Shown here in pieces: positions 1 through 64,000 of a DNA stretch of 64,000 nt (positions within the stretch are counted from its first letter, which is position 1; every line of letters starts with the position of its first letter). The notes under the pieces were generated by a model, which had not been told where the DNA came from, did no database searches, and saw only the letters and a list, made by a program, of their open reading frames with translations. The translations under genes were made by a program, and so were the position numbers. Source of the stretch: Piscicola geometra. Lineage: Eukaryota > Annelida > Clitellata > Hirudinida > Piscicolidae. The DNA lies in the NCBI GenBank assembly GCA_943735955.1, contig OX030959.1, positions 309,001 through 373,000 on the forward strand, written 5' to 3'.

Positions 1-54
1 TGAATTACTCTTGATAGTTCATCGATAGTTCATCACAAAAGCATAACATCTCAC

Positions 55-1056
55 TTCTCTGGATGCACTTTTGGCATTGATCTTAGAACCACTTCTATTG
101 AAAGCCTTGCTTGAGTTCTTCTTAGAACTTCTGACTTTTTCTTCAGACAATCTCAGAGCTCTGATGATCCAAACACTGCTAACCAGGAGAAAAGACAGGG
201 GCAGCAAAACTAGCAGAAAGTTAACCACCACCACTTTGTATCCCACCCTGTAGGCTTGGGGGCGACCAAAGTCGGTTTGGATTTCAATTTTTTGATTTGA
301 GTTTTTAATATTTTTTTGAAGGATAGATGTTGATGAGTCCTGCGAGGTGTTTTCCGTCGTGTCTTGGAAGGTTGCTGTTATGTTGTTGTTGGAAACAACT
401 GCTGGAAAAAGTTTGTTAGAAAGAATCAAATGGTTGCTTAAGAGATTTGAAAGATTCTTGTATTCAATTGTTTCTAGTAATTTAGACTGTTTGTTGGAAA
501 AAGAATCAACTATTTTGTATTCAAAAACTCTAGGACTGTTGAAGACTATTGCCACAACCACCACACAAGCTATGTAGAAGTTCGTGCGACTGAGTGACCA
601 AACTTCGATGGCACGGTGTGGCTTGCAGACGGCCCAGTAGCGGTTGGCTGCCACCAGAACGACCAGCCAGATGCAGATCATGTGGGCCACTGGCGTCAGC
701 AGCCAGACGTACCTTACATACGGCCACGTCGTCCATGGATCGGAACACGCGTGTGTGAAGTGGCAGAAGTAAGGAATGGAGTCGGTGGTGTTGACCGAGA
801 GGAGAAGGATGATGTCGCTGATGGAAAGGCTCTGCAGCAGTCGGATGGCAGCGTTCGCCTTGTCTCGTTGAAGCGCCAAGAAGGAGAGAGTGTTGCCGAT
901 GTAGCCAAGCTGACACAGCAACATCACGATGCAGCCCCACATCACGAAGTCGAAGAAACTGCAGTCGTGAGCTGGAGTGCTTGTTGTTGGGAGCTGAAGG
1001 GGGGTGCACGTTGTGTGTTCAAGTGACGTGCTTGAGAGTGATGTGTTCTTAAACAT
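55..1056 (-). CDS. Rhodopsin-like peptide GPCR (FMRFamide-receptor type), 5' coding exon, partial
   Basis: The exon starts at the ATG at 1056-1054 and encodes 334 residues, ending at a GTGAGA donor (bases 54-49, phase 0). The rest of the gene lies left of the window. Visible parts are an N-glycosylatable N-terminus, TM1 about 36-62 with the GN motif (N55), TM2 with SISD (D81), TM3 ending in NRY (138-140), TM4 about 158-176 ending NSPRVFEY, and TM5 about 271-299. TM6 and TM7 are missing and must be in downstream exons. The CKPHRA segment after TM3 and the SPRVFEY ending of TM4 resemble FMRFamide-receptor-like GPCRs; ligand identity is inference. Two oddities: the usual D/E of the DRY motif is Asn, and the second extracellular loop is about 90 residues, rich in Asn/Ser/Thr, with no cysteine. 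The ORF continues 11 codons past the donor, which is probably intron read-through. Confidence 0.85.
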
Positions 1057-3688
1057 TTCCGTGGAGGAGTTTCGGGGCAGAAGGTTAGAAATGATGAAGA
1101 GGATGATAAGGATGAAGATAAAGTTGCATTTGATGAGGATGATGTAGATAAAGATAAAGTTGATGTCAATCAGTGTTTCTGATTATTCTCGTTACATTGG
1201 CTGTGTTAGCAGGAATTTATTTGCTTTTAGCAATCTGTGATGTAATAGAAGTTTCCAAAAATGTCAAAGACAATCAAGGGATCCGATAACAGCAACAGTG
1301 CTTATAGCTCATTTCATTCAATAAAATCACCTCCACGTTCATTATTTTCCCTTCAACATCACACAATGCAGTCTTCATTCCTGCATCGTCATGACTACGA
1401 CCATCATCACTCCAACCATCAAGCTCAAATCTACCATTATCGTCACTAGAATAATACCGTTAGCAAACGGCTAGAAACATCTGAATAAATGAAAGTGCCG
1501 ATGATGTTTTATATAAATGCCATGTTGGTACAGTGGAGAGGTTTTGCGTGCTTGGATGTTTTTATGTGTTTAAGTGTCTTTTTTTGTGGTGTAACATAAG
1601 TGGTGTTACGTGTGTGTTTTTCGTGCGTGTGCATTTTATTATTTGCATATGTGAGTGTTGTGTACGCAGGTTTGGGCAAGGGTTTAGAACAACTAGAATT
1701 AGTTTTTAGTTCTTTGCGCTGTTGTCCACATGAAAATATCTAGAAGTCTTCGAATTAATATAACTTTATAATACACCAAGTAGACTACAAGTAGGTATTA
1801 GCCGTAATATTTACAAAAGTATTAGTAGTGTACTCATAATTAGTATCAATAATATCGTTTCACTATAAAGATAAAATCCTGCGTTGGTTAAAATCGAATC
1901 AAACTAAAACGGAAAATAGATGTGATGAAATTGAAGATGGTAGTCAGAAGTTTTCAATTCTAGAGATTACTGAGACCGTAAAAATAATGTTCGGTTAATT
2001 TTTATAGATTTAAAATGTATTCAAAATTTTTATCAAAATAAAAAAGTTTTATTTTGTTTTTTTCCTATGTCTTACCTAAATGTATCATAACTTACAATTT
2101 TTATATATGTAATTTTTAACCTTGAAAAAGACAACATACTTCTTATTCTAGCGAATGATAAATTTTGTAAGAAAATGTATCCAGTATTTTAATATATTTC
2201 TCTTTGTTTCAAAAATCAGTTTCATTGAATCTTTTTCAATAATTAAAGCTCAAATGTAATTAAGATCCCCACATAGCCCCATCTAATATATATGCAGTCT
2301 CCTAATGATTATGACTTGGAGGAAAACTGGAAAATATTAAAATTTTTATTCTAATTTCATTTGCAAGTAAATTATAATTTTCTTTATTCGTTTTGGGCAT
2401 CAAAAGGCGTGAAAACAATTATTTTACTGAATACAAAATAGCTAACTCAAAATTTTTATTTTAACACCTGGGAATGCATTACGGTAAACTCACGAGCCTA
2501 GCGAATTGAATGTTTTCATGAATTTCTCAGCGAGACTCATTTAATTAAACTATATAAAAAAGACCAACCTACTACACAGTGTTTTTTTTATATTGTTTTT
2601 TCTCTTTTGTCTGTATAGATATCGCTTGTCAAGTCTGTAAAAGTTTAAACTGATTTAAAACCCTTTAAAAATAATATTGTCTAGTTATTTTCTTTAAACC
2701 TAAAAAAATTAATTGAACACTTTTTTGAATTTTTGATTTTAAAAATATTTTATGTAATTTTCTGTCTCGATCTGAATAAGAAAAAATCAAGAAAAAAATA
2801 ATCTTTGGCTTTCAGCAAGAAAATAGAAAAAAAGTGATTTTGCAAAATATGCATCAGTCAGTAGAAATATTCGTTTCATTTTTCACATGATCTCAACCAC
2901 TAAATATACATCCTTCACTTTAAATGTTTAAGAGTATGCAACTTTTTTATTTTATTTCTCATTCGCATTCGATTCGTAATCGAAAAGTTTAAATTTACTC
3001 GATTTGTCTTTAATCTATAAAAGTTTTTAAAAAATTAATAAGAATAGAGCTCGTGTTAACCCTGGGTTCCCAGAGTCGTTGAATTCATCCTATTCATTTC
3101 TAGGCCTACCAACTGGGGGAATTTGTGGAGTATTTCTGCCCCATGGGGCGTGACTAGACCAATGCCTGACTTAATCTTTTCAGAAACGCCTTCTTTAAGA
3201 TTATCTTGCTATGATCTTAATGTTCAGTAATAAAACACTTGATTGATTGAAAGAAATGTTAAGCTGGGAAAGCGTGGTTTAGGGCTTTGTCCTAACACAC
3301 TATATTCAAACATAGCCATTGACAGAAGAATAAGTGATCATTGTTTTCTGTCTCTTAATAAAGAACAAACCTACCAGTCTAACGACAAGAGCCGTTGAAT
3401 TCGTTCAATTCTAAAACTCTGAGCTTGCACCTTCAAAGCACTGAAAGTATTCTTGGTAGGTTAGGAAGTCTTGAAAATATTTGCATGAAGGGGTTTTCCT
3501 CTGAGTGACCAAAACAAGTTTTATTTTTAAAAAAATAAATAGGAAAGTATTTTAACAATTTACTATTGCCGAGTACCTGATTAAGATATCTAAATTGCTT
3601 ATTTGATCGCATAACTATCGAATTGAGTTCACATTCTCTAATTCGAACTCGAATAATTCAAGAACTGATTATTAACCTAAAAAAAACT
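1057..3688. other. Intergenic stretch between divergent GPCR and mucin genes
   Basis: The two flanking genes are transcribed away from each other, so both promoters should lie here. No clear core promoter was identified. A 62-codon plus-strand ORF from an ATG at 1261 is Ser/His-rich, has no recognisable domain and is not called. The rest is A+T-rich DNA with frequent homopolymer runs, plus one repeat-like block at 3055-3255 listed separately. Confidence 0.5.
3055..3255 (+). mobile_element. Possible retroelement 3' end with TTGA tail
   Basis: This block is richer in G+C than its surroundings and ends in AATAAAACAC followed by TTGATTGATTGA. An A-rich or short tandem tail like this is typical of non-LTR elements. 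A TTGATTGATTGA-type tail also occurs, on the minus strand, near 32195-32235. No coding remnant was recognised, so this is only a suspicion. Confidence 0.25.
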
Positions 3689-16094
<12,406 letters not shown>

Positions 16095-16233
16095 GAAATG
16101 TTTCCAGTCCTACCTTTCTTCAGCACATTTATCTTTTTTTTCTTCTCCATCATCATCATTACGGAAATTTTTATACTTATAAATGGGTAAAACTATAGGA
16201 TAATCCAACTCCAACTTTGGATTATATTCAAAT

Positions 16234-16437
16234 GTGAACTGTCATGCAGTATTGTCTTCCCGAAGTTCTGCCAGGTCAAAAGATGTTGCCCCACAGTGCT
16301 ACAAAATCAACTATGCAAGGGCAAGACGCTTCTTTGTTGCAGTGCCGACACTTTGGAATAGTCTTCCTAATGGACTCAAATCACTGAATTTAAGAACGAC
16401 GTTTAGCGGGTCCTTGAAACCATACTTGTTTGGTTGA
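16234..16437 (+). mobile_element. C-terminal remnant of a non-LTR retrotransposon ORF2
   Basis: The frame ends in an ARARRFFVAVPTLWNSLP segment, then SLNLRTTF and LKPYLF before TGA. This is the familiar tail of reverse-transcriptase polyproteins of jockey/CR1-like LINEs (xWNSLPxxLRxxxxxxxFKxxLKxxLF). Only about 65 residues remain, with no RT catalytic motifs, so it is a dead 5'-truncated fragment. It sits 140 bases downstream of the mucin stop, in the same orientation. Confidence 0.65.
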
Positions 16438-16934
16438 TCTCAATAACTTACGAATTACTATTAACTGCTAATTTCTCCATTTCATTGTCTCGCAAACTAA
16501 ATTATTTATCTTTTTTCTTCATTCAGATTTTCTCTATACATTCATAAATTTTTTTTTCCTTATTTGATCATCAATGTAAATTATTTTTTTCGAATCTCAT
16601 TCAATTGTTTTCTCATGTCCCAAGAATGTGGTGTCTAAGTAGACAATACTCATTGAAAGTATTTAAAATACTTCTACTAAGGCGTTGTTCACAAAATCAG
16701 TGTGACAGTAAATAAGCTATTAAAAATCAGTGCAATAAACTTTCAATCGTTTCTCCTTTCTTTAACAGCGTGCCAAGTTTGACCTTGGCAATATTCTGCC
16801 ACACGCTTAGAAACAACCCAAGAGTTTCAGTCTGATTTAAAGGCACTTTTATGATCTCGCACAAAGAAAATTAAACAAAATATTTCCTATAAAACCGTTT
16901 AAGAGAAAATTCTAGTGCATTATAGATGCCTATG

Positions 16935-17480
16935 ATTTTTTTATTTTTTTTATAGTCTTTATTGATCACGGTTTGACAGACGCAGGCCATGTTACATGTT
17001 GCATAAGATACAAGATAATAGTAGATAATTATAGGATACTGATGCTAATGATAATGGTTTGAAGAAATACTACAAGACAAAGGATATGGTGAATATGGTA
17101 ATAATTAAGTAGATAAATAAATAATAGGAATCAGAGATGATAATATAAATATAAATGTAAATTATAGAATGTGATGTTTAAGAAGACGAGGGAGGAATGT
17201 TTTACTTTCAAGCGTGGTATATATAGGGGTATCAAAATTGTGTTTTCGGGGGTCTTAAGTTATGAGTAGGTTTTTTAAGAGGGGGTAAGATATGGTGAAG
17301 AACGTTGTCAGAGTTAGTAGATATTTGAAAAAATAGTTTAGTGTCTAAAGTGGTAAACATAGAAGTGATAGATGGGCAGAGAGAGGGAAGGTAGTTAAGT
17401 CTTATGAGTTTATTAATTAGGGACTGGAGTTGCTTAATGTGTGGCTGATATTCTTTTTTAATTTTCCTGCTCCTATTAGG
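16935..17480 (-). mobile_element. 3' end of a jockey/CR1-like LINE with poly-A tail
   Basis: On the minus strand the frame reads LNYLPSL, then LHHILPP and HNLRPP, a typical LINE tail. A stop follows at about 17233; a +1 frame change restores a segment ending SFLPR-like (KTFLPRLLKHHIL) before TAA. A 3' UTR then runs to AATAAAG and an A-rich tail near 16935-16955. The frameshift makes it a dead copy. Confidence 0.55.
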
Positions 17481-18060
17481 GTTGCTACAGAGAATTTTTT
17501 TTTCCATACTCTTCTATTTCTATATTTTAGTTTTTGTTTCCATTTTTTTATATCTTCTACCACCCCGTCCTATAAGCTTTTTTGAGGTATTTTTTCTTTT
17601 TCTGGTGGCTCTACTTCAGCATTCCTCTCTCGATCGACTGGTCTCTCTCCTTTGAGCGCGTCAAAACCATCTCAAATGCTTCTTTCTGCCTTTTTCACCA
17701 AAGCGTCTCACCTGCTTTGTCTTGACTAAAATACTCTTTTATAATCTTTTCTGACTTCGTAACTCCCAGCAAAAACCTAGCATCTTTAGATCTACTACCT
17801 CCAGCTCTACTTCTCTTCTTTAGTCACTGCCACTGTCTCTAGAACATACATCATCGCGGGTCACACAACAGTCTTATATATTTTAAAAAACAGTTTCCAC
17901 ACACCTATTTGTAGCAGATCACCACTGTTACTTTTTTCTAAAAACACCGCTCTGTCTGAACTCTTTACTTTTCGGGAGTACTCACCATTGCTTTGATCGG
18001 TGCGCCCAGCTACTTGAAAGCATCCACTTTGTTCAAAGTTTCTTTCTGTAGACACACCAC
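17481..18060 (-). mobile_element. Decayed reverse-transcriptase C-terminal half of a second LINE family
   Basis: Reading down the minus strand with several stops and frame changes are VDAFK-stop-LGAPI (the FKYLG region after the RT palm), then KTVV, a GVTKSEKI segment and a Lys-rich end DGVVEDIKKW. This order matches LINEs whose RT is followed by FKYLG, KTVVRPAMLYG and GVTRxDKI motifs. The polypeptide end abuts the LINE fragment at 16935-17480. Confidence 0.55.
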
Positions 18061-18117
18061 TTCACGGCTTTTTTTCGTTTTTAAACATCTAAGGGTGCTC
18101 ACCAGACGACCAGCAAA

Positions 18118-18237
18118 CTACTCTATTCAGCATTCGTCGACCTTCAGAAAGCCTTCGACGCTGTTCGGAGGAAAGCGATATGGTGGCCATTACGTGAACT
18201 CTGTATCGATAAATGGGTGGTGAAAGTGGTAAAATAA
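18118..18237 (+). mobile_element. Inverted reverse-transcriptase motif-A segment
   Basis: One plus-strand frame reads FVDLQKAFDAVRR, then AIWWPLREL and a WVVKVV ending before TAA. FVDLxKAFDxVxR is RT motif A, including the first catalytic Asp. In an intact element this part precedes the FKYLG region. Here it lies next to that region (18060-17481) but on the opposite strand, giving a head-to-head arrangement. Confidence 0.65.
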
Positions 18238-18517
18238 TATAAATCATTACTATAAAAAATTATTTACTTGATGAATCATTTTAAACTCGTTAAATATTTA
18301 ACATTCACCAGAGTGAAGGTTAAAAGAGGCTTTTTTAACTTTTACTTTGATCGAATAGTTTATTCTCAACAATAGGAATCTAAATTGAAAGTAGAATATC
18401 ATGTATATTGCTGCTTCAATAAAAAAAATATTTAAAAAAAATTAAAATAATTTAATTATAACATTTCATGCGTCCTAAAAAACAAAAAAAGCTCATTAGG
18501 TTAGAAACAAGTGATAT

Positions 18518-18823
18518 TTAAAGATTCTTATCAATATTAGTGTTGAAAAAAGGTTTTCTTATCAATTCTGCAATCACTTGGTTGATGTTTAATCCCACTT
18601 GTTGAGCAAAGAGCAAGACAGACAGCAAGACAACGCGCAAGTGGAGTCTTTTATCGCGACATTTTGATCGCACTGAAGCGTCGTTGAAGAGTGTGTCGTC
18701 GAGACCACCACGCCACCAGTGCTTCAGCCATAACAAGTCAATCACACGATAGATCGGACATTTTAATGCTTTACGTAAACAAAGTGCCAGTCTGCACATC
18801 AAAAATGCGTCGCTGTCATTCAT
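18518..18823 (-). CDS. Hypothetical protein, 101 aa, single open frame
   Basis: The ATG at 18823 opens a frame with more G+C-rich codons than the flanks and stops at 18520-18518. The product has a hydrophobic middle (LRVVLLSVLLFAQQVG), Arg/Lys clusters and two Trp. No family is recognised. It has no obvious signal peptide, and the hydrophobic stretch is short for a membrane helix. It could be a small gene, a terminal exon or another repeat remnant, since it lies just beyond the retroelement cluster. Confidence 0.35.
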   Translation of the reverse strand: MNDSDAFLMCRLALCLRKALKCPIYRVIDLLWLKHWWRGGLDDTLFNDASVRSKCRDKRLHLRVVLLSVLLFAQQVGLNINQVIAELIRKPFFNTNIDKNL

Positions 18824-21422
18824 TTTAAATATCGTTTTTAAAGGAAATTACAATTTTTAGTTTTTAATGAAAAAAACAAAATCTTTCTAACGGGAAAATC
18901 TTTATGTATTTACGTCACTAAAAAAGTTTCTGGAAAAAATTCAGATACAATTTTGGTCTGTTCTTGTTGAGAAAGAGCTTTTGACGATGACAACCCCTCC
19001 TTCCCCCACAACTTTCAAACCCGTCTTGTGTATTTAAAAGCATAACTGTTCACTGAAAATTTGTATCCACCAACGCATAACTCAACTTTTTACATTTTTC
19101 ACGTTAATTAGCAATCGGAAATATTTCATTCTTTTTCTGAGCCAAGTTGTAGCAAGGAGATGTTTATTACAGTTGTGGATTGGTTATGATTCCGCATAGG
19201 CAGGGAAGATGAGATCGGTGTGCAAGCCGTAAGTCAGCCACTTCTCCCGCTCATTTCCAAACATTAGCAACAACAATAAACTCAATAAGTTTTTAGCCTC
19301 GCAATGAAACGAGGCGCAACAGGACTTTTTCCGACTTTCTTCGCTGGATTACCCAACAAACGATAAAGACCACATGTACTAAATTACCCTTATATTTCTC
19401 GACATTGTTTTAATCTAGAAGAGAATGAAGATATCAAAGAAAGAGTGTAGCGTATCATAAAATCAATTTCAAAGCTACTTTCCTGCTCATAAATCATTCA
19501 AGGAGCATAATGGACTGCGTTGTAGAGGCATGCGAGTCATAATGCAGGAATCCTTCTCAATCTGCATTAGTGCTTCCTTTTGTTTTTAATGGTATTTTAG
19601 AAGCCTGTGTGGTCTCCCATTGATGAACGAAGTCTTAGAATCGTAAATTATTCTCTATATTTAGATATATAATATATATTATACATGCCTTGTTCATTAT
19701 GTCTTCTCGAGTATAAGCCGATTAAAAAATAGCGAAATGCTGTATTTATACATTTATTAAATGACACGTTTAGATTTTCTCACTTCATTTGTTGATTCGT
19801 TCATTCAAATAAGTTCAACGGGAATATCAAACTAAAACTCGAGTGATGTCAATTTTTCCAGAATTCATTGACAAAACTTGACTGTTCATTGCTCGAAGAA
19901 TCGCATTATAAAGCTTTCAAACATCCCATAAATCTTAATTATTTTTTTAATCTTTATAAAAATGCAATTTTTAAAAACCGTGTTTTTGAAAACTTAACAT
20001 TTTCCCATAAGCGTAAGGTTGAAATTATGCTTTTTAGGTATTTTTATTCACAGGGCTAAAGTTGCTCTTTGTGGCATCCATCTTTTCTCCAACAATACTA
20101 GGGGGTGTGGGACTCGAAGCCACGACCTGTGACTTTAAGTCACGAGCCGTTAACCACTCAGCCACCTGCTCGTCTAGATATTTTGTTTTTTTATTTTTCA
20201 AAATCTCGTCTTTTCCACTGCATTGAGCATCGTCCATCTATCAAAGCACCTTCAAACATTTATGCTTCTACTGCCATCCATGCTACTAGTTTCCCCGTTT
20301 GCAGACCCCACCTGCTTTCTTCTTCATCAGAGTTCATCTATTACTGTCTAATGCTTTCATTACCAAGTAAAAAGATATTACAGACCTAATAGAGGATGTG
20401 CACAAAAGACTTTTCTGCCCTCCTTCGACACTATCATATCATCCCCTCTTCAGCATTACAAAGATTTGGTAAATTTGTTTTATGAACCGGTTTTCACGAG
20501 AATTTATCGGCTTTGGGTGTTCAAGGTCTCGTTGGGTTCCGACTCCCCGCTATCAACTCTGTGCGATCTTACCAGCGATTTAAAGCTACCACGTCTGAGC
20601 TCCAGAATCGACTGCGAAGCGTTTTTTATTTCTTCATAATTCAGATAGAAACACAGAATATTATTTTTCAATAGGCCGTAAAACTAGTGTGGTATTTTTG
20701 GTAAAACCGCAAGCGAAAGGTTATTCAAAATAATTTCATTCAACAACAAAATCTACCGTATTCCGTACAATTGACTCTGTTTGCTGAAATGAATAATAAT
20801 ATTTTTTATTCGTGTCTTTTGAAATTTTTCTCTTTTTTGATGTCCCACACGAGAATTTTTTATTGTTTGGGTCAAAAAGTTGTTTTAACAATTTTCAAGC
20901 TACAAAATGAAATAAAAACCCCTAAAAAAATAATTTATAAATTTAAGCTTTTAGAATTTTTTTACATCAAATAATATAAATAATAGTTTTTTAAAGTAAA
21001 TTATCAATAAATTTAGATAAAATTAAAAAATCATAAAAAGATTAATAATAACAACATTAGCAAATAAAGAATTCTTCAACCAAAACAAACAATAGCATTT
21101 AAAACGGACTGGTTAATCAACGCGCTTGGTATATAACTCAAAAGCGTTGTTCTAAACGCTGAAAATGTGTCTTAATTTGTCTTTCAAAAAGTTTGTCACC
21201 TAAGACTTCAGCTATACACAAAATAAAATATACTTGTTTTTATATCTTTGAACGTTCAATTTATTATTTAATTTAATGTTTAAACTGTAATTTAAAACAT
21301 TGAATAAATAAATAAATAAAAATTAAATTGAGCAAGGCTTATCTGAAAAACAGAAAAACAAATTTTTTATCGACGTTTGAAAAAGGGTTTCTACATTTAA
21401 ATAATTGGAAATAAAGGTGATA
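18824..21422. other. Non-coding stretch upstream of the GM2-activator-like gene
   Basis: No supported gene was found. A GTAAGT donor near 19230 with an upstream TTTATTACAG acceptor frames a segment with stops in every frame; it could at most be a 5' UTR exon. A tRNA-like SINE occupies 20040-20180. The 150 bases before the ATG at 21423 are A+T-rich, with ATAAATAAATAAATAAAAATT near 21304. Confidence 0.5.
20040..20180 (-). mobile_element. tRNA-derived SINE
   Basis: On the minus strand, TGGCTGAGTGGTTAACGG matches the Pol III A box and GGCTTCGAGTCCC matches the B box, 45-50 bases apart. The segment between can fold as a Leu-TAA-like anticodon arm. The acceptor stem does not pair and the T stem has a C-C mismatch next to the loop. 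A non-tRNA body ending in A-rich sequence follows, so it is a SINE head, not a working tRNA. Confidence 0.55.
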
Positions 21423-24400
21423 ATGATGGAAATGTTGAAACTGCTTCTTTTATCGATCGTTGTCTCATCAGCCCTAGAGCAGGAGAGTTCTCCTCTACGA
21501 GAGTCCGAGCCGAAGCACAACGACCAGGTAGCAAAGCAAGTTGCTGACCCAAAACGATCTGAAAAGAATTTAAAACAAGAAGGCAATGTGACGGAAGAAG
21601 GAGAAGAAAGAGACGGGTTGGTGAGGGGTGGTGGCATGAAAGATGGCAGTCTCCATGCACTCGATCAATCTAATCGATCCATCAATCAATCCTCCAATCG
21701 CTTCAGCCAGCTCATCCATCAGCCGTTCCAAAGGGAGAAGAGACATGGAAGAAAAGTTAAAGTTGTTTCAAGAAAAAAGGTCTTTAGAATACTAAACGTT
21801 TTGAGGCTGTACAGAATGCAAAAAAGACTAAAACGACGCCGACAAGAAAAGCTGCATCGACAAAACACTCACTTAAAAAACCAAAACAACCGCTATCTTC
21901 GTCTTAAGAACAAACCACTTCGCCAGCATCGCCATCAGCGCCAAGAACGCACGCACAAATCTGGATGGATTCAGAAGCATTTGAAGCAATTAAAGACAGA
22001 AACCTCGAAAGCACGAAAAGGAAACTTTAACAGAAAAAAGAATCAAAAGAAGGTTGAGAAGAGTTTAGACGGGAGTTTGGAGGACTTGGATAGGAGGTGG
22101 TGGAAGGCCAGAAGAGAACTGGAACAAGCGAGAAGCAATGCTGTAAAGAAAAAAGATAAACGTCAAAGGCAAAACACCGTTTACAAAAAATACGAAGGTT
22201 CAAGAAACGGTTTAAAAGTTTTCCGAAGCAGAGGCATCAAACTTTACGGTTTGGATGGAAAGAAAGGCAGTAGGAAAATTCGACATGGAAAGAATGGAGT
22301 GGATGCAACAAGGGTCGAAGTGGTGAGTGTTGGAAGGAAGCGGAAGGAAGGAAGAAGGATCGGTGGAGAAATGAAGTCAGGATTCAAACAATGCGGTGGA
22401 AAAGGTTTGTGAGCGAGTCCTCGAAAGTGTGGTTGAATGTGTAGCCAATGATGTGCTGATTTAGTGGCGCAATAAAGACAGGAAGCAATGCACACTTCAT
22501 GGAAAGTAATGCTGCTGACGCTCGTTAATTGCACAACGTTCAGATGAATCTTTAGTAATCGCTCATTAAAGTAATTTCAATACCTACACAATTTATTTTT
22601 CATTTTTAATAAAATAATTATAAACAAATGTTACTGAAAATTGAACATAAAATAGATTTGTGTCGATAAACAGAGCAATATTTCAACAAATATTAAAAGA
22701 GAACTCACTGGAAGCAATGAATCAAAACTCTAAATCAAAATCGGTGTTAGCGCCATAAGCCGTTGACACTAACTTCACCCCACCAGTCTTTCACGAAAGA
22801 AGTTGATTGAAATGTATATTGAATAGAAGAAGAAATATTGACCAAAGGAATTTGGAAGATTAAGAGTTTAAAATATTTTTAGAGTTTTATTGCAAAAATC
22901 CAAAATAAATTCCATTTTTTCTTGAATAAATAACGCAACTTGTTAAGATAATGTATAAAAGTCATAAATCCGTGTTTAATGCATTGGACAAACACAATGA
23001 CGCTTTTTACTGAATTGTGACTTTTTCAGACAAAATTTCTAGGATTTTTGCTCTTTAATATTTTTTTTCACTTTCATAATTCATGTTTTTAACTTAAGAA
23101 AATTGCTTCACGAGCAATTAAACGAAAACTTTGGCAGAAACTCAAAGATTTAAGATAGGAGCTTTTTTAAACGTAAAAACGAACATGAGTAAATTATAAA
23201 AAATTAAATCGTTAAGCAAATTTACAAACTTAAATATAGAAAATATAAAATAAAACGTTCGAAACGTGTTCTAGCGCTATAGACCTTGTGTCTCACAGAG
23301 GCTTGCATTGAGGCACGAAGGCCATTGAGTGATGGTTCATGCTGTTTTGGTCCTTGGGGAATGCCAAGCCTGCGGATATCTCAACTTCAGGGCAGTATTT
23401 TTGATGGAGCATGAAAGGTTAAGCGGGGCAGACGAGATAAGAAGCATCACTACTCAAGCCGACCACCCAGAAGCAATGGATTGATGGATGGGCACACACA
23501 CGCTGAGGCTGCTATTAGTCGACTATGCTTTCAGACTCGCTCTCAAATTTATGATCTTTAAGTTATGCGCAGGTTTGTATTGCTCGTCAGTGAATAAGAA
23601 CACGTTTCCGAGAATTTAGCTGTCGACAGACGAAACTTAATTCAATTTCCATTATTATTATTTCTATTTTTTCAAAAAAACCAACACACCCTCACACTTA
23701 ATTGCTATTCTACCAGACTCTAGGCGTGACACTCTGGTTAAAGTGATTGACTTCAGTCTCCACCCACCCCTGCACCACCGCTCCTACCACCCTTCGGCAC
23801 AGCCTCTCCGACTCTCTTTCGCTATCAACATCACTCAAGACTTGCCCTTCTCCATAGGAGTTGAACTAGCACTCTTCAGAACCACTCTTTCTGGCATCAG
23901 AGTTCAGGTTCCCTGCTACTCCATCTTTGGAAGCTGGTAAGGAGGGAGGAAGGTGGGTGAGTTTGGTTTGGTAATAAAAGTGGCCAGATAACTTTGAAAA
24001 TAATATTTATTTAAATATTGTCAGTTCTGTATTCTCATAGATTCATAAAAAAAGTTATCCAAAAATTTATGGTGAAATTTCACGCGTGGAAAAAATTCAA
24101 ATCGATCTTAGTTTTTCACAAAAGCTTATCCAAAAATGAGTGTACGTCAAACATATTTACAAACATTATTTTATTTAGATTATTTCAGAACATTGTTTTT
24201 CTCAAAACATTTTAATTCGGGGCTCCATGCAGAGTAATCGGAAACCTTTCTAAATAATACACTGATATGCCATCTCATTGAGAATCGTAATAATTAAACT
24301 AATAGTTTTATTCAAATATATTTTTAATTAAGGTAATTACATTTAATTACACGTATTACAATACAATGGCACATATGGAAGGCTTGGGAGGTCTGGTTGG

Positions 24401-27400
24401 GTGGTCGCCGTTGATTAGGCTCCAGTCGTGAAAGAAGTGGTGTTGTTTTTGTGCTGTTGTGCTTTAAGCTGTGTTGTTTTTGGAATGGGTGTGTTTAAGA
24501 AATAGCATTTCTTTTTAAACTTAATCAGTTAGTTTTTAAGATTCTGCATGGTCGAATAGAAATAGTCAATAACTCATTGTCACGGCTTAGGCCATTTCTG
24601 TGGTATTTGTAGAACCCTAGGCATTTAACAAACTTTGTTCGAATTGAGTTTACTTTTAAAGGCGCTTTAAGACCCATTATATCTTCGTTCAGCACAATGA
24701 TCGTTCCATTTGTTGCGACCAGCTGCTAGTCGCAACTGTGTTGAATGAACCACCCTCATGAATAATCTAATTCATTTAATTTTAAAACTTTATTTTTAAT
24801 GAATTTTGGTCAATTTTTACAAACTTCATGGAAATCCACTTTTCTGATCTATACCTTCGTGATGATTTAGTGCTGAAGCAGGGTTTACAGATAGCCGCAG
24901 TTTGATTTGCGTGTGGCCTGCTACTCTAACACCCATCACAAATGAATTATTGCTAACAATTAAGATAAACCATTTTTAACAATAGAAGCTCTTACAAAAT
25001 TAAAAGTTGAAGAAAAGTAGAATTAATTAATAAATATTTTCTTCCTTTTACAATTTTAAGTTGATTAAGATTTTTCATATTCATTTTATATAATTGAAAA
25101 GTTTTAATTTAACAAAATTATACGAACTATTCAGCCAGACTAATTTTTTACTTGAAATTCCCGAGCAGTCCGACAATTCTCCCATTGACTCTCTTCATGA
25201 GAGGATAATACTCGACTAATATATTTCGAAGGCTATTTGACACTTTTAGCGTCCACATACCAATCCAGAGTCAATTGTTTGACTCATCAATAAGTAATCT
25301 CTTAAGTATCTAGTAAATGTGCTTTGAAATTCTTGTTTATGAATAACGAAATAATTATAAAAAGTACAAATGTTTCAGAGTATAAATTCGATTTTGTTCC
25401 GAAAACACAAAAGTTGAAAAAACAGAAGCATAGTTTTGAAAAATGTGTACTTAGTTTCTAAAAATCTGAAAATTATTTATAAATGTAAAAGAAGTCATTT
25501 GTAAAAGTTTAGTCAACAAACCGATCAATAATGTAATTTCATTAATTTTAAATTTGAAAAATATTTGAGAAAACCAGAATTTTTTAAATAAAAAGGTTTC
25601 TTAAAATAAAATTTGTCTGGTTTTTTGTTAAAATAAATAAAATGTAAACTTGGATACATAGGTTTAAAATCAAGTGCGACTGTCCTTGTGAAGCACGCAA
25701 TAAAACATAAGAATGCTCTAAAATGTTGATTTCACATTTTCCACAAGTGAATTTTATAAAATTCACTGAAATTACTGAAAACTGGTTTTAATTAATGCAT
25801 TTTTTCGGCCCTTTTTTTTCTTTGTTCACACGTGTGAACCGCAGCATGTAGCACATTATAACTTATAAGCATGTCAAAAATACCCAAATTGGTGTTTCTT
25901 TCAATCAAAAGAAACTTTTAATTCACTTTATTTTTTTTAATAAATACTTAAATTTATATTTTTTCGTCTACAGTTACTTTGAAAACGTTTGTGCCTTCCT
26001 GGAAAGTTTATGGAGCTCAGGCATGAACCACTACAGTCATTCTTCTAGCTATCCTTCCAGCCACTTATCTTACCAAACACCCAGTAATCAAACCACTGAC
26101 GCAAAAAGTTTGTTTCAAAATGAATCTTCGAGAAATGAAACATCAAGTAAAAAATCGTACGACACAAAAACAAACTTCTTCAACCAACCATCGTTTTCTT
26201 CATTAGTGCCACTACCACCATCAGCAACGCCATCGTCTTATGATTTACACCCGCTCCAAACAACTCAACTGGCTCACATATCATTGCAAGAGCCTCGTAA
26301 AAAACCAGATTCTTTTTTTTCTCCTCCTCCCATCCCCTCTTCTTTCGATCTTTTTCGTTTGCTTTCTTCAGCATTACCTGCTCCATCTTTTCTTTCAGCA
26401 CCACCGTTGTCATCTTCAACTATTTCTTCTCAAGCAAAGACATTAATCACAACTGAAGTATTTCCAGCAGCTTCGCCACTCTCAGTTTCATCTTCTTCAT
26501 CCCCATCACCACCAGCACGCTGTCCACGCCTGTTACGGAGACAAGGCATTCCCTGCAAATGCCCTTTCAAACAAGGTCTCTACCAGCTGCACCACTACCC
26601 CATCCACCCTCCTCCCTTCCAACACTTCTTTCCTTTTCTCATCAAGGTCAATGAGGGTGCTAGCAAATAAATAAAATTTAATTGGAATTTTTAAATAAAA
26701 TATTAAAGAGCCCATTCATTGATTTTATCTTTATTTAGTTTTTATGTTTAAGGTTTTAAAATAAAAAATCTATTTAAAATAGTTTAAAATTGAAGTTTTT
26801 ATACATTTTCAACTTTTTCAATTAGCAGTTTTAACCTCTTTTAAGCTGACGAATGTATCTTGGTTTTAAGTTTTCGGTTGAAAAATAAAGCAGGTTCCAT
26901 GATTTAAAGGTTGACATTCGTATTCACAGACAACTCCTTCAAATAAAGACCTCGCATCCACAACATTGTGTGCTGGAGTGGCATACCTTGAAGGAAAAAA
27001 AATCTTTTTAAAGTTTATTTTACTCAAAGTACTTAATTCTTTAAAATATTTATGATAAGTTGAGAAAAATTTTGAAGGAATAAATGTTTCAGAAATAATA
27101 CAAGGCAATTAGCTTTTATGGCGTTAAATTTTACTTTAACAACGCTTCTTAACTGACTCCCAACATCTTTTAAATGATCTTATTGTTTATTCATGCTAGT
27201 TAATGCAACTAAGTAAGAAGAAAAAAATAGGAAAAAATTTACGGAAACAATGAGATAGTAAGTGAATTCGAAGAAACACTCAGAGATTTTCTTCATTTTT
27301 TCAAGATTTTGAGATTCATGTAAATTAAAGAGAAGACCTTTCTAAAAGATAAATTAATTTAAAGCTCAGAAACCTCATCAAAATGCTGTTGGCATGTTTA

Positions 27401-27817
27401 ATTGACTTACCGTGTAATGGATAGTTTCCGGGAACCAATTTACCGTAAATGCAAGTCTTTTCTTCCACGTGACTATCATCAGAACGACATTTCCTGATTA
27501 TATATTAGTGATGTTGCTTCAGATATTTATAAAACCTTTTATTAAAAAAATTATTATTATTATTATTATAAACTTTTTTAGTAAACCAACGGTTAGTTGT
27601 TGTTAAAAAAGAACATCACTTTCCATTTGACCACCACCATATCAAACCACTTTATCAATTCCCCATATCAAACCACATTATCTTACCACCCTTATTCTTC
27701 ACAACGCAGGGTCTTTACGAAGTGCAGCTCAAACTGGTGAGCAGAGAGAGGCAGCCTCTCGCATGTCTCAGGGTGCCCTTCTCCTTCAAGCACAGACGCA
27801 CCAACAGATTCTATTGA
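21423..27817 (+). CDS. GM2-activator-like secreted protein with basic N-terminal extension (4 exons)
   Basis: Model: exons 21423-22408, 23724-23936, 25974-26646 and 27710-27817, 659 residues. GM2 activator lifts glycolipids from membranes for lysosomal hexosaminidase. Residues 1-20 are a signal peptide (MLKLLLLSIVVSSA). An acidic pro-like stretch ends at the furin-type site REKR (104-107), then a Lys/Arg/Gln-rich region runs to about 315. The lipid-binding domain begins near C324 and has eight cysteines: C324, C393, C400, C406, C583, C594, C596, C643. Spacings C393-C400-C406 and C583-C594-C596 equal those of human GM2A (99-106-112, 125-136-138). Motifs include VPCYSIFGSC, YFENVC, GIPCKCPFKQG and GLYEVQL. 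Cys400 is made across the exon 2/3 junction. A Ser/Pro/Thr-rich insertion fills C406-C583. The exon 1/2 junction is ambiguous: a donor at 22405 with an acceptor giving exon start 23717 also keeps frame (660 aa). The exon 3 donor GTCAAT is weak. Confidence 0.8.
24712..24736. repeat. Perfect 8-bp inverted repeat in GM2-activator intron 2
   Basis: GTTGCGAC and its reverse complement GTCGCAAC flank a 9-base loop containing CAGCTG. It could form a hairpin but has no T-run that would suggest a regulatory RNA. Confidence 0.5.
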
Positions 27818-30767
27818 CCACTTGTGCTTGCTCACTTCCCTTTCTTCAAACTATCATCATTCTTCTTCAATTCTCTTTTGAACAAATCAAAGTTTAGAGT
27901 GTTTGCCGCAGTGAATCTATTGCTCCTTTTTAGTGTGCCGTGTGAACTGAACAAGATGTTTAAACTAGAAGGATCTTCTTCTGTAGCTTTACTTTTTAGA
28001 AATTTTGAAACAGCGAAAATTTTGTTTAACGTAAAATTTGTTTCCGAACATTTTATGTGCATTTAAGTTATTTTGCTTTATTTTAATAGCTGAGGTGAAA
28101 TATTTTTAATTCTGACTGATGCTTTGAATTGGTCTCTAGCGGCATTTTAAAAGCCTTCACTACCTTTAAAAAATTCATGAAAATCTAAATAAAGTTTCAA
28201 ATTGTCTGTGAAAGGCTTTCCAAAAACTAAGGGAAGGTGGTGAGCGAAGCATCTGCGGGACTGGCACGCAAGCTGTTTTACAAGTTTAATTTGGCGTTTC
28301 AAGATTGTTCAGAAGCAAATTTTGAAAACGAAACTTTTCAAATTCTTGTTTCTGTTTGATTTGAACTGCTTTTGATTAAATATTGATTTTAATTTTCTTT
28401 CTCTCGATTTTATATCTTCCGAGGTTCTTTCACGAATCCAAGCTATTCGAATAAAATAATCATAGCTTCTAATTTGAACATAAATCTATTGTTGTGGGCC
28501 TTTCAAAGGCGATTAGTTGAACTCTTGTCTCAAGTACTGAACCACTTAGGTGACTCGTGACAAGCCTCTTCATTGTGGAGCTATCCAGAACTGAGTGTTT
28601 GGACGGGTGGGACAGTTGCTGATGGTAAATTCCAAATAATTCGCTTTTGAAAAAAATATACTTTAATATTTAATATATTAGTTTCAAAAGAAGGTGTGTT
28701 GTTTTATACATAACTACTGAGCTCAGGGATATATTTAACATTCACGTCTTGTGCACAGCTGTACATTGAATTTTTTCTTGTAATTTTGAGTTTATTGTTG
28801 GGATTTTGTATTCCATTGAAGTATTCTAAAACAATAAATTTACGATAAAGAAACATTTTTTTTATGATTTGTGTTCATTTCCTTGTTCAAAATAGACCTA
28901 TTTATTGTCTTTATGGATGATTATTTACAGTGGAAATATTTGTGATCAAAAGTCATTGCAAGTTCAAGCGGAGATTCCAGGGAATGCATGGCCAACTGAG
29001 CCATTAACACCTCGCAAGATCCTCGCAACCAAAAGAAAATAATTTATTTTAACTAGATTAATTTCAACTAATTTCAACATTTGAGAAAACCTTTCATCTT
29101 TAGATGTTTTAATGAATAAAAAAAACATTTATTTAAGAAAACCCATTTAGCCAGAAATATGCATGATTTATCGACCAGGTGCTTTGTCCAGTAAATTCCT
29201 TTCATTCAATTCTGCTCTACACAATAAAATCTGCGAGCTTTTGAACTTTCCAAATAGCAACACCATAAACAGCATGTATAAGTCCACCCATGTATAAGAC
29301 GTGTCTTTTTGATTTTCTAAAAAAAACCTACGAAGAAGAAAATAGAAGTGTATATAATTAAAATAATATTTTAATATATTATTTATTTCGTTTACCGAAA
29401 CAGTTGTTAGCGTGAGTGCCTCGCAATGTTTTATGGAGATCTCAAGCTTTCTAATCTTTCAAGTTAAGGCGCATTAGATTTTAAAATATTCTTGTCAACA
29501 AAAAAGTGCTTTTTATACATGATGTTTCACGGTTATTTAAGATTTTATTTTTTTACATACAAAATTGATTATAAATTCTAGAAAAATGTTTTACGTGCCG
29601 AAGAAAATGATTTGGATTTGAAAAACTTAATCAGATTTTTTGTATATACAAAGTTTTTCGAAAAAAACAGAGTTAATTAAATGTTATATAAATTCACAAC
29701 ACGAACTCAATGGTCCCGCTTTATTGCGTTAGTGGTCGCGTCAAATACTTCAACGTGCCAGTAAGCGAATCATAAACTTTAAAAATATAACATCACAAAT
29801 AATCGGTTGAATCCACGCGTACAACATTCTTTCTGTACTCCCATCTTTTTTTAATTCATTTTTTTCCATTTTCACACTAACTTACTACGGCTACATCACG
29901 CACAGCACACAAAGAATTGAGTGGAATGGCAGCTTTCGCTTCCTTTTGAAAGGGATGCTCAAACAGGAAACTACAATTCGTAGCGTGCTAATGGATTAAC
30001 TGGCCAGTCGTGCAGCAGTAAGTTTGTCTATGCATTCAGTTTTTTTGTGTGACAAAACATCTCGTTATACCCCTCCACAACGAGTTTCTTTTGCTTAATT
30101 GTGATAATTTATCTTGAGATAATTGGAAAAATATAATTCATCAAAGAATTAATATGAATAATTAAAAGAATGGATGAGTGAACTGGAAAGTGAATGAATA
30201 AAGCTAAACAAACATAGCTAGCACAAGCACTTGAAAAAACGAAAGGCCAGTGGAATTCAAATAAATTTCAAAGAGTTTTCTTATGTTTAAATTGTGTTTG
30301 CTTTTCATTTTTTTAAATTATGGGCATTATTTGTCACCACAGTCTAGTTTCTTTTGTCTACAACGTGTTTTGATTGGCGAAAATACAATTTATCATGTGG
30401 ATTTAGACGACTTTTTATGACTATAGCGACAATTTGATTTTAAAAGTATATTAATAAAATATAAGGATTTTAGCATAATTTAAAAAAATGGAATAAAAAT
30501 CATTGAACAGGAATTATATTGATTTTAAGATCTTTTCTTGCTTTTATAAAAACATTGGAAAAATCCACATCACTATCGCTGCCAAAAAGTTGGAAAACAA
30601 ACCTATGTTGTGTTCTCACTCTATTTATAATAAACAAAAACAACAAACGGAATTGACAGCGTTGTTCAAGTCTGAAGGGCTCAAAGGGGAAAACCACTGC
30701 GTAGACGGATGTCTCATGGTAGTGATGATGACTTATGTTGTTGATAATATATTTTTGTTGTTGTTGC

Positions 30768-30821
<54 letters not shown>

Positions 30822-30928
30822 CGATGATGATGATGACGCTGATGATAATGATGCTGATAATGATAGTTATAAAAGTCTGCTGTTGCTGACTAATAATTTG
30901 TAGACAGTAATTACTAGTGGCAACTTAC
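27818..30928. other. 3' flank of the GM2-activator gene; non-coding
   Basis: A candidate AATAAA polyadenylation signal lies near 28188, about 370 bases after the stop. Beyond it the sequence is A+T-rich with no convincing exon. A plus-strand open stretch of about 40 codons near 29880-30000, followed by CAGCAGTAAGT, was noted but has an in-frame stop before the donor. Confidence 0.5.
30767..30865 (+). repeat. (GAT)n microsatellite
   Basis: About 30 GAT units occur with a few GAC and AAT interruptions. The poly-Met open frame over it is an artefact. Confidence 0.9.
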
Positions 30929-31079
30929 GTTGAAAAGTCACAACAGCAAGGTGAGGAGAAAAGGTTCAGACAGCAAGCGGATGTGAGGTTGATGAGAACA
31001 AGCGATGGAATGGCCTGCATATTGCAGCCAGAATGTTGAATCGCGGCGTTGAATATGGCGTTGAAATACCGGAAGAATG
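30929..31079 (-). CDS. Candidate internal exon, unidentified cysteine-rich protein
   Basis: The 151-base segment lies between a good acceptor (AAATTGTTTTAACAG) and a consensus donor (GTAAGT) on the minus strand. It is open in one frame, entering after one base of a codon and leaving after two. It encodes about 50 residues, including FFRYFNAIFNAAIQHSGC, a hydrophobic SLVLINLTSACC stretch and SSPCCCDF. No family is recognised. Its entry phase matches the exit phase of the Ig-like exon at 35938-35593, so they could belong to one transcript, but this is not demonstrated. Confidence 0.4.
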
Positions 31080-33562
31080 CTGTTAAAACAATTTTAAAAT
31101 ACACAAAATATCTATAAATAATAATAATAATAAAATGTGTTAATAGCAAAAATAACCATAGAGTTATGCAATTCAGGGTGGCCTGGGAGCGAAATTACAA
31201 ATGCAGATCGATGCCTCCGAACCCTTGAATTTCCATGCCATTTTGTTTTTATAATATTTATACATAATTTAATTCAATTTTTCTTTCATTGATTGTTGTT
31301 CTTATTACATTTTCAGACGTAGTGATGTTTTTTTATGAATTACATTCTCCAGAAATCGCATTTCGTTTTTTGCGTCTAGTAAGAATCCTTATGCGACTTC
31401 CATATCTGTTTTTGCGTTAAACAAATATTTTTCTTCCTTTTTATCCTTGAATAATTTAAAGTTGTATTACTTTTTGAACAATATTATTTTTGTCAGATTG
31501 AAGATGAATAATTTTGAAGCCATTAAGCTTTCTATCGGAGAATCCATTTTAAGTTTGTTGAAGTTCTTTCAAGAAACAGTTTCACTGCATTCCTCTGAAG
31601 CTTTTGTATTGGATGGAAGGTTGTTGAACGAAGGAAAAGGAAAGTTTGTAGAATGAATGGAAGAGAAGAAAATACGGTGTGGTGCATGTTTTCCTAGGTC
31701 AAGCGAGAAGGACTGTGTAAACGGCAAAGTTCTCATGATGGAAAATGATTATGTGGTCAGTTGATGACAATGCTGATCAGTACACAGAGCGTCATCTGTT
31801 TACTTGAAGTATTGAACTCTTTGTGGATGCAGAGAGTTGTGTGTTAGAGAGTTGCTTGGAGGCGAGACACGCCGGATTTCAGAAGTAGAAAGTGATGACT
31901 CATACTGCTCCAAATGCCATCTTTTGATTTATTTTTTGAGTTTCAGTTGATGAGAATGGTGGTGAAGATGAAGAGCGAGAAGAGGGCAGAGATGGGAGGG
32001 GCTTTCAGCTCCGGCAGACTATTGGTCTTCACTGTGGGAGAAATTGCAGCTTTTAATGTGTGCTCATGTTTGATTTTTTATGTTTGTTCAACACCGTAGT
32101 GAGAATAATGACAACCGAAAAATCCTTGCCCGATTGCTAGGTGAAAAATATTAAAATCAAAAATAAAATATTTTGTTGCCTGTACACGGCACAAAGTTTC
32201 AATCAAATCAATCAATCAAATACATTTCTATAGCGCTCTTCCTCAAATTCAAGTTTATGGCATAAAAGTCTTTTTGAAGTAAAGCAAAAAATATAATTTT
32301 TTTCATTATTGAAAGCTTTATTATGGTTTGAATGAAAATATTGTCAAAATAAAACTTATATATTTTTTAAATTGTAAAAAAATGTAAACAAAATATTAAA
32401 TTGTGTTTTGGCTTATTAAATCCCTTTGTTAGCAGAGGACTGGACTGTAATGGATTGCTCGGTAAATAATCCAGTTTGTTGAAAGAAAAAACTGTCACGT
32501 TTAACTGGAATATTTTGTTGAATTTTATTTAAAATAAACTTTTTTATTAAAAATTTTTTCTAAGAGTTGTTAATTTACTAAATTGAAAACTTCGTGAGTT
32601 TTAGAACAAAGGCCATATAGCCTACTTGAAAAGTTTATAAAAGTTACTTTTCAGTCTTCTAAACATGTCTTGAAACTTCAAGAAAAACCTTTTGAAAGAC
32701 AAAGCTCACTGAAAACGTAAAGCTTCTTGTCAAAAGTTATCACCTACGATCCACTAGAGAACTAATGTGGTCTTTCCCAGTGGAAGCAACAATCGTCGGT
32801 AAGACAGAAACTTGGATTATGTGAGTCGAGGTTGTAGCATAGTTTCATTCATCGTATCATCATGAATAATAGGTATAATACCAAGAAATTGAATAATGGC
32901 CTATAACCCAAACGGGTACTTAAGCTACAAATTTTCATTCACAACTATTGAGACTACTGAGACATCGGTTGCGCCTGAACCTACCACCATTAACCCAGGC
33001 CAAGCCGAGAGTTGCACTCGACCACCCGTTCAGCCATTAGGCGCCTTCTTCGTCTGAGCCACTTGCCTATTCATGATATCACATTTATGGGGTTTCTTCG
33101 TCCCAAAACAAAAGAAAATGCTGTTATTTCAATACAGGAAGACTTTCATAACTAAGTGAAATTGTCTGCGAAACACATACTCAAAGATCTGCAGTTATGA
33201 AAACCAGCTTTTAAAACACAATCGCGTACCAAAGCGACATAAGCATAATGCATTTTTGAAGTCTATTCAACTGGAGTTTCAGCCGCTTAACGAGCACTCA
33301 GTTTCTAAAAATTCAAATATGAGTAGTTTCTTTTCTTGCGAAAAACTCAGAATACATGCAAGTTTCTCAACTGTTTATAGACATTTTATTTTTTGGACAG
33401 GTTCACGTTTTTGCGATTTTGGTAAAGTATATTGTCTCGTAGAATGTAAGGGGCTATAATTGTCGGTGATGAAAAAATGGACATCTTAAATCTCCATGTT
33501 GGAATGAATGGCACAACTGCATCGGCATTTATAATTGAAACTTCAATTCTAATTGCTTTGAG
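31080..33562. other. Non-coding stretch with SINE material
   Basis: A short plus-strand ORF at 31447-31656 has no recognisable domain and A+T-driven composition, so it is not called. A tail-like sequence at 32195-32240 reads on the minus strand as AGCGCTATAGAAATGTATTT followed by GATTGATTGA repeats, a common end of short interspersed elements. A full tRNA-headed SINE is listed separately. Confidence 0.45.
32885..33070 (-). mobile_element. tRNA-derived SINE, copy 1 of a shared family
   Basis: On the minus strand TGGCTGAACGGGTGG fits the A box and GGTTCAGGCGC the B box. The body then contains CAACC, AGTAGTC, AAATTTG and CCCGTTTGGGTTATA. The second half aligns with the plus-strand element at 46005-46150 (GGTTCAAGTGCAACC and CCCGTTCGGGTTATA), so both belong to one family. 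Confidence 0.6.
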
Positions 33563-33736
33563 GCTTCACGAACTGCCATCAGTTTGTTCAAGCAGCTCAC
33601 AGTCTTAATGCCTCACTCGCCTCAGTCAGACCATGAATCTCTATTGCGACTGTCGACTGCGTTCGATGATCTTTCCCTCATTCAGCCGAGTGTGATTGAT
33701 AGTGGCACGGAGGGAGAGATTCTTTTGATGAACTAG
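33563..33736 (+). CDS. Candidate terminal exon, possibly of a RhoGEF-like protein
   Basis: After a pyrimidine-rich acceptor (TTCTAATTGCTTTGAG) a 57-codon frame runs to TAG at 33734-33736. The in-frame stop upstream lies before the acceptor, as expected for an exon. Residues include SLFKQLTVLMPHSPQSDHES and LSTAFDDLSLIQP. The pattern of a Leu-rich helix, then TP/SP-x-x-D/H, then a second helix faintly recalls the end of DH (Dbl homology) domains. That resemblance is weak and no upstream exon was found. Confidence 0.35.
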   Translation, partial: ASRTAISLFKQLTVLMPHSPQSDHESLLRLSTAFDDLSLIQPSVIDSGTEGEILLMN

Positions 33737-35592
33737 GAGGACAGAATTAAGCAAGAGTTACGATCTCCGTGCTTGCAATGTCGTGTTTGGTGTAGTGTTT
33801 GATGAGATGAAACCAGAGTTGCTTATGATAGTTGTATTGGTAGTTGTGATGGGAGATTTCTATTTTTAAATGTAAGTAACTGGGTAATAAGTTGAGAACG
33901 CGTGTATTTTATACTTGCGATAAGTTGGAATTGAAATAATGTATTGAAGATTTTCGAAATATCGTCAGCAATAAAATGATTTCATGAATGACATTAGCTT
34001 TAACATTTATTTCTAAAATACATATTCATGAAGAGTGTAGATTTAATGAGTTTTTTGGTATTCAGAGAATTTTAAAAACAGAAAAAAGTGAAAAAATAAA
34101 AAAGTGAATGAATAAATGAATAATTAATGAACAGCATGCAAAAGTATTAGAACGGTGAGAGGAGAATGGGGTATTTATGAGGGACGAATGAAACGAGGCT
34201 TTTAAAGGAAAATTAAGCAAAATGGATTGATGATAGTGACGACTCGAGCGAGAAATGAAAGAAACAACTTTATGAATATAAGGAGACAATGAAACAAGAA
34301 ACGAATGTACTATAAGCCGAAAAGAGCTGTTTGAGGTCTAAACAGTTGAAAGCTTTGTGGATGAGTGAGTGAATAAATAGATAAATTTATTGGTGGGTGA
34401 ATGACTAAATGAGATTTCAGATAGATAATAGAATTAGTTGATACTCAAAAATGTATGGCTGAATAATAAAAGAAAGAATTATAGATAGGAAAAAGATGGC
34501 AATAAAAGATTCATGATAAAAAAGATGGATTATTATGGCTCGTACAACGCAATAAGATTATTCGGCTTCGCAATTACGCATCATGTCTTGTAGAAAAAGC
34601 ATCACCACCACTCCTTCCACCGTCATCACTACTATTCCTACAAACCAACTTTTTTTAAATTGCAAATACGAGCATTTGACTCATTTTAAGTCTTCAAACT
34701 ACTTTAATTGTGCTCAACAAAAAATTCAATTTACACAAAAAAAAACATAATATTTTGAACTATTTTTTAGCATGACTTAATCATGATGTTATTTAAAATA
34801 CAATTTCAGAATCATATTTTTCCAAAAGTACGTTTTTAAGTTGTGAATGATTCTTTTTGGATGGATGTCTGTCAGCACAAACGTTGATAATTGTTTGAGA
34901 ATCATCCATAAAAAAACTATCATTCCTGCTTGATTAATTATTTATTTTAATTTTTTTTAAATCTTAAACTCATTATAATTTCAAAAAATTTTTTTTTTAG
35001 TAAAACGTTGCTTTTGTGATCAGCGGCATGCTGCTATGGAATGTCTGTCGAGCGTGCTGTCTCTGTTGGCTTCACTATATTGCTGGATAAGTCCCTGGAA
35101 ACTCGCAGTGCAAGCAATGGTTAATGTGAAACCTTAATAAGATTTATTCACATGTTAAATTCTATTTTCACTGGATTTTTTCGATTTGTATTGCGTGTTA
35201 CTCGAGTAAAGAATAACTTTTACAATTATCAAGCGTGAATAGTTCATCTTATTTAGTTTTCAAAATATTCAAAATTGATGAAGATGTAGATAATATGAAA
35301 AGCTGAAATTTAAAAAATATTTGTTTAAGGGAGAAAAGAGATGGAACGTGAAGGAAGACGGACAGGAGAGGAAACAACATCATGGGTCTTAATTAATATA
35401 CGTAAACATAACTGAATGCTATTTATTTTTAAAGTCTTTAAAACTATCATCATAATTCTAAAAAGCACGGAGTTAAAAAAAATATTTGCGCTGAAATAGA
35501 GTGAAAAATAAATTGAGTAGAAAAGAAGATTACTTAAAACAAAAGGAAGATTGATTCATTTTATTTATTCAACCAAAAACTACACAACTGAC
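33737..35592. other. Non-coding A+T-rich stretch
   Basis: Nothing coding is supported. Around 34090-34400 there are scattered GAATGAATAAAT-type short repeats. The minus-strand frame at 34062-34289 is low-complexity. Confidence 0.5.
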
Positions 35593-35938
35593 CTCTTTTA
35601 TTGGCACGGTAGTCGTTTTTGATACGGGTTGGCTGCTTGGGAGGTCTGGGAGTCTTGAGGAGAGTGATGTTTGCACTGGAGGAGCCCATGTGGTTGCTTG
35701 CACTGATCATATACACCCCATAGAAGGCCTCTTTAACTTTCGAAATGTTCAAACTGCATATGAATCTTGATTCTGGAATCTGAGGGCTGTTTTGGTTGTT
35801 GTTTTGGTCTTTGTGATGGTCGGCAGTTGTGAGGTAGTTGTATGATAAGTGGTCGTAGTGGCTGTGGCGATTGTGTTGGTTGTGAACTTGGTTGAAAGAC
35901 TGATGCTGTTTTTGTCGGGATTGAACTTTTCGTTTGAT
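35593..35938 (-). CDS. Ig-like domain half, candidate exon
   Basis: The exon follows a strong minus-strand acceptor (TTTTCTTCCCCACAG) and ends at GTCAGT. It is 346 bases long, entering in phase 0 and leaving in phase 1. After a His/Gln/Asn-rich low-complexity stretch it reads FICSLNISKV, then FYGVYMISASNHMGSSSANI. This matches the E-F-G strands of an I-set immunoglobulin domain (LxIxxVxxxDxGxYxCxAxNxxG), with Ile where the F-strand Cys should be. It lies downstream of the stop exon of the two-Ig gene, so it is either an alternative 3' part of that gene or a second gene. Confidence 0.5.
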
Positions 35939-36964
35939 CTGTGGGGAAGAAAACAGTTTTGTTATTTTAAAAAACGAATTAAGATCTACATTTTGAAGCC
36001 TTTTTAAAGCTATGAGACACTTTACAAAACTTTCCAATTAAAATCTATTTGAAGGGTTAACATGGACTCCAATAATCCAAACCATAGCAAGCAGAAAAGC
36101 AAGGATCTTTTGGCTTTAAGCTCAGTCTGAGTTTGTCTTATCACTTAAACTAACACTATATGTGTTTTCATATTGGTCTTTTTATTGTTTTATAAAGATA
36201 ATTATAATATTTAATACAGAAATTAAGTATTTAGACAAAGGATGAAATAGATTTTTTGTGTGAATTTCATCAAAGCTTCTACTAAATGAACTTTTTTTAA
36301 ACTTTTTTTTCGTTAAACAATGAAAACTACTTTTTAATATCTATATGCAGCTCAAGTATATTCTGAGCTCGTGTGAATGTTAACTAAAAAGAGTTGACAT
36401 AGTCTTTTATATAGATAACTTGAAAATTTAGAGATAAAAAATACAACGCTGAGTAAATTGACTTATCAACGAAACCGTACAAAAGACTCAAAATAAATAG
36501 AATAAAATAAACGTACCAGATATACATTAAATAATGAATAAATTTTAAAATAATAAGTTAGAGTTAAAAAGGAAAAGAAAAAAGTGTAGACACTTAGAGT
36601 TACATAAAAAGAACATTTGCGAGCTCACAACACGAAGATTTCTGCACGCAAAGTGGAGTTTCATACACTCAAGACACCTTCCTTTGCGACCAGTTTGATT
36701 GCAAACAAACACATTCACGCGTTATTCTTTTTGGTGAATTTTTTTTCATTCAATTTATTTTATCATTTAGACTCTTGATTATTGCAATTTTATTCCCACT
36801 CACAAGTCACTCTTTTCGGTATTTAAAGTTATTCTTTAGATAATTTAGGCGTCCCAGCTCGATGTTATTATAAAAAAACTTGCAAAAGGATCAATAAATC
36901 TTGAAAAAAGTCACCATTGAGCTTTGCAATAAATGCTCATTTCAGGCAACACTGGCACACTCAC

Positions 36965-37219
36965 AGCAGACAAATATATTCAAACTAAGACTCAGCGAAA
37001 TAAAACTTCCATTTAAACTATCGCCTTGTGCATCTTTACGACACGCGTGATCGAACTGCAAGGTCGCATTACTTTGTTTTGTCTTGGAATTGCCGAAAAG
37101 TTCAATCTTGATGTGCTTCAAAGGATTTTTAATGTTTTTTCGAAGCAAGTCGTCAGGGTTTATGCTACTACAATCAAAATGATCGAGTTTTATCTCTAAG
37201 ATACTACCAAATGCCCTGC
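36965..37219 (-). CDS. Candidate symmetric exon (phase 1-1), unidentified
   Basis: The 255-base segment is preceded by CATTTCAAG and followed by a consensus GTGAGT donor. Its single open frame of 84 full codons contains FGSILEIKLDHFDC, KHIKIELFG and ISLSLSLNIF. The phase would fit after the Ig2 exon at 40525, bypassing the stop exon at 38415-38222. No family is recognised. Confidence 0.35.
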
Positions 37220-38221
37220 CTTGAAATGTATAAGATGTCAGATGAAGTGACAAATATTAATTTGTGAGTTTGAAACCTGGTTTTGATGGTTTTTGGGCAA
37301 TTGTTTTTTTATAAAAGGTATATTTGAAAAAAGCAAGCATTAAATTCTATCTAAACTAAATATTAATAATCACTCAAAATAACCTTCAGCTCCCCAAAGA
37401 TTGGCATGCAAAGCATAAGTTTTTTTGCAAATTTAAATGGAAAAAATAGAAAAAGTCTTTAAATATTTAATTTTACTTATAATTATTTTGTGCTTCTATT
37501 GAGACCTCTTACACGCGATGGTGAAAAGCCGACGCAAGCAATATAGAAGAACAAATTGAATTGAAAGTAAAGTATAATTTCACTATTGAACACCCAATTA
37601 GAATAAAAATTGAATTGCATTTAGTTCCTATTTTAAAATTGTATTAATAGAATATAATAAAAAGAATCATTTTAAACTTTTACTAAATGTGTGCTGCATT
37701 TCTTGGAAAGAAATACATTGAAACGTCTTTGCATTAATTATTCATCCTTATCGGCGTAATCTAAGATCATCCACACAAAAACATTATTTCATTCTTTCCA
37801 TTAATAATTTATTGGCTAAACGTTCATTCCATTGGGCCGATCTTTCCATTTAGAACTCATTACCTTTTAACTCAAAAAATTCAATTTCATTATTTACTTT
37901 TCTTTGAGGTTTGAGAACCTATTTTTAAAAATAAAATTACGAAGAACTCTATATAAATATCTTCTATTTATCTATTTTTTACTATAATTCATCTGATCAT
38001 CTAAATAAACTAATTTTGACACTAGTGCCAACTCCATCTTTACTACCTGGTGAATCATGAATAAACAACATAACTGCAAGATTTCATACATTTTTAGTAA
38101 AAAAAATCTCGCGAGAAGCTTTTAAAGTTGATTTAACCGGCCTTTCTAAGGGCTTTGAATAATTTATTTCAACCAACGTAACAGTTCGCATTAGCTCTTT
38201 TAATTAAAATATATTCACTAG

Positions 38222-41200
38222 TTATCGCGCTGCAATATTCAAAAAGCCAATGCAACAAGCACATAAAAGCAGCATTCCTCCGACTACAGCTAAAATTATT
38301 GAATTCATCAATACAATCACCGCATCTAAGTGACCACAATTGGAGAAACCACCTTCAAGCTCATGCTGTGTGACTTGTCTTGTCGAAGCTCCCTGTTTCG
38401 GCTGAACCATTGAATCTGTGTTATTAAAATTCCCGTAAAGTGACAAATAACAAACTTACTTTTCACAAAATACTTTAATCAAAGTACATGAAATGCTTCA
38501 AACTTGTGGCCGGGGATTTGATTCCACCTCACAACTCATGGCGATGTTTTCATTCAGTTTTGTTCTGTACACCACCACATTGCAGTGTACTTTGGGAGCG
38601 ACTTGTGGGTTTGGGTACACAAAGAATATTACATATTTTTTATTTGTAGCTTTAGTGTCATAAATAATATTCCAATTTATAAGTTATTTATTTTTCGTCG
38701 TTTTGCAGCGAAAAGACGCAAAATACCCAATTAGAGCGCTTCGATGCGAGCTCATTAGAGTGGTATCTGTTCTCACTGGCAATATTTATTCCTTTCTAGT
38801 ACCCATGTTGATATTTCAAAACAAGAATGCACAGACTTTCTTTCATCTTTTCTTAATTAAAAATTCTAATTTGTTTCAAATAGTTTGTTTAGTATAGAAA
38901 TTTATATCTAAAACAGCCTAAAAATTTAATTGTTAAACATAGAAAATAACTAGAAGCTACCTGACACGATTTGTCGTTGCAGCAACTATTTACGAGAATC
39001 CTTGTCGCTCGAGGCGTCAATGTCGTTTAAAAGTATAACTAGCTTTCCAGAATACAAATTCTTTCACTCTCGCAAACACTTTTGAAATTTATTGCTTCCC
39101 TTCATAAATATTCACTTCTAGACGTTCCGGAGCAATTGAGAAAGTTTAAGGTGTCACAAATGGCAACTTTAAGTGCTCTGCCGCTCTTGAAATGATTTCT
39201 CCGTCTTTTCTTCACTTTTTCGAAGACTTATCGTTAGTTTTTATAGCTTAAAATTTATTTGTTTAAACAATATATTTAATAAAACTTTCTAAATATTTTT
39301 TTCCAATTTTAAGTCTTAATTTCTCAAGACATGCTAGGAGACGAGGGAGCGCCAGGGAGGAACTAACGATGGCACCATTGATGCGGTTGCTGCTATAGCA
39401 CAATTAACGTTGCTGAGATGGTCGGTTTGTTTGGCTGAGAAGTAATAGAATAATTTTCTAGTTGTGAATTATTGATTTCTTACATGAAACAAAAACCAGT
39501 GGCTTTCGTAATGGCTAGCTCGTCTCAGAATTCATTCAAATGATTTAGAGAGATGCAATTAAGAAGAATGATTTAAAATTGAATTAAATGGCCTTCCATG
39601 AAATTTTTTTACAGCAATAGGAGGCTTCTTGATCCAACTAAATGTTCAAAGAATGTCTTTTAGACGATCAAGGCTGCAAAACAAGCAACAGAAAAATTAG
39701 AGGCAGCAAAGATCTATGAAGAACTACCCAATTATTTTTTCAATATTTACTTATTTATTTTATGTAATGAATATTTTATCATTTCCAGCTTTAAAGATAC
39801 TGATTTTTTCTATTTTCAGTTTTAAGTTGCTCCCAAATGCATCAATAAAGGAACATTAGAAGCATCATTTTAAATAATTAAATCAACTTTTTTACGTTTA
39901 ACGGTTATTTCGGTTATCTTCGATACAAATTAAATGATTAACGGTTTTTAAAGTTACCTCTGAAGTTAACTGTGCTTCAAATCTTAATCTTTTTAAATTG
40001 AAATATCGAATCTTTAAAATATAATGCATGGAAAATTCAATAAGTTTAAATACATTAATCTGGCAGCTGCAATTGAGAAGAAACAGCTGGGCAAATGTGT
40101 GAACGGCTTATGTTCTTTCTTCTGGAACAATGCAACGCCATAACGGGGTTAACATAGCGCGCAATGCTGATTAGTAATACGAATAAACTCAATTATTGTG
40201 TTTATACAAAGAAAAAAAGAGGGATTAATTAGAAGAAAGGTAGCTTGAAGTTTCCTGTCTTTCAAGGCGCAACTTCACGTATGCTTGCGCTGAATAACCT
40301 GCGCTGTACGATGATTTGCAGAAGAAATTAATCTTTTCGTCTCAAAAACGCAATAAAAACTGAAAGACGTGCGAAGAAAAATCTCGACACTTCTCATCGA
40401 CCCAGAAGTAATACAGTGTCAAGAAGAATCATCATTCAGACATAAATAATATTTTTTCACGAAAAATAATTTTTGATTAGAAAGATAAGGAAAAAAGAAA
40501 TGCTAAATTCAATCATATACCCACATAAGACGTTGAGATGGGTAGCGAGGGAGTGGGGAGGGAAGATGGGGTAGGTGAAGGCAGAACACACCAGCCGTTT
40601 GCCGTGGAGTCTGTGAAGCAAGGGTGGTGTCTGGAAGAAGGCTGTGGAACTGCTGTTGAAACTGCTCAGTCCCAAGTCATCAGTACTCTAGAGGGGTGAG
40701 TAGGAAGGATGGGCGTGTGTATAGGTGAGTAGAAGAAAATTAGCAAACGTGAAAGAACAATGAGTAATAAAATAATTTACAAAATAATAAATGTTTATTT
40801 TTTTAAATTAAAAATTAAATGCTGAAAAGCTTAGAAGAAGTATAGTTCGGTTTTTTCTACTACAGCAATCATAAGACACAAAAACAAAAAGACACATATG
40901 CATTTAAAACGACTTGGAGTAAAAAATTATAACATTATTTTTTATATAAGTATATAAAAAAATTTCAGTTTCAAGAAAATAAATAAGAATTCTAGAATTG
41001 TGTGCTTTCAGTTAGCTCTTCAAACATCGCCTTTAAGCTTCTAAGCAGCTTTTGCACTCTGAACAAGTTAAGTAAAAACTTTCTCTATTTATTTTTAATT
41101 TTTTCATTCTTCAAGTTATTGGTTGTTTTTGATCCAATTACAGTTTTATATTCTCAATCTTTTGTTTTTTAAAGCATTGGTACTTTTTAGATGAATAAAA

Positions 41201-44200
41201 AAAGTTTCACCAAGATATGGACTCTGTGGTGGGAAAGGCTGGTGTTGAGAAGATGGTCGTTGACGCTGATATTGAGTGCAGGAGAAATGCTTGAAGAAAC
41301 CGCCCATGCTGTGCAACTGGATGGATGGGGGTTAGAAAAGGTTGTGGTGGTGAATTGGGTGGGCAGCTAGGAAAGGTTGTGGTGATGAATTGGGTGGGCA
41401 GTTAGGAAAGGTTGTGGTGGTGAATTGGGTGGGCAGTTAGGAAAGGTTGTGGTGGTGAATTGGGTGGGCAGTTAGGAAAGGTTGTAGTGGTGAATTGGGT
41501 GGGCAGTTAGGAAAGGTTGTAGTGGTGAATTGGGTGGGCAGTTAGGAAAGGTTGTGGTGGTGAATTGGGTGGGTTAGGGTGAGTTTTAGTGGTCCAATCA
41601 GGTGAGTTAGAGGTGGGTTAGGGAGGGTTTTAGAGTGGCGGACTATCACTAAGGGTTTTATGTGGTGATAAAAACGAGAAGAGTACATTCGATTTAATAT
41701 TCATTGTAAAAAAAGTAAATAGGATTTTAAAAATTTAGTTTTATAATTTTAATAATTAATGGAGAAATCTTATTAGAATGGCTGTTTGTGATGCCGCCTG
41801 CAAAGCAAAGAGGAGAAGATAAGGGAACTAATTATAGATTATTGGAGTTATAAGAAGGATCGTAGTAATTGGAAAAGAAAAAAAAGGCGTGTTAGAATTG
41901 ATCAATGAGTTTGCAATCAAGGGGTCGAAGAAACTAGTAGAAGGACAGATGTGGATAAATTAATGGTGGTAGAGATTGATTAGACTTTAAGAAAAGTTGT
42001 GTTTGCTGAGTAATTAATGGAAATTGAAAGATTACAGAAATCAGACTTCGATTAAATTATCAGAATGTGGAAAAAAATAAAAACTGGAAAAGTGAAGAAA
42101 CTAAAAGAATTAATGTTGAAAGTGATAAAAACGATGCATTAGACTCGAAAAAACCCGCAGTGTTTGAGTGCGGTTTAAAAACTTGAGTATAAAAATTGGA
42201 AAAAATAATAAGAAAACTTGAGTATATAGAATGTGTGGAATGACAAACTTGTTGAATATTGGAATTTGACAAAGATTACATGGAAAAGAATGGCTGCAAC
42301 TAGCGATTGCATAAAATATTGCGAACAATGAAAATGGGTGATCAAATTGTGAATTTGAATTTATGAGATGCGCGAGAAATAACGACGCAAGCCACCATTG
42401 TCTCAAAGGTTAACTGAGGAAGATGGTTGAATTATGTAAATGATATTGAACCTGGCAGAGGAAAAGCAACAAGAATAATTAAATGTAAAGTGTGTGTGAG
42501 GGTTTGATGACATGCAAACTATGTTATATTTTCAATGGTTCTTGAATCACGGAGTAACTCAGAGTAGAAAAACTTGGAAATTGTGAAAAGATTGAAGATC
42601 GTTTAAACTTTGAAAAATAAATAAAACTATGTAGTTTCAAAACTATGCTTTTGAATTATCAATGGCGTTGTAATCTCCAAGCAACTTTCAAAATTGAAAC
42701 CATTTTTCTAAAACAAATAAATACAATTTCTGAGACCTATTTATTGATATTGAAAATTTTCGAAACTATAAATCGTTGTCGTATTTTTTCAAAAACCAAC
42801 CTAAGATTGTGATTTTCTCCTTCCTTCAACACTAACATCTCTCCAGGAGTTAAGAGCTTGTCTTGGTAGGCCAGTGACATGCCACTGAGAGGCACTGATG
42901 GGAGCAGACGGGATGCATTGGTGGCTGAGTGTGTGTGAAATGGCTCTGAGCATAAATCAATTGGAACGTTTAAGAGATGAATTTATTTATTGGAAGGTAA
43001 ATTGATGGTTTAAAGATGGCAAATATAAGGCAGGTGAAAAGATAGATGTTAGGCAGGAGAATAGATAGATATGTTAGCGAATGATAAATGGTCGGGTGAT
43101 AAGCGAGTCATCAATTTGTAAATACTTATATAAAAAAAGGTTTAAAAAGGCACAAAAACAGTTCAAATGTATTTTTTTAAAAACATTAAAAGACATGGAA
43201 AAATAAAAAAAACATTAGATGGAGCTTGAAGGATCTGCATAGTGCTTGGGGATCGGTTCATAATTTATTTCTTAGCTGAAATGTTTCATTTATTGATTCA
43301 TTTCATTAAAACAAGAAATTCTGTTTTTAAAAAAAATTTTAAGTTTTATTTTCATTTTTTTGCAGCGGCGATTGTGTTTGAAAGTTCTAAGTTCAATGAC
43401 GTTTGAGATCTTTAGAAACTCGATACGTTTTCAGGCTTAGTACAAACACAAATAGAGCTAGAAACTGTAAAAAAAACTTTTTGTTTGTCTTAATAAATTG
43501 CAATCTAGAAAATTTTGAATAAGATGTATTGGAATTCTTGATTCTAAAAAAAGTTAATCTTTGTTCTTTTGGGAGATTTCATATTTTTTATCCTCACAAG
43601 TAAGGAAAATTATATTATTTAAAAAATCCATCGATACCCTAAGATTCAAGTGAAAACTCTCTCAAATAACTTAAAATTGTTAAAAACATAAAAAACAGTT
43701 TTTATTAATAATATATTTCAAACTATCCATTATGTTGTCAACATGTATAAGAATCTTTTCAACTGCTCGTTATTCTCAGTGAGCCCTCATTGAATAACTC
43801 TTGCTACTTATTAAATCAATCTTTTCTGCTACTACGCTTCCTTTGATGCTACATTTATTTTCTTTCTGGCAGATTTCTCATCTTCCCGCACTATTTTACA
43901 ATACAATCTTCACTTCAGATAATTTTTCAAATTTGAATTTGAAGCAATTTAAACTTCTTTTAAATATTCCATTATGAAATGAAATATACGAATGAAACAA
44001 GAAACTTGAAACAATGCCATTTTCATAAACTAGCTTCATTGCTGATGAAAATTTTATCAGCCACTTGAATTTTTAATGTTTCAACGACTTCCAGCTTTGA
44101 TGCTCTTGAATAAATCTTTGTTTTAAAAGTTATGTGAAAGTTAAGAAAAGCAGAATATCAATTATTTCAAGTTCTATAATTTGATAATATGTAATAAATT

Positions 44201-45849
44201 ATTTAATGCTTTATTATTGAAACTTTGATCTTTTTCTTTTATTAAAAAAGCATTTAAACACTAATTTATCAGTTCCGTGATTTTAAAAAATGTTTTAAAA
44301 TGCTAAAAGCGAAATATTTATTTCGATTTTTTTTTCATTTTGACAAAATTCAATAATTAACGTCATTTAAAATAACTCAAAACCAAATTCATAAAAATAA
44401 TATTGAAAAAAATTATTTATTTGTCCATTTCTTGTCATGCCATAGCTACAGCATGGACACAGCAACGTGACTCACCGACAACTGTGAGATTGAGAAAGAC
44501 GCTGGAAGTTGGCAGATTGACGCATTCCAGCATTCCACTGTCTTCCCCCATCACTCCTTAAGGGGTGTTTGTTGCTTGGCTGATGAAATTCATAGTTATG
44601 TTGATAGAGGGGTGGTTGTGGTGAGGTGAATGAAAAAACAGTTGAAAGTTATTTTTCTAGTGGATCAAACTCATCCAGTCTTCAACTCAACCAGGATGTC
44701 ACCTATATAGTAGAGAGTGAGAGTGCTGAGGTTGTAGTCGTAATGGTTTTCAATTTTGTAGCGCTTGATGCGGGAGAAAGGCAGTTTTACGTCATTGTTG
44801 TCAGCGATTGTCAACGCTTTGTCGCCTGAATGAAGACGATTGAAGGCAGAATAAGAAAAAACAGTTTTTCCTAAGCCTTCTTCAGAAATGTAAGGTAGAA
44901 AATATTTAAAAATTGAATAGAATTGATGAAGATGGAAATAGAGTTTACAGTACTGATAAATTAGATTAGAAAGAATATATTAATGTAGATGCATAAATAA
45001 AAAGATGAAAAAAGGTTAATTAGAAGGAAAGAAGATGACATGTAGGCATTAATTCAGACGTCACGAGAAACATGGCTCATTGCAGACTCGAAAGAGATTC
45101 GGTCTTGTCAAAGACGCCCAGACACGAGGAATAACTCGATGAGTAATGAATAGTGATGAGGTAGCCTTCTATTAAACAAGAAATACATAAAAATGGAGTT
45201 TATCTAATAAAATATGAAATGAGATTTATGGGAAGTAAGGCGAAAACATAGCAATACTATAGGAATAGTGGGTTAATGCATGGAACACAACGAATAGAAT
45301 GCCCTGAGTGAAAGCTGGATAGTTTAAGATCAAATATTTCAATAGCAATAATTTAAAAATTATTGTTAAATTGAAGGAATTTAAGATAACAAAAAAAAAA
45401 AAAAAAATATTATAGATTATGTTTTTAACGAAAATTGTCAAAAATGTTTTCATTAGATAGAAACGTTTAGATTATTGAATTAAACAGCACTAAAGCTTCA
45501 TAATACAGCCTATAACATTATCAAAACACAGTTCCATCATCCATAAAACATAAATCTTATGTACAGAAAAAAATAACTAAAAAATCACATTCACAACTGA
45601 AAAAAATACAACTATAACCTGTGAAACAACAACAACATAGACACTCAATGCAAAAACTGCAACACCACTACGACAAACCTGTTATGATTCGCAGACGCAG
45701 CACTTGGAGAGCTTGCATCCTGCGCAGAGAACAAGTCACTGAGAAGTTGTAGCCCTGCTCCACCACCACACTCGGGCGTCCCTCTCCCTTCCTCTCGACC
45801 GACAGAACCACTCCAGCCTGAGCATGCCACGTCAGAGTCGGCTTCACTC
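38222..45849 (-). CDS. Two-Ig-domain single-pass membrane protein (7 exons, 5' end missing)
   Basis: Exons on the minus strand: 45849-45679, 44825-44703, 44556-44476, 42924-42801, 41316-41211, 40687-40525 and 38415-38222 (TAA). Phases at the six junctions (1,1,1,2,0,1) all agree and give 319 residues plus an absent 5' part. Ig1: PSVVVEQGYNFSVTC (B strand), SRIKRYKIENHYDYNLSTL (D-E), EDSGMLEC (F). Ig2: VLKEGENHNLSC, with Ser completed across a junction, and KRLVCSAF. Both Cys pairs are present, but the C-strand Trp is absent in both. After Ig2 come a short stalk, a membrane helix (AVIVLMNSIILAVVGGMLLL) and the tail GFLNIAAR, so almost no cytosolic part. Each Ig domain is split over three exons. 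It is probably a cell-surface adhesion or recognition protein; the subfamily is not assigned. The signal-peptide exon should lie above 45850 but was not found. The acceptor at 44557 is weak. Confidence 0.7.
41331..41575 (+). repeat. 35-bp minisatellite, seven copies, next to an Ig exon splice site
   Basis: Units start at 41331, 41366, 41401, 41436, 41471, 41506 and 41541, with consensus GTTAGGAAAGGTTGTGGTGG followed by TGAATTGGGTGGGCA. Copies differ by one to three bases. On the transcribed minus strand the array is C/A/T-rich and ends 14 bases from exon 41316-41211. Confidence 0.9.
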
Positions 45850-46004
45850 CTGAGAGTGACACATGTTTGCTCCATCAAATATATTTATATAACGCTTTGG
45901 AATACGTTCATGTGAGACCTGTTTGATCAACTAGAAGAATCAACTCCCACTTACTTTGAAAACATTATGTGAAGAAATGTTTCATAGATTCTATCCGAAT
46001 ATAT

Positions 46005-46150
46005 GGGTGAACTAGTCGCTGAGTCGGTAACGACTCTCGGTTTGACCAATAATAAAAGGTCCTAGGTTCAAGTGCAACCAATGCCCTAGTAACCCAAAGG
46101 TGCAAATGAAGCCCGTTCGGGTTATACGACACTATAATAATGCTCATCAT
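46005..46150 (+). mobile_element. tRNA-derived SINE, copy 2 of a shared family
   Basis: GTCGCTGAGTCGG (A box, one mismatch) and TAGGTTCAAGTGC (B box) are followed by a body with AGTAACCC, GCAAATGAAG and CCCGTTCGGGTTATA. It ends at an A/T-rich tail near 46150. The body matches the minus-strand copy at 33070-32885. The open frame across it is not a gene. Confidence 0.6.
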
Positions 46151-48313
46151 TATTTATTTTTTTTAAATCTTCATTTTTATTATTATATATGAATTTAAAC
46201 GTTCTCTATAAATCCTTTTTTTAGTTCATGCGCTATCTCTAAACATCACTTTTTAGTTAGAAGCCAAATTTAAAAGCAAGTTGTCTGGAAGAAGGCGATG
46301 AAAGAAGTTAGAAATGGTTTCAGGTCTTTTGAGACAGATAACCTTGACTTCAAATGGAATGTCTATGACTTTCTAATGCAATCGAACTGATTTAAAGCTG
46401 TTCAAGCTAAGAAAAAGTGACTTTGCTTCAGGCTAGTTAGACATCCCTAGGCAATTATGCTTATTGGAAATTGCAACCCATGAAATAGATCTAACTTATT
46501 TGTAAAATTTCAGTAAAAAAAGTCTGATTAGAATCATTTTTTCGGTGCAGTAATGAAGAGTAAAAGACAAGACGCCTTTGACGTCGTCTCAGCCTCTGGC
46601 GCGGTAGTCTTTTTCTTTAAAAAAAACTTATAATTTAGGCTTGATGTCTATTCTCAAAAATAAATTTATAAATTCACAATTTTTTTAATGATTTATACTT
46701 TGAAAACTTTTTTACAATAGAAATTTTTTATCTTTGGCTTCCATTTGGTCAGTTTTGATATTTCAATTTAAAATAAAATATAATGCTCCAGAAATTAGAA
46801 AAAAAACATTTGTAACAAATAAAAATTTGAAAAAACTAGAAACTCTGAAAGTGTGAAAAAAAAAATTACTTTAAAAATATCATTGTCGTTCCATGAATTT
46901 GCATAGTACATTGTTTCTATTTTGAAATATTAAGACAAAAACAAAATAAATGTGGTAAATCTCAGTTCTGACGACGATTCCATTGAAAAAATTGAAAAAT
47001 TAAAAATGTGACTGGGTTGTTCAAGTAAAATAATGCAGTCTTTCAAGTATGCAGGGCCGTCGCACGCTTTGGCGCCGTTTCATAGAACTCATACTATATT
47101 TTTTAAATTCTTGCATTGTAAAGTGTTTTTAAACTTGATTTATTTTAAACAGTTATGAATGCCAATAATGATTTTCAAACAAAATGAATTTTGATATTTA
47201 AAAAACATTTTGTTCAATGCAAAATTACTTTAAACTTTACGAAAATAGTTTGGGAACATTTCCAAAGAATTTCAGTATTTCAAAATCTGAATTATTTTCA
47301 ATTGTTTCTGAAGGGTCGCTTGGAAGCCATCGTTTCCACACTTCCAACATCGGCATGTCTGAGCCTGTCTGCGCTTGTTTGCTTGCATGGCGAATTAATT
47401 AGCAGACTTGCACTTTCTTCTTTTGCAGTTATTATTTATTTATTAAGCTTCAACCGATGTTTTTAGACAGATTTATCCCACATAAGTTTGCTTGGAAGTA
47501 TCTTATGCCTTTTCTATAAAACAAACAAACCATGTTAATAATTAAGACATGATTCAATGTCAATGCGTTGTTTAACTTCATTATCGCTTCACCCTACTCC
47601 CCGGTACGTTGTTTATAAGGCTGTTTTGTTAGCTGAGTGTGTGTTCCGGCACGCGTGAGTGTTTCCCTGCTCAGTGGTCGTTACTGCAGACACTGACACA
47701 TGGAAAGTACTGCGTGCGCCATAAACAGCCGCTACCATCGACTGCTTTTGCATACAGATTTCACGTGTTTTTGACGAGTCCATTTGTCCAAGAGAGATAT
47801 GTCATTGGCTCGAAAACACTGTCACATTGCGATAGATTTTCCATTTCGAGAGAACCAATCGATACTTGGTCATTAATTATCGCATTGTTGATTCACCATA
47901 GTTAATTTGATGGAAAGAACCGAGAAATGGCACGATAAATCTACCGTGCTATCTATGAGCAACAAAGGAGAAATTAAAAGCAAAACACGGCAAGCACTTA
48001 AGGACTGAGAGCCTGCTTGAGCATCCTTTGCTTTTGGTTTCGTCTTAACTCCATTGTGCAGGCACACAACTCCTCTTCCGAGCGATCCATCAAACAAATT
48101 CTTGCTCAGTGGTGTCAAAGTGAGGAAGATTTATACGATTCCTGCTTACACTCCCTTGAAAAATCCAGCGTGCTTGAGTGTCCATTAAACATATTTCTAA
48201 CAAAGTTCAAACTGTTTATTTTTTATATAAAACTTATTTCGTAGGATAAATTTAAAAATACCTATACCACAAAAAAATAAATTTGATTAGTAAAAGATTT
48301 TTATATTCTCAAG

Positions 48314-48505
48314 TTATAGCATTAAGAATGCTCTTAACCCGTCGAGACCGCAATTACATCTAGCTTGAAGCTCGAAGGATTTCTCAAAGGATTTATCTGA
48401 TGCTTTTCTATAAATTATCCTTCCACCACTTCTAGCGACGGAAAAACATTGACGTAAATTATACAATAAAACATGCGTTCCCGGTTTAAGATGCTGACTT
48501 TTCAT
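48314..48505 (-). CDS. Hypothetical 63-aa ORF
   Basis: The ATG at 48505 opens a complete frame to TAA with mixed amino-acid composition (GTHVLLYNLRQCFSVARSGG, ELQARCNCGLDG). No family, signal peptide or splice context is visible. It may be chance or a decayed gene piece. Confidence 0.18.
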   Translation of the reverse strand: MKSQHLKPGTHVLLYNLRQCFSVARSGGRIIYRKASDKSFEKSFELQARCNCGLDGLRAFLML

Positions 48506-49081
48506 TCCATAAAACTTTGTTTTAGTAGCCTTTTCTGAGTGTATTTTTTATTATATGAACTTTCATATGTTTGTTTTCTTATTTTTATGTGTTAAATTTC
48601 CAAATGAATAAAAAAATGTTTAAGCTTTCAAATATTAAAAACCTTTTAAAGTTGTTATAAGTTTTTTTTCACAGTTTCGATGTTATGTATGATAAAAGCA
48701 ATCCCGATGAAAAACAAGCTTACAATCGACACAAATTAAAAGAAAATCAAAGATAAAGAGGCAATGTGCTTAGTTGCCTGTCAGTAATATCCTTTAAAAT
48801 AGCACTTTATATAGCCATTTATATTTGATTAACTTGTTCGATACATTTTCAATCTTTTTTTCAACAATTAAATACTTTCATTTAATTTTTTCATCCTTTA
48901 ATATTAAGCAATTTAAAATAACTTATGTTCTTTTTTCGCCAAAGAAGGCTTCTTTTGCAATGTTTTCTTGTCGTATAACGTTCGAAAAAATACATTTTCT
49001 TGCAGCAAAACTAATCTTGTCTCATTTCAATATATCGTCTTGACCAACGTTACTTGCTAGCGAGTAGAAATATTTTTGCAG

Positions 49082-49157
49082 CGACCAGATCGCAGTGATA
49101 AAAGCTCCACCACGCGCCAGCAAGACTCCTATTGACTACGAGGCGTGTCCATGCTAA
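49082..49157 (+). CDS. Tiny candidate terminal exon resembling the E2F marked box
   Basis: After an ATATTTTTGCAG acceptor, the frame (one base, then 24 codons) reads DQIAVIKAPP, RASKT and PIDYEACPC, ending at tandem TAA codons. E2F transcription factors carry VIKAPP and, about 25 residues later, GPIDVFLCPE in the coiled-coil/marked-box domain. Here both motifs appear with the middle missing. No DNA-binding domain or upstream exon was found, so this may be coincidence or a degenerate remnant. Confidence 0.25.
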
Positions 49158-51591
49158 TAATTTAGATCTCAATCTGTCTTTGCATTGATTCCTTCTTATT
49201 TGCAATACTTTTTATAATGCCAGTGGTATATAATTTGACTCTTGCAACCAATGATTTAACTGTTTTCTTGACTGTGTGACAGTGTTTTCCTCTATCGCTG
49301 TTAAATATTAACCTTCAAAATATAGACTGGATAATTGAAAACTAAAATATACAATGTATCATAAGTCATTTTGTTTAAAGAAAAGTCAACAAAACAAAGT
49401 AATAAGGAATTAAAAGAATGAAACAAAAAGATAGTTAATTTTTACTTCACACTAGCACGCAATGCCAAAAATGGATTCTCTGGCATTTTAGTGGATAATA
49501 AAAATAGGTTAGCGTTCACAGCGAATGGGCAATTCATTAATATAAGTTTATTTAAGTGACCCAAGAATGTGTTCTGCACATTAGTATGAGGTCTTTTCCG
49601 CTTTTATGACTGCTATGGAAATTCAAATAGTGGTTAAAAGTAACTATTTTAAATAATTAGGTCCCATTACTTAGCTCCATATTTCTATAAAAAATACAAA
49701 AGTAAGAAAATTTAGTAATTTTGTTTTAGTTTTTTTACGCAGCCTAAAAAGAGTTTTTTTCAATTTTAATCAAACGAATGAAATAAATAAAATTACTGTG
49801 AAACGCTTAAAAGTCCATTAAAATGATAGTGATTGTCATCTTTTTCACACTCGAGAATATCATTGAGCTCTGAACGGCAGCGCTTCATTATTTATTCCTG
49901 ATCGAAATTGCATGAACTGCAAAGGCAACTTAACGAAGGCATCAGTTATTCCGTCAAGAGACCGCATGCCCGTTCATAATGCTTATTTCTACGTTTGACT
50001 CATGCTGATTGAGTCGCCTTTCTTTACAGCCTATTTATGCAAGTTTTTGATATTTTTAAAAAACAAATAATATTTTTTTGCATTTTTGAATTTATTGAAA
50101 AGGTATTTCCTACATTGAATTAGTTTCCAGGCTGAGCAAAAGTTGAGCACAACAGACTTGTGAATGATTGCATAGATTCGCTTGACATTTAATTTGGCGT
50201 TAAAAGTAAATTTTTAAATATTTCTTCATCAATTTTTTTGTTTTTCACATCACGTGACATCAAGGATTGAGCTGAAATAACGACATAAATTAAAAACTAA
50301 GTTTTTGTTTTCGATGAAGACGAGTAAAGTGCACGAAAATGCACTATTTCGTAATATAAAAAATTTAAATTATTTTTTTCTCATTAATTTTTCTAAAAGC
50401 ACATTCTTTACGTTCATTAAGCTCGTGCAGCTTTTAATTAATCTGACTGAGCGTCATTTGGTGGCGTAAGACGCTTTGCTTGACGGGAGAAATCCTGATT
50501 ACATTTGGAAGAAGCTCATGAAAAAACATTTGAGAAGTGAAGCGTATAAACTAAGAAGTGTTTGTTGGGAAAACAATCGATGGAAAGAGGAACAATGAAA
50601 AGCTCGAAAAACTTCCAATTAAATCTGAAATTAAATATAAATATGGATTAGTGGAGTTGCTGTGGTAAAGCAAAAACAGCGTGACATTTTTCAAAAGATT
50701 TTTCTAGGATGTAAGTTAAGATGTAGCGGCTCACATGAGTTATGAGGCCATTTTATGGGAGCAAACAACTAAAACAAACATTGCATAAATCAATTATAAT
50801 TGACTATATATTTAGTTGAAATTAATTTTGAGTATATTTCAGCCTCTCACCAGTGAACTGGTTATATTGCAGGAAAGGTCTGAGAGGCAAAGATTAGAAA
50901 CGTAAAGACTGCCACACAAGTTGAAGCTTTTCGTATTACTTTCTTGACGAAGGGAGGATATAGGAAAACTTGAGTGGAGAGAGCTACCTTCCGTGCGAAA
51001 TTACTTTCTGCTGCATTGTTTGTGTGTCCTGATAAAATCACAACTAAAACACTTTTTATTCACAGTGGAATTCAGCCGTTGCGTCATGTCTTAGTTTTTT
51101 ATCCTTTGTTATCTACATGGCAGCCTGTTGACATTGCCATTCATCATTGCTCCTTTTCAGCTCTGACTTCGCAACCCAATTTTGACGCATGAATATTGTA
51201 ACGTGAGAACATTGACTCTGAATGGTGAAAGTAATTTTGAAAGTGTTGCTTCCTTCTGAAGTTAATGGTTTAAACTAGATTAAAAGACGTGTTATCTCTT
51301 GAATAAAGTTAATTATTTATTCAAACCTTTAATAATTTTCCTATTTTCCTTTACAGTAACCAGATAATTTTTATAGTTTTTAATGTTTTGAAAAAACTTT
51401 TTGATCATCATCTTTTTCTGCCTCTCCATGCCACCATCTCGATATCTTAATCTTCCTCATCATAACTCCAGTAGTGGGAGTACAAAAAATTTTATCAGTC
51501 GCTTGAGCATCAACTGAGGTATTAAGAGGCTTTAAAGAAGCAGTAATAAAAGAGAGGGCCATTAGAAACTTGGTGTAAACTTGAAGAATAA
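49158..51591. other. Non-coding stretch
   Basis: A 72-codon plus-strand ORF at 50974-51192 starts from a non-ATG codon and shows no domain or splice context. Otherwise A+T-rich sequence with no recognised feature. Confidence 0.4.
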
Positions 51592-52083
51592 TGGAAGAAG
51601 CAGTGCTTGCGAAAAGGAAGGACAAGCGACAATGGAGACGGTGTGAAACGAGTATTTGAAAGACATTTAGTTTTTAACGAAGGTTCTGGAAAAGCTCCAA
51701 TTCTTGTAGAAACTCGTGCCAGAAAATCATTAAAAAGCCGTAAAGTTAAACGCTTTAAAGTCACATCTTTTTCCTTGTTGCATTATTTAAGAATGGAAAA
51801 AAACAAAAGTTGTGAGCAAAGTTTTGAGCTCAAAAAATGTAATCTTATGCTTGAGGGACACCTAAACGAAAAGGGAAGAATGGAGTTAAGATTTAAATGG
51901 TTTCAATCCATAACTGAGCTATTCAATGCGTTTAATAAGTGCCATGAAAGAGAAATAAAGCAGAAACGTTTGAAAAAGCTCTTTAGTTCCAGTTTTAAAT
52001 CGACATTAAAAGCTCTATTTGCCATTCTGGCGTTCAGCTATTTGACGTTTAATGTTTATTATTATATCGCACAAATATATTAA
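51592..52083 (+). CDS. Orphan ORF with C-terminal hydrophobic segment
   Basis: An uninterrupted frame follows the TAA at 51589 and ends at TAA 52081-52083. The first in-frame ATG is near 51793; a longer product would need an upstream exon. It encodes a basic region (RARKSLKSRKVKRFKV), then EGHLNEKGRMELRFKWFQSI, a Lys/Arg cluster (KQKRLKKLF) and a final hydrophobic stretch (LKALFAILAFSYLTF) that would make a tail anchor. No family is recognised. Codon mix and length exceed what neighbouring non-coding DNA shows, but there is no other evidence for a gene. Confidence 0.35.
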   Translation, partial: WKKQCLRKGRTSDNGDGVKRVFERHLVFNEGSGKAPILVETRARKSLKSRKVKRFKVTSFSLLHYLRMEKNKSCEQSFELKKCNLMLEGHLNEKGRMELRFKWFQSITELFNAFNKCHEREIKQKRLKKLFSSSFKSTLKALFAILAFSYLTFNVYYYIAQIY

Positions 52084-55000
52084 GTATCGTCGTTACTTCT
52101 TTGAATATGGCGGTCGATTATGATTTAGAAAACTCATTCTACATAAAAAGTTATAGAACGCTTTTTTAGCCCTATTTAAAGCGCTAAATACTTTAAAATA
52201 TTGATATGTTTCAAAAAATCTAATTTATTATTTTTATTTTGGACATAGTTGATTCGTCTTAATGAGATTTTTAATATATTTTGATCATGAACAATTATTT
52301 CAGAAGTGTTATACAGATTAATGAAAAAATAACAATGTTTTTTTAAATCAATTGAAAAATTTTATAAATTTATTTTTTTTTTATAAAAACGAAATTGTTT
52401 AAAAAACGGAAAAACAATTATTTAAAGTTTTTTCAAAATTCGATACTCTACGGTACTTTTTAAGATTAATTTAAACTAGATTTTTTTAACGGAAAAATTT
52501 CTTTTGAAATTGATAGTCTAACGATGCATTTTGTTTCGCGTGAAAAACATCGTTAACCATGTTCAAAATATTTTAAACAAGTATTTTAGTTTACGATTAA
52601 TTTGGCTTCGAGTGGCAAGAGCATACTTTGGAAAGGACCAAAAGTAGAGAAATAATTTGATGCACTGACTGCTTGTTTCGGAGATTACGGCTGAAGTATT
52701 GAGCAAAGACCGAATGCTAATTAACAGAAAAGTACTTTTTAAAGAAACTTCTCAGAACTTTGGCGTTAATTAAGAGATAAGCCAGTGCTTTTTATATCGG
52801 GTTCTCCTGCAAAACGGGAAAAATTCGTTAGAGAAGAAAAGTTGGTGCGAAATAACAAAGAGAAACATGGATGCCCTTTCAAGCCTCCAGTGCTGTCGGC
52901 TGCTAAGGAATCCGATGTTGGGTGCACATGGATTAGAATGAGCGCAATAACCGTCGAAACATTCTCCACCAAAACAATAGAAACAAGCTCTAAAAGGAAA
53001 AAACGAATATGAAAAACAAGATAATGGAAGGCATGCAAGTGTTGGGATCGGAGGTCAAACTGTGACGTCATGGCCGGAAGAGATTCTTTATGACAGTGCC
53101 AACCAGGAATAATTCAAGGCTTTTTACTGGAGAGTCTGTAGACTGCTATTGACACAAAAGGAATGTTTCAGAAGGAATTTTTTGCGGCGCGCATTTTTTT
53201 CATATCTATAATTAAATAAACATTAGAAATTAGAAGAAAGTTTGAAATGGATATTTGGGGTTGGAGGCATTGGAAAAGTATTCATGTTACATGTCTGTAC
53301 CATTAACTCTGGGATGTAAAAAGATACTTTCTCTTGCTTTGAGGCAAAAAGAGAAAAGAATATTTTTTCTAGTAGTTAGGAATAATATTACTTTGAAGTT
53401 GATAGAGTTTTTATTTTGTTTGGCAATGTGGTGAAATTTCTGTAGTAATGAACATAAAAGCCCAATAAAAAGTCTAAAAAGAGAAATAGTTCAGAAAAAG
53501 ATGGTCGGCTATTGTCAAAACAGACCGAGCGAAAAGACACCACACTCATCTTTTCTAAAGAGCACTAAATCACTGGAAGAAAAGACTTTAAACAGCCGAT
53601 GAAACTGCAAACTTGCTTACTTAGTCAGAACTGATGCATGTCTTGAGAGTCGCGGTTCGAGCGAGCAAGAGAACGAATGAGGAATCGGCTTCTGATGAAT
53701 GCGCGCATTAGATCGTCGTGGCGATTAATGCCTTCTTCAAGCGTTTTTCTATGCGAACTTTTCAAACGCTATGTAAATAACTTTATTTTTTCGTTGCTGT
53801 TGATTTATTGTTGAGGGAATTTTTAGGCTTATTAGTGAAACATTCACAACGAATAGCCGTCAAATTTGATATTAATTTTATTTTATTTTGACAAATAAAA
53901 ATACATTTACCAAATTCCCAGAACAACACACACGCAACAGCGGACTTAATCAAACATCATGAATTTTCTATTTCGGTCTTTGTGGTCAGTGTCCTCGCTG
54001 CATATTAATCCGGTGGCCATTCGTGCATCTTTCCGTAGGTGGCGTTGTTGAAGTATGACTGCTAATCCTGTTGGTCGGGGATGGATGTCCTAGCGCTACA
54101 GATCGATGCAGTTTAACAGCCTCTCGAGTTCATGTGCAACCAAGCCTCCTCTTAAATGGGATAGAGTAACAATGGAATTAATAAAGGTTCCATCGATTCA
54201 AAATCTAAATTGTTACTGTTTTTTCACTTCTACCTCACACTCCCACAAGCCTTTTTTGGCGACTATTTTTCCACAAAAGCACCTCATAACTCATATTTGC
54301 AAACATTCACAATCTCCTCTTGTGACTGCCTTCTTTTTGTTTATTCAAAATCCTGCACTTCTTATTAGAAGTATCTTTGTATTTTTCGTTTTCTTACTTT
54401 ATAGAGTTTTTGCTTTTTAACTGTTTTGATGCCATTATAAACTTTTATTAATATAAACTGAAAAGTTGTTATTTAAGGTGAATGAATCTTGAATTTCTTG
54501 GCTTAGCTATATGATATGCAAGAAATGATCACTGTTTATTTTCATAGCTGTCAAAGAATTGCAAGATTGAGAACGAAAACAAGGCTGGAATGCTTAAATG
54601 AACAACTGATAAATGAAGTATTAAAGGTAAAAATGAGTCAATACTTTTGTTTTTGTAGCTCAGAAACACAAACTGCGTCAAAGTAGACACCTTGGAAACT
54701 GCTTCAAGGTTCAACTCGTGAGCAGAATGTTGCTTAATTGAGATGGAGTTTTATTGAGAAAGTAGCACTTGCTCTGCCAACTACTTTTTATTCATCCTTC
54801 CACGACGTTCAACGTGACTTTATCTGCAAACTAATTTACAATGGCGTAAGTCTATTGCTTTTTTGTGTAGGATTTTTAATATTCGAATCTTTCCATCTAG
54901 AGAAAAGTAAAATGAAGTGTGGTTCAAAAGATCGCTACATCTTTCATATCTGCCTCTAGAAGATAGGTTCTGTTTCACTTTCGTTTTTAAAGAATTTTTT

Positions 55001-55847
55001 ACATTTAATTTGTAAAAGATAACTCAAAAACTTATAAATATTCTTTGAACAACAATTGCATCGATTTTAAATACCAAAGATTTTGAAAGCTAAGTACTCA
55101 AAAGGTTAGGGAAAATCCATTTTCAAGATTAAATTTTTATCCTGATATTTTTTCCTATTTTTAAAACTTAAATTTTTGATTATTTTTTCATTTTAATATC
55201 TTTGATTTAATATCCTATTATTTCTTGTTTTTTTCATTATTTTGAAATGCCTGTCTATCGCAGTTTGATAAATCGAAAATATTTTACCCTTAGAGATATT
55301 TTTCTGGAAGAATCAATTGATTTTTAAATTTTTTTACGTTTTTTTGTTAAACTATTGTAGAGCAAAAATATTTATTTACAAATTTATTAAAAACCAAAAA
55401 TAGAAAAAAAAACATGCAAAATACCGAATTAAAACCGGTATTTAAAGTATTATTTCAAAAATTCCAAAACTTTCTTACCTGAAAAATATTGAAAACATTA
55501 GATCTTCGTTTATATTTTTATATTGCTCCATTATAAAACATTTATATTAACTTTTTTTAAATCTTATTAATACGGATAAACTGTGTTTTGAAGTCTTAAA
55601 TCAAGGCCAGAGGTTTTTCTAAAATTTTAAGTGACAAAAAATTAAGAGCGCCAGAACATATCAATACTTTGTGGCACTTCAAATAACTTTTCTTTAAACA
55701 AAACCGTGAGTGCTAACCCTTCAAAGCATTTAAATCGTAAATAAACGTTTTTTGTTCAAAAAGATTCGTAAAAACTAACAAAAAACATATTTGTCATTTA
55801 TGTTATGTACAAAATAATTAAATAATAATATAAGCTTTCATTAGGCT
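52084..55847. other. Mostly non-coding stretch with one Cys-rich candidate exon
   Basis: Apart from the candidate at 52770-52989, the open frames here (for example 54106-54420 and 54738-54959) are A+T-driven and lack domains or splice support. Confidence 0.4.
52770..52989 (-). CDS. Candidate cysteine-rich terminal exon
   Basis: A minus-strand acceptor (TTTTTTCCTTTTAG) is followed by one base and 72 codons to TAA. The start is dense in cysteines: ACFYCFGGECFDGYCAHSNP then C (spacing C-2-C-4-C-4-C-5-C). The remainder is mixed, with one more Cys. The spacing fits no family I can name. An overlapping longer frame on the same strand (52766-53071) and one on the plus strand are also open, so the choice rests on the acceptor and the Cys pattern. 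Confidence 0.3.
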
Positions 55848-56021
55848 TCAGAAGCAGCCTCCGAGGTTTAGCGCCGAAGGGTGCACAGGGCCATAATTAG
55901 ATGCGATACAATCAAAGTTATGGCAGCGATGTCGATTATCGAGAAATGCCTCGTTTGTCAGAACAATATAAGCGAAAATACCCTCGAAGAAAAACAAACA
56001 GAAGCCAAAAAGTATCTGCAT
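55848..56021 (-). CDS. Small candidate secreted peptide, 57 aa
   Basis: The ATG at 56021 starts MQILFGFCLFFFEGIFA, a plausible signal peptide, followed by about 40 residues with three cysteines (HRCHNFDC, GGCF) ending at TGA. The mature part is not low-complexity. No family is recognised. It could also be a piece of a larger gene, since no promoter or polyadenylation context was verified. Confidence 0.3.
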   Translation of the reverse strand: MQILFGFCLFFFEGIFAYIVLTNEAFLDNRHRCHNFDCIASNYGPVHPSALNLGGCF

Positions 56022-59000
56022 GCTGTACAATACTAATAGGATGGGTTATAAACAACACGTTCCGGTAACGGACGACAAATACAGGATATTATCCCAAATG
56101 AGGCAGAAAGAACGATAACAGATATACTGCTAAGGGTCAAAATAGTTACTTGCTTGTGTTATATGCATTCTTTTAGTCAAAGTTTGATTTAAACAAATTC
56201 AAAATATAAACCAAATATTCTTGAAGTTCACACAGCTGTTGGGAGTTTAACGATTCGAATCGACGTGCGTTTGCATGACAAATAAAATACTTCAATGCGC
56301 ACTCATGCGACTTTACTGCGTCGAAAAACCTCCTGAAAATGTTTCGTAGAGAGACAAAGTGCGTAAAGGTTGGGCGTGCAACACCACCATAGCATCAGCC
56401 TCTCCTGTCCGATGAACTCATGGAAACGAAATGTCACATTGAACTTCATTAAGCTTAATACGGAAGTTTGAACATTTTATGTTTCAAAAATCAAAAATTA
56501 TAAAAGTATTTTTTAAAGTCTTAAACAAGTTTTTTTTTAAAATATTTTAATGCTTTTAAATTTATGCGTGTTCTCAAATTTTTTTGTTGAAAATTCGTTA
56601 ACAAACTCGGCGGTATTGAACGGCGAATTAAAAAGACGATAAAACACGAAATAAAATATTTTTTACAAATGAATGCGGAGGAGAATGTAGTGGTTAGAGC
56701 AATGGTGGATGTGAAACGGGTTTTAATGGACAAAATATTATTTCAAATTAAATACTCCTATCATAGATTTTCAAAAATGAAATAATTGTGAGGCTAAAGA
56801 GAAAACTGTAGAAGTAACAACAGCCAATTGATGGTCACTAACTACATTGATGTACTTTTAATGAGATCATTTCGCATTATATAATGAGCGCCTCATAAAT
56901 ATTGATATAACGCGCAATTTATTGTTTAGCGTGCATCAAAAGTGTCCATGAATATTATATATTTTTTAAATAAAATAATTAGTTGGGTAAATAAAAAAAT
57001 GGGCTAACTGAATAATTTGTTTTATGCGAGCAAATAAAATGTTTAAAAATATTTAGAATATAGAATTATAAAATAAATGTTACGGAAAAAATATTAACAA
57101 TAAATAAAGGAAAATACTCTGGAAAAATCTACTTTTGGGGGAAAAGAATTTATGTGAAAAAACACAATAAAAATTTTCTTTTCCTAAATTATCAATAAAA
57201 CAATTTTTTCCTAACGAAATGGCCTAAGTTTCATTACTTAGTGAAAATTACGCTTTCTATGATACCTTCAGGAAAATAAATAAAATTAAAAAAACTGGAA
57301 TCATTTAAAAGATCAAAATTTTCAGCTCAACCGAAATTTTGAAAAAAGGCAATTGGGTCTTTCTTGCTCTTCAATGCATGAGTAAGCCACTTTTTAATTA
57401 TCGAAACCTCCAAATAAAATATAAACTTGGTTCAAATACAAAAAATATTTTTTTACATTGTTTGTGGGATGTCTTTTGACCAACTGTTTTGGATGCTCAA
57501 ATCAAAGCCTTTTTTTCATTCAACTTTTGTCTTTTTTCCTAAAAATCATCAAAATTGGAAAATAAAATAATGGTGCGTCAAGTGAGTTGGCGGGATCGAT
57601 AAAAATGGCATCTCTGACGAATCAAGCTCAGTTGCCTTGTCAAGTCACATCAAATATGTTGTATCGCACTTCGTGAGCCGTGATCTTTCTGATGAAGCAG
57701 GAAGCAGCTGGGATTGAACGCATTTATTTGATAAATGTAGGAAACAAAGTAAAAAACAAAAGTGTAAATAAATAGAGGCGCTAAAAAATATATCAGCATT
57801 TTACAGAATTAAATCATTGCTGAAAGTTGCGGCCTTCTAGGAAACAAAATCTGCTCTAAAGACTCTGCTGAAGCATCATTCAAAAAAGCTATAAAAACAA
57901 ATTAGAAGCGATGATCAAGGCGTGGGAATTGAAAAACTTAACTATTCCTTTGGAAGCCCCGCTAGCCAAAGCTATGCTAGTGCTACTGCATTTGACCCTT
58001 TATAACATTAGATAACAACAAAAGCTTGTCAAATGACTTTTTCGAAAGAACATCTCAAAAAAGTATAATTTCAAGTTGAAGTTGGAACTATGAAGCTAAA
58101 ACATCGTTTTATTAAGAAAAATGCAATTAAGTCTTAAGATTTTGGAATTGAAATAACCTTGCTTCTTTGAATTAAAACCTTGTTTAAAAAAATAGTTATT
58201 TATACAAAACACTAACAAAAATTTAGTTCAGTTTGAAAGTCTCCAGTCACAAACACCCCAAAGTCCTTCAAACCCGTTCTCATTCGAGCCAAGGAGAGGA
58301 ATTGGCTTAAAATCTAAAGCCTGCGGGTCCGATAAGATTGTGACAGGATTACTCCAAGAAAGTTTTATTTTTGTCGAAAATGGCTTGCTAATTAGGTCAT
58401 TTCAAAAATTAAATTTTTTTTTTTGATTATTAGTCATGTTTTTGCATGTTCATTCATGCAATTTAAGGTCATTTAGGGCCATTTAATATCATTTGTGTGT
58501 CAAACTTTTAATTTTTTTTTTCTCATTTTTTGTGAAACAAATCATTCTTTTAAATATTTTTTTATCTATGCTCAATTAATATTTTTGCAAAAAATGTTAT
58601 TTTCAAAATGCTGATAATAACTTTTAAATATCTCAAAGTTACTGGATCGCCAAATATAAGAATATTTCAGAAAAAAAAAATTAAAGAAATTAAAAATCAA
58701 TCTTTAAATTTTAGGTATCTTCTCAAGTGGCCTACTTATACATGCAATAATGATTGCGAGCTTCTACCTCTCTGAATTCGTGGTAACGACTAAGATTTCT
58801 CTATTTATCATCGTTCTCATCATCTTCATCTTTCACACTATCACTTTTTTCATCTCTGTTTCCATCATAATTTTCTTCCCAACAAAGCTTCATTAGCTAC
58901 ATTTTACCAGTCATTAGATCACGTTTTGTCTTGACTTTTTCTTTCATCTGCCCTTTCCCGGCATGTAGTCTTCACAGCAATCAATGCAACATGTTACTCC

Positions 59001-59265
59001 GTTACACGCTCGTGTTTCATCCTTCAAACGCATCAATCTCAATATTTCTCTTCGCTTCGTAAATGTGCCTCATGAAGCCACGTCATCTTTTATGCCGTGT
59101 CAATCATTTGTGTCATCACAAAGGAACGTTTTGTTGCAATGTTTTAAAATCTACTACTTCACAGTTGTCATTGATTTTTTCCAGATTTTCAATTTCAATA
59201 AGAGCTCATTTTGAAGATAATTTATTTTTATAGTGCCTTTTCAAATCTCCTCACGTAGGCAAGCC

Positions 59266-59448
59266 ATGAAACCTGCTAACATGACGAGACGCTATCACCA
59301 AATCGCATTACTCCTCGCAATACTGTGTACTTCCCCAGTCAGTTTACATCAGCGTTGCAATATCTTTTTTTGTTCTTTATTTAACATCTCTCGAGTAACC
59401 ACCATTATAAAGTTCAATCGATATCACTGCTCCTTGCGCCCGAACTAA
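59266..59448 (+). CDS. Weak candidate ORF with signal-peptide-like start
   Basis: From the ATG at 59266 the product begins with MTRRYHQIALLLAILCTSPV-like sequence after five residues, consistent with a signal peptide, and ends after 60 residues with three further cysteines. No splice or family support. Confidence 0.2.
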   Translation: MKPANMTRRYHQIALLLAILCTSPVSLHQRCNIFFCSLFNISRVTTIIKFNRYHCSLRPN

Positions 59449-60436
59449 CCCTCTATGCCTCTCAGCAAGGCCTCGGAAGGTGTCGTTCGGGGATTGGCGT
59501 TGTTAGTGGTCAAATTATATTTATGTTTTTTTCTCTGTGTCCTTTGTGACCAGACGCTGGAGAACTCTCATTTTATCGATGAATACTGCTGCAAAATATG
59601 TCTCGTTCGCATTTAATTAATCTTCTACAACTCATTTGAACTTGTTTTTAATTTTATTTAGTCGTTACTTTTTCGTCTAAAAAATGCAATGAGTTTAATT
59701 TAAAATCTATTCCAAAAACTTTTTCAAACAGCTGTGAAAGCTTCATGTAAATAAATTCAAGAATTAAGCTGAAAATTGGCTAACGATTTTTGTACCTATG
59801 AAAATCAACAAAGTGTATGTGCGTTCAAAGCATAAAGTAAATTAACTAGGGATTATTAAAAAAATATACTTTTTTGATTCAAAGCAAAGGTAATCCAGTC
59901 AATAGTGTTTTGCAACTGCGGCCAAAATCAATGAAAAGGATAAAAGCTGTTGATCCCACAGATTATGAGATTTGATTTTTCTCAAGGATCAAGGTGTTTC
60001 AACTTCAGAAAAGAGTTTAGGATTTTTGTATACGTTAGCAAACCTTAGTCCTAAGTGTTTCGATTTTTACCATTAATTCATCTTCTGATTCATGGGTCTT
60101 TTCACTCGTTCAAGCATCCAATCACTGTCTCATCCATCCATCCATGCAGCGATCATTCATCCTCTCATGCATCATTCGTGACTCGATTAACGTTTTCTGA
60201 AGCCAGCTACTCGAGAATATCTCATTTCGTGTTATGAATCGGAGGCTACAATGATAGACTTTTCGATATTGTTATTTCAATCATCTTCGCGATCACAAGT
60301 ATAAACATTTTTATTATTAAAAGTAAAAGTACTCATATAAATATTAATTGAGAACTAATAGTACCATGGTAATAGCAAGAGAGGACTTGGTAGTGGTACT
60401 CGAAACAAGAAAGCAATAAAGAAAGACGCCATTTAG

Positions 60437-60580
60437 ACTCGACAGCTCGCAAAGACATCATTCATTTATTTCTAAAAATCGATTCGAATGCGAATGGTAA
60501 TTACATGTTATGGTGCATAAAACGACCTTACGAGTTCTTCGCGGAAACTTACCAAGCAGTTCACAACAGCCACAAAATTG
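60437..60580 (+). CDS. Candidate internal exon, unidentified
   Basis: The frame is open from about 60394 to a GTAAAT donor at 60581. The likely acceptor is GCCATTTAG at 60436, or CGACAG at 60445; both give phase 1 entry in the same frame. Residues include DIIHLFLKIDSNANGNYMLW and RPYEFFAETYQAVHNSHKI, a non-repetitive composition unusual for the local A+T-rich DNA. It enters and leaves in phase 1, so it would be a symmetric exon. No family is recognised. Confidence 0.3.
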
Positions 60581-62937
60581 GTAAATATCAATTTTTATTT
60601 TAACCTTTTTATATAGTTTTAATAGTTGGGCTAACTTTACATTTAAAAATGTTTTCAGTTTTTTTTAAATTGAAAAATTAAGAAAATGGCGTGATAAACG
60701 GGAGGCAAGTACACAAAATAACGCTAATCAGGCTGAGAAAATAGAACAGGCGCACAAAAAAAGTCCATCAAACCTTCAGATGGGTATGTGAATTGTGGGT
60801 AGATGCCTTGACAGCCCCTGCACACCAGCAGCAACATCCAACAATAGCAGCAGTCACTTGCCTTCCACTTCATCGATGGTCTTGAGCTACTTCAAGCATT
60901 CATCGGGGCATGCATTTGCAACACATTCATCCAGGTCTGGTCACTTGCTCATTCACTTGCGAAGAGCCTATCAGTCCTCCGTGCCATCAAGCTTCCCCAT
61001 TTATCTTTATATTCTGAGTCTTAAAGACGAATTTTAAGATTCAACTTTTTTTAGAATGAATTGTTTTTGTTCATTTAAGTTTTTTAGCGTTTTTAATTGC
61101 ATTAATTAGAATTTAATAGATACATTTTTGATTCTCTTATTCTAGAAACTTAAGAGTTTACTTCCCATCATCATGTCTTTTTGATTTGATCTTTCAACTA
61201 AAACAACGCCTCATAAACTACAAAATCAAACTATCTCACTGCTTGTTTAAACTATTTTTCAAAGGCTTTGGAAATTCTCTGATTCAAATTTTTTCACAAA
61301 GTTTAATTTGAAAACCTAGAAACTATATTTATATAATTGGCAGAATTGAAACAATACAACAATTTTAATTCAAAACTTAACAATTTAACCGTCAAAACTA
61401 AATATAATAGCATTATTAATAATAAAAATAATTATTTTAAGCAACCTCAAAATCGATTTAACGACATTTCATATAAGCTTCAAATCAGATTTGTTTATTG
61501 AATTTTCTACGGGGGCAGTGAATCGCCTGCTTATATAGTCCTTCTCCAGTCTCGATTTGAACAGCCTGTTGGTATATTTGCATGATATTCTACAGTTAGT
61601 TTCATCTCAAATAAGTTTAATTTAATAAATAATAATAATACATTTAATTTAGATGTATATATTTTTTAATCATGATATATTTTGTTTTTAATATACCATT
61701 CCTTCTTGCTTTAGAAAGGTTTAAGCTGTCGTTACAATTATACATCCTGCTTTCAAAGCTTGCGAGCTTACGATGTTTTTCAAAAAATAGATGATGGAAG
61801 AGAAAAAATTATTTTGTTTAAATATTTTAAAGCACCAGCTTTAAATTCAACATCAAACGACAAAATACACAAAGAAAGAATAAATAATAAAAATGATAAA
61901 GAGAGGAGTAGAGAGAATGAGTAAGAGAGAATTCTCGAGTTGGACAGAGAAAACAATGAAGATTAATGAGAATGCTGCAAAGAAATGAAGGGAATAATAT
62001 AAAGAAGCAGGAAACAATGCCGGCAAGTGGAAAATGCCTGTTTACATCGCTTATAACTTGAAAGACTCGGCGTGAAGTTAATGATATCGAGAGAAGAATC
62101 TATTTACGAGTGGAAGGTTTTGTGGATTCAGTGGTGGACATGAAGCGTTTTTAATAATGAAACCTTATGAGTTTCGAGACTGAACCAATCATCGGAGTTT
62201 CAAATTCTGATTGTCAGAAGACATGCCTTTGAAAATGGTTCAGTGCATGCGATCAAATTTTTAAAAATAGTTTTAAAACTTCAATTATTTTTCAATCTTT
62301 CTTCATTGTACTGCACCACCATTCTTTCAACCCTACGAAACACCCTAAAGGAAACTTTCATTAGGTTAGAGTAAGGGCTCGTATGTTAGTGCACAGTTCG
62401 TTAGTGAAAAGTCGATGTCTTCGTGTGTTGAGAGTGGTGCAGAGACCTTATTTCGAATGCGTATCAGACCAAACAAAAACTTTTTATTTGCCAACCATCA
62501 CAACACACGGCGAATATGCTTGCCTCATAACACATACCATCTAACGCATATAAGTTTTGTTCGTTAAACAGTAAAACAAAAATACCAATACAATTTAATG
62601 AAATTAAGATTCAAACGATATTATATTAACGGATTAATTAAATAAATCAAACAAAAAGTACATTACAATTCTAAGCTATAACAACGGTGGCTTGATACAC
62701 GTTTAGAGGTTATGTGGGAATCGATGGATTGATAATGATTAATGGACTATTTACACTAATATCATGAAACCAGTGAAGAAAGAGCGCATTGTGATCCGAT
62801 CTAGCAATCGATCACACGACCTTGAAATCGTGACTGAAACAGGGCAACGCTATCCTAAATCCACCAGGCTACCCAACAAGATAACCCGTTCACTTCTTCT
62901 CCACCAAGAGCACCTAACCTCAATCGCAATAAAGTCC

Positions 62938-63796
62938 TCACTCAAGCATCTCCATCAGCTTGATGATGTGCATCTTGATGTCCTTGATGGCTTCTCCCGC
63001 CTTCGGGATCAGGAAGCGGTCGATGGCTGTGATGCTGGTGTTGTCGAAGCTGCTGCTGCTGCTGTTTGCTTGCTGCTTGTGGTCATCCTCTTGGTTGGCG
63101 TCCATCTTCTCACTGCCTCCTTCCTTACTCCCTTCAACTCTTGTATCGACTTTATCATCAGAAACCCCATCTTTGGCACCATCGTCATCTCCTTCAACAT
63201 TTCCTCCAGTGGCTTCTTTGCTGCTGGCCTCATCAGCTGTTGCAAGATCCTCACCTACCAAAGTTGCATCTGCTGCTGCTGTTGCTGCAACACTATCCTG
63301 ACCAAGAGAGGCCTCGTTAGGGTGGTGGGGAGAAGCAGCAGCAGGTGAGAGGAGACGAGAAGCAGCCCCGTACATGATGGTGATCAGCTCTGGCTGCTTC
63401 TTCTTCGAGGTGATCTTCAGGATGGACGAGAGGGGCCTCTTGGCGCGCAGAATCGCCCTCGTCTTGTCGTCTGGCAGCCGCTGCAGCACGATCAAGTGGT
63501 TGTCGTTGAGGCAGAGGAGGCTGTGTGGTTGCAGGTGGCTATCATCATCATAATCACCCTTATCATCAACACCATCATCATCATAATTATATTCTCAATA
63601 ACGAGATTTAAAGATGGTAGCAAAGACCTGGGCTTGTGGTTGGGGTGGTTGGAGTGGCTGGCGACTTCGAGGCACTCGTAGACGGAGTCCGCATGCGCGT
63701 ACTGGGCCAGCCAATCAGCGATCAGGACGACTTCCTTGACGTCATCTTCTGACGTCAGAGAGTGGGTGGTGTCGTCTGCGGTTTGAGAAGTTGTAA
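62938..63796 (-). CDS. C-terminal two exons of a conserved-looking protein with PH-like end (partial)
   Basis: Exons 63796-63628 and 63538-62938 (TGA), separated by an 89-base intron, donor CAGGTCTTTG and acceptor GATGATAG. Phase 2 at the junction restores one frame, and the 5' part lies right of the window. The first exon contains VVLIADWLAQYAHADSVYEC. The second reads HSLLCLNDNHLIVLQRLPDD, PLSSILKITSKKKQPELITI and YG, then an Ala/Asp/Glu/Ser-rich stretch of about 100 residues, then IDRFLIPKAGEAIKDIKMHI and a final amphipathic helix. Strands followed by a C-terminal helix suggest a PH-like fold split by a low-complexity insertion. I do not recognise the family with confidence. G+C content is clearly higher than in the neighbourhood, as expected for constrained coding sequence. 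Confidence 0.65.
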
Positions 63797-63919
63797 CTGA
63801 CTTGATGTTCTTGCATATTTAATTGCCATATTATAATCTTCGAATTATTTTCAATAATTTTTTTACTTGAAAAATGTTGAAATATATCGCTATATTACAA
63901 AGAAAGTAGATAAATCCTA

Positions 63920-64000
63920 ATGATCCCTCCCACCCTCCCATTCTCCCACCCTGCCACCCTGCCACCCTGCCACCCTCCCATTCTCCCACCTTCCCACCCT
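63920..64000. repeat. C-rich short tandem repeat at window edge
   Basis: Imperfect CCCACCCTC/CCCACCCTG and CCCATTCTC units of about 9 bases run to the last base, so the array continues beyond the window. The three central units (CCACCCTGC) are identical. Confidence 0.85.

What the first reader, a model, noticed from the sequence alone, without database searches (positions are those of the whole stretch)
21423..27817. GM2-activator domain fused behind a furin-site pro-region and a large basic domain
Sequence: four exons join in frame. The C-terminal half has all eight GM2-activator cysteines, with the two local spacings (7 and 6; 11 and 2) equal to human GM2A. Upstream in the same secreted polypeptide are an acidic stretch, REKR, and about 200 Lys/Arg/Gln-rich residues. 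Known: GM2A is a small single-domain lysosomal lipid-transfer protein. Inference: the basic part could target polyanions or membranes, making this a modular extracellular lipid-binding protein.
Basis: partly seen in the sequence, partly recalled or inferred. Interest (0 to 1): 0.82.

Follow-up and report, generated by a model that had tools for sequence, protein, structure and literature searches.

The report
Enlarged GM2-activator protein in fish leech
A fish leech carries a gene for the lipid-carrying GM2-activator protein that appears to be enlarged about three-fold by a long, positively charged front part and by a serine- and proline-rich insert inside the lipid-binding domain; whether and how this large protein is made and used is still untested.

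Summary
The gene is real. Assembly statistics identify the source as the fish leech Piscicola geometra, chromosome 5. Exons 2-4 encode a GM2-activator (GM2A) domain: phmmer finds mammalian GM2A structures at E 6e-11, and the four local cysteine spacings match vertebrates. Genome searches found no second copy. Exon 1 is a long open frame: signal-like start, neutral pro-region ending in REKR, then 216 residues with 73 K/R and 17 D/E.

An insert of about 164 residues, 48% Ser/Thr/Pro and not repetitive, lies inside the domain between Cys4 and Cys5. The exon 1-2 junction has two in-frame solutions (22404/23717 and 22408/23724).

Weak point: joining exon 1 to exon 2 rests on gene structure and one cysteine. 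Homology across the junction was no better than chance, stronger donors lie inside exon 1, and a stop plus AATAAA follows it.

Best reading: an enlarged, convertase-processed, secreted GM2A relative. Its basic part is a polyanion tether or a removable pro-segment. A new variant of a known kind; expression and function are unknown.

The parts
21423..22404 (+).
   Evidence: Open in 0 of 2000 own-composition simulations; period 3; both ends give an in-frame join with 8 Cys
21423..21476 (+). Signal-peptide-like start, residues 1-18
   Evidence: Ten-residue hydropathy maximum 2.72 near the start; no signal-peptide program was run
21477..21743 (+). Pro-region, residues 19-107, ending in REKR (104-107 = 21732-21743)
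   Evidence: pI 6.4; R-X-[KR]-R motifs at 104 and 135 only
21744..22391 (+). Basic region, residues 108-323
   Evidence: 73 K+R, 17 D+E in 216; no family match
22392..22394 (+). Codon of the only cysteine of exon 1, proposed Cys1 of the GM2A domain
   Evidence: Residue 324; MAFFT aligns it with the first GM2A cysteine
22405..23716 (+). Intron 1 (22409-23723 in the other model)
   Evidence: AAG|gtttgt ... ctaccag|ACTC, or TTT|gtgagc ... actctag|GCGT
23717..23936 (+). Exon 2: first strands of the GM2A domain, Cys2 and the first two bases of the Cys3 codon
25974..26646 (+). Exon 3: Cys3 (last base of the codon) to Cys7, with the insert
26023..26514 (+). Ser/Pro/Thr-rich insert of about 164 residues between Cys4 and Cys5
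   Evidence: 48% S+T+P; period 3 above 500 of 500 simulations; 8-mer redundancy 0.012, like shuffled 0.009; three N-glycosylation sequons
27710..27817 (+). Exon 4: end of the GM2A domain with Cys8, and the stop codon

Best explanation
This is the fish leech's GM2-activator (GM2A) gene in an enlarged form. Shown here: exons 2-4 encode a GM2A domain; exon 1 is a long coding-like frame that can be spliced to it in frame; the domain is interrupted by a Ser/Pro/Thr-rich insert between Cys4 and Cys5. Inferred: the precursor enters the secretory pathway and a furin-like convertase cuts after REKR-107. The basic region either stays as a tether to polyanions (acidic lipids, sulfated or sialylated glycans) or is trimmed further at its many dibasic sites, releasing a carrier closer to normal GM2A size. 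The cup of the GM2A domain holds and moves a lipid, and the insert forms a flexible, perhaps glycosylated loop after the domain's helix. Human GM2A also has a short pro-peptide (recalled), so an inflated precursor segment is at least as likely as a fused functional domain.
For: GM2A-only hits among solved structures at E<=1; 64.0 bits against a profile of 109 GM2As, 81.9 with the insert cut; 26 columns invariant with 18 other GM2As, including all 8 Cys. Exon 2's open frame holds no ATG, so it needs an upstream exon. Exon 1 is the only ATG-plus-hydrophobic frame from 17000 to 23700 with a phase-2 GTAA/GTGA/GTAG donor and the most hydrophobic start in a relaxed scan. Two in-frame junctions keep 8 Cys. 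No second GM2A found.
Against: Alignment across the junction is not better than chance (55 of 200, 179 of 500 shuffles), and hmmsearch gave no score at all for the junction piece against an N-terminal sub-profile. The Cys1 motif of exon 1 ranks 37th of 84 candidate sites. The profile alignment starts only at residue 366, so Cys1 and the start of exon 2 lie outside it. Exon-1 donors are mediocre (4.0 and 4.3; rank 46 of 465 for the first), while stronger donors lie inside exon 1, two of them in phase with exon 2 but skipping Cys1. Unspliced, exon 1 stops at 22412 with AATAAA 59 bases on. No RNA evidence; no relative with the same architecture was found. Tethering is inference only.
Confidence: 0.55

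Rival explanations
1. Two genes: exon 1 is an intronless gene for a secreted basic protein of 330 aa ending ...KQCGGKGL-stop, and the GM2A gene (exons 2-4) takes its start from another small exon not recognised here.
For: The exon-1 frame ends at TGA 22410-22412, and an AATAAA lies 59 bases further. Homology across the junction is not shown. Six other ATG starts with a hydrophobic stretch and a late Cys exist from 16100 to 23650, e.g. 20262 and 22488.
Against: Nine AATAAA/ATTAAA lie in the 1304 bases of the gap, so one within 59 bases is unremarkable. The other candidate first exons are less hydrophobic (at most 2.19 against 2.72). Exon 1 has a single cysteine in 328 codons, placed 3 or 4 residues before its end, which makes the count 8.
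Confidence: 0.17
2. Alternative splicing: donors inside exon 1 (intron starting at 21617 or 22097, in phase with acceptor 23723) make shorter precursors, with little or none of the basic region and without Cys1, beside or instead of the long form.
For: CGG|GTTGGT (5.2) and GAG|GTGGTG (5.9) score above the 22408 donor (4.0) and are in phase 2.
Against: These forms lack Cys1, which the GM2A fold pairs with Cys8 (recalled). The strongest internal donors (10.4, 8.4) are in phase 0, for which neither acceptor of exon 2 fits. The matrix is generic and recalled.
Confidence: 0.1
3. The Ser/Pro-rich insert is wholly or partly an intron that happens to be open.
For: In-frame GT-AG pairs exist inside exon 3 (for example 26084-26515, 26147-26398). 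Open repeat-filled intron sequence occurs in this genome, e.g. the PF00728 locus L015. The insert would stay open in this frame in 27 of 2000 own-composition simulations.
Against: Internal donors are weak (best 2.9, against 4.0 to 10.5 at the model's donors). Codon periodicity is 49.7 against at most 35.5 in 500 simulations, though intron 3 also shows some (6 of 500 reach it). Not repetitive. Even removing 26084-26515 would leave Cys4-Cys5 at 33, not 13.
Confidence: 0.12

Closest known systems
Human GM2 activator, GM2A (PDB 1g13, 1pu5; P0001, 193 aa)
   Same: Eight cysteines with local spacings 7, 6, 11, 2; segments around PC..x.GSC.xE..C and G.PC.CPFK.G.Y.L; best hit among solved structures
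   Different: The leech precursor is 659-660 aa, with a basic pro-part of about 300 aa and an insert of 164 aa at Cys4-Cys5; the conserved W of the AGxW lip segment is R
Nematode secreted GM2APs, e.g. Onchocerca volvulus OvGM2AP, 259 aa (PMC6675134, passages seen)
   Same: GM2A relative of a parasitic invertebrate with a signal peptide; OvGM2AP is found in secretions and the paper reports that it does not support GM2 breakdown
   Different: Smaller; the passages give 10 cysteines, 6 shared with human; no basic pro-part is mentioned in them. No sequence comparison was made here
Salmon louse GM2 activator-like protein in secretions (PMC5948691, one passage seen)
   Same: ML-domain protein secreted by another ectoparasite of fish
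   Different: Architecture not given in the passage; not compared by sequence
Other ML-domain genes of the same genome (L005, L006, L007)
   Same: Pfam family PF02221, each over its cut-off
   Different: The leech GM2A query does not reach them, and PF02221 does not reach this gene exon by exon. L007 reads like NPC2 (motif recalled); L005 and L006 were not examined further

Membership tests
GM2 activator (GM2A) | Significant sequence similarity to GM2A | tested here: met
   1g13 E 6.1e-11 in two stretches; profile of 109 GM2As 64.0 bits
GM2 activator (GM2A) | Eight cysteines with the family's local spacings | tested here: met
   7, 6, 11, 2 as in 107 of 109; met only if exon 1 supplies Cys1; exons 2-4 alone give seven
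GM2 activator (GM2A) | Pfam ML domain (PF02221) over its curated cut-off | tested here: inconclusive
   Full protein 18.2 bits, below 22.7; insert-less domain 26.7, above it; not found exon by exon
GM2 activator (GM2A) | Small single-domain protein of about 190-200 aa | tested here: not met
   659-660 aa as modelled
GM2 activator (GM2A) | Beta-cup fold with four disulfides | not tested
GM2 activator (GM2A) | Lipid extraction and hexosaminidase cofactor activity | not testable with these tools
   Needs protein; PF00728 matches are present in the genome
NPC2 / other ML proteins | Closer to NPC2 than to GM2A | tested here: not met
   Only GM2A among solved structures at E<=1; the three other ML loci are not reached by this query
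Cationic antimicrobial peptide precursor (works-like comparison) | Amphipathic cationic helix after the cleavage site | tested here: not met
   Highest hydrophobic moment in residues 111-323 is reached by 164 of 300 shuffles

The most novel reading that the evidence does not exclude
A secreted, host-facing GM2A in which a polybasic helical stalk, exposed by convertase cleavage, anchors the lipid cup to polyanionic surfaces such as fish mucus or membranes, while a mucin-like loop inserted beside the cup gates or shields lipid exchange: an extracellular lipid extractor built from a lysosomal cofactor.
Probability: 0.1. Interest if true: 0.65.

Novelty: new variant of a known kind. Interest (0 to 1): 0.36.

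Why it matters
If RNA confirms the model, the only GM2A gene found in this genome has grown about three-fold while keeping its eight cysteines. That would show how much the lipid-cup domain tolerates (a 164-residue insert between two cysteines) and give a testable case of a parasitic animal altering a lipid-transfer protein that is lysosomal in mammals. If RNA separates exon 1, the gene is a GM2A with an unusual insert and the 'fusion' disappears.

Tried and rejected
Genome-wide protein inflation: PF00728 pieces far apart in one open frame suggested that conserved domains are commonly stretched here. Reading two of the three loci (L015, L016) showed low-complexity sequence in frame with an exon. 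At L015 it follows a good exon end (CAG|GTGGCT) and is repetitive (8-mer redundancy 0.526 against 0.012 in the GM2A insert). Rejected for L015, likely for L016; L017 was only listed, and nothing was tested genome-wide.

Antimicrobial-type amphipathic helix: not supported. AlphaFold2 of exon 1 without an alignment drew one helix, 117-257 (mean pLDDT 65.4, pTM 0.27); used only as a hint.

Relatives: with the leech sequence, none at E<=0.001 among 5528 and 70 candidates. That search needs shared five-residue words and did not return human GM2A either, so it only says that no close relative was caught. With human GM2A in the query, 237 of 571 candidates pass and 120 were listed, the named ones vertebrates as far as I can tell; 117 were not seen. 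Viral contigs: 46 pattern matches, no relative.

Papers: 'GM2 activator' with 'annelid' 0; with 'leech' 4; with 'nematode' 19 and with 'invertebrate' 31, of which 18 and 20 were listed; 'GM2A' with 'furin' 8; 'Piscicola', 'transcriptom', 'saliva' 8. By titles and abstract starts, none describes a leech GM2A or a GM2A with a basic pro-part. Searches returned only PMC6675134.

The 18S search did not complete; the species was settled by assembly statistics.

Rows dropped and limits: searches used 109 of 120 listed GM2As (170-205 aa). In one search, 2 of 109 did not fit the pattern, and 12 of the other 107 show a first spacing of 80-89, probably because an upstream Cys was caught. One search asked for phase-2 GTAA/GTGA/GTAG donors and hydropathy of at least 2.0; one search relaxed this but asked for a late Cys. 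The donor matrix holds recalled generic values, not fitted to this genome. One search ended in an error and was replaced.

Full report
Source. The genome held for the window has 171,024,195 bases in 66 contigs, and the window is contig 5, 309001-373000. Contig 66 is a 15,135-base mitochondrial genome. Ten protein genes named by Pfam or by position lie on one strand in the order ND6-CYTB-ATP6-ND5-ND4L-ND4 ... ND3-ND2-COX1-COX2, the annelid order as I recall it. [quoted passage not shown] part 1 of 3 of the text read) gives 171.1 Mb, a mitochondrion of 15.1 kb, chromosomes 4 and 5 of 12.34 and 10.69 Mb, N50 9,301,023 and N90 6,573,335. Contigs 4, 5, 7 and 16 here are 12,335,861, 10,690,977, 9,301,023 and 6,573,335 bases. 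I take the window to be P. geometra chromosome 5.

The gene. The four exons join in frame with GT-AG introns. A second in-frame solution exists for the first junction: donor AAG|gtttgt after 22404 with acceptor ctaccag|ACTC before 23717, giving ...FKQCGGKDSRRDTLVK... instead of ...FKQCGGKGLRDTLVK.... It has a CAG acceptor like the other two introns, a slightly better donor under a generic recalled matrix (4.3 against 4.0) and a slightly better alignment with GM2A (-8.7 against -11.9). I prefer it mildly; both keep the same eight cysteines.

GM2A identity. The full protein hits only GM2A among solved structures at E<=1, in two stretches (365-416 and 582-651 for 1g13). With most of the intervening insert cut, one continuous alignment remains (E 6.7e-13; the only other hit up to E 10 is an unrelated kinase at E 1). 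A profile of 109 GM2As gives 64.0 bits for the full protein and 81.9 with the insert cut; the alignment begins at residue 366. Aligned with 18 other GM2As, 26 columns are invariant, including all eight cysteines. Cys1-Cys2 is 69 or 70 against 59-60 in 95 of 107; Cys4-Cys5 is 177 against 13 in 107 of 107; Cys7-Cys8 is 47 against 45 in 104 of 107. Pfam's ML model scores the full protein below its cut-off (18.2 bits) and the insert-less domain above it (26.7). Searches of the genome with the leech domain and with human GM2A found only this gene (4 matches, all in its exons; 1 match at E 0.019). PF02221 found three other ML loci and did not find this gene.

The insert. About 164 residues, 26% Ser, 14% Pro, 8% Thr, with three N-glycosylation sequons, lie between Cys4 and Cys5. 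They show strong codon periodicity (49.7 against at most 35.5 in 500 simulations; introns 1, 2 and 3 are reached by 25, 487 and 6 of 500). They are not repetitive and hold only weak internal donors. Openness alone is weak proof: 27 of 2000 simulations of the same composition are open in this frame. The insert follows the part aligned with human FEHFCDVLDML, which is helical in the solved structure as I recall.

Exon 1. The frame is not a chance opening: 0 of 2000 own-composition simulations are open, and the longest frame in 200 simulated 10-kb stretches is 228 codons. It begins with a hydrophobic core, has a pro-region of pI 6.4 ending in REKR, and a basic region with 73 K/R and 17 D/E in 216 residues. 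That excess of K/R over D/E is not what mere purine-rich drift would give (inference). R-X-[KR]-R occurs at 104 and 135, and dibasic pairs run through the basic region. No family match and no paralogue in the genome. A no-alignment AlphaFold2 model draws one helix, 117-257, with mean pLDDT 65.4 and pTM 0.27; such models often overcall helices in charged sequence.

Is exon 1 part of the GM2A protein? For: exon 2's frame holds no ATG; exon 1 is the best signal-like candidate upstream; it ends in two in-frame donors; its only cysteine sits where GM2A needs its first. Against: alignment across the junction is no better than with shuffled tails (55 of 200; 179 of 500), or than with other exon-1 pieces (13 of 135 and 72 of 269 reach it). 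hmmsearch gave no score for the junction piece. The Cys1 motif ranks 37th of 84. The 22408 donor ranks 46th of 465 GTs nearby, and stronger donors lie inside exon 1, two of them in phase with exon 2. The unspliced frame stops at 22412, with AATAAA 59 bases on, one of nine such signals in 1304 bases. I put the joined gene at about 0.8.

How it most likely works. In mammals the GM2A protein lifts GM2 from membranes for hexosaminidase A and also binds other lipids such as PAF (PMC4393008, passages). Passages on O. volvulus and T. pseudospiralis describe GM2APs that do not support GM2 breakdown, the former secreted (PMC6675134); a GM2A-like protein is reported in salmon louse secretions (PMC5948691, one passage). 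Nine PF00728 (hexosaminidase-family) matches at three places exist in this genome. I infer a secreted or lysosomal lipid carrier with an enlarged precursor cut at REKR; the basic part is a polyanion tether or a removable pro-segment, and I cannot say which. Lipid, tissue and partner are unknown.

Verdict. New variant of a known kind; interest 0.36.

Noticed in passing
window 4659-16094 (+): Single open frame of 3811 codons, 78% Thr and 8% Glu, built of 12/36/90-base units that are 68-71% alike with 8-10% indels; no ATG in its first 374 codons. Looks like a giant mucin-like Thr-rich protein or an open repeat array.
   Followed up: partly
window 3581-4057 (+): Open frame of 158 aa with a repetitive basic stretch (VRVPRIVRVQRL...), a Cys-rich piece and a hydrophobic stretch; only a weak Pfam match (IMCp, E 0.49).
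   Followed up: no
window 19-1182 (-): GPCR-like frame: 7tm_1 E 1.3e-05 (below cut-off), Srx 24.5 bits (just over its cut-off of 23.8).
   Followed up: no
window 62938-63594 (-): C-terminal piece of a TBC1D23 homologue, E 8.6e-09.
   Followed up: no
window 35561-36037 (-): Possible Ig I-set fragment, 17.7 bits, below the cut-off.
   Followed up: no
window 20099-20170 (-): tRNA-Leu (TAA) about 1.2 kb upstream of exon 1.
   Followed up: no
window 41331-41573: 35-base tandem repeat, 6.9 copies, 96% alike.
   Followed up: no
L015 and L016 (contigs 7 and 5): Hexosaminidase-family exons run into long open low-complexity sequence in the same frame; at L015 this is a repetitive intron after CAG|GTGGCT. 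Such open introns could mislead gene prediction in this genome.
   Followed up: partly
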